A stretch of 64,000 nt of DNA from Motilimonas eburnea. Its GTDB lineage: Bacteria > Pseudomonadota > Gammaproteobacteria > Enterobacterales > CBDFNC01. Where the stretch lies: contig NZ_JAIMJB010000021.1 of the NCBI RefSeq assembly GCF_021295345.1, forward strand, positions 1-64,000, written 5' to 3'. The translations under genes and the position numbers were made by a program. Of the stretch, positions 1 to 64,000 are shown piece by piece. Under the pieces are notes generated by a model. That model was not told the origin of the DNA. It made no database searches and saw nothing but the letters and a program-made list of their open reading frames with translations. Each line of letters begins with the position of its first letter. The first letter of the stretch is position 1.

Positions 1-28
1 GCTTAAGTGCGGGGGAGGGGATAAGCAC

Positions 29-50
29 AAAAAAGGCCACCGAAGTGGCC
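29..50 (-). terminator. Rho-independent terminator of gltX
   Basis: Read on the minus strand there is a 6-bp GC-rich stem (GGCCAC/GTGGCC at 45-50 and 35-40) closed by a UUCG tetraloop and followed by a run of six U. It lies about 20 bases after the gltX stop codon. Confidence 0.9.
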
Positions 51-71
51 TAGCAATCTAGCGGTTGGCGA

Positions 72-1481
72 TTAGCCCGCGCGCTGCGCGATAAACTCAA
101 GGGCTTGACTGATGCGCGCGATGCTGCGCGTTTTACCAATCAGCTTTAACGTGATGTCCAATGAAGGTGATTGGCCTGCACCAGTGATGGCGACGCGTAG
201 CGGCATGCCCACCTTACCCATACCTAACTCAAGCTCGGTGGCGGTATCGGCAATCGCTTGGTGTAAGATAGCTTCATCTTGCCAGTCTTCGATGGCGGCT
301 AACTTGTTCTGGACAGTTGTAAGGGCCTCAGCAGCAACGGGACGCAGGTGTTTTTTCGCCGCAGTAGGGTCAAATTCACTGAAGTCTTCATAGAAGTAAC
401 GGCTTGATGCGGCCAACTCTTTTAGGGTTTTGGCGCGGTCGGCTAGGGCAGGGATAATATCCGTTAGTGCGGGGCCGTTATTCGTATCAATACCTTGGTC
501 TTGCATATGCCAGCTTAGGTACTGCGCAATGTGCTCTGGCTCGCCAGTTTTGATGTAATGCTGGTTTAGCCAGTTTAGTTTTTCGGTATTAAAGGCCGAT
601 GCGGCTTTGTTAATGTCTGTTAGCTTAAATAGCTCGGTCATTTCGGCAATCGAGAAGATCTCTTGATCGCCATGAGACCAACCTAAGCGTACTAAGTAAT
701 TTAAAATCGCTTCAGGCAGGTAGCCGTCATCACGGTATTGCATCACACCCACCGCACCATGGCGTTTTGATAATTTTGCACCGTCATCGCCTAAGATCAT
801 AGAGACATGCGCATACACAGGTACAGGTGCGCCTAACGCCTTAAGGATGTTAATTTGACGCGGCGTATTGTTAATATGATCTTCACCACGAATAACGTGG
901 GTGATGCCCATATCCCAGTCGTCTACCACCACACAGAAGTTATAGGTTGGTGAGCCATCGCTGCGTAAGATGATGAGGTCATCGAGCTCGCTGTTGTTAA
1001 ATTCAATGGTGCCGCGCACTTGATCGTCAAACACCACACTGCCTTCGGTTGGGTTTTTAAAACGAATTACATAAGGCTTGTCGGCAGGGTAGTCGGTGCG
1101 GTTGCGCCATTCACCGTTATAGCGTGCACTTTCGCCACGTGCCATTTGCGCTTCACGCATGGCTTCTAATTCTTCAGGTGTGCAGTAACAGCGGTAAGCT
1201 TTGCCCTCATCAACCAATTGCTGGATCAACTCTTTGTAGCGATCAAAACGTTTGGTTTGGTAGTAAGGACCTTCATCCCAGTTTAAACCTAACCAGCTCA
1301 TGCCTTCTAAGATGGCATCAACCGCAGGTTGAGTAGAACGTTCTAAATCTGTGTCTTCTATTCGTAGAACAAATTCGCCTTGATTCGCTTTTGCATATAA
1401 CCATGAATAAAGAGCGGTACGAGCGCCGCCTATATGTAAATAACCGGTAGGGCTGGGAGCAAAACGCGTTTTAATCGTCAT
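72..1481 (-). CDS. gltX: Glutamyl-tRNA synthetase
   Basis: Cytoplasmic class I aminoacyl-tRNA synthetase that charges tRNA-Glu with glutamate. The 469-residue length matches the roughly 470 residues of the gammaproteobacterial enzyme. The N-terminus [14 protein letters not shown] holds the HIGH-type ATP motif and KLSKRHG is the KMSKS-type loop. The reading frame stays open to a TTG at 1553, but the start is placed at ATG 1481 (MTIKTRF): it aligns with known GltX N-termini, AAAGGA lies upstream, and the longer start would fall inside the likely promoter. In the zinc-binding insertion the first pair (CYC) is present. The second Cys/His pair seen in E. coli is not: the equivalent stretch reads NGEWRN. 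It is transcribed away from the tRNA-Val cluster, an arrangement familiar from Shewanella-type genomes. Confidence 0.97.
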
Positions 1482-1524
1482 AATCGACTTATGTCCTTTA
1501 GTTTTGAATAGAAAAGTTGGCGTC

Positions 1525-1553
1525 ATTTTATCCTCGTGGCGCGCCAAGCTCAA
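1525..1553 (-). promoter_or_regulatory. Putative sigma70 promoter of gltX
   Basis: On the minus strand TTGAGC (1553-1548) and TAAAAT (1530-1525) are separated by 17 bases and point toward gltX, about 45 bases before its chosen start. Inferred from consensus only. Confidence 0.55.
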
Positions 1554-1664
1554 TTTTTGTTGCTCAGTAATTACCTATTCGGTGTTTTTTAGTGCGGGTT
1601 TTGCTGTGTTTTTGCGCAAATTAATTAAATAATGTTCAGTCGTACAAAATTGAAAAAAAAGAGG

Positions 1665-1692
1665 TTGACGCTTTCGCTTTGCTCCCTATAAT
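1665..1692 (+). promoter_or_regulatory. Promoter of the tRNA-Val cluster
   Basis: TTGACG at 1665-1670 and a perfect TATAAT at 1687-1692 are spaced by 16 bases. The GC-rich stretch acgccctc follows the -10 box, the discriminator type found at stable-RNA promoters under stringent control. The first tRNA starts about 50 bases downstream and no other promoter of this quality lies within the cluster. Confidence 0.85.
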
Positions 1693-1741
1693 ACGCCCTC
1701 ACAAACACAGCGGATGTCGCAAATGACAAAAGTTGGTTGAC

Positions 1742-1817
1742 GGACGATTAGCTCAGTTGGGAGAGCACCGCCCTTACAAGGCGGGGGTCACTGGTTCAAG
1801 CCCAGTATCGTCCACCA
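1742..1817 (+). tRNA. tRNA-Val (anticodon UAC), copy 1
   Basis: Full cloverleaf with encoded CCA. The acceptor stem is GGACGAU/AUCGUCC and the anticodon loop is CUUACAA between CCGCC and GGCGG, giving UAC (Val). Only this copy and copy 6 carry the A3-U70 pair; copies 2-5 have G3-C70. Confidence 0.97.
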
Positions 1818-1854
1818 CTACTCTAGATGAGTAGGTTAGCAAGCATATTCTGTT

Positions 1855-1930
1855 GGGCGATTAGCTCAGTTGGGAGAGCACCGCCCTTACAAGGCGGGGG
1901 TCACTGGTTCAAGCCCAGTATCGCCCACCA
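1855..1930 (+). tRNA. tRNA-Val (anticodon UAC), copy 2
   Basis: Acceptor stem GGGCGAU/AUCGCCC with encoded CCA; the body is identical to copy 1. It is directly flanked by an inverted repeat: ATTCTGTT at 1847-1854 pairs with AACAGAAT at 1930-1937, which would extend the acceptor stem in the precursor. Confidence 0.97.
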
Positions 1931-1970
1931 ACAGAATAGCAAGTTGACAATTGAAGTAACCTATAAAGTT

Positions 1971-2046
1971 GGGCGATTAGCTCAGTTGGGAGAGCACCGC
2001 CCTTACAAGGCGGGGGTCACTGGTTCAAGCCCAGTATCGCCCACCA
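1971..2046 (+). tRNA. tRNA-Val (anticodon UAC), copy 3
   Basis: Identical in sequence to copy 2, with CCA encoded. TATAAAGTT at 1962-1970 is the reverse complement of AACTTTATA at 2064-2072, so this copy is also bracketed by its own inverted repeat. Confidence 0.97.
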
Positions 2047-2079
2047 CTTCAACACGAAGTGCCAACTTTATACTCTATC

Positions 2080-2155
2080 GGGCGATTAGCTCAGTTGGGA
2101 GAGCACCGCCCTTACAAGGCGGGGGTCACTGGTTCAAGCCCAGTATCGCCCACCA
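2080..2155 (+). tRNA. tRNA-Val (anticodon UAC), copy 4
   Basis: Identical in sequence to copy 2, with CCA encoded. CTCTATCG at 2073-2080 pairs with CGATAGAG at 2191-2198. Confidence 0.97.
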
Positions 2156-2213
2156 CTTCAGTACCGAAAGTATATACGGTAATGAAGTACCGATAGAGAC
2201 AAACCATTAAGCT

Positions 2214-2289
2214 GGGCGATTAGCTCAGTTGGGAGAGCACCGCCCTTACAAGGCGGGGGTCACTGGTTCAAGCCCAGTATCGCCCACCA
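2214..2289 (+). tRNA. tRNA-Val (anticodon UAC), copy 5
   Basis: Identical in sequence to copy 2, with CCA encoded. ATTAAGCT at 2206-2213 pairs with AGCTTAAT at 2320-2327. Confidence 0.97.
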
Positions 2290-2334
2290 CTTCAACATCG
2301 CAAGCATGCTTGAGGTACCAGCTTAATAAAATAT

Positions 2335-2410
2335 GGACGATTAGCTCAGTTGGGAGAGCACCGCCCTTACAAGGCGGGGGTCACTGGTTCAAGCCCAGTA
2401 TCGTCCACCA
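2335..2410 (+). tRNA. tRNA-Val (anticodon UAC), copy 6
   Basis: Last of the cluster and identical to copy 1, including the A3-U70 acceptor pair, with CCA encoded. No flanking inverted repeat of the kind seen around copies 2-5 is apparent. About 160 bases without an obvious terminator separate it from the next gene. Confidence 0.97.
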
Positions 2411-2568
2411 TCTCGTTTTACTCTTCTTCAGCATCCAAAAACATAAACTAAGACAACTAGAACAACTTAGTGTCTCATTCCGTGCCATCACTTCTACTTT
2501 GTTGATATACTCGCAACTCATCATAATCCAAATAAATATCGCGTTATTATTGCTGGCAAAGGATGCAA

Positions 2569-4119
2569 ATGGACATGCTTAAACGGTCCCTGTGGTTAGG
2601 GCTCATCTCACTGTGCTACATCGCGGGCTGCGCACAACTGCCAGCGAATGACAACCTTGCGCAAACCTTTGTGCTTCAAGATGTCAGTGATACTAAGTTA
2701 AACCAGGCTGTTGCTGAACAAGTGGCTAATCACCCCGGTAAATCAGGTGTGACCATGTTAATTGATGGTATCGATGCCTTTATCGCGCGCGTCGCTTTAG
2801 TCCAAGCCGCACAAGTTTCATTAGACCTACAATACTACATTTGGAAAAACGACTTAACGGGGCGTTTATTGGTAAGTCAGTTGCTTGATGCTGCTGATCG
2901 TGGCGTTCGGGTGCGTATTTTGCTTGATGATCTGGATACATCAGGTAAAGCTCAAGGCCTGCACTTATTGGACATGCACCCCAATATTGAAATTCGTTTC
3001 TACAATGTGTTCGCTCACCGCCGTTTTCGTGCCTTTGATTTTGTGACCGATTTAGATCGGGTGAATAACCGCATGCATAATAAATCCTTCACGGCCGATA
3101 ACGCATTCACCATCGTCGGTGGGCGTAACATAGGCAATGAATATTTTGGCGCCCAGAGCCATGCCGAATTTCGTGATTTAGACGTGTTGGCCGCAGGTGA
3201 AGTGGTCAGTGAAGTTTCTAATGTGTTTGATACGTATTGGAATAGCCACTTGGTTTGGCCTAGCTCGGTATTTTTGGGTGAGCAGGCTTTTACTGAACAA
3301 GAGTACCAACAAGCCAGAGCACACTTTCAGCGTCAAACAAAGCAAGATAAGAACAATCCATACCTCGAGGCGGTAGAGCAAGTCGTCCTTGACGCCCAAT
3401 TTAACCAGCGAATGCAGAACTTACGTTGGGTTAAAGCAGATATTTATGCCGATGCGCCCGATAAGGCTTTGCAAGATGCTATCACCAGTGAAAGCCATAT
3501 CGCTCCTTTGATTGGCAAATTATACCAATCGGCTACACAAGAATTAATGATCGTGTCACCTTACTTTGTGCCCAATGATGCTTTGGTTGAGCTATTTGCG
3601 GACTTAACCAAACGCGGCGTCGTGGTCAAAATCATCACTAACTCCCTTGCATCTAACGATGTCAGCATAGTGCATGCCGGTTATATCAACTACCGTAAAC
3701 CCTTATTACAAGCGGGGGTGCAGCTATATGAATTTAAACCCACGCTAAATGAAGAGTATGTTGATTCGCGCAAGTGGTATGGCTCATCCCATTTAAGCTT
3801 GCATTCCAAGGTCTTTATTACTGATAAGCAGCAGGTTTTTGTTGGCTCATTTAATTTAGATCCTCGCTCTGTATTACACAATACTGAAATGGGCATGTTG
3901 ATCCATTCGGCGGCTATCGGCATATCATTAGTGGAGGCCATCGAGCAGCACATTGATCGCCTCAGCTATCAAGTTAAACTGGACCAACAAGGTGACTTGA
4001 TTTGGCAAACGACAGAAGCCGGTGAACAAGTTGTTTTAACGAAAGAGCCCTACACCAGCTGGTGGCAACGCGTGAAGCTAACCGTTCAGTCTTGGCTAGT
4101 CATTGAAAGCTATTTGTAA
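2569..4119 (+). CDS. clsC: ClsC-like cardiolipin synthase (phospholipase D family)
   Basis: 516-residue phospholipase D superfamily protein with two HKD motifs: HNKSFTAD near residue 170, followed by VGGRNIGNEYF, and HSKVFITD near residue 412, followed by VGSFNLDPRS. The order and neighbouring motifs (LDLQYYIW, RVRILLDD, RMHNKSF) match E. coli ClsC/YmdC, which makes cardiolipin from phosphatidylglycerol and phosphatidylethanolamine at the inner membrane. Unlike that protein the N-terminus is a lipoprotein signal ending in YIAGC, so the product is probably a membrane-anchored lipoprotein. In-frame ATGs lie at 2563, 2569 and 2575. AAAGGA at 2558-2563 overlaps the first, so 2569 is chosen. It is followed after 13 bases by the next gene. 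Substrate is inferred from family resemblance. Confidence 0.85.
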   Translation: MDMLKRSLWLGLISLCYIAGCAQLPANDNLAQTFVLQDVSDTKLNQAVAEQVANHPGKSGVTMLIDGIDAFIARVALVQAAQVSLDLQYYIWKNDLTGRLLVSQLLDAADRGVRVRILLDDLDTSGKAQGLHLLDMHPNIEIRFYNVFAHRRFRAFDFVTDLDRVNNRMHNKSFTADNAFTIVGGRNIGNEYFGAQSHAEFRDLDVLAAGEVVSEVSNVFDTYWNSHLVWPSSVFLGEQAFTEQEYQQARAHFQRQTKQDKNNPYLEAVEQVVLDAQFNQRMQNLRWVKADIYADAPDKALQDAITSESHIAPLIGKLYQSATQELMIVSPYFVPNDALVELFADLTKRGVVVKIITNSLASNDVSIVHAGYINYRKPLLQAGVQLYEFKPTLNEEYVDSRKWYGSSHLSLHSKVFITDKQQVFVGSFNLDPRSVLHNTEMGMLIHSAAIGISLVEAIEQHIDRLSYQVKLDQQGDLIWQTTEAGEQVVLTKEPYTSWWQRVKLTVQSWLVIESYL

Positions 4120-4132
4120 AAGAGGCCGTTAA

Positions 4133-4813
4133 GTGGAAAATTTTTCGCAGTTATACCAAAGAGCCTGTCAGCGAAAGGGGGGAGAAGCTGCACTGAAGGC
4201 GCTACTTTCACCGGTTATTTCTGATCAGGCGCTGTTAAGGATCCCCGATCATCGATTTTTAGCTACCTTTACCCAAACTATTTTTCAATCCGGTTTTGTG
4301 TGGTCGGTGGTGCGTAATAAGTGGCCCGGTTTTGAAGAGGCCTTTTTCGGGTTTGAGCCTGAAAAAATGGTGCTCCTTAATGACCAACATATTGAGCGTT
4401 TGTGCCAAGACTCGCGGATCATCAGAGCGCGGCAAAAAATCATCACTGTGCCGGTGAATGCTCAATTGATGTTAAGTCTAGAAAAGCAATACGGCAGTGT
4501 AGCCGACTTCATTTCACAGTGGCCAACATCTAACTGGGTTGGGCTTTGGCAATACTTTAAACAACACGGCTCACGTTTGGGCGGCAATATTACCCCTTAT
4601 ACTTTGCGAAAATTGGGCATAGATACCTTTATTTTAACCAAGGATGTTGAAAGCTATTTACGTGGCCATGGCTATTTAGATGCGGGACTCACGAGTAAAA
4701 AAGGCTTACAACAATGCCAAGATGCGTTTAACGCCTTGCAGCAGCAAAGTGGCCTGTCGCTGACGCTCTTGAGCCAAATCATTGCTTATTCCGTCGGGGA
4801 TAATCACCTATAA
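4133..4813 (+). CDS. Tag-family DNA-3-methyladenine glycosylase I-like protein
   Basis: 226 residues starting at GTG, with AGAGG upstream. Residues about 45-110 align with E. coli Tag (3-methyladenine glycosylase I), including the stretch that ends VVRNKWPGFEEAF and the segment ERLCQDSRIIRARQKI. Two departures are visible. The Glu of the Tag substrate pocket (LEGQQAG in E. coli) is replaced: the matching segment reads FTQTIFQSG. The Cys and His residues that bind zinc in E. coli Tag are not evident, the C-terminal part being longer and different. It may be a divergent glycosylase or a non-catalytic relative. It sits 13 bases after clsC and is probably cotranscribed with it, and converges with the antiporter gene. 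Confidence 0.7.
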   Translation: MENFSQLYQRACQRKGGEAALKALLSPVISDQALLRIPDHRFLATFTQTIFQSGFVWSVVRNKWPGFEEAFFGFEPEKMVLLNDQHIERLCQDSRIIRARQKIITVPVNAQLMLSLEKQYGSVADFISQWPTSNWVGLWQYFKQHGSRLGGNITPYTLRKLGIDTFILTKDVESYLRGHGYLDAGLTSKKGLQQCQDAFNALQQQSGLSLTLLSQIIAYSVGDNHL

Positions 4814-4822
4814 CTCAAAGAA

Positions 4823-6019
4823 CTATGGTTCGTCCCTTTGATTCAATCCCAGCCTATTAGCTAAGGGTGCCAGTAAGCTCCCCTGTAATAAGATAGAAAA
4901 CAGCACAATAAAGAACACCATGTGTAATATGGTGCTGGCTTCTGATACCCCTGCTGCAGCGGGGATCAAGGCAAACACAATCGGGGTGGCGCCTTTCAAG
5001 CCGATAGCCGAGATAAATAACCGCTTTTTGCTGCTGGCCTTAGGAAAGGCTAAATAGACTAATTGCACGGCTAATGGCCGAGCAACCAAGATGAGTAGCA
5101 ACGCCGGTAAAATCGAAATTAAAAATACCTGCAACAGCTGTTGAGGGAATATTTGTAGGCCAAGAATGATAAACATTAATGCCTGAGCCAACCAAGATAA
5201 GGCGTTGAAAAAGTGTTTGTTGATTTCTTTACCTCGCTTTAACTCATTGCCAAAAATAACCCCACAGATGTAAGCAGCGATCAACACATTGCCGCCCACC
5301 ATGTCAGTACCAAGGGTGACTAAAGCAAAGCAGGCCAGTATGAACACGGGAACCAGACCGTATTCACCTAAGTTTATGTAGTTGAGCGCCTTTACCGCTA
5401 TCTTTCCGATCAGAAAGCCCGCGATGCAACCAAGGACAATTTGCGACAACAAGCTAAGAGCCACCTCTGACGCGGGAGGCATGATGCCTTGGTTAAGCAA
5501 AATTTCGGTGAGAATAACCACCATGACCAGCGCAACGGGATCGTTGGTCGCGGATTCAAACTCTAGCACGGTGTCGGTATTTTCTTTAAGCTTGAGCTTT
5601 TTCGCTTCTATGATAGAAAACACCGCGGCGGCATCGGTTGAGGCGACCACAGCAGCAAACAATAAGCAGGTAATAAAATCGAAATCCAGTAGCCAATAGA
5701 GTATGCCGGCGAAAATCAAGGTAGTGAGAACCACGCCAAACGAAGACAAGGCGCCGCCTTCTTTCCAGGCCCGTTTTATATTCGCAGTGGGAGAATTTAG
5801 GCCACCAACAAAAACGATGATGTTAAGGGCGATGCCGCCGATAACAGAAGTGGTGACAAAGTCATCATAGACAAAATTCCATTCACCATTACCAAACGCA
5901 AGGCCGACGGCCATAAAAATCAGTAAAGATGGCACGCCTAAGGTTTTTGAAGGGTGGTGCAGTAAGATGCCAATGATCACAAGAGCGGCCATGCCCATAA
6001 CCGCGAGTTCGAAGTTCAT
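4823..6019 (-). CDS. NhaP-type (CPA1 family) cation/proton antiporter
   Basis: 398-residue polytopic membrane protein with about 11-12 hydrophobic segments. The motif FESATNDPVALV matches the S/G-NDP ion-binding signature of NhaP/NhaP2 antiporters, and GLKGATPIVFALIPAAAGV is the conserved late transmembrane motif. It most resembles the membrane half of the K+/H+ antiporter NhaP2 (CvrA), but ends where that protein continues into a cytosolic TrkA_C and CorC-type regulatory region. It is therefore a short, membrane-only form. Ion preference (K+ or Na+) cannot be read from the sequence. Its stop lies 9 bases from that of the convergent glycosylase-like gene. Confidence 0.85.
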   Translation of the reverse strand: MNFELAVMGMAALVIIGILLHHPSKTLGVPSLLIFMAVGLAFGNGEWNFVYDDFVTTSVIGGIALNIIVFVGGLNSPTANIKRAWKEGGALSSFGVVLTTLIFAGILYWLLDFDFITCLLFAAVVASTDAAAVFSIIEAKKLKLKENTDTVLEFESATNDPVALVMVVILTEILLNQGIMPPASEVALSLLSQIVLGCIAGFLIGKIAVKALNYINLGEYGLVPVFILACFALVTLGTDMVGGNVLIAAYICGVIFGNELKRGKEINKHFFNALSWLAQALMFIILGLQIFPQQLLQVFLISILPALLLILVARPLAVQLVYLAFPKASSKKRLFISAIGLKGATPIVFALIPAAAGVSEASTILHMVFFIVLFSILLQGSLLAPLANRLGLNQRDEP

Positions 6020-6169
6020 ATTACCTTTCGTTCCTTTAACAAGTTGAGGGGCTAGCGCTCAGCAGGTTTGGTTTATCCAAATAGCCTTGAGATACTTGTT
6101 ATCATATTCGTTTTCAGGCACTAACAAAAGTAAATGAAAACCCTTAGCTCGATGTTACTTGAGCTGGGC

Positions 6170-7069
6170 TCACAGTTTGCTCGTGATTTCTGTCAACGCA
6201 TGCTGGAGCTCCGGGTAATGAAATTCAAACCCTGAGTCGAGTAATTTACTGGGTAATACGTTTTGCCCATAAATGAGAATTTCACTCATTTCACCAAACA
6301 GCAGTTTTAGTACGACGCTGGGCATAGAAAATAACACAGGGCGGCGTAGCGCCATGGCGAGGTGGCGAGTAAACTCTCGATTGGTAACTGGGTGGGGGGA
6401 TGTTAGGTTAAAAGGCCCATGTAAGCTGTCTTGGCTTAAAAGCCAGCGGATCGCCGCCACCATGTCATCGATGTGGATCCAAGACATATATTGGTAACCC
6501 GAGGCCATTTTTCCACCTAGGCCCATTTTGAAAGGAGGCAGCATTTTTTGTAATGCGCCGCCTTCGTGGCTAAGCACTATCCCAGTGCGTAAGGTGCAGA
6601 CCCGAGTTTGTTCACTTGCTTGGTTGGCGATGGCTTCCCATTGTTCACACACTTCATGACTGAATTCGTGATGAAAATGGGTAAAGGTTTCATCAATTGG
6701 CTGGGCATCTTGGCGGCCGTATATGCCGATGGCAGAGCCACTGAGCAAGACTTTTGGTGGGTTACTTGAGGCTTTGATCAGGTAAACCAAGGTTTGGGTG
6801 ATTTGCCAGCGGCTTTGACAGATACGCTCTTTTTGCGATGGGCTCCATCTTTTATCGGCGATGGGCTCTCCAGCAAGGTTGATGACGGCATCGAAATCAT
6901 TTAAATCTTGCCATTGAGATAAGCTCTCAACTAATCGAACATTGTGGCCTAATCGCGCTTTCGCCCGTTGCGGCTGGCGAGTTAATACGGTTAATTGATG
7001 GTCCTGTTTGAGTTTATTGCATAGGGCTTTACCAATTAATCCGCTACCGCCGGTGATCAGGATATCCAT
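6170..7069 (-). CDS. yfcH: TIGR01777-family NAD(P)-dependent epimerase YfcH
   Basis: 299-residue extended short-chain dehydrogenase-like protein. The N-terminus MDILITGGSGLIGKAL is the Rossmann nucleotide-binding loop (GGSGLIG). INLAGEPIADKRW and the C-terminal segment rich in PSVVLKLLFGEMSEILIYGQ mark the YfcH/TIGR01777 family with its DUF1731 tail. The family is called a sugar-nucleotide epimerase from fold similarity; no substrate is established. It is a single gene, divergent from tqsA. Confidence 0.9.
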   Translation of the reverse strand: MDILITGGSGLIGKALCNKLKQDHQLTVLTRQPQRAKARLGHNVRLVESLSQWQDLNDFDAVINLAGEPIADKRWSPSQKERICQSRWQITQTLVYLIKASSNPPKVLLSGSAIGIYGRQDAQPIDETFTHFHHEFSHEVCEQWEAIANQASEQTRVCTLRTGIVLSHEGGALQKMLPPFKMGLGGKMASGYQYMSWIHIDDMVAAIRWLLSQDSLHGPFNLTSPHPVTNREFTRHLAMALRRPVLFSMPSVVLKLLFGEMSEILIYGQNVLPSKLLDSGFEFHYPELQHALTEITSKL

Positions 7070-7200
7070 ACTTGCCTCAATAATTTTGATTTATTTTATA
7101 GTATTACGTTAAATCAGTGGAAAAGGATGTTATTTTGCTAGCAAATTTTATCCTTGCTGTGTTGTACTTTGCTAACCCTTTAAAATAATAAGGAAATGAC

Positions 7201-8250
7201 ATGCCAGAGCCATCCGTAGCCAGCCGAGGCTTATTCATTGCGTCCGCGATCGTTATCTGTTTAGCTGGGTTAAAAGCCGCCAGTAGCTTAGTGGTGCCTT
7301 TTCTGCTGGCGATGTTTATCGCGATCATTTGTCATCCCATTATTAATTATCTGGTCGCTAAACGCTTGCCGCGCACCTTGGCGATCACCTTGGTCATCGT
7401 CGTGATTGTACTGGCTTTTGTCATCTTGGGCAGTGTGGTTGGCGCTTCCGTGGTGGAGTTTAAGACTCAATTACCCACTTATGAGGCACAACTAACCCAG
7501 CGTTTTGTTGGCTTCAATCAATGGCTACTTGATCACGATATTATTCTCACCACAGACATTCTAAGAGAATACTTTAACCCCAGCATTGCCATGAACATGG
7601 TGACAAACATGCTATCGGGATTTGGCAGTGTGTTGACCAATGTTTTTCTGCTGCTATTAACGGTTGTGTTTATGTTGGGCGAAGCCACCGATCTGCCTGC
7701 TAAGCTCCATTTAGCGTTTCGTGACCCTGGTATGAAGTTAAAAAGTTTGGATAAATTTCTTCATTCTGTAAACCAATATATGCTGATCAAAACCTTTGTC
7801 AGCATCGCGACGGGTTGCATCATTTCATTTATCTTATGGGTTATTGGCGTTGATTTTTATATTCTCTGGGGTGTGTTGGCCTTTTTACTCAATTACATCC
7901 CCAATATAGGCTCGATTATTGCGGCAATCCCTGCGGTGATCCTCACGTTTTTACAGCTTAGCTTAGGCCATGCAGCTGTCGTGGCTGCTTGCTATATTCT
8001 CGTCAATACCATCATGGGTAATGTTGTTGAGCCTCGGTATTTGGGGCGTGGGCTAGGGCTATCGACCTTGGTTGTGTTTTTATCATTGATTTTTTGGGGC
8101 TGGTTACTTGGCACCGTGGGAATGTTGTTATCGGTACCGCTCACCATGATCTTGAAAATAGGCCTAGAAAATAGCGCTCAAGGCCGGTGGTTTGCAGTGT
8201 TGTTAAGTTCAGATACCTCAGCGGTGGATGAGCTAAAAACCAGCAAATAA
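7201..8250 (+). CDS. tqsA: AI-2E family transporter TqsA
   Basis: 349-residue inner-membrane protein, close in length to E. coli TqsA (344). Conserved stretches include LNYIPNIGSIIAAIPAV, NVVEPRYLGRGLGLSTLVVF and LSVPLTMILKIGLE. The usual topology of this family is two N-terminal helices, a soluble loop, then five or more helices. E. coli TqsA has been linked to export of the autoinducer AI-2; other members of the family transport ions, so AI-2 is not assured as the cargo. AAGGAA lies 7 bases before the ATG. Divergent from yfcH and followed by the MITE-like element. Confidence 0.88.
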   Translation: MPEPSVASRGLFIASAIVICLAGLKAASSLVVPFLLAMFIAIICHPIINYLVAKRLPRTLAITLVIVVIVLAFVILGSVVGASVVEFKTQLPTYEAQLTQRFVGFNQWLLDHDIILTTDILREYFNPSIAMNMVTNMLSGFGSVLTNVFLLLLTVVFMLGEATDLPAKLHLAFRDPGMKLKSLDKFLHSVNQYMLIKTFVSIATGCIISFILWVIGVDFYILWGVLAFLLNYIPNIGSIIAAIPAVILTFLQLSLGHAAVVAACYILVNTIMGNVVEPRYLGRGLGLSTLVVFLSLIFWGWLLGTVGMLLSVPLTMILKIGLENSAQGRWFAVLLSSDTSAVDELKTSK

Positions 8251-8261
8251 TGAAAACGTGT

Positions 8262-8571
8262 CTAGGGCATGTTGACCTTTCGCGGTTAATTTTTGTTCGA
8301 GTGGGAGACACCCTGTCTAAAAGCGTTTTGGGCAAGGCGAGCAGTGTGTAGCTTAGCATTCTAAGTAAATACTGCTCAACAACGAATAGAATGCTTACGC
8401 CCGAAGGGCTTTAGCCGAATCCGCAGGACAGCGTTTGTTGGTCATTTCTACTGCGTTAGCGCCTTTTCGCGTAGATGACTATGCCACAAAGATGCTGCCT
8501 ACAACGATTGTTTTGTATAAATACCCAACAAATCGCTGCAAAAACAAACTCAAAAGATCAACAGGCCCTAG
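8262..8571. mobile_element. MITE-like non-coding element, 310 bp
   Basis: The ends are a 19-bp terminal inverted repeat: CTAGGGCATGTTGACCTTT at 8262-8280, and at 8553-8571 a sequence whose reverse complement is CTAGGGCCTGTTGATCTTT (17 of 19 identical). No reading frame fills the interior. An inner pair AGCATTCTA/TAGAATGCT could form a secondary stem. Size, terminal repeats and lack of coding potential fit a miniature inverted-repeat transposable element that would rely on a transposase elsewhere. No clear target-site duplication beyond a possible TA within CTAG. Confidence 0.7.
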
Positions 8572-8578
8572 CCATTAC

Positions 8579-8612
8579 AAAAGGGAGATTCTGGTGTAAA
8601 ATCCCCCTTTTT
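8579..8612 (+). terminator. Probable terminator after tqsA and the MITE-like element
   Basis: AAAAGGGAGATT (8579-8590) and AATCCCCCTTTT (8600-8611) pair with one mismatch around a 9-base loop, and the descending arm ends in U residues. It lies directly before the next start codon, so it could instead act on the methyltransferase leader. Confidence 0.55.
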
Positions 8613-8626
8613 GTTTGAGCTTATCT

Positions 8627-9532
8627 ATGTCACTTATCGATCCTATCGCTCCTCAATTTAATTGGCCTGACTCTGAGCAAGCATGTCGGATTTTTCATGG
8701 CCGAGGGGGCCACTTTGCCGATTATCGCTTTGTTAATATTGATTGGTTTGATTCGGTTGTTTTAATCATTTTATACAGTGAGGTTGAACCTGCGTGGTTA
8801 ACGGCATTAACCGATTTGATTCAACAGCAGTTAGGCTCACGTTGTCGCAGTATTCAAGTGCAATATCGCTGCCGCCATCTTGCTCCTTATGAGTTGCTAT
8901 GGGGAGAGGCGATTCAGAGCCCCATTGCCATCGAGGCAGGGCTTAAGTATCAATTAACCCTAGGCCGTAACCAAAATTATGGGTTGTTTTTCGACATGGA
9001 GCAGGGGCGCCGCTGGGTGCAAGCCCATGCCAACAAGGCGAACGTATTAAACTTGTTTTCTTACACTTGTGGCTTTTCGGTCGCCGCCGTCGCGGGAGGC
9101 GCGCGTCAAGTCGTTAACGTGGACATGAGTAAGGCGTCATTGGCGGTGGGGCGGGATAATCACCGGCTCAACCAGCACGATTTATCTAAGGTGAAATACC
9201 TGGCCCATGATATTTTTAAAAGTTGGGGCAAATTGAAAAAAATGGGGCCTTATGAGCTGGTGATCGCCGATCCACCTTCTTTGCAAAAAGGCAGTGTCAA
9301 CGTGATCCGCGATTACCCCAAAATTATTCGCAGATTACCTGAACTGCTAACTCCAGGCGGAAGAGCCATGTTATGTTTAAATGCGCCGGAGCTTGACTTT
9401 GAGTTTCTACGTCAAGCCGTGTTAGAGCACTGCCCATCTTTGTCCTTCGAAGCTGAGGTTGCCCCAAGCAGCCTATTTCAAAACTTAGATAAAAATAAAG
9501 GCTTAAAGGTGTTAGTGTATCGTCTAGATTAA
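8627..9532 (+). CDS. Class I SAM-dependent methyltransferase, RlmI/RlmK-like (COG1092)
   Basis: 301-residue methyltransferase. VLNLFSYTCGFSVAAVAGGA is SAM motif I of the RlmI/RlmK family of 23S rRNA methyltransferases, VNVDMSKASL the acidic ribose-binding motif, and VIADPPSLQKGS the catalytic motif IV (DPPS). The family's N-terminal PUA domain is not seen; the N-terminal 100 residues look unrelated to it. Target RNA and nucleotide are unknown. ATG 8627 is preferred over an in-frame TTG at 8615, although no strong ribosome-binding site precedes either. The 3' end overlaps by 9 bases the convergent small gene. Confidence 0.82.
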   Translation: MSLIDPIAPQFNWPDSEQACRIFHGRGGHFADYRFVNIDWFDSVVLIILYSEVEPAWLTALTDLIQQQLGSRCRSIQVQYRCRHLAPYELLWGEAIQSPIAIEAGLKYQLTLGRNQNYGLFFDMEQGRRWVQAHANKANVLNLFSYTCGFSVAAVAGGARQVVNVDMSKASLAVGRDNHRLNQHDLSKVKYLAHDIFKSWGKLKKMGPYELVIADPPSLQKGSVNVIRDYPKIIRRLPELLTPGGRAMLCLNAPELDFEFLRQAVLEHCPSLSFEAEVAPSSLFQNLDKNKGLKVLVYRLD

Positions 9533-9721
9533 GTTTTGGTCTAACAACCCTGCTAAATCATCAAAGGTAGGGTTGTTAATGTGTTTGAGTTGCTCAACAA
9601 TGTGCCGTTGTTGCATATGGCTAAAGTTTTTACCCTCAAGGTAGATCATTAGCGATATGTCGTTATTATCATCAAGTAATTGTTGTAGCTGCGATGCTTG
9701 CCCTTCGATCATTTCGTTCAT
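9524..9721 (-). CDS. Hypothetical 65-residue acidic protein
   Basis: Not recognised. The 65-residue product is acidic and Gln/Leu/Asp-rich (SQLQQLLDDNNDIS near the N-terminus), probably mostly helical, with no signal peptide or membrane segment. Support for a real gene: AGAGGT is well placed before ATG 9721, and a repeat-rich upstream region follows it. It is convergent with the methyltransferase and overlaps it by 9 bases. Confidence 0.6.
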   Translation of the reverse strand: MNEMIEGQASQLQQLLDDNNDISLMIYLEGKNFSHMQQRHIVEQLKHINNPTFDDLAGLLDQNLI

Positions 9722-9811
9722 TGATCAATACCTCTTTCAATGCACCCTTACCAAGTTTAAAACAGTCTCGTTGCGCAGCTAGATCGATTAACTCTAAGAA
9801 TACGAGCATCA

Positions 9812-9855
9812 ATTAACCAGTGGTTATATGACAATTAACCTGTGCTTATATGATA
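9812..9855. repeat. Tandem 22-bp direct repeat upstream of the 65-residue gene
   Basis: Two adjacent 22-bp units (9812-9833 and 9834-9855) share ATTAACC, then GTG, then TTATATGA, with 19 of 22 positions identical. They lie in the 354-base gap between the 65-residue gene and pta, about 90-135 bases upstream of the small gene's start. Possibly a tandem operator. Confidence 0.7.
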
Positions 9856-9893
9856 GATAAAGTCCCATCTTGTTCGATGAACATTAGCTTCTC

Positions 9894-9999
9894 TGTGTAT
9901 AACTAGCCGACTTAGTTGAAGAGTGGTTTTTCTTTTGTGAGTAAGCTTGATTGATTACTAAAACTATCCACAAAAACTGTGTATAACTCTGTGGGTGAG
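9894..9999. promoter_or_regulatory. Cluster of DnaA-box-like sites
   Basis: TGTGTATAA occurs at 9894-9902 and 9978-9986. Its complement TTATACACA fits the DnaA consensus TTATNCACA exactly. CTATCCACA at 9964-9972 differs at one position and TGTGGGTGA near 9990 at two. The rest of this gap (9722-10035) shows no gene. The role is inferred from motif density only. Confidence 0.45.
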
Positions 10000-10035
10000 A
10001 TGATGGTAATTGTTAACCAGCATTATCTTATCGAG

Positions 10036-10069
10036 GTAAAAAGAATAAGGCCTTGTAAAACAAGGCCTT
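10036..10069 (-). terminator. Rho-independent terminator of ackA-pta
   Basis: On the minus strand a perfect 9-bp stem AAGGCCTTG/CAAGGCCTT (10069-10061 and 10055-10047) with a 5-base loop is followed by ATTCTTTTT. It begins 7 bases after the pta stop codon. Confidence 0.88.
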
Positions 10070-10075
10070 AAGGTA

Positions 10076-12220
10076 TTAATTTTTAAGTTGAGATGCTTGG
10101 ATAGCGGTCAGTGCGATGGTGTACACAATATCATCAACTAAGGCTCCCCGTGACAAGTCATTGACGGGTTTTCTCATGCCCTGCAGCATCGGACCGATAC
10201 TGATAAGATCTGCACTTCGCTGCACTGCTTTGTAAGTGGTGTTACCCGTGTTCAAATCAGGGAAGATAAAGACGGTTGCTTTACCTGCAACTGGGCTGTT
10301 TGGTGCCTTACTCTTAGCGACATTTTCCATGATCGCGGCATCGTATTGTAACGGACCATCAATGATCAAATCCGGACGACGCTCTTTGGCAATCTTGGTA
10401 GCTTCACGTACCTTGTCTACATCTGAGCCCGTACCGGAAGAGCCGGTAGAGTAACTGATCATTGCCACTTTTGGCTCGATACCAAAGGCAGCCGCAGAAT
10501 CCGCTGATTGGATGGCTATATCCGCTAGTTGTTCGGCATTCGGATCTGGGTTAATCGCACAGTCGCCATAAACCAGTACTTGATCCGGCAGTAACATAAA
10601 GAAGATAGATGAGACTAAACTTGCCCCCGGTGCCGTTTTAATTAACTGCAATGGTGGGCGGATAGTGTTTGCTGTGGTGTGTACCGCACCCGATACTAAG
10701 CCATCAACTTCATCTTGGGCCAGCATCATGGTACCGAGTACCACATTATCTTCTAGTTGCTCACGTGCTACCACTTCGGTCAGGCCTTTGCCTTTGCGCA
10801 GCTCTACCATAGGCGCGACGTATTTTTCACGCACGGTAACGGGGTCAATAATGGTCACATTTTCACCAAGTACGACACCTTGCTGGGCGGCAGCCAGTTG
10901 AATTTTTTCTGGGTTACCGAGCAGGATAGGGGTGGCAATACCACGTTGCTCACACAATGCAGCCGCTTTAATAGTACGTGGCTCTTCACCTTCAGGCAGA
11001 ACAACACGGCGATTTACCGCACGCGCTAACTCGGTTAGGTGGTAACGGAATGCAGGTGGCGACAGTTTACGTGGCAGTGTTGAGCCTTGGGTTAGGGTAG
11101 CGATCCAGTGTTTATCAACATGGCCAGCCACATAGTCTTGTACCAATTCAATACGCTCAGCGTCATCGGTTGGGATTTCCATGTTAAAGCTTTGCAGCCT
11201 TACCGCTGTTTGCCATGTGTTGGTGTTGATCAACATGATGGGCAGACCCGTGGTCTCCATCGCCGTTTGACAAAGCTTCATCACCTGTGGCTCAGGCTCA
11301 TAGCCGCCCGTTAGTAGCAAACAGCCGATCTTAACGCCATTCATTGATGCCAGACAAGCTGACACAATAACATCGCTGCGATCGCCTGATGTCACTAGCA
11401 TAGAGCCAGGTTTAAAGTGTTCTACCATGTTCGGAATTGAGCGAGCACAGAAAGTCACACTTTGTAAGCGACGTGTGGCCATTTCACCCGCATTAAGTAT
11501 GGTCGCGTCCATATGCTCAGCGAGGTCTTTAGCGCGAGGGGCCACTAAGCTTGGGTTCCAAGGAATGCAGCCTAAAATACGCAGTGGGCTTTTGCCAAAC
11601 ATTTGCAGTACTTCAAGGTTGGCGCCTGACTTATGGTGATTCTCAAACATCTCGGTGAGATCAGGACGCGTTTTTTCATGATCATCAAGTGGAGCGCCCA
11701 CTTTGTTGATGATACAACCGATAATGCGTTTGTTCTCATGGCCGCCAAAGGCAGACACCGCAATTTCGATGCGTTCTTTAAGCTGTTGACTAGAATCGTT
11801 ACTCGGGTGAGTCACAAACACCATTTCTGCACCAAGTGCTTTGGCGATTTGGTAGTTGATTTCATTGGCAAACTGATGCTTAGCAGTCGGAACCAGACCT
11901 TCGACGACGACCACATCCGCTTCTGCTGTTCCTGTTTTAAAACGGGCTACAATGTTCTCTAACAGTTCAGAAGTTTGGTTGCTTGAGATCATGTTTTCAG
12001 CATATTGCATGCTAAAGGGCTCAGGCGGAATAAAGCTGGTCGCGTTTCGTATGATGGTCGTTGAAGGCTCTGGCCCTGTATCGCCAGACTTAGGTTGGGC
12101 AATAGGTTTAAAAAAGTTAACAATAACACCATGGCGTTCCATGGCGCGCACCATGCCAAGGCTAACCGATGTGACACCTACGCCGGAGCCAATAGGGATA
12201 AGCATTATAGTACGAGACAC
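10076..12220 (-). CDS. pta: Phosphate acetyltransferase
   Basis: 714 residues, the same length as E. coli Pta. It converts acetyl-CoA and phosphate to acetyl-phosphate and CoA, the first step of acetate formation in the cytoplasm. Domains in order: an N-terminal BioD-like P-loop region ([18 protein letters not shown], residues about 1-200), a DRTGG domain (about 220-340, with [12 protein letters not shown]), and the C-terminal catalytic PTA_PTB domain (about 390-710, with [33 protein letters not shown] and DGPLQYDAA). It follows ackA by 84 bases on the same strand, as the distal gene of an ackA-pta unit. Confidence 0.97.
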
Positions 12221-12266
12221 AAGCGTTCCTCATTTTAGTAGTTGAGCATTAGCTCTAAACAGGACC

Positions 12267-12294
12267 TGCAGCGATAAATGGGCTTATCGCTGCA
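12267..12294 (-). other. Perfect 11-bp hairpin between ackA and pta
   Basis: TGCAGCGATAA (12267-12277) and TTATCGCTGCA (12284-12294) form a perfect 11-bp stem with loop ATGGGC. No U run follows on the ackA-pta strand, so it is not a simple terminator. It may be an RNA-processing or stability element that sets pta expression relative to ackA. Confidence 0.6.
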
Positions 12295-12304
12295 AATAAT
12301 CATT

Positions 12305-13501
12305 TTATTGGCTAACCAATTCAGCAGAATCTTGTGCTATGACCCATTCTTCATTTGTTGGGATCACTAAAGCAACTGGGCTATTTTCTGCAGTGATAAT
12401 ACCGTCATTGCCCAAGCGCGCAGCTTGGTTTTTCTCGTCGTCAACAACAAAGCCAAAGATAGCTAAATTCTCTAATACAATTTTACGGATATTGGCTGAG
12501 TTTTCGCCAATGCCACCGGTGAAAACGATGGCGTCTAAACGGCCCAAAGGTACCGTGTAAGAGGCAATATATTTTGCTAAACGATAGCAGAAAATCTCTA
12601 ATGCCAAGGTACAGCCCTTGTGACCTTCTGCAACCCCTTGCTCAATGGCGCGGCAATCACTTGAAACCTCAGAAATCCCCATTAAGCCACTTTGTTTGTT
12701 AAGAACATTGTTCACTTCATCTAAGGTGTAGCCAAGCTTGTTTACAAGATGCTGAATAATACTTGGGTCGATATCACCACTTCGTGTACCCATTACCAGA
12801 CCTTCAAGTGGCGTTAAACCCATGCTGGTATCAACACTCTTGCCACCTTTCACCGCACATAGAGAAGCGCCGTTACCTAAGTGAGCGGTGATAACATTGA
12901 CATCTTTTGTCTCTTTACCCAGCATTTTGGCAGCCATGCGGCTAACAAATAGGTGGCTGGTGCCATGCATGCCGTAACGGCGAATACCATGCTCGCGGTA
13001 CAACTTATAAGGCAGTGCGTATAGAAAAGCCGATTCAGGCATGGTTTGGTGAAACGCGGTATCGAATACAGCCACCTGAGGCAATGCAGGAAACGCGGCT
13101 TGCGCGGCGCGAATACCAATAAGGTGAGCTGGATTGTGCAAAGGAGCAAGGGCTGCACAAGCTTGAATGCCCGCGATCACGGCTTCATCAATGATCACTG
13201 ATTTAGTGAACTTTTCGCCGCCATGTACAACGCGGTGACCAATCGCAATCAGGTTTTCAAGTAATTCCGGTTTCGTGCTGAGAATATTGCTCACGATAAA
13301 TTCAATGGCTTCACGATGAGCAGAAAATGCGCCTAATGATGCTTCTTGTTTGGTGCCGTCTAACTTCCATTTTATTCTGGCTTCTTCTAGATTAAAGCAT
13401 TCAGCTATGCCTGAGATGTACTCATCACCGTTAACGGCGTTGAGGACGGCGAATTTCAAAGAAGAGCTACCGCAGTTAAGAACGAGAACAAGTTTGTTCA
13501 T
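12305..13501 (-). CDS. ackA: Acetate kinase
   Basis: 398-residue ASKHA-fold kinase that converts acetyl-phosphate and ADP to acetate and ATP, the energy-yielding partner of Pta. [14 protein letters not shown] is the first acetate/butyrate kinase signature and [22 protein letters not shown] the second, with [13 protein letters not shown] near the C-terminus. The frame opens at a TTG at 13507, but ATG 13501 ([11 protein letters not shown]) matches the family start and has AGGA suitably upstream. It is first of the ackA-pta pair and divergent from yfbV. Confidence 0.97.
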
Positions 13502-13798
13502 TGGCAAATCCTAATAACATTTCGATTACGTTTGGAATACAATTGAAATTATGTCAATTGCTGGACTTAATGTATCCTTAAGCATATAAACGGGTTATTT
13601 CTTGAACTAAACACGGTTTATATTCGGTCTGAAACTGCGCAAAATACAGTTAAATCGACTTGAGATACCTTTAGTTGTAACAAGGATACAGCTAATGTAA
13701 GAAAATAACAAAGTGAAGCGTCTACAGAGTTAATTAAAATCAATTTTTAACAAATTAGACTCATTTTATGGCCAAGATAAGTGGTAAGGCAGGTAGAG

Positions 13799-14245
13799 AT
13801 GAAGTTTTTTGGTGGAAAATTACATAATGGCAAAGCCTACATGAAGCTTTGGCCTCAGCGCAAAGAGCTCAATAGTCTGTTTCCTGAAAATAAAGTCATT
13901 AAAATAACTGAATTTGCAGAAAAATATATGCCTATGTTGGCCGTTTTCACCTTGCTATTGCAACATCAATTTGGCCACGAGATGTTTTGGCCGACCACAG
14001 TGGGGATGGTTTTATTTATGGTCACCTTGCCGCTGCAAGGGTTATATTGGCTAGGAAAACGCGCCATGAGTCCACTGCCACCCAGCTTAGCTCGTTGGTA
14101 TCATGAAATTTTAGATAAAGTGGCAAAGCAAAAACCGCAAGAAAACCAAGATGAGCAAGTGCAGGTTGCCGCTAATCCGACCTATGGAGATTTAGCATTA
14201 GCCCTTAATCAAGGTTTTAAGACCCTAGATAAAGCGTTCTTTTAA
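13799..14245 (+). CDS. yfbV: YfbV/UPF0208 family membrane protein (DUF412)
   Basis: 148 residues with two hydrophobic segments (about residues 45-65 and 70-90). NGKAYMKLWPQRKELNSLFPENKVIKITEFAEKYMP and GKRAMSPLPP align with E. coli YfbV, which also lies divergently beside ackA. In E. coli this protein has been linked to chromosome-domain insulation of the Ter region; that role cannot be read here. The open frame begins at a GTG at 13781, but ATG 13799, with AGGT and AGAG just upstream, fits the family better. Confidence 0.9.
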   Translation: MKFFGGKLHNGKAYMKLWPQRKELNSLFPENKVIKITEFAEKYMPMLAVFTLLLQHQFGHEMFWPTTVGMVLFMVTLPLQGLYWLGKRAMSPLPPSLARWYHEILDKVAKQKPQENQDEQVQVAANPTYGDLALALNQGFKTLDKAFF

Positions 14246-14540
14246 TTGTTTTCGCGCCAGCCCCCGTGGCGGGTTGCCTCAAGCTTTGCCTAACAAGTTG
14301 ACCCCCTTTCAGCTTTTACCCTGAACGACTTGGCCGCTGCTGTTTTTTTGGATCCCTCTTATGCTTTGTAGTATCAGCCTGCATTTGCCGAAACACATAT
14401 CTCTAGCTGACTGGGTATTCATCTGGTGCCTTGTTGTGAAGCGCATCACATTGGGTGTTTGGCCTGTCATGCAAGAAGAAGGCCCGAATAATTCATATAC
14501 TTAACTGCCTTTGCAAATTCCGTTGTTAATTTACCACTGA

Positions 14541-14554
14541 TTGATCTTGATCAA
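14541..14554 (+). promoter_or_regulatory. FNR-type binding site upstream of the cyd operon
   Basis: TTGAT-CTTG-ATCAA matches the FNR consensus TTGAT-N4-ATCAA exactly. Its centre is about 62 bases before the regulator start codon and about 37 bases before the centre of the adjacent palindrome. It suggests control of cytochrome bd by oxygen through FNR (EtrA in Shewanella). The rest of the gap from 14246 holds no gene I can see. Confidence 0.8.
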
Positions 14555-14568
14555 ATGCGTCGTGCTGG

Positions 14569-14600
14569 TTTAAACTTTCAGAAATTTCTGAAAGTTTAAA
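14569..14600. promoter_or_regulatory. Perfect 32-bp palindrome, candidate operator of the GbsR-type regulator
   Basis: The half-site TTTAAACTTTCAGAAA (14569-14584) is followed with no spacer by its exact reverse complement (14585-14600). It ends 9 bases before the start of the regulator gene and would cover the start region of any FNR-activated promoter here. A dimeric winged-helix regulator encoded immediately downstream is the obvious candidate ligand (inference). Confidence 0.8.
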
Positions 14601-14609
14601 TAGGTGGAA

Positions 14610-15173
14610 ATGGAACTCTCACCCAACATTCAATCCTTTGTATTTCATTTTGGTGAAATGGGCAGTCGCTGGGGCTTTAACCGCACGGTGGGGCAAATGT
14701 TTGCTTTACTGGTCGTCACCGAAAAAGCGCTCAGTGCCAATGATCTCGCCAATGCGCTGAACATTTCTCGCGGCAACGTCAGCATGGGGATGAAAGAATT
14801 ACAATCTTGGCGATTAGTTCAAGTCAGTCACATACCTGGCGATCGTAAAGAATACTACCGAGTGACCGGCTCTATTTGGGATTTAGCCAACACGATTTTT
14901 GAAGAACGTAAAAAGCGCGAAGTTGACCCTACCTTGTCTTTACTGCGCGATAACTTGTTGGCCGATCCTTTGGATCAACAAGAAGCGTTTGCATTAGAAA
15001 AGATGCAAGAAATCCATGATTTACTAGAGATGCTCACGCAATGGGCCGGCGAACTACAAGGCTTATCTCCTGAAAAACTCAGTACCTTGATGAAGCTTGG
15101 GGCAGGAGTGAGCAAGATCTTGAGCATGAAAGAACACCTTTTTAATAATAATCCGCAATCATCTTCAAAGTGA
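14610..15173 (+). CDS. GbsR/MarR-type winged-helix regulator of the cyd operon
   Basis: 187-residue cytoplasmic DNA-binding protein of the GbsR type (COG1510). The N-terminus NIQSFVFHFGEMGSRWGFNRTVGQ is the family hallmark, followed by a winged helix (about residues 30-95: ANALNISRGNVSMGMKELQSWRLV, then a basic wing with HIPGDRKEYYRV) and a helical C-terminal dimerisation region. Relatives control osmoprotectant or respiratory genes; none senses a known ligand that can be read here. It is 29 bases upstream of cydA in the same direction, behind the 32-bp palindrome, so autoregulation and control of cydABX is likely. A GTG at 14604 is an alternative start. Confidence 0.85.
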   Translation: MELSPNIQSFVFHFGEMGSRWGFNRTVGQMFALLVVTEKALSANDLANALNISRGNVSMGMKELQSWRLVQVSHIPGDRKEYYRVTGSIWDLANTIFEERKKREVDPTLSLLRDNLLADPLDQQEAFALEKMQEIHDLLEMLTQWAGELQGLSPEKLSTLMKLGAGVSKILSMKEHLFNNNPQSSSK

Positions 15174-15202
15174 AGGTGGGTGCTGCCAAGTAGGAGTGCA
15201 GT

Positions 15203-16789
15203 ATGATCAATGAAACCTTAGTGGAGTTATCGCGGTGGCAGTTTGCCATCACAGCGATGTTTCACTTTATCTTTGTCCCTTTGACAATAGGTTTAACTTG
15301 GATCTTATTCATCATGGAGTCCGTTTATGTCATGACGGGGCGCCAAATTTATAAAGACATGACCAAGTTTTGGGGCAAGTTGTTCGGGATCAACTTTGCT
15401 ATTGGGGTCGCTACCGGTCTCACCATGGAGTTTGAATTTGGTACCAACTGGTCGTATTACTCCCATTATGTTGGCGATATCTTCGGTGCCCCGCTGGCGA
15501 TAGAGGGACTGATGGCCTTTTTCTTGGAATCCACCTTTGTTGGTATGTTCTTTTTAGGCTGGGAACGCTTAAGTAAACGCCAACATCTTGCGGCCACTTT
15601 TTTAATGGCGCTTGGCACCAACTTATCCGCTCTGTGGATCTTGGTTGCCAACGGTTGGATGCAAAACCCGGTGGGTAGCGAGTTCAACTACGAAACCATG
15701 CGCATGGAAATGACGAGCTTTGCGGAGTTGGTATTTAACCCCGTGGCTCAGGTGAAATTCATCCACACCGTGGCTGCTGGCTATGTCGCTGGCTCCATGT
15801 TTGTACTGAGTATCAGCAGCTACTACATCCTAAAAGGGCGCGATCTCCCCTTTGCAAAACGCTCCTTTTCGGTTGCGGCTGGTTTCGGTCTTGCTTCCAT
15901 TTGCTCCGTGCTACTACTGGGTGATGAATCAGGTTATGAAGTTGGGGAAGTGCAGCGAGTAAAATTAGCGGCGATTGAAGCGGAATATGAAACTCAGCCC
16001 GCACCGGCTTCGTTCACCGTGATTGGTTTACCAAACGATGAGACCATGGAGACGGAATATGCTCTTAAGATCCCTTACCTAATGGGCATTATTGCCACCC
16101 GTTCGTTAGATGAAGAGGTGGTTGGTTTACGTGACTTGCAGGCAGAGCACGAAGTACGCATTCGTAAAGGTATGATTGCTTATGAATACCTACAAAAGCT
16201 ACGCAACGGCGAAGATACCCCAGAGAACCTTGCCAAGTTTGATGAGCTGAAAGTCGATTTAGGCTATGGCTTGTTGCTTAAGCGCTACACACCCAATGTG
16301 GTGGATGCGACCGAGGAGCAAATTCAAGCGGCGGTAAAAGACTCGACCCCACCGGCGGCACCATTGTTTTGGACCTTTAGGATCATGGTTGGCTGTGGTG
16401 TGATCATGTTGGGCTTGTTTGTACTGGCGTTTTATTACAATGCCAAGCGTCAAATTGAACGTAAGCCTTGGCTATTAAAAGCGATTTTATGGTCATTGCC
16501 ATTACCTTGGATAGCGATTCAAACAGGTTGGTTTGTGGCGGAGTTTGGTCGTCAACCTTGGGCTATCAGTGAAGTTCTGCCGACCTTTTTGGGGGTGTCA
16601 AACCTGACCGTCAGTCAAGTCGTCACCACCATGATAGCGTTTGTTACTGTGTATATCATCTTGTTCGTGATTGAAATGTACCTCATGGTGAAGTTTGCCA
16701 AACAGGGGCCAAGTTCTTTGCATACCGGGCGCTATCATTTTGAAAAGCAAGCTGAAACAGAAGCCAGTTTACGCCAAAGCCATTACTAG
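15203..16789 (+). CDS. cydA: Cytochrome bd ubiquinol oxidase subunit I
   Basis: 528-residue inner-membrane subunit carrying the three haems of cytochrome bd, which oxidises ubiquinol and reduces oxygen to water with high affinity. H21 and H188 match the E. coli haem ligands H19 and H186, E101 and E109 match the haem d/proton-channel acids E99 and E107, and the Met in FWTFRIMVG matches M393. The quinol-binding loop between about residues 255 and 390 is the long form, including an Asp/Glu-rich stretch ([15 protein letters not shown]). AGGAG precedes the ATG. It is the first structural gene after the regulator. Confidence 0.97.
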
Positions 16790-16798
16790 GAGTGACTC

Positions 16799-17938
16799 AT
16801 GTTTGATTATGAAACGTTAAAATTAATTTGGTGGGCAATCATAGGCGTGCTGATGATTGGTTTTATGGTGACCGATGGCATGGACATGGGGGTCGGGACC
16901 TTATTGCCATTTGTGGGTAAAACCGATGATGAGCGCCGTGTAGTGATCAATACCGTAGGGGCGCACTGGGACGGCAACCAAGTTTGGTTTATTACCTTAG
17001 GTGGTGCGCTATTTGCGGCTTGGCCTTTGGTTTATGCGACCGCATTTAGTGGTTTTTACTTTGCCATGATGCTGACCTTATTTGCATTATTCTTACGTCC
17101 ACTTGGATTTGACTATCGCAGTAAACTCGATAATCCACGCTGGCGTGGCAACTGGGACTGGGCCTTGTTTGTTGGAAGTTCGGTACCGCCACTGGTTTTT
17201 GGTGTGGCCTTTGGTAATTTATTACAAGGTGTGCCGTTTCATTTTGATGATCTGATGCGTGTGAGCTATACAGGCAGCTTCCTTGCCTTGTTTAATCCAT
17301 TCGCTTTGCTCTGTGGCGTGGTCAGTGTTGCCATGGTCACCATGCACGGCGGCGCCTGGTTGGTGATGCGTACCGAGCAAGTCGTTGCAGAGCGTGCAGC
17401 AAAAATCGGCATGGCCGCAGCCCTCGTTTTAGTAGTCGCATTTGTTTTTGCCGGTGTGTGTATTTGGCTTTGGATCCCAGGGTTTCACGTTGTGGGTGAA
17501 GTGGATATCAGCGGTGTCGCTAACCCAACGCTGAAGCAAGTTGAATTAGCACAGGCTGCTTGGTTACAAAATTACAACTTGTACCCACTGATGTGGCTGT
17601 TTCCTGCTGCGGGAGTGACCTTGGCACTCGTGGCTATGGTGCTGATGAAACTAGGAAAAGGAGCATTAGCCTTTATTGCGACCAGTGTGGCCAATGCGGG
17701 CGTGATTTTAACGGCTGGCGCTTCCATGTTCCCATTTGTGATGCCATCAAGTTCGGTGCCTAATCACAGCTTAACTTTGTGGGATGCGGTATCAAGTGAA
17801 ATGACGTTAAATTTAATGTTGATCGCGGTGATACTGCTACTGCCTTTTGTATTAGGTTACACCATTTGGTGTTATTACAAAATGTGGCGCCGAGTCACGG
17901 TGGCCGAGATTACCGAACACAGTCACTCTACTTACTAA
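16799..17938 (+). CDS. cydB: Cytochrome bd ubiquinol oxidase subunit II
   Basis: 379 residues, matching E. coli CydB in length. An eight- to nine-helix membrane protein that pairs with CydA. Conserved features: DYETLKLIWWAIIGVLMIGF and DGMDMGVGTLLPF near the N-terminus, GAHWDGNQVWFITLGGALFAAWP, and a C-terminus ending in a short soluble tail. It starts 9 bases after the cydA stop with AGGAG upstream, so the two are cotranscribed and probably translationally coupled. Confidence 0.97.
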   Translation: MFDYETLKLIWWAIIGVLMIGFMVTDGMDMGVGTLLPFVGKTDDERRVVINTVGAHWDGNQVWFITLGGALFAAWPLVYATAFSGFYFAMMLTLFALFLRPLGFDYRSKLDNPRWRGNWDWALFVGSSVPPLVFGVAFGNLLQGVPFHFDDLMRVSYTGSFLALFNPFALLCGVVSVAMVTMHGGAWLVMRTEQVVAERAAKIGMAAALVLVVAFVFAGVCIWLWIPGFHVVGEVDISGVANPTLKQVELAQAAWLQNYNLYPLMWLFPAAGVTLALVAMVLMKLGKGALAFIATSVANAGVILTAGASMFPFVMPSSSVPNHSLTLWDAVSSEMTLNLMLIAVILLLPFVLGYTIWCYYKMWRRVTVAEITEHSHSTY

Positions 17939-17993
17939 TTTGATAAACGCGGTGGCAAGCCTGTCAATTTGCCACCGTAAATAAGGAATTTCT

Positions 17994-18122
17994 ATGTGGT
18001 ATTTTAGTTGGATTTTAGGTGTGCTGCTGGCTTGTGCTTTTGGCATTATTAATGTGATGTGGTACGAAATGCAGCAACATGTAGACAATGTTGCAAAAGA
18101 CCAGGATGACGACAACGTTTAG
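17994..18122 (+). CDS. cydX: Cytochrome bd-I oxidase subunit CydX
   Basis: 42-residue single-span membrane protein. It begins MWYFSWILGVLLACAFGIIN and continues with the conserved WYE and an acidic C-terminus, the standard CydX pattern. CydX stabilises the CydAB haem site in E. coli. It lies 55 bases after cydB with AAGGAA upstream. No ybgE-like gene follows; 18123-18290 holds only non-coding sequence. Confidence 0.95.
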   Translation: MWYFSWILGVLLACAFGIINVMWYEMQQHVDNVAKDQDDDNV

Positions 18123-18290
18123 TCTTCGATATGTTGGGATTGGCGTTTGGTTGATCCCTTATTGAGTGCTCTATACCTTGATGCTTTGCGCCACCATGGC
18201 GACTTAAGTTAGCCAGTCTTCCAATTGGCCATATTAACTCAAATTACGCCAAATAATGCGAAGACAATGGGCCGCAGTTTAGGAGTTTGC

Positions 18291-20114
18291 ATGTCACAAC
18301 CCCTTTCTAAAGATACAAGCCAACACGCCAATCGCTGGCTCAAGCAGCAAAAAAGTAAGTCTAATGGTTTATTAGCCAAGGCCATCGCCTTTGGCTCGTT
18401 CAATGGCTTGTTGATGATCGGCCAAATGGCGCTGCTAGCCATCCTCATTAATCAAGCTATCTTTGAGCAGCGCAGCTTAACGGAGTTAGGGCCTTGGTTT
18501 GGTTACCTTGTCGTTGTGGTAATACTGCGTGCTTTGTTTGGTTATTTAAGTGAGCGCTTTAGTCAACGCGCCGCTGCAAGGATAAAACAACAAATTAGGC
18601 ACGAGCTGCTGGCTAAGATCGTCCGCCTTGGCCCTGCTTATTGTCGTCAATTCGGGCAATCCAACCTGGCCCAATTAACCCATCAAGGGGTTGAATCGCT
18701 GCAAGATTATTTTGCAGGCTATTTACCTGTGGTTGCCTATTGCGCCGTGATCCCTTTTGGCGTGTTGGCCTTAGTGTTTCCCTTTGATTGGGGCGCGGGC
18801 TTGATCTTAGTGTTCACAGCGCCCTTTATCCCGTTTTTCATGATTTTGATTGGCCAGCGCGCAGAAGCCATGAATCAGCAACATTGGGCTAAGCTGTTGC
18901 GCATGAGCAGTCACTTTTTGGATATTATTCAGGGGCTGACGCAACTGAAGGTGTTCAATGCGGCGCGCCAAGAGCTTGCTGCGGTAAAATCCATTAGTGA
19001 TGATTATCGGCGTCAAACCATGAAAATCTTACGGGTGGCGTTTTTATCCTCATTCTTTTTGGAATTTTTAGCCTCTGTTTCCATTGCTTTAGTGGCGGTT
19101 ATCTTTGGCTTTAGGCTTTATTACGGCGAGGCGACCTATGTGATTGCCCTTTGGATCTTGTTGTTGGCCCCCGAGTTCTACTTGCCATTTCGCAACCTAG
19201 GCACTCAGTATCATGCCAAAATGGCAGGGGCGGCCGCTGCCGTGGATATGATAAAGCTATTGGAGCAACCTGAACCAACAACGACAGCTAAGCCAACAAG
19301 CGTCGATGTTGCGCTGGCTAGACCAAGCTTAGTGGCGCCCTTTACGTTAACTTGTCAGCAGGTTAACTTCGCCTACGCTGGGCGTCGCAATACCTTGGTT
19401 GATATTAATTTGCAGATTTCAGGCCCCGGTTTATTCGCTATTGTTGGGGCAAGTGGCGCGGGAAAATCCACCTTAATTGATATATTGCTGGGCTTTCAAT
19501 CCCCCGATAGCGGTCATGTGCTGGTTAATCAACAACCTTTAACCCCAACGTTACGCGACCGGTGGCTCAATCATTGTGGTTGGATAGCGCAGCAAGGCCA
19601 GGTGTTCTTTGGCTCCATCGCTTATAACCTCGCCTTGAGTGATGACATTGATATAAACCTTGCTCAGCAAGCATTAGCCCAAGCGGGATTAAACCCGTTT
19701 GTTGATTCCCTTGAGAAGGGCATAAATACCCAAGTAGGTGAAGGTGGGCTGGGCCTTTCGGGTGGACAAAGTCAGCGCTTAGCCTTAGCAAGAGCATTTT
19801 ATCATCAACCTGAAGTATTGATACTGGATGAGCCAAGTAGCCACTTAGACAAAGACAGTGAAGCCATCGTCCTTGATGCGATTAAGGAATATGCAAAAAC
19901 ACATTTGGTGATAGTGATCGCTCATCGCTTGCATACGGTAAAGCAGGCCAATGCCATTATTGTGATGGCCGAGGGGCAAGTAGTTGAGCAAGGTGACCAT
20001 CAGCAACTACTGGCTCAAAATGGGATTTACCATGCCATGTTACATGTGGATAGCGACCTCAGCGGCATTAATCAAGAGGGCTTAAAACCAACGGGAGTAG
20101 GGCGTCATGAATAA
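18291..20114 (+). CDS. cydD: Heterodimeric ABC exporter subunit CydD
   Basis: 607-residue fused membrane/ATPase half-transporter. With CydC it exports glutathione and cysteine to the periplasm and binds haem in E. coli, and is needed to assemble cytochrome bd. Six membrane helices occupy about residues 20-310. The ATPase domain has Walker A GASGAGKST, signature LGLSGGQSQR and Walker B LILDEPSSHLD. The frame is open from 18225, but ATG 18291 (MSQPLSKD) has AGGAG six bases upstream and is chosen. It overlaps the start of cydC by 8 bases. Placement directly behind cydABX makes this a single assembly-plus-enzyme locus. Confidence 0.95.
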   Translation: MSQPLSKDTSQHANRWLKQQKSKSNGLLAKAIAFGSFNGLLMIGQMALLAILINQAIFEQRSLTELGPWFGYLVVVVILRALFGYLSERFSQRAAARIKQQIRHELLAKIVRLGPAYCRQFGQSNLAQLTHQGVESLQDYFAGYLPVVAYCAVIPFGVLALVFPFDWGAGLILVFTAPFIPFFMILIGQRAEAMNQQHWAKLLRMSSHFLDIIQGLTQLKVFNAARQELAAVKSISDDYRRQTMKILRVAFLSSFFLEFLASVSIALVAVIFGFRLYYGEATYVIALWILLLAPEFYLPFRNLGTQYHAKMAGAAAAVDMIKLLEQPEPTTTAKPTSVDVALARPSLVAPFTLTCQQVNFAYAGRRNTLVDINLQISGPGLFAIVGASGAGKSTLIDILLGFQSPDSGHVLVNQQPLTPTLRDRWLNHCGWIAQQGQVFFGSIAYNLALSDDIDINLAQQALAQAGLNPFVDSLEKGINTQVGEGGLGLSGGQSQRLALARAFYHQPEVLILDEPSSHLDKDSEAIVLDAIKEYAKTHLVIVIAHRLHTVKQANAIIVMAEGQVVEQGDHQQLLAQNGIYHAMLHVDSDLSGINQEGLKPTGVGRHE

Positions 20115-21828
20115 TGTGATCCGTTTGCTCAAGCTAATGAAACCCCAACTTGGGATGATGGCGCTGGGTGCCTTGTTATCCCTTGTCGCCCTGTTAGCCA
20201 ATATAAGCTTACTTGCCGTTTCTGGCTGGTTTCTGACCATCATGGCGATGGCTGGACTAACAGGCGCCTCGATTAATTATTTTACACCGGGCGCAGTGGT
20301 GCGCTTTTTAGCCATTGTCAGAACCGCGGGTCGCTATGCGGAGCGATTAGTTACCCACGAAGCGACGTTTCGGATTTTAGCCCAGTTAAGGTACTACTTT
20401 TATCAACAATTAATGCCTTTGATGCCCTATTATCAGGTGCAGTTTCAATCGGCTGATTTGTTAACGCGAATGCAGCAAGATATCGATAATATTGACAACT
20501 TTTACCTTCGCATCTTACTGCCTGCGACGGTGGCGGGCGTGAGTGTCCCGCTTGTGTGTGCGGCGGTCGCTTATTTTTCAACTACCTTAGCCATGGTGTT
20601 AGCTCTGGTGCTGGTGGCGTTGGGGGTAGGCTTACCTTACTTAACCTATCGTTTGAGTGCGGCTCAAGCCAAACAAAAGCTGCAAGTGAATAACCAGTTG
20701 CAACTGGGGTTAGTTGACGGCATTTTTGCTCTGCGTGAGCTCATTATGTATCAGGTTGCAACGCGTTATCACGCGCATCTACTAGATGTTTCTCAACGAT
20801 TATTAGCGATAGAGCTGCAATTACAGCGTTATCGTAGTTTGGCGAACTCGGCTCATTTTTTGTTGGTTAATGGGCTGGTGATAATCAGCTTTGTTATTCT
20901 GATACCGTTAGTGGAGCAAGGCCAATTGGCCAGTGAGTATATTGCTAGTCTTGCGCTGTTAATGCTTGTCAGTGTTGAAACCGTGATGGCATTGCCATTG
21001 GCTTGCCAGTTATTACCCAACACCTTAGCCAGTGCGGCGCGTTTGTTTGACATTGTTGATATGCCCCATCCTAAGTTTACAGGTAACGAGAAGGTGACTC
21101 GCGGGGATATTGTATTTAACCAATTGGACTTTAGTTACCCAGAGCAGAGCGCGTTAGCATTAAAGGGGATTACCCTCACCATTAAACCGGGACAAAAGGT
21201 GGCCATTATTGGCCCAAGTGGTGCAGGAAAATCAACATTGATTAACTTACTGATGGGCTTTTGGCCGACCCCAGCAGGCAAGCTCACGGTGGCAGGCAAA
21301 GATCTTAATGTGTTAGATCGAGAGCAATTAAGGCAGCACATGACATTGATGAGTCAAACGGGCCACATTTTTAATGCCACCATTGCCGATAACTTACGTT
21401 TAGCCAAGCCTGATGTGACTTTGGAGCAAATGCGCCAAGTTTGTGAACAGGTCGGGTTAACTGACTTTATTGATACCCTTGAACATGGCGTCGATACTTG
21501 GCTAGGAGAAACCGGCTCGGGGATATCTGGCGGCCAAAGGCAGCGGTTGCAATTGGCGCAAGTACTGCTTCGAAATGGTCAGGTATTGATTCTCGATGAG
21601 CCAAGTAAAGGCTTAGATAACTTATCAGAGCGCCAGCTCATGGCGAATTTATTTGGCCATCTTGCGAGTACTCAGCAAACCCTGATCATGGTTACTCATA
21701 AACCGGCTATGCTAGCGGCGATGGATAAGATAGTGGTGATGGAGCAAGGGGAAGTCGTGGCGATGGGTGAGCACTTGAGTTTACTGCAAACGTGCCCTTA
21801 TTATCGCGACCTTATTGATTATTTTTAG
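20107..21828 (+). CDS. cydC: Heterodimeric ABC exporter subunit CydC
   Basis: 573-residue partner of CydD, with the same fused layout: membrane domain (residues about 10-310), then an ATPase with Walker A GPSGAGKST, signature GSGISGGQRQR and Walker B LILDEPSKGLD, and a switch His in MVTHKPAM. The length matches E. coli CydC. The ATG lies inside the last codons of cydD, which indicates translational coupling and equal production of the two halves. Confidence 0.95.
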   Translation: MNNVIRLLKLMKPQLGMMALGALLSLVALLANISLLAVSGWFLTIMAMAGLTGASINYFTPGAVVRFLAIVRTAGRYAERLVTHEATFRILAQLRYYFYQQLMPLMPYYQVQFQSADLLTRMQQDIDNIDNFYLRILLPATVAGVSVPLVCAAVAYFSTTLAMVLALVLVALGVGLPYLTYRLSAAQAKQKLQVNNQLQLGLVDGIFALRELIMYQVATRYHAHLLDVSQRLLAIELQLQRYRSLANSAHFLLVNGLVIISFVILIPLVEQGQLASEYIASLALLMLVSVETVMALPLACQLLPNTLASAARLFDIVDMPHPKFTGNEKVTRGDIVFNQLDFSYPEQSALALKGITLTIKPGQKVAIIGPSGAGKSTLINLLMGFWPTPAGKLTVAGKDLNVLDREQLRQHMTLMSQTGHIFNATIADNLRLAKPDVTLEQMRQVCEQVGLTDFIDTLEHGVDTWLGETGSGISGGQRQRLQLAQVLLRNGQVLILDEPSKGLDNLSERQLMANLFGHLASTQQTLIMVTHKPAMLAAMDKIVVMEQGEVVAMGEHLSLLQTCPYYRDLIDYF

Positions 21829-21845
21829 TCTTAAGCAGACTTTTT
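21827..21845 (+). terminator. Weak candidate terminator of the cyd operon
   Basis: AGTCT (21827-21831) and AGACT (21837-21841) form a short 5-bp stem with loop TAAGC, followed by TTTT. It overlaps the cydC stop codon. The stem is short, so efficiency is doubtful. Confidence 0.45.
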
Positions 21846-21983
21846 AGCCAACGCCTTGCTGTAATATGACTCATTAAGTTGATTGGGTAGGGTGACGATT
21901 TTGAGCGAGCCTGTCGACTTGTAATCATGATGCACGCCACTGGCGTTGCGAAAACTGATTGAAGGAACTGACTCTCTATACCC

Positions 21984-22017
21984 AAGCAGCCTAAGCCGGA
22001 CATGGCTTAGGCTGCTT
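21984..22017 (-). terminator. Long perfect hairpin after the chemoreceptor gene
   Basis: AAGCAGCCTAAGCC (21984-21997) and GGCTTAGGCTGCTT (22004-22017) form a perfect 14-bp stem with loop GGACAT. It lies 17 bases beyond the stop of the minus-strand chemoreceptor gene. No U run follows on either strand, so it may act as an mRNA end-protecting structure rather than an intrinsic terminator. The upstream part of this gap (21876-21889) carries AAGTTGATTGGGTA, related to the inverted repeat at 32446-32503. Confidence 0.5.
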
Positions 22018-22033
22018 CGTCAACCTCTGATGG

Positions 22034-23914
22034 TTAAACCTTAAATTGACCCAGTAGCTTATCTTGCTCAGATACTTGTTGCTCCATTGCGCGACAATGG
22101 TTTACTTGCTCAATGGCGCCACTGGATACTTCTTGACTGATGTCGCGGATATTTGTGGTGTTGCGATTAATCTCTTCTGAGGTTGCCGATTGTTGCTCGG
22201 CTGCCGCAGCAATTTGCAAGTTCATGTCATTTATTTTAACGATGGCAGAACGAATCACATCCAGTGCTTCATTCGCCTTGCTGGCTTCTTCAGAGGTATC
22301 ACTGGCAAGCTCTCTGCTTTGTTTAATTTTGGACTCAGCCTCTCTAACACCCGTTTGCAGTTGTTCTATCATGGTTTTTATTTCGCTGGTGGATTGTTGA
22401 GTACGAGAAGCCAGAGAACGAACTTCATCAGCAACGACCGCAAATCCACGTCCTGTTTCACCTGCTCGCGCGGCCTCAATTGCGGCATTGAGTGCGAGTA
22501 AATTGGTTTGTTCAGCAATGCCGGTGATCACGAGTAAGATGGATTCAATGTTATCACTGTATTTTGCTAGCTCGACAACGGTTGCAACGGCGTGATCCAT
22601 TTCTTTAGCGAGGTTATTAATCGACTGACTGGCACTGGACACGATGGCCACGCCGTTCGCCGTTTCGGTGTCAGCGGTTTGTGCTGATTGGGCGGCGACT
22701 TGAGCACTGTTAGCCACCTCGACAGCACTGGACGCCATCTGATTCATGGCGGTGGCCAGTTGATCCAGCTCGGCAAGCTGTGTCGCTAACTCTGATTCGG
22801 CTTTTTGTGATTCATCGCTCGTCAGAGTGGTACTGTGTCGGATGTCATCAGAAATGGACTTGATCTGGGTGATCATGGTTTGCAACTGAGCAACAAATTT
22901 GTTGAATTGATCAGCCACTTCGCCAAATTCATCATTGGATAATACGGGCAAACGCTTAGTTAAGTCGCCGTTACCACTGTTAATTTCTACAAGTGAGCTA
23001 CTGAGTAGACCAATAGGGTGTAGAATGCGTTGCATAAGGGTACTGACTATTACAACACCAATCAGTAAGCTAATCAGTCCGCCGAATAATGACTTCCAAG
23101 CGATTGCTTGAGCATCAGCCATGACAATGTTTTCGTCTACCACAATGGCGAGATACCAATCAAGCCCTTTTAATTCGGTTAAAGGGGTAAAGCTAACCCA
23201 TAACGATTTACCGTCTATGCTGACTTCTTTGATATTCGACTCAAGGGGTAATTTAGTGCCGCCAAAAGCAGTACTGTAATTTTGGCCATTGAGGTCAGCG
23301 TTGGGGTGAGAGATGATCTTACCATTACTGCTGAGTAAAAAAGCGTAACCCGCACCATTGAAGTTCAATGTGTTTAGTGCACTCGAGACGGTTTTTAGGC
23401 TTAAATCACCACCAAATGCACCTTTGAAACTGCCTTTGTCAGATAATTTAGCAACGACTGAGATCAGGATATCCTTTGTGACGGCATCGGCATAAGGCTC
23501 GGTGATGGCTGCGCCTTTTGCTGCTCTGGCTACACCGTACCAAGGGCGCTTGCGGGCATCCCAGTTATCTGGTTGCCAAGTAGGATCATTGGTGATCGCG
23601 ACGCCATCTGTGTCTAGGCCACCGAAAATAAGCAAAAACTCGTCTTTTAATAAGGGGCTGTTAAATGCTTCTTGGATATTTTCATCGCTAAAGTCGGCAT
23701 CGATGAACTGGGCCATCAGGTTTATCAGCTCGAGCTTACCATTTAACCAATGAGTGATTTGGAGATTTAATGCGTCACTGGATTCGGTAATGGCTGCATA
23801 GGAATGGGTTTTGAGATTATCGGACATCTCTTTATATTGAAACCAAGACAACAGGCTGATCGTGACGGCTAATACGATGGAGGAGGCCCCCACCACTTTC
23901 CACGCAACTTTCAT
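22034..23914 (-). CDS. Methyl-accepting chemotaxis protein with amino-acid-type dCache sensor
   Basis: 626-residue inner-membrane chemoreceptor. Order: N-terminal membrane helix (about 7-25), periplasmic dCache_1 domain (about 35-275), second membrane helix (about 278-300), HAMP (about 300-350) and a cytoplasmic signalling domain whose tip reads [20 protein letters not shown]. The membrane-distal part of the sensor shows R123, W125, Y126, Y141, D143 and D170. The order and spacing are identical to the amino-acid-binding residues of Pseudomonas PctA (R126, W128, Y129, Y144, D146, D173); the first Tyr of that motif is Trp here. Sensing of free amino acids is therefore likely. No C-terminal CheR-binding pentapeptide is evident (ends GQFKV). 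Single gene. Confidence 0.93.
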
Positions 23915-24030
23915 AGCTAATTCCTATTAACATGGTCGATGAATGATGTTTATAGATCTAGCTTAAGACTAAACTGAGTTTTTGCTTGGATTTATGGGAA
24001 CTGAGCGGTCATTTTTATATAAAATTGCAG

Positions 24031-24696
24031 TTATTTCAGATCTTCAGGTTGAAAAGAATCCAGCCACTGCGGCTTGTAGGTTGCCATTAGGCTAATGGCC
24101 ATGCCATTGAGGAGCGCTTCTGGAAATAGCATCAGCGGCCAAAGGTGAAGGTAATCTTGCAGTACCGCTTCGGCCCGATATTGGCCATCAATCAGGTAAA
24201 AACCGCCTAAAGCAAGGTGGCGAACCAACATGCTCAGTGCTGCCGCAAAAAAGCCACAGCAAAATACATAAACGAAAAAATGCCTGGGCAAATGCTGTCG
24301 ATAGAGCCTTAATACTTGATGGCTGACAAGGATAGGTAATCCTATACCGAGGAGTATTTCGATAACAGTCTGGGCAACTGAGCTGCCTTGCCAGAAGCTA
24401 AGTAACACTAAGTTTGCCGTCGCGATCAGAAAGGTCAAGCGCCAGCCGATCATTAATGTTGCCGCGGTCAATCCGAGAAAGTGCATTTCAAGGCCGGCGT
24501 GTATGCCAGCTTTTAAATACCAAATAGGCAGCAAAGCCAGCGCAATTCCAAGGCATCTTTTTTGCAATTCAGGCAAAAGAGGTGGGTGTAAATACTGCTG
24601 ATAACCAATGACAAGAAGTAAGCAAGCTAATAAAGTGCCGGCGACCCCGCTAAGTAAGGTAAATTCAATGGCAGGGGCCGGTGAAGAGGCGAGCAT
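24031..24696 (-). CDS. COG3235-type membrane protein, ECF/CbiM-like permease family
   Basis: 221-residue protein with about six hydrophobic segments. Conserved-looking stretches are IKAGIHAGLEMHFLGLTAATLMIGWRL-type sequence (shown in part as GLEMHFLGLTAATLMIGW), RQHLPRHFFVYVF and LMLFPEALLNGM, typical of proteins annotated as energy-coupling-factor transporter permease-like. No ATPase or substrate-specific partner gene is adjacent, so transport is unproven. Its ATG overlaps the pflA stop by one base (TAATG arrangement), giving tight translational coupling to pflA. The same coupling in related genomes would argue for a link to pyruvate-formate lyase activation, for example metal supply (inference). 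Confidence 0.65.
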   Translation of the reverse strand: MLASSPAPAIEFTLLSGVAGTLLACLLLVIGYQQYLHPPLLPELQKRCLGIALALLPIWYLKAGIHAGLEMHFLGLTAATLMIGWRLTFLIATANLVLLSFWQGSSVAQTVIEILLGIGLPILVSHQVLRLYRQHLPRHFFVYVFCCGFFAAALSMLVRHLALGGFYLIDGQYRAEAVLQDYLHLWPLMLFPEALLNGMAISLMATYKPQWLDSFQPEDLK

Positions 24697-25508
24697 TAGA
24701 AAATCACATTATCGTGGTATTCACTGAGAATGTCTTTAATTGTGTTCATGACATCCCGAGAAGGGGGCGATACACCTTCAAGAGGGTAGGTTTCACCCAT
24801 GGCTATCCATTTATGTCGGCCTAACTCGTGATAAGGCAGTAACTCAACCTTTTCGATGTTTTTCATTGGCTTAATAAACTCACCTAAATCGCGAGCAGAT
24901 TGCTCGTCATCAGTGTGGCCCGGCACAACGACATAACGGATCCAAGTAGGTTGATTCCGTTCGGCAAGGTGCTTGGCAAAAGCTAAGGTGTATTTGTTGC
25001 TAACGTGAGTAAGTTCAATATGGGCATCGTTATGAATTTGCTTGATGTCGAGCATTACCAGATCAGAGACATCAAGCACTTCATCGACCAACGGACTCAT
25101 TTTACGCACAAAGCCATTGGTATCTAAACAAGTGTGTATGCCTTCTTTCTTGGCTTGGCTGAACAAGGCATGAACAAACTCTTGTTGCAACATGACCTCG
25201 CCTCCGCTGGCTGTGACTCCGCCGCCACTGGCGTTCATGAAGTGGCGGTATTGAACTAAATCTTTCATCAGTTCATCAACGGTCACTTCTTTGCCGCCTT
25301 CGGTATCCCAAGTGTCACGGTTATGACAATACTGGCAACGCATTAAGCAGCCTTGAGTGAAGACAATAAAACGTATACCGGGGCCATCGACGGTGCCGCA
25401 CGTTTCCACAGAGTGAATACGGCCAGTCACTTTACCCATATCTTGCTCAGCTTCTGAGCTTAGGGTCACTGAATCAATTTGTGTCGATGGATGGGCAGGG
25501 CTTGTCAT
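24696..25508 (-). CDS. pflA: Pyruvate formate-lyase 1-activating enzyme
   Basis: Radical-SAM enzyme that installs the glycyl radical on PflB under anaerobic conditions. The cluster motif CLMRCQYC (C54, C58, C61) coordinates the 4Fe-4S cluster, and [14 protein letters not shown] is the GGE SAM-binding region. From residue 24 ([10 protein letters not shown]) onward it aligns with the 246-residue E. coli enzyme. The longer start at 25508 is kept because AGGT precedes it and the internal ATG (25439) lacks a ribosome-binding site, giving 270 residues with an unusual 23-residue extension. In most enteric and Shewanella genomes pflA follows pflB; here the two are 24.6 kb apart. Confidence 0.93.
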
Positions 25509-25987
25509 AAGTACCTAAACAGTTGTGATTGAGCAAGGGCAATAAAATAAGTAGATGATTGTAACCAAATATACCCAAGCATAAAAGCTTTGGCGTCTTG
25601 GATTTGTGCAAAAAGCGCTTTTTAAATGCCGTTAACAAAAACGCTGTATCGGGGCGAATCCTGTTTCCCTCATAAATGTTATCAACTTGTGATATTTGTC
25701 TCGCCTAGGATGTCTTAAAACTACTAGATATTCGGTAATTCACCACTGTTCATTGTGTCTTCGTTTCTACGGAAAAATGGTACGATATTGATTAACTCTT
25801 TGTTTAGTAATGATTATGGTCTGTCGCTTTTATTGCTTTTTGTCTTTTTTTTGGGGTTTTTAACGGTTTATGAAGGCTGAGTCTGGTGTCTTTTAATTGA
25901 CATTGATTTTCGCCTTTTCCTATTACGATGTTGCTCAATGATAACCATCACTGGTATCGCAATATTTCATCAATAGGAGCAAGTTTA
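25509..25987. other. 479-base intergenic region without a recognised gene
   Basis: AT-rich divergent region between pflA and the haem-binding membrane protein. TATACCCAAGC near 25570 resembles the ends of the short inverted-repeat family seen at 32446-32503. No convincing RNA gene, FNR site or terminator was found. It must contain promoters for both flanking genes. Confidence 0.4.
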
Positions 25988-27547
25988 ATGAGGATGAGGT
26001 CAACGGATTGGCCCCTAGTGATTATTCACTCAACGGCAATGGTTGCATTAGTGATCAGCTTACTTTCTGGGTTTAGGCTGGCCCAAGATAGTCAACACGC
26101 CGTTGCCGTCGTTCAGAGATTGCAGTGGCTATTGCCTCAGGGAGATGTGTTTTTCTGGCATGGCTTATCAGCCTTGATATGGATAGGTGTCATGTTAGCT
26201 TATGCGGGATACCTATTATTGCGCGATAAGCCACTGGCTGCGGTGAAATCCAAACGTTTGCTGATCCAATCCCTTAAAGTCGTGTTGCCATTGAGCTTAG
26301 TGACCGGTTTATTGCTGTATTTTTCGCCACAGAGCTTGTCATTCCTGTGGCTGCTAGAGATTCACTACTATCTTGCCATCATGGTTGTGCTATTGGCTTC
26401 GCTACATATTTTGTTGCAATTGCAATCCGGTATCAAACCAACGTTGGCTATTTTTTTATTTCGCCGAGCACCGGCTAAGCACAGTTTACCTTTATGCATT
26501 GGCGTGTTGGTCGCAGGCCTTTGCTTTTTTTATTACCCGAGTCTCACGCCCAAATTAGTCAGCCAGCACACAGCCCAACCGGTACGAATTGATGGCATTA
26601 GTGATGAATGGACACAGATAACTGAGAGTTATTTGTGGTTAGGGCAGGGAGCAAACCAAGGTCAGCAGCTTAGAGTATCGGCGCGCTCTATGCATGATGA
26701 GCACGTGGTGTACTTTTTATTTCGATGGCAAGATACAGAACCTAGCTATCAACACCTCCCCTTGATCAAAACGGCACAGGGTTGGCAAGTTCGCCAACAA
26801 GGCTTTGCTACCGATGATGAGCAGCAATTTTACGAAGATAAATTTGCGGTTATGTTAAGTCATTCGGCACGCTTTGGCGCCGCTGGCAGTATTCATTTAG
26901 GTGCAAAGCCACGAGCCGATCTGCCTGAATCACGCTCCGGCCGCGGCTATCATTACCTCAAGCAAGGCTTAGTGGATGTTTGGCAGTGGAAAGCCGCGCG
27001 CCTAAGTCACATGTCAGTACTGGATGATGATCACTTTGCTCAACCGGTCAAGGTGTGTGATTACTGCCCTCGTTATACCGCAGGCTATCAAACCGATGCC
27101 AAGGATGCAGGCGGTTATCGCATGAATTGGCAGTGGTTTGACGCCAATACCGTGGTGCCATTGCGATTGCCCAAAGCGGAATTTATGGCTCAGTTTTTAC
27201 CTTCATCAGGCAGTGAGCTGGGGGCGGATTTAAGCCAATATGCAATTAGCTGGTGGGATACGCAAGCCTACAGTGAGCACCTCGATACTTATCCCATTGG
27301 CACTGCCTTACCCAGTGTGCTGCTGTTGGATCAATTTGAAGGCGATCGCGGCGATGTGCGTGCCGTCGCGACCTGGCAAGACGGTTTCTGGCAACTTGAA
27401 ATCGCCCGTAATAGGCAAACCCACTCAGAGCATGACCTCAATATTGAGTCAGGCATTTATATCTGGCCCGCTTCATTTGATGCCAACCAAACTCGTCATA
27501 GTTATTCACAACAGCCTTGGCAGCTGGTGTTGGAGCAACAAGGATGA
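25988..27547 (+). CDS. Membrane cytochrome b-like protein with ethylbenzene-dehydrogenase-type haem-binding domain
   Basis: 519 residues. The N-terminal 200 residues hold about four to five membrane helices with spaced histidines (VIIHSTAM, FFWHGLSALIW, LLEIHYYLAIM, LASLHILL), as in cytochrome b561-type membrane subunits. From about residue 200 a periplasmic beta-rich domain starts with PVRIDGISDEWTQI and contains YFLFRWQDTEPS and EDKFAVMLSH, the pattern of the haem-b-binding gamma subunit of ethylbenzene/DMSO-reductase-type enzymes (PF09459). The fusion suggests transfer of electrons between the quinone pool and the periplasm. No molybdoenzyme or iron-sulfur subunit is nearby. AGGAG at 25975-25979 supports ATG 25988 over the in-frame 25928. 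It overlaps the DUF1566 gene by 4 bases. Confidence 0.75.
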   Translation: MRMRSTDWPLVIIHSTAMVALVISLLSGFRLAQDSQHAVAVVQRLQWLLPQGDVFFWHGLSALIWIGVMLAYAGYLLLRDKPLAAVKSKRLLIQSLKVVLPLSLVTGLLLYFSPQSLSFLWLLEIHYYLAIMVVLLASLHILLQLQSGIKPTLAIFLFRRAPAKHSLPLCIGVLVAGLCFFYYPSLTPKLVSQHTAQPVRIDGISDEWTQITESYLWLGQGANQGQQLRVSARSMHDEHVVYFLFRWQDTEPSYQHLPLIKTAQGWQVRQQGFATDDEQQFYEDKFAVMLSHSARFGAAGSIHLGAKPRADLPESRSGRGYHYLKQGLVDVWQWKAARLSHMSVLDDDHFAQPVKVCDYCPRYTAGYQTDAKDAGGYRMNWQWFDANTVVPLRLPKAEFMAQFLPSSGSELGADLSQYAISWWDTQAYSEHLDTYPIGTALPSVLLLDQFEGDRGDVRAVATWQDGFWQLEIARNRQTHSEHDLNIESGIYIWPASFDANQTRHSYSQQPWQLVLEQQG

Positions 27548-28137
27548 AAACCCAAATATTGATGTTATTGATGTTATTGATGAGCTTACTGAGCGCGATG
27601 GAGGCGACGGGAGCCGATGGCAAAGTGGGGACATTGAGGTATCAAAAAGTACACCAGCAAGGCCATCACATCGCTGCTAAATCTGGCCCTTGGCATTGTG
27701 TCTTCGACAAGGAAACCGGATTGTTGTGGGAAGTGAAATCCGTGCAAGAAGGCGCGCACTACTACAAATCAACTTATTCGTGGTTTTGGCAACAACAAGG
27801 GGTTGCGCGCGCAGGCAGCTGTGCATTAGCCGAGGGTTATGCACCTTGTGATACCGAGCAATTGATTCACTTATTTAACCAAATTCAATATTGCGGTGTC
27901 GCGAACTGGCGCCTACCTAACACAGCGGAGCTACAAAGCCTGCTTGATCCTGATGCCTATGTTGGGCGCCCTTGGGTACCTGCAGGGCTTTTTCCCAATA
28001 CGGTGAAGGGACCTTATTGGACGGCCGACTGGCACCCAAGCCTTAACAAACCTGCCACAGTGCATTTTGGCACGGGGCAAATTAACTATTTAACTGCGCA
28101 AGGAAGTGCTTGGCTGCGATTGGTTAGCAAACCTTGA
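27544..28137 (+). CDS. Secreted DUF1566 (Lcl C-terminal domain) protein
   Basis: 197 residues beginning MKTQILMLLMLLMSLLSAMEATG, a clear export signal. The mature part has the DUF1566 pattern: VFDKETGLLWEVK near the front, CGVANWRLPNTAELQSLLD in the middle and YWTADWHP near the end. The family resembles the FGE/C-type-lectin fold; its function is unknown. There are four or five Cys in the mature region, probably disulfide-paired in the periplasm. The ATG overlaps the stop of the preceding cytochrome gene (ATGA), so the two are translationally coupled and probably work as a pair. The frame is also open to an upstream start at 27517, which is rejected because it would remove the signal peptide from the N-terminus. 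Confidence 0.78.
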   Translation: MKTQILMLLMLLMSLLSAMEATGADGKVGTLRYQKVHQQGHHIAAKSGPWHCVFDKETGLLWEVKSVQEGAHYYKSTYSWFWQQQGVARAGSCALAEGYAPCDTEQLIHLFNQIQYCGVANWRLPNTAELQSLLDPDAYVGRPWVPAGLFPNTVKGPYWTADWHPSLNKPATVHFGTGQINYLTAQGSAWLRLVSKP

Positions 28138-28177
28138 GTACGTGACGACAACAATAACCTAAACAAGGATGTAAGCG

Positions 28178-30772
28178 ATGCAACGAAGAACGAAACACAC
28201 GATAGGCACCTTGTGTCTGTCGGCCATGCTGGGATTTGGCGCTTATGCCAATGCCGCGCCTAATCAAGTGCGAGTGGTATGGGATCAAGATCCCGCGCGC
28301 AATGCGGTGATTGGCTTTTCCCCGAGTCAAACCAGTGCCAATAGTTATGTGATGTACGGTCAAAACCCCGATGAGGCCACCTGGCGAAAACTCACCCCTT
28401 TTGCCAGTCGGCGGTTTGACAGCGTGTTGACCAGTGAGTTTGTCAGAGTACGTAACCTTACGCCTGATGAGCACGTGTATTTTCGTTTATGTGATGAACA
28501 AGGCTGTGGTCAACACTACACGTTTAAAACCGCGCCCAGTGCGCCAGCTGATTTTACCTTTGTTGCTGGCGGTGATTCGCGCAGCAATGCCAGCATGAGA
28601 AGAACGGGCAACAAATTGGTGAGCAAAGTGCGCCCCTTATTTGTGATGTTTGGTGGCGATTTGACTTACGGCAATGAAGCTCATGAGGTCTCGCAGTGGT
28701 TGTCTGATTGGCAAAGCACCTTTAGCCAAGATCAAGTTAATGGCGTGAACTATTTATCCATTCCAGCCTTAGTGCCGACCGTAGGCAACCATGAAGGCAA
28801 TGATCATACGTTTATTTGTAAGGTGTTTGGTGTTGATGGCGACAACAATGGCCGTTGTGATTTAAACGATACCTACTTCGCCTTTAATGTGGGCGGTGAT
28901 CAAATGCGGGTTTACACCCTTAATACCGAATTTCGCTCATCGGGTTATCAAACCCAGTGGCAACAGCAAAAAAACTGGCTTAGTAATGACTTGTCACAAG
29001 CGGGCGGGCAAGTGCAATGGCGCATCAGCCAATATCACAAGCCGATGTTTCCTCGTACCACCTCAAAAAGTTACGTCAACACCAAGATGTTTGAATGGGC
29101 AGGGGATTTTTACAACAAAAAGATGAACCTAGCAGTGGAGTCTGACAGCCATCTTGTTAAATATTCTTGGCCGGTCAAACCTGCCAGCAATGACATGGAG
29201 CAAGTCAGTGCCGGCACTGTGTTTATCGGTGAAGGCAGTTGGGGCGCACCAACACGCCCCGCTGACCGCTATTCATCTTGGATTGCTGATCAAAGCAGCT
29301 TTGCCCAGTTTAAAATTATCCAGCTCAAAGGTGAGCAGATGCTGATCCGCACCGCTCGCTTCTCATCAAGTGGGCAGGCCTTAAGCCAACAAGCAAGAGC
29401 GCAAGATCCATTGGCATTGCCAACTGGGTTAAGCCTTTGGCAGGCAGATCAGATCGGTGACACATATCGCCTTGGTTTAGACAATGCAGGTCGCACTGTG
29501 GTGGTGGATGATAACCCGCCTAGTCCCTTGTTTGACGCAAGTTGTGATGGCTTATCGTGTCGTTTTGATGCCAGTGCTTCGGTCGGCGCGGGGTTAAATT
29601 ATCTGTGGCAGTTTGGCGATCAACAGCAAGGAAGCGGTGCTATTGTCAATCATACCTTTGCTAATGCAGGAGAATATCAAGTTCGCCTGACTGTCACTAA
29701 CGGCAGTGGCCAATCCGAACAACTGACAAAAAAAGTGGTGGTGACCGCAACGCCAAATCAAGGTATCGAGCTAGTTAACAATCAAACTAAAACGAACTTA
29801 TCGGGTCGAAAAGGCCAAGATACGCTTTATGTGTTTGATAATAAGACAGTTGGACGCCTAACTATAACAACGCAGGGTGGCACAGGTGATGTTGATTTAT
29901 TAGTGAAATTTGGCTCTCGCCCGAGTGGCAGTAATGCGGATTGTCGGCCTTATAAAAATGGCAATAACGAAGAGTGTGTTATCGACAACGCTGCCATCGG
30001 TCGTTTTTATATCGTCCTTAATGGCTATCAAGATTATCAAGGCGTTAGCTTAAAAGTCAGTGCAGCGACGGGCAGTGAAAACCAAGCACCAGTGGCGAGC
30101 TTTAAAGCCCAAGTGCAAGGTTTAAGTATAGAGCTCACTGATTTGAGCACAGATGCGGATAGCAACATTGTATCTTGGTTATGGCAGTTGGGTGATGGAA
30201 CTCAGCTTGATGCCACTGACGGCCAAGCCGTAAAACATACCTACCAAAAAGCCGGTCAGTATACGGTTAGTCTGAAAGTGACCGATCAACAGGGCGCCTC
30301 TCATCGCGTGACGAAAGACGTTAACGTAACTGAGCCGGGGCAAGCCGAGGCATGGAATAGCAGCAAGGTCTATGTCGAAGGGGATAAAGTGCTTTACCAA
30401 GGCAAGGTATATAGCGCGCAGTGGTGGAACAAAGGCGTTGAGCCGGGCGCGTCGCAATGGGGCCCATGGCAATTAGTTGATGGTGCCGTTCAACCAAGCG
30501 TTGAGCCAACCATTGCACCTACACCGACCCCAACAGTGGTTCCAACAACATCACCCACTATCGCTCCAACAGTGACGCCAACGATGACACCCACGGCTGA
30601 GCCAGGCACTGGCTGCCAAGGTTCATCATGGGATGCAGCCCAATCCTATGTACCGGGTGATCAAGTGGTGTACGCCAACAAGCGTTGGCAAGCCACTTGG
30701 TATTCAACTGCACTTGCACCTGGCTCAAGCAATGCTTGGAGCAGTTGGGAAGTGATAGGTGAGTGTAATTAA
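28178..30772 (+). CDS. Secreted purple-acid-phosphatase-like metallophosphoesterase with PKD, PPC and two chitin-binding modules
   Basis: 864 residues. Signal peptide 1-27; fibronectin-like N-domain about 30-118; metallophosphoesterase core about 125-400 with GGDSR (D133), GGDLTYG (D161), VGNHEG (N204, H205) and QYHKP (H287); PKD domain about 446-525; PPC domain about 530-625; second PKD about 628-720; CBM5/12 module about 725-770 (KVLYQGKVYSAQWWNKG); Thr/Pro-rich linker; second CBM5/12 to the C-terminus. At the last metal site the usual HxH appears as ESDSH (D323, H325), a substitution that could change metal or activity. The layout suggests a phosphoesterase acting on material bound to chitin. 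It starts 40 bases after the DUF1566 gene and may be cotranscribed with it. Confidence 0.88.
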   Translation: MQRRTKHTIGTLCLSAMLGFGAYANAAPNQVRVVWDQDPARNAVIGFSPSQTSANSYVMYGQNPDEATWRKLTPFASRRFDSVLTSEFVRVRNLTPDEHVYFRLCDEQGCGQHYTFKTAPSAPADFTFVAGGDSRSNASMRRTGNKLVSKVRPLFVMFGGDLTYGNEAHEVSQWLSDWQSTFSQDQVNGVNYLSIPALVPTVGNHEGNDHTFICKVFGVDGDNNGRCDLNDTYFAFNVGGDQMRVYTLNTEFRSSGYQTQWQQQKNWLSNDLSQAGGQVQWRISQYHKPMFPRTTSKSYVNTKMFEWAGDFYNKKMNLAVESDSHLVKYSWPVKPASNDMEQVSAGTVFIGEGSWGAPTRPADRYSSWIADQSSFAQFKIIQLKGEQMLIRTARFSSSGQALSQQARAQDPLALPTGLSLWQADQIGDTYRLGLDNAGRTVVVDDNPPSPLFDASCDGLSCRFDASASVGAGLNYLWQFGDQQQGSGAIVNHTFANAGEYQVRLTVTNGSGQSEQLTKKVVVTATPNQGIELVNNQTKTNLSGRKGQDTLYVFDNKTVGRLTITTQGGTGDVDLLVKFGSRPSGSNADCRPYKNGNNEECVIDNAAIGRFYIVLNGYQDYQGVSLKVSAATGSENQAPVASFKAQVQGLSIELTDLSTDADSNIVSWLWQLGDGTQLDATDGQAVKHTYQKAGQYTVSLKVTDQQGASHRVTKDVNVTEPGQAEAWNSSKVYVEGDKVLYQGKVYSAQWWNKGVEPGASQWGPWQLVDGAVQPSVEPTIAPTPTPTVVPTTSPTIAPTVTPTMTPTAEPGTGCQGSSWDAAQSYVPGDQVVYANKRWQATWYSTALAPGSSNAWSSWEVIGECN

Positions 30773-30783
30773 CGGTTAAATTT

Positions 30784-30806
30784 GGGGCTTTGGCCCCGTT
30801 TAATTG
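30784..30806 (+). terminator. Candidate terminator after the metallophosphoesterase
   Basis: GGGGC TTTG GCCCC (30784-30797) is followed by GTTTAATT. A second small stem GGGAAC/GTTCCC lies just downstream. The U run is short. Confidence 0.6.
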
Positions 30807-30932
30807 GGAACTCGGTTCCCAACCCGCGTCCTACCTGTGGTTTAGTCAAAAGGCAAAACCACGGAGATGAGTGGTGGCGCAGGGAAGCAATGTAACGATA
30901 AGGCAATAGCCTAAAAACAAGGATGAACAAAG

Positions 30933-32402
30933 ATGAAAATAAAAATGACCCCCATCGCTATCTGTGTGGCTCTCGCACCTTTGGCGGCCAACGCGCAAAC
31001 CGAAGCAGAAGTGAATGCCGCGTTTGTTTCACAAGGTGAGCAAATTACCACCATCATGGGATCAAATGAAGAAGTGTCTTACGAGCTTAAAAACCTAGAT
31101 GGTAAAGAGCTTGGCGTATACGAAGGCGACATCATTTTAGGTGAGCATGAAGAGCTGCAATGGATGGGAGCTACGCCATTTGAATTACAATCATTTAGTG
31201 ATGCACCGGGCGCTAAAGCGTCATGGGGCGGACGTACGACATGGCCAAATGGCGTGGTGCCTTATGTGATTAACTCAAGTGTGCCTGCTGGCGATGTCAC
31301 CACCATCAAAGCGGCAATGAAATGGCTGGAAGAAGCGGCCAACGTGACCTTTGTTGAGCGCAGCGGCGAGTCTAGCTACATCAATATCATCCGCGGTGAT
31401 GGCTGTTACTCTATGGTGGGCCGCATGGGCGGGAAGCAAGATTTATCCATTGGCAGTGGCTGTGGCAGTCGCGGTATTGTCGCCCATGAGTTTTTACACG
31501 CATTGGGCTTTTACCACGAGCAATCCCGTGCCGATCGTGATGAGCACGTCAATATCTTATGGGAAAATATCCGCGCGGGCCGTGAAAATAACTTTAAAAA
31601 ACGCGGCGCGGTCACAGCATCGGTTGGGCCATACGATGTGCGCTCAATCATGCACTACAGCTACCGTGCATTTAGTGTAAATGGTCAGCCGACTATTACC
31701 TCAAAAAACCCCAACGTGCCTAATTCAGCCCTAGGTCAGCGCACCATGCTAACTGAGTATGATATTGCAGCCTTACAAGCGATATACGGCATGCCAAATG
31801 GCACCACACCGACCCCGCAGCCTACGCCTGTGCCGCCACAAAAAACCAAGTTAGCCAATGGTGAAACTGTTTATGTGACTGGCAGCAAAGACAATAATGT
31901 CTACTACAGTATCGATGTGGCCACTAACAGCCGTGTCAATGTCGCGATTTCAGGTGGTAGCGGCGACGCTGACCTCTATGTGAAACAAGGCGTTAAACCA
32001 AGCTTAACCAGTTATGATTGTCGTCCATACAAAGACGGTAACAGTGAATCTTGTACCCTTGACAATGCCAGTGGTACGGTGCACATCATGCTGCGTGGTT
32101 ATGCTGATTTCACGAATGTGGGCTTAACTGCCAGTTACAGCCAAGTGACCACGCCAACTCCAGCACCAACGGTTGCGCCAACGGTTGCGCCGACTTTACC
32201 ACCACAACCTACCACCGAGCCAACACCACCACCGAGTGGCGCCTGTGGTGAAGCTTGGAGTGCATCGACCGTTTATACCGCAGGCAAACTGGCGGTAGAA
32301 AACGGCAAGCAATACAAGGCGAACTGGTGGACTAAAGGTCAATCACCGTCAGCGAACAGTGGCCAATGGGAAGTTTGGTCATTTGTTAAAAACTGTAACT
32401 AA
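30933..32402 (+). CDS. Secreted astacin-family (M12A) metalloprotease with PPC and chitin-binding module
   Basis: 489-residue secreted zinc endopeptidase. Signal peptide 1-21; propeptide about 22-95; catalytic domain about 96-265 with HEFLHALGFYHEQSRADRD (H185, E186, H189, H195, the astacin signature) and the Met-turn SIMHY (M240, with Tyr 242 as fifth zinc ligand in astacins); PPC domain about 300-400; Pro/Thr-rich linker; C-terminal CBM5/12 module (GKQYKANWWTKGQSP). The PPC domain closely resembles that of the neighbouring metallophosphoesterase (DCRPYK followed by DGNSESC in one and NGNNEEC in the other), a sign of domain shuffling within the locus. Probably degrades protein in chitin-containing matrices. 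Confidence 0.93.
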   Translation: MKIKMTPIAICVALAPLAANAQTEAEVNAAFVSQGEQITTIMGSNEEVSYELKNLDGKELGVYEGDIILGEHEELQWMGATPFELQSFSDAPGAKASWGGRTTWPNGVVPYVINSSVPAGDVTTIKAAMKWLEEAANVTFVERSGESSYINIIRGDGCYSMVGRMGGKQDLSIGSGCGSRGIVAHEFLHALGFYHEQSRADRDEHVNILWENIRAGRENNFKKRGAVTASVGPYDVRSIMHYSYRAFSVNGQPTITSKNPNVPNSALGQRTMLTEYDIAALQAIYGMPNGTTPTPQPTPVPPQKTKLANGETVYVTGSKDNNVYYSIDVATNSRVNVAISGGSGDADLYVKQGVKPSLTSYDCRPYKDGNSESCTLDNASGTVHIMLRGYADFTNVGLTASYSQVTTPTPAPTVAPTVAPTLPPQPTTEPTPPPSGACGEAWSASTVYTAGKLAVENGKQYKANWWTKGQSPSANSGQWEVWSFVKNCN

Positions 32403-32445
32403 CTCAGGTTATATCGGTGTCAGTTTCACTCACCGATGAACTTGC

Positions 32446-32503
32446 ATACCCAATCAACCTGTAAATTATTGCTGAAACATGCATCTTCAAGTTGATTGGG
32501 TAT
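32446..32503. repeat. Short inverted-repeat element (REP-like)
   Basis: ATACCCAATCAAC (32446-32458) and its exact reverse complement GTTGATTGGGTAT (32491-32503) flank 32 bases containing gctgaaacatgcatcttc. Related half-copies occur at 21876-21889 and near 25570. From memory this is a dispersed intergenic repeat type in marine gammaproteobacteria; I could not check copy number. Confidence 0.65.
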
Positions 32504-32513
32504 ATATGACACT

Positions 32514-32538
32514 AAGAGGGCCGACGGCCCTCTTGTTC
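32514..32538 (+). terminator. Candidate terminator after the astacin gene
   Basis: AAGAGGGCC (32514-32522) and GGCCCTCTT (32526-32534) form a perfect 9-bp stem with a 3-base loop, followed by GTTCT. The U run is poor, but the stem is strong and sits in the intergenic gap. Confidence 0.6.
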
Positions 32539-32683
32539 TATCAGCAACGAGCTCTCAATTCGCGGCGTCGTTCGTTGACATTGTGCTAACATATTGCTCC
32601 AATTTAGTTTCAGCTAAAAGGTGTTAGCTGACCGCCTCCTGTTCCGGGTTATCCTCTTCTTAAGGCTTGCGTCAAAGGAAATG

Positions 32684-35600
32684 ATGAGAGTTTTTAGTGT
32701 ATGTTGCTTGCTCTACCTGAGCTTAGTTCAGTCTATTTCGGCTTTGCCCTTTCAGGGGGCTCATTTGATCGAAGCGATTGGCTTAGAGCAAGGGTTAAGC
32801 CAAGCGACAGTAGTTTCCATCGTACAAGATAATCAAGGCTACTTATGGATCGGGACTCAAGATGGTTTGAACCGTTATGATGGTAAGCAGATTCAGCAAT
32901 ACCGCTATTCCGTCAACGATGCTAACAGCCTCTCAGGCAACTATATTTCCGGATTAGTGATTGATAGTCAGCAAAGGTTATGGGTTTTGACCCCGCAAGG
33001 GTTGAACTTGTACCAAAATGAAACGGATGACTTTAAACGCTTTGCCGTGACCGCAAAAGTGCACCAGCGCAACATTCGAAGCCCGTGGGATCTTAAAGCG
33101 ACGCAAGATGGTGGCCTTTGGTTAAAAAGCTCCCAAGGGATCAGCCGTTTTGATGCAAACAAGCACACTGAACAAGCATTGATGTTAGCCCCTTCCACGG
33201 ATCCCATTATTGATTTTAGCGTCACATCGGATAACCAAATTTGGCTACTGTATCACCAAGGCATTGCGGTGAATAAACCAAACCGAGGTCTTTCGCCTTT
33301 AGCGTTAACGTTGCAGCCAAATGACAAGCTGATTGCCATTAAAGCTGAGCAAATATCATCCAGCAACATCACGTTATGGCTATTAAGTGAACAGGGCATC
33401 TATCGCTATCATGTTGCCAGTCAAACTAGCTTGTTTTACTCGCAAGCCGCACTGGGGATCTCGTCTCGCCTTACCGCGCTTGCCCTTGATAATCTGGGAA
33501 CGCTTTGGTTAGGGACACGGGCAGGGCTCTATCAATGGGCGCCAACCATGACACAAGCACAAATTATTCACCATCAAATTGGAGAATCTAAAGGCTTAAA
33601 AGACGCTTATATTCGCCAGCTTTACTTTGATCGCGCCGGTGTGCTCTGGATCGGAACTCGGTTAGGCGGGTTAAGCCGGTTGACCCCCCAAGCGGCAAAC
33701 TTCCACTTATATAATCAGCATCAAGGCATGATGCACAGTGATGTGGTGATGGCTATCCATCGCAATCATGATCAAATTTGGCTCGGTTTAGCAGACGGTT
33801 CAATTAGCCAAATTAATTCACGCCAGCAAACCGTGGTGAACCTGCGGCCAACGAATCAAGCTGGCCAAGATCTCGGTGTGATAGTGGATATCGAGCAGGA
33901 TCAACAAGGCAATATTTGGTTTGCTTCTAATCGCGGTTTAGCTCGCTACAGGCAGTCTGATCAGCAATTCGAGTTCGTAGAAGTGAAGGCTCCAAGGGGC
34001 GAAGTTGACACGTATATCAGCCAATTATTTATCTTTGATCATCGTTTATGGTTGGCCAGCGCTCAGTATGGTTTGGCGTATTATGAGCCAAGTAGTGAAC
34101 GCTTTCACTTTATTGACGACAGCGCAGATCCTGCGTTAGCCAGTGTATCAAGTGTGCTGGTCAATGGCCAAGAGACTTGGCTAGGCACATTTGATGGTCA
34201 CTTGATTCGATTAACGACCAATGGCGCAGGCGGGTATGAATACCAACCCCATGCCCTTAACTTTCTTGGTCAACCGATTAAGTTAGATATCATTAGTCAT
34301 ATTTTTCTCGCTGCAGATGGCGCGCTTTGGTTGAGTAACCGTAATGGTTTGGTTTCCTACCGCCCGGGGCAGGGCGAAGTCACTATCTTGAGTGCACAAA
34401 CGGGTTATCCGCGTGGTGCTTATTATGAAGTCGTAGAAGTCGGAGAATATGTATGGGTGAGCCAAGCGCACAGTTTGCTCAAGGTGACAAAAAAGGGGGA
34501 ATTACTTGCGGTTTATGGTCAGGCGCAAGGTTTACCCGTTAATGAGTTTAATGGCGCGAGCTCGGTGGACGGGTCAACCTTGTTATTGGGCAGTGTTAAT
34601 GGATTACTGGCCGTTGATACTGAGCTGCTTGAGCAAGACGCGACGCCTTGGCCTGTGGTGATAAGTGACATTAAAATTCAAACCATGCATGAGCGTGGGA
34701 TGAGCACTAAGCAATGGCACAAGGTCGCGCAACCTGAGCAAGGCTTAGTACTTGATTATGATAATGCGACGGTGAAAATTGCCTTTGCTGATCTCGACTT
34801 TGGTCATTCACCAACCCATTTTCGCTATCGCTTAATAGGCCTAGACCAACATTGGAACTTAGCGGAGCCACAACATAATGAAGCCATCTATCATCAATTG
34901 CCTCATGGGGAATATGTGTTTGAAGTGCAATCCAGTAAAACCCCTGACAAGTGGCATGGTCATAGCAGACAACTTGCTATCCAAGTTGCCACTCCCTTTT
35001 GGTTGAGCCATTGGGCATTCGCTATTTACCTTGTCGCGTTTGCGTTACTGATAGTGGGCTATATCCAACTAAAGTTAAAGATGGCCAATAGCCAAGCTAA
35101 GCAATTGCGTAGCCAAGTCAAGATGCGCACTAAAACCATAGAGCAACTGCTATTACAACGCGTGAATGCATTTGCTCGAATTGCCAATGAATTGAAAAAC
35201 CCCCTCAGCTTGATCCAAGCCCCCGTTGCTTATTTAAAACAACAAACCACTCAACCCCAAACTCTTGAACAACTGGAGTTAATTGAAAGCCAAACAGCAA
35301 AAGTAATGTTGCAATTGGACCGTTTGGTTCATTTGAGTCAAGCCAACGAAGGCCAATTCTCAATGAGTGAAGGGCACTATGAGCTTGCGCAGCTGGTGCA
35401 TCAGGTGGCTGAACAGGTATGCCAATCAGCCGACATTAACCCTCAACAACTGCGTGTTCAATGGCGCGGGCCAACCAAGGTCGCCGGCAATTTGGTGCAG
35501 CTTGAGGGGCTTATCTTCCAGCTGCTCAGTTATATGATCACGAAAGGGAAAGCCCATGAAGTGATTCACGTTTATGGCCGAGCGTGGGATCGTGAAATCA

Positions 35601-36631
35601 AGCTTTGGTGTTATGCTAAATCCGTGTTGTTATCGGGCGAACAATTGAGTGGCTCAGCCCTTTCTATTGCAGAGATGAGCGCGACAAACGCGTTGCAGTT
35701 GGATGATTTAGGGTTGGCTATTTTATACCAAGCAAGTCGTCAATTAGGGGCGAACATGACGATAAAGCCACATGTAAGCACTCAGTTCAGTTTGATAGAG
35801 TTAAGCTTTGCTCATCAAGCTGATGGGGAGCAAGGTGGCGAGTTTCCCTCAATACGCGGTGACCTCCCTTCTTGGTTAAAGCAGCACAAGCCTATTGCTA
35901 ATCGCTTACCCAAGCTCTTGTTAGCCACTCATGATGTGAGCATGGGGCAGTTTTTACAGCGCCTATTTATTGATGATTATCAGGTTGTGGTGGTAGAGAA
36001 ACCGAGTCAGTTAGTAAAAGCCGTTAACAAAATCATGCCTTGTGCCATCTTGATTGATTTTGAGCATCCATTAAATCTGTGTCATCAGCTACAGCAGGAG
36101 AGTTTGGGCCCCATTCCATTATTGGTATTTGTCACCCAAAGCGACCCACAATTGCGCTTGGCGTTGCTCAATAGTGGCGTGCATCATGTATTAAGTAAAC
36201 CATTTGAACTGGCAGAGTTCACCGCCATGGTGACCAACATGACGACCAATATGGCAGCCACGCCAACACCGGTCAGCCAACAAGGTGAGCCAAATGATGA
36301 TGGCGAGCGGTTATTAGAGCGAGTTGAAGCGATTGTTGCGGCAAACTTTGACGATCCCGATTTTAATATTCAAACGCTGTCAGCCTTGTCTGGGTTCAGC
36401 ATGAAACAACTGCAGCGCAAACTCAAAGTCATCGCCAATGTGACGCCTAATGAATTTTTGCGCAACTACCGTTTGAAAAAAGCACAGCAGCTATTATCTG
36501 AGCCCCTCAGTATCCAAGAGGTGGCCATGCGCTGTGGCTTTAATTCACCGAGCTATTTTACTAGCTGCTACAAAAAAGAGTTTAACCAAACGCCTAAGCA
36601 AGCACAGGCTCAAGGTGTCGAGTTGGGATAA
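32684..36631 (+). CDS. Hybrid two-component regulator with degenerate kinase core (candidate pseudokinase HTCS)
   Basis: 1315 residues from ATG 32684, preceded by AAAGGA (ATG 32681 and GTG 32621 are alternatives). Order: signal peptide about 1-22; periplasmic two-bladed-propeller repeats (LWIGTQDGLNRYDG and others) to about 690; Y_Y_Y domain; membrane helix about 775-797; HisKA-like helices; HATPase-like region; receiver about 1076-1185; AraC-type DNA-binding domain about 1215-1305. The kinase core is degraded. The H-box reads IANELKNPLSLI, with Asn835 where the paralogue at 43497 has His in VSHEFRTPLTLI. The N, G1 and G2 boxes are not recognisable. The receiver keeps the Asp (AILIDFEHP), Thr and Lys (SKPF) but loses the acidic pair (ATHD). 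The helix-turn-helix is intact. It probably controls the adjacent secreted enzymes (inference). Confidence 0.85.
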   Translation: MRVFSVCCLLYLSLVQSISALPFQGAHLIEAIGLEQGLSQATVVSIVQDNQGYLWIGTQDGLNRYDGKQIQQYRYSVNDANSLSGNYISGLVIDSQQRLWVLTPQGLNLYQNETDDFKRFAVTAKVHQRNIRSPWDLKATQDGGLWLKSSQGISRFDANKHTEQALMLAPSTDPIIDFSVTSDNQIWLLYHQGIAVNKPNRGLSPLALTLQPNDKLIAIKAEQISSSNITLWLLSEQGIYRYHVASQTSLFYSQAALGISSRLTALALDNLGTLWLGTRAGLYQWAPTMTQAQIIHHQIGESKGLKDAYIRQLYFDRAGVLWIGTRLGGLSRLTPQAANFHLYNQHQGMMHSDVVMAIHRNHDQIWLGLADGSISQINSRQQTVVNLRPTNQAGQDLGVIVDIEQDQQGNIWFASNRGLARYRQSDQQFEFVEVKAPRGEVDTYISQLFIFDHRLWLASAQYGLAYYEPSSERFHFIDDSADPALASVSSVLVNGQETWLGTFDGHLIRLTTNGAGGYEYQPHALNFLGQPIKLDIISHIFLAADGALWLSNRNGLVSYRPGQGEVTILSAQTGYPRGAYYEVVEVGEYVWVSQAHSLLKVTKKGELLAVYGQAQGLPVNEFNGASSVDGSTLLLGSVNGLLAVDTELLEQDATPWPVVISDIKIQTMHERGMSTKQWHKVAQPEQGLVLDYDNATVKIAFADLDFGHSPTHFRYRLIGLDQHWNLAEPQHNEAIYHQLPHGEYVFEVQSSKTPDKWHGHSRQLAIQVATPFWLSHWAFAIYLVAFALLIVGYIQLKLKMANSQAKQLRSQVKMRTKTIEQLLLQRVNAFARIANELKNPLSLIQAPVAYLKQQTTQPQTLEQLELIESQTAKVMLQLDRLVHLSQANEGQFSMSEGHYELAQLVHQVAEQVCQSADINPQQLRVQWRGPTKVAGNLVQLEGLIFQLLSYMITKGKAHEVIHVYGRAWDREIKLWCYAKSVLLSGEQLSGSALSIAEMSATNALQLDDLGLAILYQASRQLGANMTIKPHVSTQFSLIELSFAHQADGEQGGEFPSIRGDLPSWLKQHKPIANRLPKLLLATHDVSMGQFLQRLFIDDYQVVVVEKPSQLVKAVNKIMPCAILIDFEHPLNLCHQLQQESLGPIPLLVFVTQSDPQLRLALLNSGVHHVLSKPFELAEFTAMVTNMTTNMAATPTPVSQQGEPNDDGERLLERVEAIVAANFDDPDFNIQTLSALSGFSMKQLQRKLKVIANVTPNEFLRNYRLKKAQQLLSEPLSIQEVAMRCGFNSPSYFTSCYKKEFNQTPKQAQAQGVELG

Positions 36632-36673
36632 AGCGGCAGAAAAGTGAGGTGTTGATTGCGCAACCCTGCCGCT
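36632..36673. other. Inverted repeat between convergent HTCS and esterase genes
   Basis: AGCGGCAG (36632-36639) and CTGCCGCT (36666-36673) pair over a 26-base loop that itself contains GTTG/CAAC. Located between two convergent genes, it may serve as an mRNA end structure; there is no U run. Confidence 0.4.
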
Positions 36674-36694
36674 ATCCATCGAGCTTCTTTGTTA

Positions 36695-37612
36695 TCATTT
36701 TAGCATTGATTCTATGGCTGCAACGGTTTGTTGCCATTCAGAGGAGTCAACATTGAGTATTGAAAAATGGTTACTTGATGGCTGTAGTGAGATGGTTTCG
36801 ACCTGATTTTCCCTAAGCTTAGCGAGATAATTGTTTGCCTGCGAGACGGGCACGACACTATCGTTTTTTCCTTGTACCAACAAGGTTGGCGTCAGGCTGA
36901 TTTTCATCTGCATAGGGGACGTAATGATGAGCCTTTGGGCAAAATCGTCGCTGCTTGGTTGCACGCCGATTAACCGATTTATGCCGCCCCCACAAGACGT
37001 GCGCCAATATTGACCAAGATCTGTGATGGCCGCTAGTCCAACGGTGAGTGCAGGCACAAGGGGTTGAGGATCGTAAAGAGGTTGGCCAACTTCAATTTGA
37101 TCTCTTAGGCCAGCCCAAAGTGCAAGATGGCCACCGGCACTGTGCCCAGCAACCACTACTTGCTGAATATCAATGGGCAAGGTATCGGCTAGGGTATTCA
37201 CACTGTTTATGATGGTATTGACATCTTCAAAGGTGCCCGGCCACCCCCCGCCGGTATCGCCCAGAGCACGATATTCCGCGTTGATGGTGACAAATCCGCG
37301 ACGCGTTAAGTCTTCAGCTAGGGGATCAAAATAGGAATAATCTGCCGTAGATTTAACCCAGCAGCCACCATGTAACAGAACGATGACAGGTAAAGGCGAC
37401 GGCGAAGTTTCAGTATCAGCAGGCAGCCTTAGGTCGTAAAACTGCTGGCTGTTGGTGCCGTAATAAATGCGCTGATAAGCCGAAAAGCTCAACTGCTCTT
37501 CGATTGTAAGGGAGCTGTTTTGATTTGAACCGCTATCGACAGAGGGGGATGAAGATCCGCCCGAATTACAGCCTGTGATGAACAAACAAATCAGCAAAGT
37601 AACGTATTTCAT
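36695..37612 (-). CDS. Lipoprotein alpha/beta-hydrolase (esterase/lipase family)
   Basis: 305 residues starting at ATG 37612, with AGAGGA seven bases upstream; the frame is open to 37630. A lipoprotein signal (MKYVTLLICLFITGC, lipid-modified Cys15) is followed by a Ser/Gly-rich spacer. The hydrolase core has VLLHGGCW, the HGG oxyanion motif of hormone-sensitive-lipase-like esterases, the nucleophile elbow GHSAGGH, an Asp in VQGKNDSVVP and a final His in SSNHFSIL. It is probably an outer-membrane-anchored carboxylesterase, perhaps a deacetylase for polysaccharides given the setting. Substrate is unknown. It faces the pseudokinase regulator convergently. Confidence 0.82.
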   Translation of the reverse strand: MKYVTLLICLFITGCNSGGSSSPSVDSGSNQNSSLTIEEQLSFSAYQRIYYGTNSQQFYDLRLPADTETSPSPLPVIVLLHGGCWVKSTADYSYFDPLAEDLTRRGFVTINAEYRALGDTGGGWPGTFEDVNTIINSVNTLADTLPIDIQQVVVAGHSAGGHLALWAGLRDQIEVGQPLYDPQPLVPALTVGLAAITDLGQYWRTSCGGGINRLIGVQPSSDDFAQRLIITSPMQMKISLTPTLLVQGKNDSVVPVSQANNYLAKLRENQVETISLQPSSNHFSILNVDSSEWQQTVAAIESMLK

Positions 37613-37865
37613 ATGAAATTCCTCTGACAATGAAATTAAGTTACGAATCTAATGAAGCTAGCGATCTGTATCGGCTCAGAAATAGTGTAATCGGCAAATT
37701 AGTGATAAAAATAAAGCGTGACGAGATGTTCAAGGATTCAACTGCCGCAGATGAATGTTATGACAAATATCGCGTCCAGCTTGCTGGCAGGATCATTAGG
37801 CAGAGAAAGCGGGTACTTGCGCACCGCAAAGGACCCACTTGTGGTGCTTGAGCCAAAAGCAGCGT

Positions 37866-38600
37866 TTAACTCGTTGGCACCAAGTCGCTTTCCTGCGTGC
37901 AGGCAAGCTTGCCCGAGAGGACGCCATTTTTACGCGCTACAAACGTCAATAATTGAGCTGGGTAGTCAGTGGTAACGGCATTTTGTACCGAGGGTCGCAG
38001 TAACAGTGCTTTTTGCCATGCGGTTACTTTCGGCAAGCCGGCCAATAATTGCATTATGTCACTGCATTGACCAGCTTGACCAAGCACCTCAAAGTAACGA
38101 AAAACACTGGCGTAAATCGCATCAATAAGGTGAAAACGACTCCCCGCAAAATGCCCATCTTGGTTCACTTCACTTTCAAGTTGTTCTAGTTTTAAACGCA
38201 GAGTTACCAGTGTATTGGTGTAAACATCTTGCGCTTGCGTGCTATAAAGCACAGCTATGTTAGCCAGCATGCCTGACGCAAAATCCATCCAGCCCCTGTG
38301 CTTGGCTCGGCTCACTGGCTCACTGGGATGCAAGTTTGTCACCGCAATCTCATTAATAAACTCGCAAATTGCCGCCGATTCAAATAACACCTGCTCACCA
38401 TCAACGACCATCACGGGCACCTTTTCGGTTGGCGAGATCGCACTAAACCACTCAGGTTTATTAGCTAGGTCGATATTAACTCGCTGAACGTCGATACCTG
38501 CTTCCTCGGCCGCGATCACCGCTCGCTGTACATAAGGACACAAGGGAAAGCTGATTAATACCAGTGGCGCATTATTTGCTAAAGGGAGTTTACGTTTCAT
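37866..38600 (-). CDS. Glutathione S-transferase family protein
   Basis: 244 residues. Thioredoxin-fold N-domain with FPLCPYVQR (Cys in the omega/dehydroascorbate-type CPYxxR position), cis-Pro region EKVPVMVVDG and ESAAICEFINE for glutathione binding, followed by an all-helical C-domain (about 95-215). A cysteine active site indicates thiol transfer or deglutathionylation rather than conjugation. It overlaps the upstream DoxX gene by 4 bases (ATGA), so the two form a coupled pair, transcribed divergently from the LysR gene. Confidence 0.85.
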   Translation of the reverse strand: MKRKLPLANNAPLVLISFPLCPYVQRAVIAAEEAGIDVQRVNIDLANKPEWFSAISPTEKVPVMVVDGEQVLFESAAICEFINEIAVTNLHPSEPVSRAKHRGWMDFASGMLANIAVLYSTQAQDVYTNTLVTLRLKLEQLESEVNQDGHFAGSRFHLIDAIYASVFRYFEVLGQAGQCSDIMQLLAGLPKVTAWQKALLLRPSVQNAVTTDYPAQLLTFVARKNGVLSGKLACTQESDLVPTS

Positions 38601-39061
38601 GATAGTTTCCCTCTGGTTAGCGTAACTGAGTTCACTTTACTTTCAAGGGCCCATGCGCCTTCACCAATCAAAGCCTGTACTGCCGCCGCCAGAGTGAGAA
38701 ACAGTGGATATTCCCAACCGCCCCCGCTGTTGGTAAATAACCAGCCACTTTGCCAGTGTGCCCAAGTGGCCCCCGCCAACACAGGTATCAGCAGCAGAGA
38801 TGCTAAGCGCACTTTCACCCCCAGTAATAATGCAAACCCTGCCAAGGCTTCGGCGGCAAAAACGACGTAGGCTATAAAGCCTGGTAAACCTAAGGATTCA
38901 AAAAAGGCTTCGGTGCCCGGTAGGGTAAAAACAACGAGCTTAAGATAAACGCTATGCGCAAGCAAAATGATGCCTAAGCCCCAACGTAAAATGGTTGCTC
39001 CTAGTTGTTCACGGCTGATAACGTGCTCTTCAGCTGTTTGTTTTAGTACATGTGTTGTCAT
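38597..39061 (-). CDS. DoxX family membrane protein
   Basis: 154 residues with four predicted membrane helices. GLGIILLAHSVYLKL and FFESLGLPGFIAYVVFAAEALAG-type sequence (partly AYVVFAAEALAGFALLLG) are characteristic of DoxX. DoxX proteins have been implicated in thiol/redox stress membranes in mycobacteria, but no enzymatic activity is established in proteobacteria. First gene of the doxX-gst pair, behind the palindromic site at 39137-39163. Confidence 0.85.
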   Translation of the reverse strand: MTTHVLKQTAEEHVISREQLGATILRWGLGIILLAHSVYLKLVVFTLPGTEAFFESLGLPGFIAYVVFAAEALAGFALLLGVKVRLASLLLIPVLAGATWAHWQSGWLFTNSGGGWEYPLFLTLAAAVQALIGEGAWALESKVNSVTLTRGKLS

Positions 39062-39136
39062 GGTTGACTCCTATTGAACAGTAATTGTGAAACACCGAGT
39101 CAGTTTATTGCTTGCTGTATTGCAATAAAATTAGCA

Positions 39137-39163
39137 AAATATGCAAAATCAATTTGCATATTT
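39137..39163. promoter_or_regulatory. 27-bp palindrome between doxX-gst and the LysR gene
   Basis: AAATATGCAAA (39137-39147) and its exact reverse complement TTTGCATATTT (39153-39163) are separated by five bases. The site ends 13 bases before the LysR start and lies in the divergent region, the classic position for a LysR operator acting on both directions (inference). Confidence 0.75.
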
Positions 39164-39176
39164 GCAAGGTGTGATA

Positions 39177-40058
39177 ATGGATTGGAATTTGTTGCATAGC
39201 TTTTTAGCCATTGCCCGTAACGGCAGTCTAAACGGCGCTGCACGTGAGCTAGGGGTTAATCACTCAACTATATTTCGCCGTCTGAACCTGTTTGAAGACA
39301 CGCTTTCGCTGCGGCTATTTGACCGTTTGCCGCAAGGGTACAAACTGACACAAGCGGGTGAGGAGCTGCTGCGACAAGCAGAGCAGATAGGTGATGCCTT
39401 TGATGCCCTTGAGCGACAGTTTACCGGTCAGGATTTTCGCCCTCGTGGTGTGGTTCGTATTACCGCCCCCAATAACATCGCTTATCATTATTTGCCCGCT
39501 TGGCTGAGTCAGTTCAAAGCGCTATATCCCGAAATCAAGGTAGAGTTGATTGTTGGTAATCAAGATCTGAACTTAACTCGACGAGAAGCCGATATTGCTA
39601 TTCGTGCTACGGCGAATCCTCCTGAGCATTTGATAGCGCGGAAACTGGCGGATATCAACTGGGGCATTTACGGTGCGATTGAGTTTCCACCAGTCACGGG
39701 GTTTGATGTTAATAGCCTGCGCCATCAACCCTTAATTGGTGCTGAAGGCGCAATGGCAAACTTGACTGCATTTAGGTGGCAAGAGCAGCACTTAAAGGAC
39801 GCGATTGTCGCCAGAGCGAATGACTTAAACGCAATGGCCGCCATGGCGGAATATGGTATGGGGTTGGCTTTTTTACCTGATGATCAACAAAACCCTAGGT
39901 TGAAGCGCCTAGATACCCTAAAACAGGGAAAGCAAAGCCATTTATGGTTATTGCTGCACCCGGATCTACGCAAAGTTGAAAGAGTTAAGTTGCTAGTAAG
40001 TCATTTGCAACGTTGTTTTAGCGAAGATCCGCGCTTGTCCAGTAGGGGGGATGGTTGA
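39177..40058 (+). CDS. LysR-family transcriptional regulator
   Basis: 293 residues from ATG 39177, with AAGGTG upstream; an in-frame start at 39141 would lie inside the palindrome. N-terminal winged helix-turn-helix (residues about 1-60: NLLHSFLAIARNGSLNGAARELGVNHSTIFRRLNLFE in part) and a substrate-binding-like effector domain (about 88-285: VVRITAPNNIAYHYLP). The HTH reads STIFRRLNLFEDTL, as in the subgroup that often controls divergent redox or detoxification genes. The likely target is the divergent doxX-gst pair and itself. Confidence 0.9.
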   Translation: MDWNLLHSFLAIARNGSLNGAARELGVNHSTIFRRLNLFEDTLSLRLFDRLPQGYKLTQAGEELLRQAEQIGDAFDALERQFTGQDFRPRGVVRITAPNNIAYHYLPAWLSQFKALYPEIKVELIVGNQDLNLTRREADIAIRATANPPEHLIARKLADINWGIYGAIEFPPVTGFDVNSLRHQPLIGAEGAMANLTAFRWQEQHLKDAIVARANDLNAMAAMAEYGMGLAFLPDDQQNPRLKRLDTLKQGKQSHLWLLLHPDLRKVERVKLLVSHLQRCFSEDPRLSSRGDG

Positions 40059-40088
40059 TGGTATGTTCCTTAATTCGGCATAACTCAA

Positions 40089-40715
40089 TTAATGTTGGTC
40101 ATAGGACGTGATCAACAGTTGCACTTTTTCTCGCCAGCTTAGCGTCAAGTTATCAAACGCAGCGTTATCTCTCGAAACTAATAACTGCTTTCTATTTAAT
40201 GCTTTATCACTGATTTGTTCAGGTGCCAGCTTATTGATAAGAGCAAATAGTGCCATAAATCTTTTGGCGTCAGAGCTAAAACTGCCCCCTTCTAATTTTA
40301 ACGTTGCCGTTTCAATAAATGAGTTGTCGAGCAAAGAAAGCGTTGCTGCAATTTGAGGGCTCACCCACGACCCTTTATCTAGGCAAGACCACAACAGTTC
40401 AGTGACTTTTTCATTACGATCTATCAGGCAAGCAATAAAACAACCCACAATGTGCGGGCGCCAGTTTTTAACAGACATCAAATTGTGAAGATCAGACACA
40501 ATATCAGGTGAATTAGTTATCAGAGTTCGCACCTCTTGAATCTCTGAGCTAACAAACTCTTTTCTTAAATGCAGTAAAGCAAGGTAATTTACCTTGGCAA
40601 CAGTGTAAAATCGTCCTTCACTCTCTTCTTGTGAAAAGAAGCCAGTATTGAAAATAATATCTTCGTTTTGTTCCAATGAGGCTTCCTTTGTAATGTTCGA
40701 TAGTCTTAACTTCAA
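40089..40715 (-). CDS. Hypothetical protein, 208 residues
   Basis: Not recognised. It is soluble and probably all-helical, with no signal peptide or membrane segment. The sequence has a HEAT/ARM-like rhythm (LHLRKEFVSSEIQEVRTLI, VGCFIACLIDRNEKVTELLW in part, IAATLSLLDN), compatible with a small alpha-solenoid of the kind seen in immunity-type or scaffold proteins. A stand-alone gene between the LysR regulator and the DUF2541-like gene; GAGGC lies near the start. Function unknown. Confidence 0.6.
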   Translation of the reverse strand: MKLRLSNITKEASLEQNEDIIFNTGFFSQEESEGRFYTVAKVNYLALLHLRKEFVSSEIQEVRTLITNSPDIVSDLHNLMSVKNWRPHIVGCFIACLIDRNEKVTELLWSCLDKGSWVSPQIAATLSLLDNSFIETATLKLEGGSFSSDAKRFMALFALINKLAPEQISDKALNRKQLLVSRDNAAFDNLTLSWREKVQLLITSYDQH

Positions 40716-40813
40716 CTACTTATACTAATCAGTAAAGCTAGGTAGGAGGCTAATGGGCTACCAGTTTCAAATGAGCCCCAATCTGGCTGACTGAGGCATG
40801 GGTTTAGGTAGGC

Positions 40814-41263
40814 TTATTCAGACTTATCTTTTTCGTCGTTTTTACCCATGATGTCGACATGGGCTTTTTTAGATACGCCGAGGAGGGCTAATTTTTGATT
40901 GCCCACGGAGTCATAATTTAGCTCAATTTTCTTTAGCTTGGCATCGCCTTTAGGCACGCTAATCACTCGACTAGAAAGGCCTTTGCTCAGTACACCCAGA
41001 TTATCGACATCTTTTACCGTGCCATCAGACATGTGCAGGCTGATCTTATGCAAATTCACCGTACCTTGGGTACATACCAGCTTGATATGGGTAACGTTTT
41101 TCTCGTTAAACTGAGGGGTTACTTCGTCAGTCTCTGATTTGTAGTTCACGACTTTATCGGCAACTTTAAACCAATCGGCAGCCATTGCCGGTAGGGTCGC
41201 TAGCGACATTGACAGGATGAGGGCGGCGGCGAACATCGTTGATGTTTTACTTTTAAAAGACAT
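40814..41263 (-). CDS. Secreted DUF2541-like protein
   Basis: 149 residues with a signal peptide ending at AMA-A (about residue 28). The mature part is a small beta-rich domain with repeated patterns such as THIKLVCTQGTVNLHKISLHMSDG and LKKIELNYDSVGNQKLALLG-type strands (seen as KKIELNYDSVG). It resembles the DUF2541/YaaI family of periplasmic proteins, of unknown role. The C-terminus is charged (GKNDEKDKSE). AGGAGA precedes the start. Stand-alone gene. Confidence 0.6.
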   Translation of the reverse strand: MSFKSKTSTMFAAALILSMSLATLPAMAADWFKVADKVVNYKSETDEVTPQFNEKNVTHIKLVCTQGTVNLHKISLHMSDGTVKDVDNLGVLSKGLSSRVISVPKGDAKLKKIELNYDSVGNQKLALLGVSKKAHVDIMGKNDEKDKSE

Positions 41264-41469
41264 AGTTTCTCCTGAGCGCAGATTTGTCCTTTTAACCTAA
41301 CTAACAAAACCGTGTAGAGTCATACCCAATAAGCTCAGCAGTAGGTAAAGGTTAATTATTGTAAGGGGTGTTGTTCGATAAACTACTGTTAATTAAGCAT
41401 ATGTTTTCGTGTGTTGTAAATAATACAATTGCATTAAATAGCGAGTGAACAAGCGCTTTTGATATCGAA

Positions 41470-41496
41470 CAAAAAGGCCGCGGTTTACTCGCGGCC
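41470..41496 (-). terminator. Rho-independent terminator of the ohr-doxX pair
   Basis: On the minus strand GGCCGCG and CGCGGCC pair perfectly (7 bp, 7-base loop) and are followed by TTTTTG. It lies about 30 bases after the DoxX stop. Confidence 0.85.
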
Positions 41497-41526
41497 AAAG
41501 GAGCGGAGATTGAAGTTATTGGGTCG

Positions 41527-41913
41527 TTAATTTCGCTGAAAACTGGTTTTCCAACTGTGCCCAGCCAGTAGCAGTAGGCCGGCAAAAATCGCTAAGTTTT
41601 TAACAAAGTTTTGCTGCTCATGGGCGCCTTCGATACCGCTGAAATTCCAAAAATCATGCAGATTAATGTTTATCAAAAGTACCATAGCGGCAAGGACTAA
41701 GGCTGAAATTGCGGTGTAGCGATTAGCCATAATTAGCAAAGCGGCTGCTATTTGCACTACGCCCGCCGCGGCTAATAATAAAGGGATCAGCATCATTTGA
41801 TGCTTTACCATTAACGCGACATGCATATCCCACGCAACAAACTTCATGATGCCGGGCAATAAAAAGTACAAAGCCAATAAAACTCGGCCTGTGGTGTTCA
41901 ATGCTTTATCCAT
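41527..41913 (-). CDS. DoxX-like family membrane protein
   Basis: 128 residues from ATG 41913 (MDKALNTTGRVLLALYFLLPGIMKF), with four membrane helices and the DoxX hallmark LPGIMKFVAW. The open frame reaches 41982, but that extension lies inside the upstream ohr gene. Its ATG overlaps the ohr stop by one base (TAATG), indicating coupled translation. Placement behind ohr suggests a membrane function in peroxide or thiol stress (inference). Confidence 0.82.
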   Translation of the reverse strand: MDKALNTTGRVLLALYFLLPGIMKFVAWDMHVALMVKHQMMLIPLLLAAAGVVQIAAALLIMANRYTAISALVLAAMVLLININLHDFWNFSGIEGAHEQQNFVKNLAIFAGLLLLAGHSWKTSFQRN

Positions 41914-42335
41914 TACAGCGCCACACCATTTACATCCAGTGCCACATCGATATTGCCTCTTACCGCGTTTGAGTAAGGGCATACTTGGTGAGCGATGGTA
42001 ACCAGCTGCTGCGCGGCATCTTGTGCTAAATCTAGGGTCACACTTAGGCTAACCGTTAACCCAAAGCCGCCCGCTTGATTGGCAATCAAACCGACTTGAG
42101 CCGAGACGGGAGCCTGTTTAAGCGCTAATTTTTGCTCGCGTGCCACATGTAAAATGGCATTAGAGAAACAAGCCGCGTAGCCAGCTGCGAATAATTGTTC
42201 TGGGTTAGTTGCTTCACCTGTGCCACCGAGCTCTTTAGGGTAGCTAAGGCTTAATGACAGCTTGCCATCATCCGTAGAAACCTGACCGTTACGACCTGAT
42301 AGAGCGGATGCGCGTGTTGAATACAATGCTGACAT
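41913..42335 (-). CDS. ohr: Organic hydroperoxide resistance protein
   Basis: 140 residues, the usual Ohr length. OsmC-fold peroxidase that reduces organic and fatty-acid hydroperoxides using a reactive Cys pair, recycled by lipoylated proteins. The two Cys are visible in GYAACFSNAI (about residue 56) and VCPYSNAVRGN (about residue 120); the YS-N-A pattern of the second separates Ohr from OsmC. AAAGGAA precedes the ATG. Divergent from ohrR, with paired operator-like repeats between them. Confidence 0.95.
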   Translation of the reverse strand: MSALYSTRASALSGRNGQVSTDDGKLSLSLSYPKELGGTGEATNPEQLFAAGYAACFSNAILHVAREQKLALKQAPVSAQVGLIANQAGGFGLTVSLSVTLDLAQDAAQQLVTIAHQVCPYSNAVRGNIDVALDVNGVAL

Positions 42336-42386
42336 AATATTTCCTTTGATTGAGTGTTAATGAATTAATGATTGCTAGCAATTAAG

Positions 42387-42463
42387 TTGTGCGCAATTTG
42401 ATTTATGTCGCAGTATAGGTCGATCTGGTTTTATAATGCAACTATATTGTGTGCAATTTAATT
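42387..42463. promoter_or_regulatory. Two operator-like repeats between ohr and ohrR
   Basis: TTGTGCGCAATTTGATT (42387-42403) and TTGTGTGCAATTTAATT (42447-42463) are direct repeats exactly 60 bp apart, identical at 15 of 17 positions. TATAAT at 42432-42437 lies between them. They are good candidates for OhrR binding sites controlling both genes (inference). Confidence 0.7.
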
Positions 42464-42491
42464 GTGTTGCTCTTTTTACGAGGAATTTGCT

Positions 42492-42968
42492 ATGACCGAC
42501 ATGCAAGCCTGCGACGCCACTAAGGCGGATTTAGCGGCAACCGAAACGGGTGAATTATTACTGCAAAATCAAGTCTGTTTTTCCTTGTATAGTGCCGCCA
42601 ATGCGATTGTTCGCGCCTATCGCCCTGTGCTCGACGCTATCGACTTAACCTATCCACAATACCTTGCCATGTTGGTGTTATGGGCCAACGACGGCATTAA
42701 TGTAAAAGACATGGGGACTCAGCTACATCTGGATTCAGGTACGCTAACCCCATTATTAAAACGCCTTGAAACAAAAGGATTGCTGGATAGAAGACGAGGG
42801 GCAAATGATGAGCGGGTGCGTGAAATTTGGTTAACCCAAGCCGGTAAGAAACTCAAAGAGCAAGCGAGGGATATTCCCAATACCATGTTTTGCAAAAGTG
42901 AGCTGCCCCTTGAAGAGCTTATCGCATTAAAGGCAACGTGCGATAAGCTGTTAAGCAAGATAACCTGA
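42492..42968 (+). CDS. ohrR: MarR-family peroxide sensor OhrR
   Basis: 158 residues from ATG 42492, with GAGGA upstream; an in-frame start at 42462 would overlap the operator repeat. Winged-helix repressor of the OhrR type. The reactive N-terminal Cys is seen in LLQNQVCFSLYSAANAI, followed by the family-typical LTYPQYLAMLVLW, recognition helix LDSGTLTPLLKRLETKGLL and wing RRRGANDERVREI. Oxidation of this Cys by organic peroxide releases OhrR from DNA in studied species. The adjacent divergent ohr is the expected target. Confidence 0.92.
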   Translation: MTDMQACDATKADLAATETGELLLQNQVCFSLYSAANAIVRAYRPVLDAIDLTYPQYLAMLVLWANDGINVKDMGTQLHLDSGTLTPLLKRLETKGLLDRRRGANDERVREIWLTQAGKKLKEQARDIPNTMFCKSELPLEELIALKATCDKLLSKIT

Positions 42969-42996
42969 TCTCAAGAAACGGGCCAAGTAACAGGGC

Positions 42997-43071
42997 AAGT
43001 AACAGGACAGGCACTTTGTATAAGTAACAGTGGGCCAAGTAACAGAAGTAACAGGACAGGCACTTTGTATA
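42997..43071 (+). repeat. Direct repeats with CAAGTAACAG-type units
   Basis: The 26-bp unit beginning AAGTAACAGGACAGGCACTT occurs identically at 42997-43022 and 43046-43071. Further partial copies of GGGCCAAGTAACAG lie at 42980 and 43031. This motif resembles sequence found beside REP-associated transposase genes in Shewanella (recollection). No transposase frame is present here. Confidence 0.6.
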
Positions 43072-43117
43072 TTCTTTGTATATTTAATCATCACAGTGCT
43101 TTAGCTGTGAATTATGA

Positions 43118-43360
43118 GGGAAGTGGGCAGTTGAACTTCTCCGTTTAGGCAGGCTCACTCCTGCTCGAGACAATAAAGTAGACACCAGAGCGGGTTCAAA
43201 TGGATTGGTGCTCAACTTTGAATACGATAGCTTTAATCAGCTTGAGCGTCAGCATGGAAAGGTCATGAAACCCGTTTGGTGGTTAATTCTCCATGCTCCA
43301 TTAATTCCCAAAACGCCAGTCATAGAGCGCTCAAAAATGAGAGCTACTCCTATCGAGTAA
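43118..43360 (+). pseudogene. Possible remnant of an RHS/YD-repeat protein
   Basis: An 80-codon open stretch follows a TGA at 43115-43117, without its own start. It contains RLGRLTPARDN and GLVLNFEYDSFNQLERQHG, which resemble YD-repeat units of RHS proteins. It then runs into an unrelated tail and stops at 43360. No signal, ribosome-binding site or neighbouring RHS gene is present. Together with the direct repeats just upstream, it suggests decayed mobile or polymorphic-toxin DNA. The similarity rests on pattern alone. The remainder of 42969-43496 shows nothing else. Confidence 0.35.
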
Positions 43361-43496
43361 GAGCCCACATAGATCGCAATAAAGCATTTCAGTCATTGCG
43401 CCATTTCGCAACATTCAATTAACATACAATGTTCTAAATCTAAGCAGGATACTAGTGTTATCCGTGGTGAATAAAATGTTCTCAAGGATGAGACAG

Positions 43497-46400
43497 ATGG
43501 TTCAAGCAAAATTCGCCTTTATTGCACTCATGCTATTGTTTACAAGGCCAATTCATAGTTCGCCTCATTATAGCTTTGCGAATGTGTCATTAGGCCAAGG
43601 CTTAAGTCAAGCTAGCGTTAACTCCATCGTCCAAGACGATACCGGCTTTTTATGGTTAGCAACACAAGAAGGGTTGAACCGTTTTGATGGACATCGCTTT
43701 GAATCGATTGCTGCGGGAGTATTATCAAGCCAATTTATATGGCGAATAGCGAAGGGCCGCAATGGCCATTTATGGGTGTTAACGGCTAGTGGTCTTGATA
43801 TTTACGATCCGAATACTCAATCTGTTGTCCGTCGTTTCAGTCCTGAACAAATAACGGGCAGCCATGCGGGCTATCTCATCCGTAGTATTCTTATTGATGG
43901 CGATCACGCCTATCTAGCGGGAAGAGGTGGGGTTTATGTTGTTTCTGAAGAGGGGGATGTAACAAACATTGCAGCAGTTGCTCATCTTAATAAGCCCACC
44001 CTCGATGCTTACATGGTTGCGAAAGATGGTTCAAACACACTTTGGGCTGCGACCAATAAAGGTCTCTATTATTCAATAGCACAAAGTAACGATTTTGTGC
44101 TTTTTTCTAGTGATCTTAGCAAAGAAGATCTTAATGCCACTTGTCTCACTGCAACCAACCACCTTGTCTGGGTCTGTACCGAAAGCGGAATTTATCAAAT
44201 TGATACTCAAACTCAAGGAGTGCGCTACTTTTCACATAAAACCTTGCAGTTAGCCAACCCAATACAAATCTTGTATGAAGATTCAGCTGGGGTTATTTGG
44301 CTTGGGTCTAAAGCGGGGCTTTTTCAGGCTGATTTTATCAAGCAACAAGCATATCCCATTGATGTGGGAAGCAATCTCTCTCAGTTAATGATTAGCGCGA
44401 TTTATGAAGACAAAGCTGGGAACTTATGGGTTGGCAGCCAGCTTCATGGCGCCTTTAAACTATCTAACTCTGCGCGATATTTTAACTTGATGGATGAGAA
44501 GGATGGCTTATTAGACAGCTCAGTGATGGCGCTAAATAAATTAGATAACAGTCAGTTACAATACTTCACCGCAAACAGCACCTATAATTTGGTGTCAACA
44601 GATGGCCAAGTGATCGATAAAACAATATTAACGACAACCAATGGCAGTAAGCTTGGCGTTATCGTTCATACCTTACGATTTAATGATAAGACTTGGTTAG
44701 CGGGTGACTTTGGTATCGCCACGCTATCGCTGCAATCTAATCAGGTTACGTCCTATGATCTAGCTCACTTTGGTCAGGTGGACAGGCGTGACTTTGTCAG
44801 CGAGTTGATGGTTTTTAATGGCACACTTTGGGCGTTTTCTTTTGAGTCTGGTTTGTTGAGATACAGTCAACACACAGATCAATTTTTACCATTTAAGCCA
44901 TCTCACTGGCCAAGCCATCAGCCCTTTTTAGCCAAAGTCAGTAGCGCAACGCAAAACAAAGACAAGCTCTGGTTAGTCACGGTTGATAATCAGCTTATTG
45001 AGATGGATAAAAGCAGCTTTCAACTGACGGAATTAGCCGCTAGTGGTGCCTTGGTATTTGACGGGGTTTATGATCATTTAGTTGATCGCTCTAACCGTGC
45101 TTTGTGGCTTGCTAGCCGCTCGGGTGTTATTCGTTTTGATTTAAATACGAGACAGTTTCAATCAGTCAACGCCTCTGTTGGCTCAGGCCAAGCCCGAGCC
45201 GCTTATTCGGTGTTTGAAGATGAGTATGGAAATATTTGGAGTAATGCAGGGGCTAGCTTATTGCACATTGACCCTAATAGTTTGCAAATAAAGCGCTACA
45301 CATTAGCTGATGGTATGCCTATACAAGAATTTAACGCTAAGGCAAGTTTGCCACTGTCAAACGGAAGATTTTTGATGGCTGGTATCAATGGTTTGTTAGA
45401 GGTTGATCCCGCGCTCGTCTACCAAAATGACAACAGTGCTTCAGCCCAAGTGACCCATATCGAAGTAAAACAGGCAACAACAGTGCGCAATGATGAGTCG
45501 CCTTGGCTTGCGGTGCCATTTCGTTATGAACAAGCGCTTCAGTTAGAGCAAGATTCCGCTATTCGGTTACATTTTGCTGATTTTACATTTAATTCTGCCA
45601 CACGTTTTCGCTATAAAATGCAAGGGATTGATAGTAGCTGGAACTATACCGAGCTCGGTCAGCATTCGGTCACTTATCACCAATTACCACCCGGGAACCA
45701 CACTTTTGTTATTGAAACTGAAAGTAAAAGTGGGGAATGGCGGGGCAACCAAAAGCTGATGCTAGGGGTAAAGACTTATTTTTACCAAACAATTTGGTTT
45801 AGTTTGTTAGTCGGTTTGCTGCTCATTATGCTGGGTGCGCTGATTGCACGTTCAAGAGCCCGCTATTTACAACAGCAAAATTTTAAACTTGAAAGTAAAG
45901 TAGCCGCGCGCACTCAAGAAATTAAAGCCATGCTGGATCAGCGGGTTCGTCTGTTCGCCAATGTATCCCACGAGTTTCGCACGCCTTTAACCCTTATTCT
46001 AAGCCCGTTAACGTCAGCCCTGTCTGACAATGCTCCAGCAACTATCAGCCAAGCTCAGTGGACCGTAATAGAAAGAAACGCACGCCGTTTACTTTTAATG
46101 ACAGACAAGTTGCTCAAACTGACCCAAACCGGAGCCAGAGAGGCCACGGCGGTGACGCCGCTGGATCCGGTGATGCAGCACATTAAGTTGCAGTACCAAG
46201 ATTTAGCCCAACACCAGCAAGTGCAAATTTGCTTCGCGGGACAGGAGGGTTATTGTGTTGCCGCCAGTGCGGATGAATTACAGTTGATTATTCAGAATGT
46301 GGTGAGTAATGGGATCAAGTATAATCGCCCTGGGGGCCATGTTCAGGTTAAATGGTACGTTAATAATGACATGCTAGTCATTGCGGTTGCAGATGATGGC

Positions 46401-47465
46401 TATGGCATAGATGAAGCAGATGTCGCCCATATTTTCGAACCCTTTTACCGTGAAAAGCAATCTCGGCATCCTGATATAACAGGCACCGGGCTAGGGTTAG
46501 CGTTGGTGAAGGAAACTTTATTGTCCATTGGCGGCGACATAACCGTTGAATCGACCTCAGATCAAGGCTGCGAGTTTATTATTAGTTTGCCTCTTGCTCA
46601 GTCGCAGCAAGCTGATATGCCTTGTTTTGAGTTACAACCATTAACAGAGCCTTCACCCTCAGCCATAAGCCCACCTATCCATTTACCGAATACAGCAACA
46701 GATATAGAAGATATCTTGTTAATTGTTGAAGATAATGTTGAGTTATCCGATTACTTGGTGTCTGTATTTTGCAATCATTATCAATGCTTAGTGGCCAGTG
46801 ACGGCCAGCAAGCATTGGCGATAGCCACTGATACTATCCCAAACGTGATCTTATGTGATTGGCAGATCCCAAATTTAACTGGATTAGAAGTCTGTGATGC
46901 TATTCGTGACAATGATAAAACCTGCCACATCCCCTTTTTATTGGTCACCGCTAAGGTTGATGATGATTCTCGAAAGATGGCGCTTGTGCATCAAGTAACG
47001 GATTTTATCACTAAGCCATTTGATATTGATGAACTGAAACTTAAAGTCGATAACCTAAACGCCCTGACTCATGGTTTTTCAGCTGATAAAAACGCGACAG
47101 CCAACGTACTGGGTACCCACCATGATCTTAAAGATAAAGACCAAGAGTTCGTTAACAAACTCGAGCATATTTTTAAGCAGCATTTTCATGATAGTGACTT
47201 CAGTGTGGTGCAATGTGCAGAACAAATGTTTATGAGCAGTAAGCAGCTGCAGCGCAAAATTAAAGGGCTGTTAGGCGTGACGCCGAGTGAAATGTTACGA
47301 GAGTATCGATTACAGCAGTCGAATGAAATTTTACGCTCTGGTATTGCTATATCAGAGGTGGCCTTCATGTGTGGTTTTAGTTCGCAAAGCTACTTTAGTA
47401 CTCTCTATAAAGCCCGCTTTGGTATCACGCCGAAAAAATATCAGGATCAAGTCGAGCGAGGGTAA
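43497..47465 (+). CDS. Hybrid two-component sensor kinase/AraC regulator (intact HTCS)
   Basis: 1322 residues from ATG 43497 (AAGGA eight bases upstream, MVQAKFAFIALMLLF signal); GTG 43455 is an alternative. Order: signal peptide; periplasmic propeller repeats (FLWLATQEGLNRFDG and others) to about 680; Y_Y_Y domain; membrane helix about 765-785; HisKA with VSHEFRTPLTLI (His825); HATPase with N-box IIQNVVSNGIKYN, G1 VADDGYGI and G2 GTGLGLALV; receiver about 1070-1190 with ED pair, Asp in VILCDWQIP, Thr in LVTAK and Lys in TKPF; AraC-type DNA-binding domain about 1220-1318. All catalytic residues are present. Such proteins sense glycans or their breakdown products in Bacteroidetes. The divergence-free position before the M4 protease gene suggests control of secreted enzymes. 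Confidence 0.92.
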   Translation: MVQAKFAFIALMLLFTRPIHSSPHYSFANVSLGQGLSQASVNSIVQDDTGFLWLATQEGLNRFDGHRFESIAAGVLSSQFIWRIAKGRNGHLWVLTASGLDIYDPNTQSVVRRFSPEQITGSHAGYLIRSILIDGDHAYLAGRGGVYVVSEEGDVTNIAAVAHLNKPTLDAYMVAKDGSNTLWAATNKGLYYSIAQSNDFVLFSSDLSKEDLNATCLTATNHLVWVCTESGIYQIDTQTQGVRYFSHKTLQLANPIQILYEDSAGVIWLGSKAGLFQADFIKQQAYPIDVGSNLSQLMISAIYEDKAGNLWVGSQLHGAFKLSNSARYFNLMDEKDGLLDSSVMALNKLDNSQLQYFTANSTYNLVSTDGQVIDKTILTTTNGSKLGVIVHTLRFNDKTWLAGDFGIATLSLQSNQVTSYDLAHFGQVDRRDFVSELMVFNGTLWAFSFESGLLRYSQHTDQFLPFKPSHWPSHQPFLAKVSSATQNKDKLWLVTVDNQLIEMDKSSFQLTELAASGALVFDGVYDHLVDRSNRALWLASRSGVIRFDLNTRQFQSVNASVGSGQARAAYSVFEDEYGNIWSNAGASLLHIDPNSLQIKRYTLADGMPIQEFNAKASLPLSNGRFLMAGINGLLEVDPALVYQNDNSASAQVTHIEVKQATTVRNDESPWLAVPFRYEQALQLEQDSAIRLHFADFTFNSATRFRYKMQGIDSSWNYTELGQHSVTYHQLPPGNHTFVIETESKSGEWRGNQKLMLGVKTYFYQTIWFSLLVGLLLIMLGALIARSRARYLQQQNFKLESKVAARTQEIKAMLDQRVRLFANVSHEFRTPLTLILSPLTSALSDNAPATISQAQWTVIERNARRLLLMTDKLLKLTQTGAREATAVTPLDPVMQHIKLQYQDLAQHQQVQICFAGQEGYCVAASADELQLIIQNVVSNGIKYNRPGGHVQVKWYVNNDMLVIAVADDGYGIDEADVAHIFEPFYREKQSRHPDITGTGLGLALVKETLLSIGGDITVESTSDQGCEFIISLPLAQSQQADMPCFELQPLTEPSPSAISPPIHLPNTATDIEDILLIVEDNVELSDYLVSVFCNHYQCLVASDGQQALAIATDTIPNVILCDWQIPNLTGLEVCDAIRDNDKTCHIPFLLVTAKVDDDSRKMALVHQVTDFITKPFDIDELKLKVDNLNALTHGFSADKNATANVLGTHHDLKDKDQEFVNKLEHIFKQHFHDSDFSVVQCAEQMFMSSKQLQRKIKGLLGVTPSEMLREYRLQQSNEILRSGIAISEVAFMCGFSSQSYFSTLYKARFGITPKKYQDQVERG

Positions 47466-47809
47466 TTACCTCGCTGATATTGTTTTCGAGTGCTGAATTG
47501 AATAATGATAAACTCTAAGTTATTGAATTTAAGCGCCATAAAAGAATCTTGTATGTCTTTCTATATCTTTGAATGGTAACCACTCAGTGAACTTTAATGA
47601 GTCATTTTGTGTTGAGATTGGCCCCTTCATCAGTAGAAAAATGACAAATGTATCTTAAGCCTCATTTATGACATTTTGTCGTTTAGTTTTAAAAAATCGT
47701 CCTCTATTTGAAATAAATGTTGATGCCCTTTATCTACGCTAACTGGGCTCAAAAGAACAATGACGTTCTGATTGAGCCCTCATTAGAATTGATAAAGGAA
47801 GACAGGATA
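47466..47809. other. 344-base intergenic region upstream of the M4 protease
   Basis: AT-rich and without a gene. AATGACAAATG near 47640 and TGACATTTTGTCG near 47667 contain related GACA/TGTC half-sites that could be regulator contacts. Near 47750 an inverted pair GGGCTCA/TGAGCCC can form a leader hairpin ahead of the protease gene. No terminator for the upstream regulator was recognised. Confidence 0.4.
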
Positions 47810-49858
47810 ATGTTTAAATTGAAAGGAAGCGTCATAGCTGTTGCCGCTGCGTTAATCGCCAGCCCGACTTTTTCGGCTGAAGTAGTCGAATTGAGCCTCG
47901 ACGACGTAAACAGTCTTGGTATCGTAGGTAGCCCTCAAGCTCTGAGTTTAGGCATACTGGCAGAGCCAAATGGATTTAGTGTGTCTGAGCAAAGTCATCG
48001 TGTGCAACACGGCGAACTGCATCAGACGTTGCAACAATATTATCAAGGTGTCCCTATCTTAGGGGGGGATATTGTATTACTTAAAAATGAGCAAACGGAC
48101 AAATTTACCTACGTTGCGGGCAGTGTCGTTAAAAATATTGAAGACGATGTTAAATCTGTCACGCCATTAATTAGTGTGCGAGATATTGAAGCTTTAGCAA
48201 AACAAATTATTGCGCGCGATGAAGGTACCTCTCTTGAACACGTTAAACAAGAACAGCCAACCGATCTTTATATTTACGCCAGTGAATCGGGTAAAGCGCA
48301 CTTAGCCTATTTATTTTTTGGCTTTGTTGATGTGAATGCCGTTAAAGCACCTGTGTTGATCATGGATGCCAATACTGGAGAGGTATTAGAGCAATACAAT
48401 AATATCCCTCATGCCAAAGCAACTGGGGAAGGCGGAAATGAAAGACGTGGAATTATCAATTATGGTGAAGGAGAGTGGGATCATCTGAACGTCACTAAAT
48501 CGGGTACTCGTTGTACTTTAGAAAACCAACATGTGCGGATCGTCAATCTCAATAATCGTGCTGATTATACGACTACCTCTCCGGCTTACCCATACAATTG
48601 TGTCGATTCCGACAACCGCTTTGATGAAACTGATGTGAATGGCGCTTACGGCGTGGGCAGTGAGGCTTTGTACAATGGCACTAAGCATGTAGAGATGTTT
48701 CGCGAGTGGTATGCTACCGCGGCGTTACCATCTAAGTTAATCATGCGAGTGCACTTTGGCAATACAGATAAAGATGCAAACAATGCATTTTGGTATCAGG
48801 GCAAAATGAGTTTTGGTGACGGCGGCTCTCGGTTCCATCCATTTACGAGTGTTTCGGTGGTTGGTCACGAAGTGGCCCACGGTTTTACTGAAAATCATTC
48901 GGGGTTAGTTTATAAAAATCAATCTGGCGGTTTGAATGAATCATTTTCTGATATGGCGGGCATGGCATTAAAGGAATACATTTACGGCCATGCTGATTTC
49001 ATTATGGGCAATGAAATCTACAAAAATTCGGGCTTTATGCGTAGCATGAAAAACCCGACGTCTGACGGGCGCTCTATTGATCATGTATCGAAATACACCA
49101 CAGGCATGGATCCCCATCACTCCTCAGGTGTTTTTAATAAGGTCTTTTACAACTTAGCAACGACACCGGGCTGGAACGTAAGATATGCATTTGAAGTGTT
49201 TTTACGTGCGAATGAGCGTCGTCTATGGACTTCTAATGCAACGTATCAACAAGCCGCTGATGGCGCCTGTCGTGCGGCAGCTGATTTAGGTTGGGATGGT
49301 AATGACATTGCCGCAGCGCTGAGTGATGTTGGTTTATCATCAAGCTATTGCCGTAGCGGTAATAAGCCAGTGGGCGGCGTTACTCCCTCGGTTGAGCCGA
49401 CGATAGCACCAACCATCGCACCTACCACAGAACCAACGATTGCGCCTACACCTGATCCATTACCAGGCGGCGCTTGGAACCCTCAAAAGATATACCTTGC
49501 CGGTGATAGAGTGTCACACCAAGGTAAGGTCTATGTATCACTGTGGTGGAACCAAGGTCAAGAGCCCGGAACGGCACAATGGGGACCGTGGGATTTAGTG
49601 GATGGTGGCACCGATCCAACTCCACAACCGACTATTGATCCAACGGTAGCTCCGACGGTTGAGCCAAGTGTTACCCCTACCAGCGAACCAGATGGAAGCT
49701 GTAGTGGTGTTGGTGCTTGGAGCCCGAACCAGTCGTATTCCCTAGGCGATCATGTTGTCTACTCCGGCAATCGTTACGAGGCGATTTGGTGGAGTACCAA
49801 TGTCCAGCCAACGGATCGGTCAGCTTGGAATATTTGGAAAAAAATAGGCGGCTGTTAA
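47810..49858 (+). CDS. Secreted thermolysin-like (M4) metalloprotease with two chitin-binding modules
   Basis: 682 residues from ATG 47810, with AAAGGAAG upstream; the open frame begins at 47717. Signal peptide about 1-23; FTP/PepSY-type propeptide about 25-200; M4 catalytic domain about 205-510 with HEVAH (H353, E354, H357) and third zinc ligand E377 in GGLNESFSD (24 residues after the first His, as in thermolysin), plus catalytic His in DPHHSSGVFNK; Pro/Thr linker; CBM5/12 module (GKVYVSLWWNQGQEPG); second linker; second CBM5/12 (GNRYEAIWWSTN) to the C-terminus. Related to vibriolysin/pseudolysin. Exported, probably by type II secretion, and self-activated by propeptide removal. Downstream of the intact HTCS. 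Confidence 0.95.
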   Translation: MFKLKGSVIAVAAALIASPTFSAEVVELSLDDVNSLGIVGSPQALSLGILAEPNGFSVSEQSHRVQHGELHQTLQQYYQGVPILGGDIVLLKNEQTDKFTYVAGSVVKNIEDDVKSVTPLISVRDIEALAKQIIARDEGTSLEHVKQEQPTDLYIYASESGKAHLAYLFFGFVDVNAVKAPVLIMDANTGEVLEQYNNIPHAKATGEGGNERRGIINYGEGEWDHLNVTKSGTRCTLENQHVRIVNLNNRADYTTTSPAYPYNCVDSDNRFDETDVNGAYGVGSEALYNGTKHVEMFREWYATAALPSKLIMRVHFGNTDKDANNAFWYQGKMSFGDGGSRFHPFTSVSVVGHEVAHGFTENHSGLVYKNQSGGLNESFSDMAGMALKEYIYGHADFIMGNEIYKNSGFMRSMKNPTSDGRSIDHVSKYTTGMDPHHSSGVFNKVFYNLATTPGWNVRYAFEVFLRANERRLWTSNATYQQAADGACRAAADLGWDGNDIAAALSDVGLSSSYCRSGNKPVGGVTPSVEPTIAPTIAPTTEPTIAPTPDPLPGGAWNPQKIYLAGDRVSHQGKVYVSLWWNQGQEPGTAQWGPWDLVDGGTDPTPQPTIDPTVAPTVEPSVTPTSEPDGSCSGVGAWSPNQSYSLGDHVVYSGNRYEAIWWSTNVQPTDRSAWNIWKKIGGC

Positions 49859-49885
49859 TCAGTTAAATACTGATAAATGAATGAT

Positions 49886-49908
49886 AAAGGAGCCACATTG
49901 GCTCCTTT
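49886..49908 (+). terminator. Terminator after the M4 protease
   Basis: AAAGGAGCC (49886-49894) and GGCTCCTTT (49900-49908) form a perfect 9-bp stem with loop ACATT. The descending arm ends in TTT followed by AATAT. Confidence 0.75.
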
Positions 49909-50034
49909 AATATATCACTGAGCACCGTCTCCTTACCCTTGGGAACCCGCGACAGAAAAGATGAGTTATCAATGGCAGGGTTACCCATCAAATGATTAGA
50001 TGAATTTAGTGAACTTAACGAGAGTTAGGTACAA

Positions 50035-50063
50035 CAAAAAAGCCACCTGAAGTCAGGTGGCTT
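50035..50063 (-). terminator. Rho-independent terminator of pflB
   Basis: Read on the minus strand, AAGCCACCTG and CAGGTGGCTT pair perfectly around a 4-base loop and are followed by TTTTTTGTT. It begins about 50 bases after the pflB stop codon. It shows that the present pflB transcript ends here and does not continue into pflA. Confidence 0.9.
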
Positions 50064-50111
50064 GATGCGCTTAACTACAGCCCGCTAAGCAGGCTGTCTG
50101 CTATAAAGCTA

Positions 50112-52397
50112 TTATAGCGAGCTAGTAAAGGTACGTGTGATTACGTCGTTTTGCTGCTCTTTCGTTAGCGAGTTAAAACGTACTGCGTAGCCAGATACAC
50201 GGATAGTCAATTGTGGGTACTTATCCGGGTTTTCCATTGCATCGAGTAGCATTTCACGGTTCATTACGTTTACATTCAAGTGCTGACCACCTTCTAAATC
50301 AGGGGTGTGCTTGAAGTAACCGTCCATTAGACCCGCTAGGTTAGCGCGCTGTGAGTTATCGTCTTTACCTAGTGCATTTGGCACGATAGAGAAGGTGTAA
50401 GAGATACCATCTTGTGCGTAAGCAAACGGCAATTTAGAAACCGAAGTTAATGATGCAACCGCACCTTTTTCGTCACGACCGTGCATTGGGTTAGCACCTG
50501 GCGCAAATGGCGTACCTGCGCGGCGACCGTCAGGTGTGTTACCTGTTTTCTTACCGTATACCACGTTAGACGTGATAGTTAGGATAGATTGAGTCGCACG
50601 AGCGTTGCGGTACATTGGACGCGCTTTGATTTTCTTCATGAAGCTTTCAACAAGCTCACATGCGATGTCATCAACGCGTGCATCGTTGTTACCAAATTTC
50701 GGATAGTCGCCTTCGATTTCAAAGTCAACTGCGATGCCGTCTTCGTCACGAACCGGCTTCACTTTTGCGTACTTAATGGCCGCGAGTGAGTCAGCCGCGA
50801 TAGATAGACCTGCGATACCACATGCCATGGTGCGAGAAACGTCGCGATCATGCAGTGCCATCAGTGCCGCTTCGTAGCTGTACTTGTCGTGCATGTAGTG
50901 GATACAGTTAAGGGCTGTGACGTATTGCTCAGCTAACCAATCCATAAAGTGGTCTAGGTTGGCGTACACTTCATCAAAGTTAAGCACTTCAGAAGTAATC
51001 GCTGGGATAGACTTAGGACCTACTTGCAGTTTTAGCTTCTCATCTACACCGCCGTTGATGGCGTAAAGTAGTGTTTTAGCTAGGTTGGCACGAGCGCCGA
51101 AGAACTGCATTTGTTTACCCACGATCATTGGTGATACACAACATGCAATAGCGTAGTCATCGTTGTCAAAGTCTGCACGCATCAAGTCGTCGTTTTCGTA
51201 CTGGATAGATGACGTATCGATAGATACTTTCGCACAGTACTGCTTGAAGTTAGCAGGTAGGTTTTCTGACCAAAGTACAGTGATGTTTGGCTCAGGCGAT
51301 GGACCCATGGTGTACTGAGTGTTTAGGAAACGGAATGCGTTCTTTGTTACCAAAGTACGGCCATCTGTACCCATACCACCGATAGACTCGGTTGCCCAGA
51401 TTGGGTCACCAGAGAATAGCGTGTCGTATTCTGGCGTACGTAGGAAACGAACCATACGTAGTTTCATTACTAGGTGGTCGATTAGCTCTTGCGCATCAGA
51501 TTCAGTAATTTTACCCGCTTGTAGGTCACGCTCGATGTATACGTCTAGGAAAGTCGCGGTACGACCGAAAGACATTGCAGCACCGTTTTGTGATTTAACT
51601 GCAGCTAGGTAGCCGAAGTAAGTCCACTGGATTGCTTCTTGTGCGGTCGTTGCTGGGTTAGAAATATCGTAACCGTATTTTGCCGCCATTTCTTTCATTT
51701 GGCCTAGGGCACGGTATTGTTCGAAGATTTCTTCACGTAGCTTGATAGTGTCTTCTAGTTTAGTTCCTGCTACTAGCTCAGCTTCTAATGATTTGTGCTG
51801 TTTTGCCTTGTCAGCCATTAGGAAGTCGATACCGTATAGGGCAACGCGGCGGTAGTCACCGATGATACGGCCACGGCCGTATGCATCAGGTAAACCTGTG
51901 AGTACGCCTGACTTACGACATTTCATGATGTCGCCAGTGTAAACGTCAAATACACCTTGGTTGTGGGTTTTACGGTAGTCGGTGTAGATTTTCTTCACTT
52001 CTGGGTCTAGTTCGCGATCGTAAGCAGCAATCCCGCCTTCAACCATACGAATACCACCGTTAGGGATAATCGCGCGTTTTAGTGGTGCTTCAGTTTGTAG
52101 ACCTACGATGGTTTCTAGGTCTTTGTTAACGTAACCTGCATCGTGAGAAACGATAGTAGAAATAACAGACGTGTCGAAATCAACCGGTGCGTGGGTTCTG
52201 TTTTCTTGCTTGATGCCTTCCATTACCTTTTCCCAAAGGGCGTCGGTTGCTGGTGTTGCGCCAGCTAAGAAAGAATCATCACCTTCATAAGGGGTGTAGT
52301 TCTTTTGGATAAAGTCACGCACGTTTACCTCTGTTTGCCAGTCACCTGCGGTGAAGCCAGCCCAAGCTTGGGTAAATTGCTCTTTTTGATCTGCCAT
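50112..52397 (-). CDS. pflB: Formate acetyltransferase (pyruvate formate-lyase)
   Basis: 761-residue glycyl-radical enzyme that cleaves pyruvate with CoA into acetyl-CoA and formate during anaerobic growth. The catalytic Cys pair is C419-C420 in [10 protein letters not shown], and the radical Gly lies in RVSGYAVRF (about residue 736) near the C-terminus. Length and sequence match E. coli PflB (760). AGGAA lies eight bases before the ATG. It is followed by its own terminator, and its activase gene lies 24.6 kb away at 24696-25508. The long leader with an FNR-type promoter (52881-52922) implies anaerobic induction. Confidence 0.98.
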
Positions 52398-52631
52398 AAC
52401 GGTATTCCTACTGTATGTTACTCATTATTCTTCGATGAGAAAAAGTCGTTTCTCATCAACCTTGATTCTTACCATGTTTACTTTTTCATCAAAATAATCT
52501 GCTAATTGGCTTACCCATGGTTGTAAGCACTGATTATTTTGTTGTTATTTTTTTACCACCTATTATTTATATCTAGACTAATCGACCTAAGTTGTATTTA
52601 CCAGTACTAGTTTTCGTTACTTAACGGAGTG

Positions 52632-52835
52632 CTAAGTAGGGGTTAACCCCGACTGCTTGCAGGTATGCAAAATAGGGCTGTTACAGAACTTAATTAACTG
52701 ATTAATAAATAGATTCGTCTTAAGGGATAGATTACAAACAGGGGTGGAAAAAACGCGAGGTGAAACGATTCGGTTAGGGAATGCTTGGGGTAAAAAAACA
52801 ACCTCGAGATCCAGCATTGTTGGCTTAAATAGCAT
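52632..52835 (-). CDS. Small reading frame in the pflB leader (67 codons)
   Basis: Not recognised. The ATG at 52835 (MLFKPTMLDLEVVFLPQAFP at the front) follows a very strong ribosome-binding site, AGGAGGAGA, and lies about 40 bases after the predicted FNR-dependent start. The product has no obvious signal or domain. The later part (SLKTNLFINQLIKFCNSPILHTC) does not look strongly coding. It occupies the place where focA stands in E. coli between ycaO and pflB. It could be a small protein, a regulatory leader peptide, or only the front part may be translated. A 12-bp palindrome GGGGTTAACCCC (52639-52650) covers its 3' end. The next 230 bases to pflB are AT-rich leader. Confidence 0.45.
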   Translation of the reverse strand: MLFKPTMLDLEVVFLPQAFPNRIVSPRVFSTPVCNLSLKTNLFINQLIKFCNSPILHTCKQSGLTPT

Positions 52836-52880
52836 CACTGTTCTCCTCCTCACCTTCGCGTTTCATTTTCTCTAAAACAA

Positions 52881-52922
52881 AATATAGCAGACGAGAAAAG
52901 GCCAAAAATTGATCGTGATCAG
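52881..52922 (-). promoter_or_regulatory. FNR-type class II promoter of the pflB leader
   Basis: TTGAT-CGTG-ATCAG at 52909-52922 matches FNR consensus with one terminal deviation. On the minus strand TATATT (52886-52881) follows after 22 bases, placing the FNR centre about 41 bases before a start near 52875, the standard class II arrangement. This gives a leader of roughly 480 bases before pflB. Confidence 0.75.
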
Positions 52923-53137
52923 TTATATTGGGTTTGTTTTTGTAATTTTACTACATTTTGTAATTTTGTCGTGTGGTAAGGATATTGCAAAAAAAGTGTA
53001 CAGATACTTTTGAGTTAGCCCCTTGGGCTTAGTGTTGTTAAGGGCAGGTGGGATAAATTGTCGTGCTGTCTAAGCTGAAGATAACACAACAAAAGCAACC
53101 CTTGTCGTTGCTTTTGTTGTTATTGACCGAAAGTTAA

Positions 53138-54931
53138 TTACAGTTTGTGGGATTTTCTAGCGTGTTTCCCTTTTGCTAACTGCAGTTTTTCGTAGGCCGC
53201 CATTAATTTATGATGTAGCGGCTGGTTAATTAATTTGTCACTGATTTCACTTAAGCCATTGTCGCTATGGGTTTGATCAATCAAGCCAAATACTTGCTCC
53301 ACTCGTTGTGCACCATACATGCGCTTAAATACGCCTAGGTACTGTTTGCGCTTACGATCTTCATCGAGTTCCAGTTGCAGTGCTTGGTTTAGACAATCAT
53401 AAAAGCGTTGGCGATCGGCGCTTAAGGTGGATTGACCGTAATCAGCGGTCCACTGTGCCCATTCTTGCGCCTCATCTAGCTCGCCTAAGGTTAGCAGTAA
53501 TAAAGCCCGCAGCTCACCCACGCGCAAGGTTTTCCATGGATTACCAGCAGGGAAGGCAAGGCCAATTAACTCAAAAAGCCGCTCTTGTTCGCTGTAGTCT
53601 TGTTCGTCTAAATAAGCCAGAACCTTGGCGGCTTGTTTTTGGTTAGACCAATCTTTAGCCAGTTTAAACATGAGTTTGCGCAGTTTGTTACCGCCCGAGT
53701 TGTTACGCCAAACCAAATCTTCTACCGGGTAGATTTCGGATAAGCCTGGCGCTAACACACGACAAGAATACACATTTAAATGTTCGTAATCGGCAATGTA
53801 AACGGGTTGTTCTAGCTCATCAAACGCGGCGATGAGGGCTGCAAACTCTTCTGGTGAGCTGCCTTCAATATTCCAGTGTACAAAATCAAAATCGGCTTTT
53901 TTCTTAAATAAATCCCAAGAGATCAAGCCAGCACTGTCGATAAAGTGAGTTTCTAAGTTGTGATGATCCGCAACCTCTTCGTTATCAAAGGTTGGCGGGT
54001 AAAATACGTCGAGGTCTTTTAAGCTTCGCCCTTGGAGTAATTCGGTTACGGTACGCTCAAAGGCCACTTCGAATTTAGGGTGAGCACCAAAGGAGGCAAA
54101 ACAAGTGCCGTTGTTGGGGTTTAGCAGCACCACACAAATCACCGGATACTTGCCACCTAGCGAAGCGTCATAGCTATAGATAGGAAAGCCTTCAGCTTCT
54201 AATTTATCAATCGATGCCTTGATGCCAGGGTATTGGGCAATAACCTTAGCTGGAATTTCAGGCAAGCTGATGCCATCGGCGATGATCTTATTTTTCACGC
54301 TGCGTTCAAACAGCTCAGACAGAGCTTGAACGCGGGCTTCGGTTTTGGTGTTGCCCGCCGACATACCGTTACTGACGTAAAGGTTGCCAACGATATTCAT
54401 CGGGATGTAAACCGTGGCTTGGTTATCTTGGCGGGTAAAGGGCAGGGCACAAATACCGCGTTTGCTATTACCTGAGTTAAAGTCCACTAAATGCTTGGCT
54501 GTTAGTTCCCCTTGTGGATTGTAATGCTCCAGTAGATACTCATCCAATATGCCTTCGGGCAGAGAGTTATCTTGGGTTAATGGAAACCATTTTTCATTGG
54601 GGTAATGGACAAAATCGCCTTTGGCGACCTGTTTGCCGAGGTAAAAGTCAGCCCAAAAGTAGTTACAGCTTAAGCGCTCAAAAAATTCACCTAGCGCACT
54701 GGCCAAGGCCGCTTTTTTGCTTGCGCCTTTACCATTGGTAAAACACAAAGGGCAGTCTTTGTCGCGGATATGCACCGACCAAACATTGGGGACTGGGTTA
54801 AGCCAAGAGGCTTCTTCAATGTCAAAACCAAAGCGTTTAAGCTTGGCTTGCATGGATTCGATGGAGTCTTCTAAGGCAGCATCTTTACCCGTAATAAAGG
54901 TTAATGCAGAGTTGGTTTCAATGGGCGACAT
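53138..54931 (-). CDS. ycaO: YcaO, ribosomal protein S12 methylthiolation accessory factor
   Basis: 597 residues, close to the 586 of E. coli YcaO. ATP-dependent YcaO-domain protein with no thiazole-peptide partner nearby. FITGKDAALEDSIESMQAKL, EASWLNPVPNVWSVHIRDKD and NGKGASKKAALASALGEFFERLS align with the E. coli protein, which assists RimO in modifying S12. The C-terminal part (about 440-570) carries a TPR-like helical region (LGELDEAQEWAQWTADYGQ). In E. coli it lies beside focA-pflB, and the same neighbourhood is kept here apart from focA. Confidence 0.95.
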   Translation of the reverse strand: MSPIETNSALTFITGKDAALEDSIESMQAKLKRFGFDIEEASWLNPVPNVWSVHIRDKDCPLCFTNGKGASKKAALASALGEFFERLSCNYFWADFYLGKQVAKGDFVHYPNEKWFPLTQDNSLPEGILDEYLLEHYNPQGELTAKHLVDFNSGNSKRGICALPFTRQDNQATVYIPMNIVGNLYVSNGMSAGNTKTEARVQALSELFERSVKNKIIADGISLPEIPAKVIAQYPGIKASIDKLEAEGFPIYSYDASLGGKYPVICVVLLNPNNGTCFASFGAHPKFEVAFERTVTELLQGRSLKDLDVFYPPTFDNEEVADHHNLETHFIDSAGLISWDLFKKKADFDFVHWNIEGSSPEEFAALIAAFDELEQPVYIADYEHLNVYSCRVLAPGLSEIYPVEDLVWRNNSGGNKLRKLMFKLAKDWSNQKQAAKVLAYLDEQDYSEQERLFELIGLAFPAGNPWKTLRVGELRALLLLTLGELDEAQEWAQWTADYGQSTLSADRQRFYDCLNQALQLELDEDRKRKQYLGVFKRMYGAQRVEQVFGLIDQTHSDNGLSEISDKLINQPLHHKLMAAYEKLQLAKGKHARKSHKL

Positions 54932-55128
54932 AGCGGTTCCGTTAATTTGGCACTAAACACAGGCCGCTAGAATATCATAATGCTAAGCAGGGTGAAGGGA
55001 TATCGTGCGAGGGTATTGGGATTTAGCGGGGAGGGGGGCTGTTTGAGCTAAGTTTGAATCTTGCCTGTTCTAGATGTGGCTAAGGGGCAAGGCATAAGCC
55101 ATCCCCCTCAAAATCAGCTAAATAGTAT

Positions 55129-55239
55129 TTATTTAGCTTTTTTTAGCTGCTTAGCCAGCTTTTTCAGTTTTTTCTCTTGCTTTTCAATCTTCGCTTGACG
55201 GGCTTTGATTTCTTTTTTGATTTGCTTAGCTTTTGCCAT
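55129..55239 (-). CDS. 36-residue Lys-rich helical protein
   Basis: Begins MAKAKQIKKEIKARQAKIEK and ends in KQLKKAK. Nearly half the residues are Lys or Arg, with Leu/Ile spaced for an amphipathic or coiled-coil helix. AAGGA lies nine bases before the ATG. The product could bind RNA, ribosomes or membranes; no family is recognised. The plus-strand sequence over its 3' end, AGCTAAATA/TATTTAGCT then seven T, also looks like a terminator. Upstream of ycaO on the same strand; 54932-55128 holds no gene. Confidence 0.65.
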   Translation of the reverse strand: MAKAKQIKKEIKARQAKIEKQEKKLKKLAKQLKKAK

Positions 55240-55283
55240 GGTTATGGTTCCTTTTTAGATTGGATTCAGGCTTTTTAGGGGGA

Positions 55284-55457
55284 CTAATTGTTATCCTCCC
55301 CTTGTTTTGCCAAAAATTGACGTATAAAACGGCGAATTTCTCGAGCGGCGCTGGTGTCGAGCTCTTCACATAAGCTGACGAATTGATCGCGCTCAGTGCT
55401 ATTAATTCGGATCACCAATTGACTGTCTTTCTTCTTCACTTTTTTGGTATCTAGCAT
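55284..55457 (-). CDS. Ribbon-helix-helix-type small protein (57 residues)
   Basis: MLDTKKVKKKDSQLVIRINS is followed by TERDQFVSLCEELDTSAAREIRRFIRQF-type helices. A basic N-terminus, one beta strand (QLVIRI) and two helices match the Arc/CopG ribbon-helix-helix DNA-binding fold. AGGT lies nine bases upstream of the ATG. No toxin-like partner is seen; the next gene downstream is the 36-residue Lys-rich protein 44 bases away, perhaps cotranscribed. The 304 bases between this gene and yehS are AT-rich with no further gene visible. Confidence 0.6.
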   Translation of the reverse strand: MLDTKKVKKKDSQLVIRINSTERDQFVSLCEELDTSAAREIRRFIRQFLAKQGEDNN

Positions 55458-55761
55458 AAAGATAAACCTATGATAGCTAATGAATTAGCGCATAAAGTAA
55501 CCTGAAGTAAAGATAGTCGTTATGCCTATCTCTGGTACATCGCCTGTATATACATTAATCACCTTAATGGAGTGATAAAGCGATATCAAGCCAAAATAAA
55601 AATTTAATAAAACTGTAATATATATGAAGTGATGATGACATGCTTTTAGTAGCTTCGGTCTCTTTCAAACGTTTACAAAGCAGCCTCAAGCAAATGCGAT
55701 GCGGTATCGATAAAGCTCACTGTTTATGGTAATTTAGCCGGCCTAATTTACGGAGTTTTAT

Positions 55762-56226
55762 ATGATCCACAATCTTGTCTTACGTCGCCTGCGTTACGCA
55801 TTAAATTTAAAAGAAGCTGATATGCAACAGATCTTTGCGCTAGCCGGACACAAAATTAAACCGTTTTCGATTAGCTGCTTGTTAAAAAAAGAGGACGAAC
55901 AAGGCTATGTGGAGTGCACTGATGCGGTACTAGAAAAGTTCTTAGACGGCTTAATCATTCAACGTCGCGGCCCACGTGAAGGCGCTGCCCCAGCCCCTGC
56001 AGCGAGAATGAATAACAACTTAATTTTAAAGAAAATTCGTATTGCTCTCGAGCTTAAAGAAGATGATTTACTGACCATCATGGACAAGGCGGGCTTTGGC
56101 ATGTCAAGGCCAGAGATGAGTGCGCTATTTCGCAAATACAATTCACGCAACTATAAGCCATGTGGCGACCAATTACTGCGTAACTTCTTACACGGCATTT
56201 GCCAGCATTTACGGCCTAACAAATAA
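55762..56226 (+). CDS. yehS: DUF1456 family protein YehS
   Basis: 154 residues made of two copies of the about 68-residue DUF1456 unit: NLVLRRLRYALNLKEADMQQIF, and NLILKKIRIALELKEDDLLTIM after an Ala/Pro-rich hinge (GAAPAPAAR). Each copy ends with a KFLDGLI or NFLHGIC-type helix. This doubling is the family's standard form. Cytoplasmic, function unknown. GGAG precedes the ATG by seven bases. Confidence 0.9.
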   Translation: MIHNLVLRRLRYALNLKEADMQQIFALAGHKIKPFSISCLLKKEDEQGYVECTDAVLEKFLDGLIIQRRGPREGAAPAPAARMNNNLILKKIRIALELKEDDLLTIMDKAGFGMSRPEMSALFRKYNSRNYKPCGDQLLRNFLHGICQHLRPNK

Positions 56227-56249
56227 GCCGAGGGTTACCCCTTGTTTCA

Positions 56250-56281
56250 ATCTCGCCAACGGCAGGCTTAGCTGGCGAGAT
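56250..56281. terminator. Hairpin between convergent yehS and aqpZ
   Basis: ATCTCGCCA (56250-56258) and TGGCGAGAT (56273-56281) form a perfect 9-bp stem over a 14-base loop. It lies between two convergent genes but lacks a U run on either side. Confidence 0.4.
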
Positions 56282-56293
56282 CCCCATTCGGAT

Positions 56294-56992
56294 TTAGTTA
56301 TTGTCTGGTGCTAACCAGCGATAAACAATCCCAGCCAAGATAGCGCCAACAATCGGTGCCACCCAAAATAGCCATAATTGAGATACCGCCCAATCGCCGA
56401 CAAACAGTGCAGGGCCAGTGCTACGGGCAGGGTTAACCGACGTATTCGTGACAGGAATGCTCACTAAATGGATCAGCGTTAATGCAAGGCCAATTGGAAT
56501 ACCTGCGAAACCAGCTGGCGCCAATTTGTGGGTCGCTCCTAAAATAACGATTAAAAAGCCAAACGTCATCACTATTTCGGTGACTAAGGCGGCTGTTAAG
56601 CTATAGCCGCCCGGTGAGTGTTCGCCGTAACCATTACTGGCAAAACCGCCGCTTAAATCAAAGCCAGCTTGACCACTGGCAATCACATACAAAATAGCGG
56701 CACCTGCAATGGCACCTGCTACCTGTGCGAGAATATATGGGCCAAGCTCTTTGGCTGAGAAACGACCGCCTGCCCATAAACCAAATGATACGGCTGGGTT
56801 TAAATGACAACCCGATATATGGCCAATCGCAAACGCCATGGTTAAAACTGTTAAGCCAAACGCCAGTGACACTCCAAGTAGGCCGATACCCACTTCAGGA
56901 AAAGCGGCGGCTAACACTGCACTACCACAACCACCTAATACCAACCAAAGCGTACCGATAAATTCGGCCGCCATTTTTTTAGAAAGATCCAT
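56294..56992 (-). CDS. aqpZ: Aquaporin Z
   Basis: 232-residue six-helix water channel of the inner membrane. The two pore half-helices carry HLNPAVSFG and [12 protein letters not shown], so both NPA boxes and the selectivity Arg are present, and SGCHLNPA with TSVNPARS matches AqpZ rather than glycerol facilitators. Length fits E. coli AqpZ (231). Single gene, convergent with yehS. Confidence 0.95.
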
Positions 56993-57215
56993 TTTTTAAC
57001 CTCATATCGATTAAGCACCTGCCTGATTTTGTTTTTATAAAGTATTGATGTTTTGTGTTAAGAGCAAGTTAAATATGGGAAAAAATGTACATTTTTCTTT
57101 TATATATTGTGGGACTGGGTGTTTGTAGCGGAAATGATTTTTTCAAATATGTCTTTTGTTTATATAGGGCGGCAAGTAAGACTGGCATTAAGGCCAGTCC
57201 AAAGGTGTGGCACTT

Positions 57216-57506
57216 TTATTTCTTTTTAGCATTAAAAGCAGCGAGTTGCGCCTCTGTAGCGGGTAATTGATGCTGCTCTTTCCATTGTGAGTAAGGCATT
57301 TTGTAAATCCACTCTCGCGCCTGGTCGTCGCTAAGCTCGACGTCCCTGGCTTGCGCTTCTGCTGCTAACCATTTACTCAAACAATTACGGCAAAAGTCGG
57401 CGGTGATCATCAGATCGATATTCTGAACTTCCTTATGCTGATCTAAATGATCCAATAAGCGACGAAATGCGGCCGCCTCTAATTCTGTTTTAGTGGATAA
57501 ATCCAT
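57216..57506 (-). CDS. DUF1244 domain protein
   Basis: 96 residues from ATG 57506 (GGAG six bases upstream; the ATG at 57518 overlaps that site). FRRLLDHLDQHKEVQNIDLMITADFCRNCLSKW is the DUF1244 core with conserved Cys-x-x-Cys (FCRNC), followed by AREWIYKMPYSQWKEQHQ. Small cytoplasmic helical protein found in many proteobacteria, of unknown function. A weak hairpin GACTGGC/GCCAGTC at 57180-57199 lies after its stop. Confidence 0.9.
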   Translation of the reverse strand: MDLSTKTELEAAAFRRLLDHLDQHKEVQNIDLMITADFCRNCLSKWLAAEAQARDVELSDDQAREWIYKMPYSQWKEQHQLPATEAQLAAFNAKKK

Positions 57507-57593
57507 GTGGTGCTCCATAATATTTGTTAAAGCTTAGGTTATCTTGGCCGATAACCTGATTACCCCAAATTGTGATGACGGTAACTCTAGTCC

Positions 57594-58091
57594 ATGATAA
57601 TTACGCCCCGAGCCTCAGCCCCAGATACGTACCTAGCTTACGCTAGCCCATCGGATTTGCCAAACAAACAGAAAACAGACAAGCAAGTTGGTCAAAGCGC
57701 GAGTCCATCTGCTAAAACAGCCGATGCAACCAGCTCATCACCAGTACAACAGTCGGTACAAGGGACAAGCAGTCGCTCAGATTCGTTGACACTTTCTGAA
57801 GAAGCCAAGGCCAGGTTACGAGAGGATCAACAAAGTAAACAAGGCGCGACTGAACGATTAAAAGATCAAATGTTGAGCAAACGTCAGCAAGAGTTAAGTA
57901 AAGGCAATAAAACCAACGAACAAGTGAAGCAAGAGCAAATTCAAGCAACAAAAGACGAAATTAAAAAAGTGAAAGAAGCCTTGCAAAAGCTTCAACATAA
58001 AGAAGGGGAAATGGTTGAGAAGCAACGGGATCAGCTTAACTTAGCTTTAGTGCAATTGAATACGCAGCTACTAGAGTTAATGCGCAGCTAA
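57594..58091 (+). CDS. Hypothetical low-complexity/coiled-coil protein
   Basis: 165 residues, not recognised. The N-terminal 60 residues are Ser/Gln/Pro-rich and probably disordered. SDSLTLSEEAKARL at about 62-75 is a motif I associate with small proteins in Shewanella-like genomes. The remainder is highly charged and Gln/Lys/Glu-rich with a strong coiled-coil pattern (EIKKVKEALQKLQHKEGEMV). No signal or membrane segment. Divergent from the DUF1244 gene and ended by a good terminator, which supports a real transcript. Confidence 0.65.
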   Translation: MIITPRASAPDTYLAYASPSDLPNKQKTDKQVGQSASPSAKTADATSSSPVQQSVQGTSSRSDSLTLSEEAKARLREDQQSKQGATERLKDQMLSKRQQELSKGNKTNEQVKQEQIQATKDEIKKVKEALQKLQHKEGEMVEKQRDQLNLALVQLNTQLLELMRS

Positions 58092-58141
58092 ATAGGGTCG
58101 TCATCACGTTTGCGGTCATAATTGTGCATAAAGAAATATAG

Positions 58142-58175
58142 AATAATAAGGGAGCCGATTGGCTCCCTTATTATT
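58142..58175. terminator. Bidirectional terminator between convergent genes
   Basis: AATAATAAGGGAGCC (58142-58156) and GGCTCCCTTATTATT (58161-58175) form a perfect 15-bp stem with loop GATT. The AT-rich outer part supplies U-rich tails in both directions. It serves the coiled-coil protein gene and the chitinase gene. Confidence 0.88.
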
Positions 58176-58214
58176 TATACCGTCGTCACTTAAACAGTGT
58201 TAGTTAAGCTTCGA

Positions 58215-60278
58215 TTACTGCTTCTTCCACACGCCCCATGGGCCAGTGGTTTCTGGGTTCTCACCACGTGTCCACCATTGAGCAGTGTAAGTCACACCGT
58301 TTACTTTCACAGTATCGCCAGTGTTGTAGATGGTGTTTTTGTTCCACGTTGTGTCACCAGTTTGTGGTGGTTGAGTTGGCTCAACTGTTGGTTCAGCTGT
58401 TGGCTCAACTGTTGGTGCAACTGTTGGCTCAGCTGTTGGTGCAACCGTTGGCTCAGCGGTAGGAGCAGTTGTTCCGCCACATGAGATCTCTTTCCAGAAC
58501 CAGTTAGTTGCCGTTGGAGACTCCCAAACGCCAGGGTTGTTTTGAGCTACAAAACATTTACCTAAGTAAGTGACTTGATCGCCATTGCTTACCTTAGTTT
58601 TACCCGGTTGCCATTGGATGAAGTCACCCGATGGTGGCTGAGTTGGCTCAGCCGTTGGTACTGGCGTAGGCTCAGCAGTTGGTACTGGTGTTGGCTCAGC
58701 CGTTGGTACTGGCGTAGGCTCAGCAGTTGGTACTGGTGTTGGCTCAGCCGTTGGTACTGGCGTAGGCTCAGCAGTTGGTACTGGTGTAGGCTCAGCCGTT
58801 GGTACTGGTGTAGGCTCAGCCGTTGGTTCAACACCTGGGCCTTGGATTAGCTTCCATGGGCCACCGTTACTAGGCTCATCGCCTTGGGTGTACCATTTCG
58901 CTTCATAAATGCTGCCACCAAACGATACTTTTTCGCCGCCTTTATAAACCTTGTTGGCTTCCCAGAATGGAACGCCGCCTACAGGTGGTTGGCTTGGCTC
59001 TGGTGTCACGTCAATCTTGTCAACCACGCGCACTTCTGGCCAGTTTTGATGTGATTCATAGAAGTTAGTCACACACTTCTCGTAATCACCCGGTACGAGC
59101 GCAGAGTAAGCCGTTTGGAAACCAACTAGCTCACATTCAAATGAGAAGTTACCTGGGCGATCAGGGTAGTATTTCCAGTTACCATCCCAGTTAGTGTAAA
59201 GCACGTCGGTTGCGCCGTTTAGGTTTAAGCTACCGTACGGAAGTTGTTGGTAACAGGTGTTCTTCTCGTCGGCTTCGATTGGAATTTGGTAATGCTCAGA
59301 TAACCCTTCCCAGTAACGAATACGGTTAACTGGCTGACCTTTGTTTTTGTTTTGCTCACCACATTCAATGCCGCCGTTAATCACGTTGATGGTAGTACCA
59401 AAACCGTAACCAATGCCTGCGTCGATTTCACGTTGTGACGGTACCCAAGTACGGTCGATAACGTGCAGCATAGCTGGCTTGGGTGCTTGCGGTGTTAGGA
59501 AGAACCAAATAGCAGAAGCTAGGTTTAACCAAGAATCAGCCACTAGACCTGGGTTATCAAGTAGTACGGTTGCATCACCGTCGTACATCACTTCAGAGAA
59601 GGCGCCGTAGTTGAAGTGGTAAGAAAGCTGTTTCGCACCACGGCCAAAGTAACCTTGACCAGCAGCACATGGCCAGCGTTTGTTTTGCCAATCGTTTTGA
59701 CCACAACCTGTGGTGTAACCCGCTTGGCCTTCAGACCAGCCCATTTCACGAACGTGTACTAGCGCTTGTTGCCACTCTTCTAAACCTAGTGGGTTATCCC
59801 ATAGGTTATCTTTAGCGATGTGGCCGCCCGTTTCTTGTGAGAAGTGAGCAAATGCGGTGATGATAGATTTTTTACAGATGGCATCTGAATCACGGCCATC
59901 GGTGTATTCGCCACAAAATGCGGGGAATTTACCAATTGCACGTAGGAAACGAGTGTAAGTGTATTCGGGTGCGGCCATGGCTGTTAGGAAGTCCCACTCA
60001 GCCAGTGGGAAAACACGCTCAACGCGTTTTACGTTTTCTGGGTTTGAAGCCAGACCGGGCTCGATAGCTTCAACGATAGTATTTGAGCGAGTACGTAATG
60101 CTTGTGCCCACACGTCATACATCGGATTTTGCGTCTTAGCGTCTTCAGCCGCTTGGATTTCAGCCTTAGATACGATGTAGCCAGTTGGGTTGAGTGGATC
60201 GGGCTGTGGGTTCATTGCAAAACTGTTTGCTGCAATACCACAACCAACCATTACGGTCAGTAGCTTTAATTTAAACAT
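58215..60278 (-). CDS. Secreted GH19 chitinase with three CBM5/12-like modules
   Basis: 687 residues. Signal peptide 1-21. Catalytic GH19-type domain about 80-440 with the acid E149 in [24 protein letters not shown] (212-225) and [12 protein letters not shown]. Then a CBM5/12 module ([17 protein letters not shown]), a long Pro/Thr/Glu linker of tandem PTAEPTPV units, a second, more divergent module ([13 protein letters not shown]), another linker (PTAEPTVA units) and a C-terminal CBM5/12 ([17 protein letters not shown]). It hydrolyses chitin in an endo fashion in family precedent. The linkers match those of the astacin, M4 protease and metallophosphoesterase in this window, so all four probably act on the same insoluble substrate. 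AAGGAC lies before the ATG. Confidence 0.93.
58645..58826 (-). repeat. 24-bp minisatellite in the chitinase linker
   Basis: Seven consecutive 24-bp units (58645-58812) plus a partial eighth, each GGCTCAGC, then C or A, then GTTGGTACTGG and a short variable end, encode the eight-residue PTAEPTPV repeat. Near-identity at third positions points to recent slippage or unequal exchange, so copy number may vary between strains. Confidence 0.92.
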
Positions 60279-60913
60279 GGTATGTCCTTATAAGTTTACC
60301 TAAAAAGGTAAGTTCCATTGCAAGCGTGCTTAGGTAATCCAAGCATAAGCCTTATTAGGCAAGGTGATGGTCGTGCAGCAGGACAGATTGGTGGACAAAC
60401 CAGCGGTATAACGCGATTGCATATAAAGCGCATGGCAGTATTAAGCCTATCCTTGCTTACATTTGAAACCAGCAATCATCCTGAGAGCTTGGTAACGGTT
60501 CCATTTTCTTGCTTAATAGACCAAATATAGATGTTGTCACCATCTTGGTGCAATCTGAATTGTGCCTGAGTTTGAGCTAGATCCAATTTAGGGGCAATAT
60601 TGATTGAGATTTATGATTTTTACATATCAACTTTTAGTAATATCCACTCAATTAGCTCATTTTGGCAGCAAATATCACTGTTGTGAGGCATCTCTGTTCA
60701 TTTCCATGAGCCGATTGCTTAAATCATCAAATGCTTTAATTATTGGCATCTTTAGCTATCTTTAAGATAAATGGAAACAGTGATGTAAAGATTAGCTAAA
60801 TACTGTGAATAATTTACTTTTATATCAGTATTTGCGATTAATTTGCCAGGGGAATAAAGGTATTCTATGCCTCTGAACCTTTTCGCCATTTAGCCATAAT
60901 GGAATGCTCAACT
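60279..60913. other. 635-base intergenic region without a recognised gene
   Basis: Divergent region between the chitinase and chemoreceptor genes, AT-rich toward the chemoreceptor. A reading frame at 60318-60530 has no ribosome-binding site and low plausibility. It must hold both promoters; no FNR site or RNA gene was recognised. Confidence 0.4.
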
Positions 60914-62839
60914 ATGCTAACAAAAATCAAGCAGTCATTATTACTGCAAGTCATTCTCGCTGTGTTTATTCTTGTTGCGATGCAAACCTTCTTTTCGATT
61001 TCATTTACTGAAAGTCGGGTCTCAAGTTTGGTCGGTGAGCTGCAGCAAAAGTTAAATGAATCCTCGCAGATGCTTGATAGTGAATTAAGTGAAGCGCGCC
61101 AAGAGAGCCAACATGCCCTTGAAGCGATGGCGCAAAACACCCACCAAGCCTTGAGCCTTAGTTTAAAACAGCAGCTGAATGAAAAGCAGAAAAACATGAC
61201 GGTGTTGCTTGATCACAATGCGAAGGCCAGTGCTGATGGCATGGCCACGATGCTGGCGTCGATCTCTCCGCAAGCCATTTTAGATCGTGACATGCCAAAA
61301 TTAACGGAGCTTGTGCGGGCGGCGCATCAAAACAGCAGTGTGGTGTTCGCCACTTTTTATGATGATAAAGGACGCTACCTAACCCGTTATTTAAACAATG
61401 CAAATCCATTAGTGGCGCAATTGATCAAACAAGGTAAAGGGCAGCGACGGATGGAAAAGCTGCTAAATGGTGCGCAAACCAATGACAATATCTACCTAGC
61501 CCAAACTGAGATCGATCATGAGGGCCGTAATTTGGGTAAATTAATCATCGCGTTAGACAAAACCCAGCAAAACCAGATGATTGAGAAAACAGAAGTTGAA
61601 TTCAAACAGCTCATTAGCGACAGTGCCCAGCAAGTTGAACAGATCATCAGTGAACAATCTCAGGTTAACCAAAACAAACTCGCTGCCAGTTTTAAAGAAG
61701 TGAATGACAGTAACGCGCAATTGATCAGAGAGATCGACAGCGAAATGAGTCGTGCCTCGAGCGCGTTAGTCCTTAATCTGACTTGGGTGATGTTGGCGTT
61801 AGGGTTCGTGATGCTGGTGGCATTATCTTTCATTATCATCAACCGCATTTTGGCCAAGGTGAAAGTGCTGACCAAGGCGTTAGGCGAACTTGCCAAAGGC
61901 GGCGGTGACTTAACCCAGCAAATAAATATTAACAGTGAAGATGAAATTGGCTTGATGGCGAAAAGCGTAAATCAATTTTTGGCCAAAACCCGCAATTTGA
62001 TCATCAATGCTAACCAAGCGGCAGACAATACCACACGCCAAGTCAACACCATGATGCAAAGTAGCAATGAAGTGGACCAAGCCGTACATCGTCAAAAGCA
62101 AGAAATTGCCCAAGTGAGCCAAGCCATGGCCGAGGTGACTCGGGCCATTGAACAAGAGAGCGTGAGCATTCAAGCGGCACTTGAAAATATCGACAGCGTG
62201 AAATCCGACTCTCAAGACAGTGGTGTGATAGCGGAGCAAGTCACCAAGCAAATCAACATGCTCGTTAGTAAGGTGGAACAAGCCAATCAGCGGGTGATGA
62301 AATTTGATGAGCTGAGCGTACAAATTGGCAGCGTGTTAGATGTGATCCAAGGCATTGCCGAGCAAACCAACTTGTTGGCTTTAAATGCTGCGATAGAAGC
62401 CGCTCGTGCTGGCGAAAGTGGCCGTGGCTTTGCGGTGGTAGCCGACGAAGTACGCGCACTGGCCAGTAAAACCCGCGAATCAACGGAAGAGATTCAATCG
62501 AGCATTGAGCGCTTGCAAAATGAATCGAAAGGCCTAGTGACTGTGATTGAAGCGGCGGCCACCGATGCCAAGCAAAGCATGGATGAAATCGGTCGCTCCG
62601 ATGCCATTCAACATAGTTTGCGTCATGCCATCCAAGGTCTCTATGACATGATCAACTCCATCGCTGCCATGGCCGAAGAGCAAACGGCCGTGGCGAATGA
62701 TGTTAACGCCAGTACCGAGCGAATGAATGATGAATCTGAGCAATCCTTGTTGGCCGTGGCTCGTTCTAGTGAGGTGATTGCGCAGTTACAAACCCTATCG
62801 TCGGATCTCAAGCAAACCATGTCAGCGTTTAAGGTTTAG
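60914..62839 (+). CDS. Methyl-accepting chemotaxis protein with unclassified sensor region
   Basis: 641 residues from ATG 60914; an in-frame ATG at 60899 is the alternative. N-terminal membrane helix about 9-30; periplasmic region about 31-290 that is helical at both ends, with a central part ([20 protein letters not shown]) like a single-Cache fold; second membrane helix about 293-317; HAMP; signalling domain with [20 protein letters not shown] and methylation-type helices. It ends TMSAFKV with no CheR tether. The ligand is not deducible. It is divergent from the chitinase gene, so a role in approaching chitin or its products is possible (inference). Confidence 0.9.
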
Positions 62840-62861
62840 TTTACATAACGTGTTTGCCTGA

Positions 62862-64000
62862 TCAGGATGCCAGTAGCGCTGGCATGATCGTCACCGTTAC
62901 TAATGTGATAAGAAGGATGGCCACTAAATTGAGGAATAAGCCGGCCTTTACCATGTCGCTTATCTTTAATTCTCCAGAGCCAAACACAATGGCATTAGGT
63001 GGCGTGGCGACAGGCATCATGAAGGCACAGCTTGCCGCTAGGGCACCAGGTACGACCCAAGATAAAGGGCTGCCCGTGAATGTAACGGCGACAGGCCCTA
63101 GTAAGGGTAAAAAGCCAGCCGCGGTAGCACTGTTACTGGTGATTTCGGTAAGGAAGGTAATCGCAGCGGTAACCAATAATATACCAATAATCAGATTGAC
63201 CGTTGTTAATTGCTTCATGTACGTCGCAATATAATCAGCGAGGCCCGATGTTTGCACCTGTACGGCTAACGCTAGGCCTCCGCCAAATAACAGCAATACG
63301 CCCCAAGGAACTTTTTGCGCTGTTTGCCAATCGAGGATCCGCTCATCAGTGTCTGGATTGGCAGGCAAAATAAATAAGGCTAAGGCTGCCATTAAAGCGA
63401 TACTGGTGTCGGAAATGTTTAAGCCGCTCAGTTGACTAAGATAAGGGCGCAATAGCCAACCTGATGCTGTAAAAATAAATACCCAAAGCACTCTATGTTC
63501 AGCCCGTGACATCGGGCCAAGCATGTTAAGCTGTTGAGAAAGCAATGACTTCCCAGAAACGGTCGGGCAGTTGTTCACTTTAAAATGGATGTGAGCAAGC
63601 CAGAACCAAGCACACAATAGCAGCAGGCAAGAGAGGGGAAAGCCAACTTGCATCCACTGTGCAAAACCAAGCTGTATATCAAAATTTTCAGCTAAATATG
63701 CCGCCATCAAGGCGTTGGGTGGTGTGCCAATTAAGGTGGCGATACCGCCGATACTGGCAGAATATGCAATCCCTAATAGCATCGCCTTAGCATATACATC
63801 ATCGGCTGCATCCTTCGTTTTCACCATATTGATTATGGATAATGCAATGGGCAGCATCATGACCGCAGTAGCTGTGTTGGACATCCACATAGATAAAAAG
63901 GCGGTAATCAGCATCATGGCCAATAGCTGCTGGCTGGGTGTGTTACTGGCCAAAAGGAGTGTTTTTAGGGCAATGCGTTTATGCAGTTGCCATTTTTCCA
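62862..64000 (-). CDS. DASS-family (SLC13) sodium/carboxylate symporter, 5' end outside the window
   Basis: At least 379 residues are visible. The frame stays open through 63953 (only an internal TTG) to the window edge, reading EKWQLHKRIALKTLLLASNT before the conserved MSNTATAVMMLPIA. The two SNT/SNS-type ion-binding motifs (MSNTATAV and TSNSATAA) and two TPPNA loops are characteristic of DASS transporters that import succinate, malate or related anions with sodium. The missing part is the N-terminal helices. It is convergent with the chemoreceptor gene, 22 bases apart. Substrate is inferred from family only. Confidence 0.88.
   Translation of the reverse strand, partial: EKWQLHKRIALKTLLLASNTPSQQLLAMMLITAFLSMWMSNTATAVMMLPIALSIINMVKTKDAADDVYAKAMLLGIAYSASIGGIATLIGTPPNALMAAYLAENFDIQLGFAQWMQVGFPLSCLLLLCAWFWLAHIHFKVNNCPTVSGKSLLSQQLNMLGPMSRAEHRVLWVFIFTASGWLLRPYLSQLSGLNISDTSIALMAALALFILPANPDTDERILDWQTAQKVPWGVLLLFGGGLALAVQVQTSGLADYIATYMKQLTTVNLIIGILLVTAAITFLTEITSNSATAAGFLPLLGPVAVTFTGSPLSWVVPGALAASCAFMMPVATPPNAIVFGSGELKISDMVKAGLFLNLVAILLITLVTVTIMPALLAS

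Follow-up and report, generated by a model that had tools for sequence, protein, structure and literature searches.

A hybrid two-component regulator with a degenerate kinase and receiver core beside a chitin-binding module in Motilimonas eburnea

The locus and its two regulators

The window, a stretch of 64,000 nucleotides from Motilimonas eburnea, holds two large regulators with an HTCS layout, P0001 (1315 residues) and its paralogue P0002 (1322 residues, hereafter the twin). Both reading frames are unbroken. As the first-pass annotation had described, both proteins share one layout, and each gene adjoins that of a secreted chitin-binding protease, of the astacin type for P0001 and of the M4 type for the twin (Table 1). 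P0001 carries, in a single chain, a Reg_prop propeller with Y_Y_Y, a putative membrane helix and a DHp-CA-REC-AraC series, in which CA is assigned by predicted fold only and not by Pfam. Reg_prop, Y_Y_Y, HTH_18 and HTH_AraC lie above their Pfam cut-offs in both proteins, in agreement with the intact propeller, Y_Y_Y and AraC domain first described for P0001. With a sensor, a putative membrane helix and a DNA-binding domain in one chain, P0001 would also have the layout of a transmembrane one-component regulator. An alternative GTG start is possible at 32621. A scan of 32350-32750 found no promoter-like site and one terminator-like site, which falls within the P0001 coding start. The linker between CA and receiver is common to P0001 and its orthologue in Motilimonas sp. 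E26, and was not seen in M. pumila or in the twins.

Table 1. Genes and protein features at the locus
Feature	Position	Strand	Basis or remark
Ethylbenzene-dehydrogenase-type haem domain protein	25928..27547	+	First gene of module; weak N-terminal cytochrome-b match
Lcl_C domain protein of module	27517..28137	+	
Metallophosphoesterase with PKD and CBM5/12	28178..30772	+	Weak purple-acid-phosphatase-type N terminus
Astacin protease with PPC and CBM5/12	30933..32402	+	Immediately upstream of P0001
P0001, dead-core hybrid two-component regulator, 1315 aa	32684..36631	+	ORF, Pfam
P0001 periplasmic Reg_prop propeller region, aa 22-650	32747..34633	+	Pfam, alignment, rates (ordinary)
P0001 Y_Y_Y region, aa 651-770	34634..34993	+	Pfam
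P0001 putative membrane helix, coil, DHp-like helices, aa 771-892	34994..35359	+	Helix by sequence reading
P0001 Asn835 at phospho-His site	35186..35188	+	AAT; ExxN pattern right after, kept
P0001 degenerate ATPase (CA) domain, aa 893-1046	35360..35821	+	N, G1, F, G2 boxes unrecognisable
P0001 CA-receiver linker, aa 1058-1070	35855..35893	+	RGDLxSWLKQxKP; sequence, low-confidence model
P0001 pseudo-receiver, aa 1074-1190	35903..36253	+	T1082 H1083 replace acidic pair
P0001 receiver loop, aa 1142-1145	36107..36118	+	GPIP; [S/C]HIP in live relatives
P0001 AraC-type DNA-binding domain, aa 1208-1315	36305..36628	+	Gly in place of the contact Asp; contact Lys retained
P0002, canonical paralogue (twin), 1322 aa	43497..47465	+	ORF, Pfam, motifs
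M4 (thermolysin-type) protease with CBM5/12	47717..49858	+	Beside twin

Among the four Motilimonas genomes compared, the genes for the P0001 regulator, the haem protein and the astacin are all found in M. eburnea, E26 and M. pumila, and all are absent from the fourth (G002). No shared operator upstream of the haem-protein gene was found by eye in three genomes, where these regions look too diverged. The M. eburnea genome has no Y_Y_Y match besides P0001 and the twin, which are 27% identical overall; M. pumila has two canonical copies. The two proteins are paralogues that split before the sampled Motilimonas species; the earlier description of P0002 as an intact twin thus holds for its motifs and overstated the closeness of the kinship.

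Loss of the kinase and receiver chemistry

The boxes of a histidine kinase are named H, N, G1, F and G2, and ExxT/N is the phosphatase pattern. Where the twin reads SHEFRTPL at the H-box, NVVSNGIKY at the N-box, VADDGYGID at G1 and TGTGLGLALV at G2, P0001 reads ANELKNPL, QLLSYMITK, CYAKSVLLS and QLDDLGLAIL, and the acidic-pair stretch of its receiver is LLLATHD as compared to LLIVEDN. The phospho-His, the ATP-binding N, G1 and G2 boxes and a complete receiver active site are therefore all missing from P0001; its receiver still has D1125 and K1172, with four residues deleted after D1125, which the first-pass annotation did not mention. HATPase_c, which scores 92.4 bits in the twin, has no Pfam match in P0001, and HisKA (20.0 bits) and Response_reg (22.4 bits) stay below their cut-offs of 26.9 and 30.2. 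These observations bear out the first reading of the motifs: His replaced by Asn, ATP boxes and acidic pair gone, twin canonical. By its sequence, P0001 fits the definition of a pseudo-histidine kinase, that is, a histidine kinase homologue without at least one of the usual functions, as worded in PMC12632262.

Such a state is uncommon in the relatives that we scored. Of seven core positions scored, five are changed in P0001 and four in its E26 orthologue. A census over 12 Bacteroidota genomes took in 102 HTCS open frames, of which 95 score 0 and 7 score 1, gaps not being counted as core losses: 3/102 (L190, L191 and L228) are gapped at kinase positions, and L191 is without the whole ATPase domain. 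Among the other relatives, 45/46 score 0 and a single one scores 1. The dead core is predicted to remain DHp-CA-like, and the good structural matches of the model include RetS, the pseudokinase DivL and many active kinases. Modelled with the same 27 sequences, the cytoplasmic part has a pTM of 0.37 in P0001 versus 0.51 in the twin, which is weakly in line with looser packing.

The syntenic orthologue in E26 is 49% identical to P0001, as compared to 76% for the twin between the same genomes. It has the ATPase and receiver losses of P0001 but keeps the phospho-His; in M. pumila, where the gene order is the same, the orthologue has a canonical core. Because of this distribution, the sequences place the death of the core before the split of M. 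eburnea and E26, and the loss of the His later, in the M. eburnea lineage only. The His-to-Asn change is real, but it is not the defining event. The first-pass annotation had counted orthologues that keep the catalytic His against a loss of catalysis; E26 has one, and the conclusion survives in changed form, the ATP boxes of that orthologue being gone.

The contact between receiver and DNA-binding domain

In the account of PMC11253607, contact between the [S/C]HIP loop of the receiver and a helix Asp keeps HTCS proteins from binding DNA before they are phosphorylated. We placed this Asp 39 residues before the contact Lys, after the BT4124 numbers given there. The five live Motilimonas relatives, four twins and the M. 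pumila orthologue, all have CHIP-DK, whereas P0001 has GPIP-GK and its E26 orthologue GQIP; both dead proteins are without the loop His and the helix Asp. The loop His is kept in 46/46 other HTCS and in 97/102 of the census, and the Asp is less constant (39/46 and 83/102). The full consensus [S/C]H[I/V]P-DK is found in 60/102 census proteins; the contact is common, not required, in HTCS.

Across the 102-protein census, we asked whether losing the contact generally goes with losing the kinase and found no such tie: four of its proteins are without the loop His despite a canonical core, and five of the six in which Asn replaces the G1 Asp retain the loop His, as does the single such protein among the 46 other relatives. 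Since the two dead proteins form one clade, their joint loss of kinase and contact counts as a single event. Other substitutions in the loop gave phosphate-free DNA binding in BT4124 and BT4663, as described in PMC11253607; the residues of the dead proteins (Gly-Pro and Gly-Gln) differ from those whose assays are described in that paper.

How P0001 may work

Because its sensor and DNA-binding ends are kept and the phosphate relay is lost, P0001 probably controls genes without phosphate, and signal passage without phosphotransfer would follow from the lost chemistry. Of the two roles first offered, that of one-component regulator is favoured by the broken receiver contact and by the association with the module, and for that of partner of the twin we found no positive evidence. 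We lean, at slightly better than even confidence, towards P0001 as a phosphorylation-independent, membrane-tethered one-component regulator of the adjacent module. Its ancestor would have been an ordinary HTCS controlling that module (haem protein, Lcl_C protein, CBM-phosphoesterase and astacin-CBM protease). In the ancestor of M. eburnea and E26, the ATPase and receiver chemistry would have been lost, together with the inhibition that the receiver exerts on the AraC domain, and the phospho-His would have gone afterwards, in the M. eburnea lineage only. A ligand bound at the periplasmic propeller may then reshape the dimeric stalk made up of Y_Y_Y, membrane segment and DHp, which would directly set the spacing or availability of two AraC domains, free of phosphate. 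Dimerisation, phosphate-free signalling, the target genes and their activation or repression are each what we infer for P0001. More tentatively, and with less than even expectation, a phosphorelay in one polypeptide could have been disabled stepwise, in place, to leave a direct mechanical linkage between propeller and AraC domain. Losing the contact would have opened the way by making DNA binding phosphate-independent, and the dead CA and receiver with the newly conserved linker would form an allosteric scaffold.

The role of allosteric partner, in which P0001 would pair with the twin via the DHp bundle and serve as a pseudokinase subunit that tunes the kinase or the output of the twin, appears unlikely. 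Both proteins have DHp-like helices and no third Y_Y_Y protein is found in the genome, and the pseudokinase ChrS offers a precedent in heterodimerising with its paralogue HrrS, as described in PMC9491836. However, identity between P0001 and the twin is 26% over the propeller and 29% over the DHp region, G002 has a canonical twin and no dead copy, the orthologues of the two genes lie on separate contigs in E26 and M. pumila, and P0001 has kept a DNA-binding domain and has a linked module to itself.

Rates of evolution bear on two further readings. Synonymous sites are saturated in the P0001 gene (fourfold-site identity 0.29) and in most neighbours compared, and for this reason absolute dN/dS was dropped in favour of ratios and a range of assumed distances. 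Expressed as path length relative to the intact M. pumila orthologue, with bootstrap ranges, the propeller of P0001 evolves at about the rate of that orthologue (1.15; 0.80-1.76). The ATPase domain is faster in P0001 (3.98; 2.33-8.28) and in E26 (2.82; 1.62-6.81), as is the receiver in P0001 (2.46; 1.55-4.31) and, as a borderline case, in E26 (1.64; 0.99-3.48); the AraC domain is raised but unsure (2.00; 0.84-5.81). The proposal of a selected loss of catalysis is supported by these rates, by kept frames and by the occurrence of the losses in two species. The comparison suggested earlier, of selection on propeller and HTH with selection on the core, takes the form of these domain-specific rates, with dN/dS only roughly readable on account of the saturation. 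It is also doubtful that P0001 is a constitutive DNA binder that no longer transmits sensor input, always occupies its sites, whether to repress or to activate, and is regulated through its own expression. The altered contact predicts binding without phosphate, PMC12632262 discusses pseudo-receivers that are constitutively active, and in the account of PMC11253607 BT2391 (FHIP-QK) acts as a repressor of its genes, but a propeller that evolves at about the rate of the live orthologue would be difficult to account for if it had nothing to sense.

Slow decay of P0001 into a pseudogene, to which the faster CA and receiver and the lower identity with E26 could point, is very unlikely. At the lowest of three assumed synonymous distances (1.09, itself rejected for the P0001 gene), the CA domain has an omega of 0.85, which does not differ from 1 (p = 0.14). 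However, omega = 1 is rejected at all three distances for propeller, Y_Y_Y, DHp region, receiver and HTH, the CA domains of M. eburnea and E26 retain 31% identity (z = 19.9 against shuffled sequence), and two frames of about 1315 codons are unbroken despite saturated synonymous sites. We give hardly any credence to P0001 as a phosphatase or phosphate sink on the twin's receiver: the DHp pattern is ExxN in M. eburnea and DxxT in E26 and would be kept without kinase activity, and the conserved His contributes to HisKA phosphatase activity without being essential, according to PMC12632262, but the same pattern would remain from an HTCS ancestor, the nucleotide pocket is gone, and the linked module and kept AraC domain are left unexplained. 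The one-component regulator thus remains our preferred reading.

To our knowledge, neither DivL nor RetS has a DNA-binding domain. DivL of Caulobacter is like P0001 in keeping the kinase fold with the phospho-His replaced (by Tyr), in having no kinase activity and in being repurposed; unlike P0001, it is not an HTCS and reads out phosphorylated DivK, as described in PMC4211667. RetS of Pseudomonas (PMC5992135), a sensor that acts on another kinase, differs in working through GacS. The ChrS variant of Corynebacterium glutamicum described in PMC9491836 also has a disrupted CA and a live paralogous kinase, but it is a laboratory-evolved frameshift with a separate response regulator. In the transmembrane transcription regulators described in PMC10269533, among them the Rsp PilS/PilR chimera, sensor, membrane segment and DNA-binding domain likewise form one chain; P0001 differs in that its kinase-receiver core is present as a fold, not absent. 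Closest is BT4236 of B. thetaiotaomicron, an HTCS with the phospho-His replaced by Gln and a non-consensus receiver-DBD motif (CSIP-EK), for which its authors suggest a phosphorylation-independent mechanism; ATP-box and acidic-pair loss and a stepwise orthologue series are not in the description given in PMC11253607, by which alone the two are compared. Searches of open-licence PubMed Central, at the level of listings and abstracts, showed no paper on P0001 or a wholly dead-core HTCS, and 'regulator' and 'histidine kinase' have 0 occurrences in the Motilimonas genome paper PMC13182010. An HTCS with a lost core looks rare, yet not unprecedented.

In conclusion, an environmental marine bacterium and its relatives offer three orthologues in one gene order, one with a canonical core, one dead save for the His and one with the His gone too, with sensor and output of the same kind in all three. 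The switching mechanisms of bacterial pseudo-receivers are called a mystery in PMC12632262, and this series makes it possible to examine whether HTCS signalling can dispense with phosphate, and whether it is the lost receiver-DBD contact that allows this. It also calls for caution, as a full-length annotated HTCS is not always a kinase.

A degenerate relay core in an intact layout

The best-supported reading of our data is that P0001, a hybrid two-component (HTCS) regulator, is a putative one-component, membrane-tethered regulator that would control the linked chitin-binding module without phosphate. The protein has a signal-peptide-like start, a Reg_prop propeller, Y_Y_Y, a membrane helix (called by reading the sequence), DHp-like helices, a region at the position of the CA (ATPase) domain and a receiver, and ends with an AraC-type DNA-binding domain (DBD). 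A neighbouring gene encodes an astacin protease carrying a CBM5/12 chitin-binding module, and the gene of its canonical paralogue, the twin, adjoins one for an M4 protease with the same kind of module. P0001 has Asn835 at the phospho-His site and no recognisable N, G1, F or G2 box; Thr-His takes the place of the receiver acidic pair, with the receiver's Asp and Lys still present. Its HisKA and Response_reg matches fall under the Pfam cut-offs, and HATPase_c, which scores 92.4 bits in the twin, is unlisted for P0001.

Coordinates of the two regulator genes and of the altered phospho-acceptor codon
Feature	Position	Description
P0001 HTCS gene	32684-36631	1315 residues
Codon of Asn835 in P0001	35186-35188	AAT
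Twin gene	43497-47465	layout as P0001, 27% identity

When seven core positions were scored per protein, gaps not being counted as losses, five were changed in P0001 and four in its orthologue in Motilimonas sp. E26. Among 46 other AraC-type HTCS, chosen by AraC-domain coverage from 167 long open frames at 129 loci, 45 had no loss and one had a single loss; a census of 12 Bacteroidota genomes (102 open frames extending to the AraC end), which partly overlaps the first set and, like it, includes near-duplicates, gave no loss in 95 and one in seven. Asn replaces the G1-box Asp in an otherwise canonical scored core at L135, L196, L198, L204, L211, L212 and L253. Because gaps were not counted, the 95 contain one protein that lacks the CA domain altogether: L191, a 1298-aa frame whose DHp keeps its His and in which about 45 residues of Gly/Pro-rich, repeat-like sequence stand where that domain would be. 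Its genome (G397) also contains the Prevotella MAG locus L116, and either the domain was truly deleted between repeats or the metagenome assembly was joined wrongly. The other gap cases are L228, cut at the H-box, and L190 (G401), split into a 1042-aa sensor kinase frame and a 257-aa receiver-AraC frame. With the three orthologues kept out of the profile, P0001 scored 237.5 bits (E = 7e-70) and the E26 protein 310.1 bits; among the census matches listed, those covering the whole core reached at least 459 bits on a different profile. As a guide rather than proof, these scores from unlike profiles suggest that equals of P0001 are missing from the 12 Bacteroidota genomes, among the matches listed. 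For comparison, passages of PMC12632262 put HisKA domains without His at 0.9% and pseudo-receivers at about 6%.

An AlphaFold2 model of residues 797-1315 from an alignment of 27 sequences (mean pLDDT 76.9, pTM 0.37) contains DHp helices and a receiver, along with an alpha/beta part resembling CA and a DNA-binding part made of helices; the equivalent stretch of the twin, with the same sequences, gave 78.5 and 0.51. Good Foldseek matches include histidine kinases, RetS and DivL, and this kinase-like fold may be biased by the canonical kinases in the alignment.

Orthologues and the order of losses

Motilimonas sp. E26 and M. pumila PLHSC7-2 are the nearest relatives among the matches listed in a pattern-based scan of a named collection. 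At the family level, we compared four genomes (the window genome G000, E26, G002 and M. pumila), which have 2, 2, 1 and 2 Y_Y_Y matches, respectively. The order haem protein, Lcl_C, CBM-phosphoesterase, astacin-CBM and regulator also occurs in E26 and M. pumila, the latter with one extra gene ahead of the astacin. In G002, neither the regulator orthologue nor a haem-protein match was found, and astacin matches were confined to the CBM region. M. pumila also carries a diverged second version of the haem-protein, Lcl_C and CBM-phosphoesterase-like genes (L189:7020-11421, contig C106), near which no astacin or HTCS was found in the 20 kb read. Across the order, 80 of 394 genomes had matches (E 1e-30), no further orthologue being recognised outside Motilimonas in this search; the non-Motilimonas matches listed had at most 33% identity, often over part of the protein.

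A tree computed from the sensor parts of 18 proteins clusters the three orthologues at 100/99 and the four twins at 100/100, the two groups joining at 88/87. Because orthologues and twins group separately, the paralogue split is older than the sampled Motilimonas species. The twins are canonical in all four genomes, and one of the two chief rivals to the one-component reading is that P0001 is a partner of the twin.

Every scored motif is canonical in the M. pumila orthologue. That of E26 retains the His (H-box VHDLKTPL) and is without the N box, G1 box and receiver acidic pair, its G2 being degenerate; in G000 the His is additionally gone. On these sequences, the simplest account is that the relay core was already dead when G000 and E26 split, and that the change of His to Asn came later, private to the G000 lineage.

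Receiver contact and selection

According to Gao, Wu and Stock (PMC11253607), HTCS receivers keep the AraC domain off DNA through a conserved [S/C]HIP loop, which meets one Asp and one Lys on the DBD side, and when the loop carries substitutions DNA is bound without phosphate. The contact is CHIP-DK in the M. pumila orthologue and all four twins, GPIP-GK in G000 and GQIP-KK in E26. The loop His is present in 46/46 proteins of the first set and 97/102 of the census, the helix Asp in 39/46 and 83/102, and the full consensus, I or V permitted, in 60/102 census proteins. Contact loss in the dead pair (P0001 and its E26 orthologue) is a single evolutionary event, and the residues fit an output independent of phosphate, although the loop substitutions differ from those tested in PMC11253607. 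The other chief rival is that P0001 is a constitutive DNA binder. Coupling of kinase loss with contact loss was not found in the census (102 frames, 12 Bacteroidota genomes): the loop His is absent with a canonical core in four proteins, both it and the G1 Asp in one, and the G1 Asp alone in five. The four with a canonical scored core are L177, L195, L197 and L250 (AFIP, SNIP, VTIP and QQIP).

The readings of P0001 as a gene in decay or as a phosphatase rank after the two chief rivals. Path lengths measured from the common ancestor and divided by those of the M. pumila orthologue (fixed topology, 60 column bootstraps) gave ratios for G000 of 1.15 (0.80-1.76) in the propeller, 1.16 (0.39-2.72) in Y_Y_Y, 1.82 (0.83-3.46) in the DHp region, 3.98 (2.33-8.28) in CA, 2.46 (1.55-4.31) in the receiver and 2.00 (0.84-5.81) in the HTH; for E26 they were 2.82 (1.62-6.81) in CA and 1.64 (0.99-3.48) in the receiver. 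Between G000 and E26, identity in the dead pair is lower in CA (31%) and receiver (39%) than in the propeller (54%), and in the twins it is higher (79% and 95%, against 71%). Since synonymous sites are saturated in the P0001 gene (fourfold identity 0.29) as well as in most of the block, omega is relative only; it was computed at assumed synonymous distances of 1.09, 2 and 4, giving 0.85, 0.43 and 0.21 for CA. There, omega = 1 was not rejected at 1.09 (p = 0.14) and was rejected at 2 and 4; in the other five domains it was rejected at all three. The distance of 1.09 is the twin's value and is itself rejected for the P0001 gene (2 delta lnL = 281.5). The dead CA domain has been retained, because the pair's similarity there is far above that of shuffled sequence (z = 19.9).

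The stretch 43497-52397 (twin, M4 protease and pflB) has lower synonymous divergence from E26 than the eight other genes compared (fourfold identity 0.45-0.55 vs 0.26-0.40), perhaps from recombination between species.

Signal transfer and precedent

In the one-component reading, a propeller signal would pass through the DHp stalk to the AraC domains with no phosphate involved. Proteins of this kind are already known, because a precedent has been published: passages of PMC11253607 describe BT4236 of B. theta, with Gln at the His site and a CSIP-EK contact. New in the case of P0001 are the stepwise series of orthologues and the fact that most of the relay is gone.
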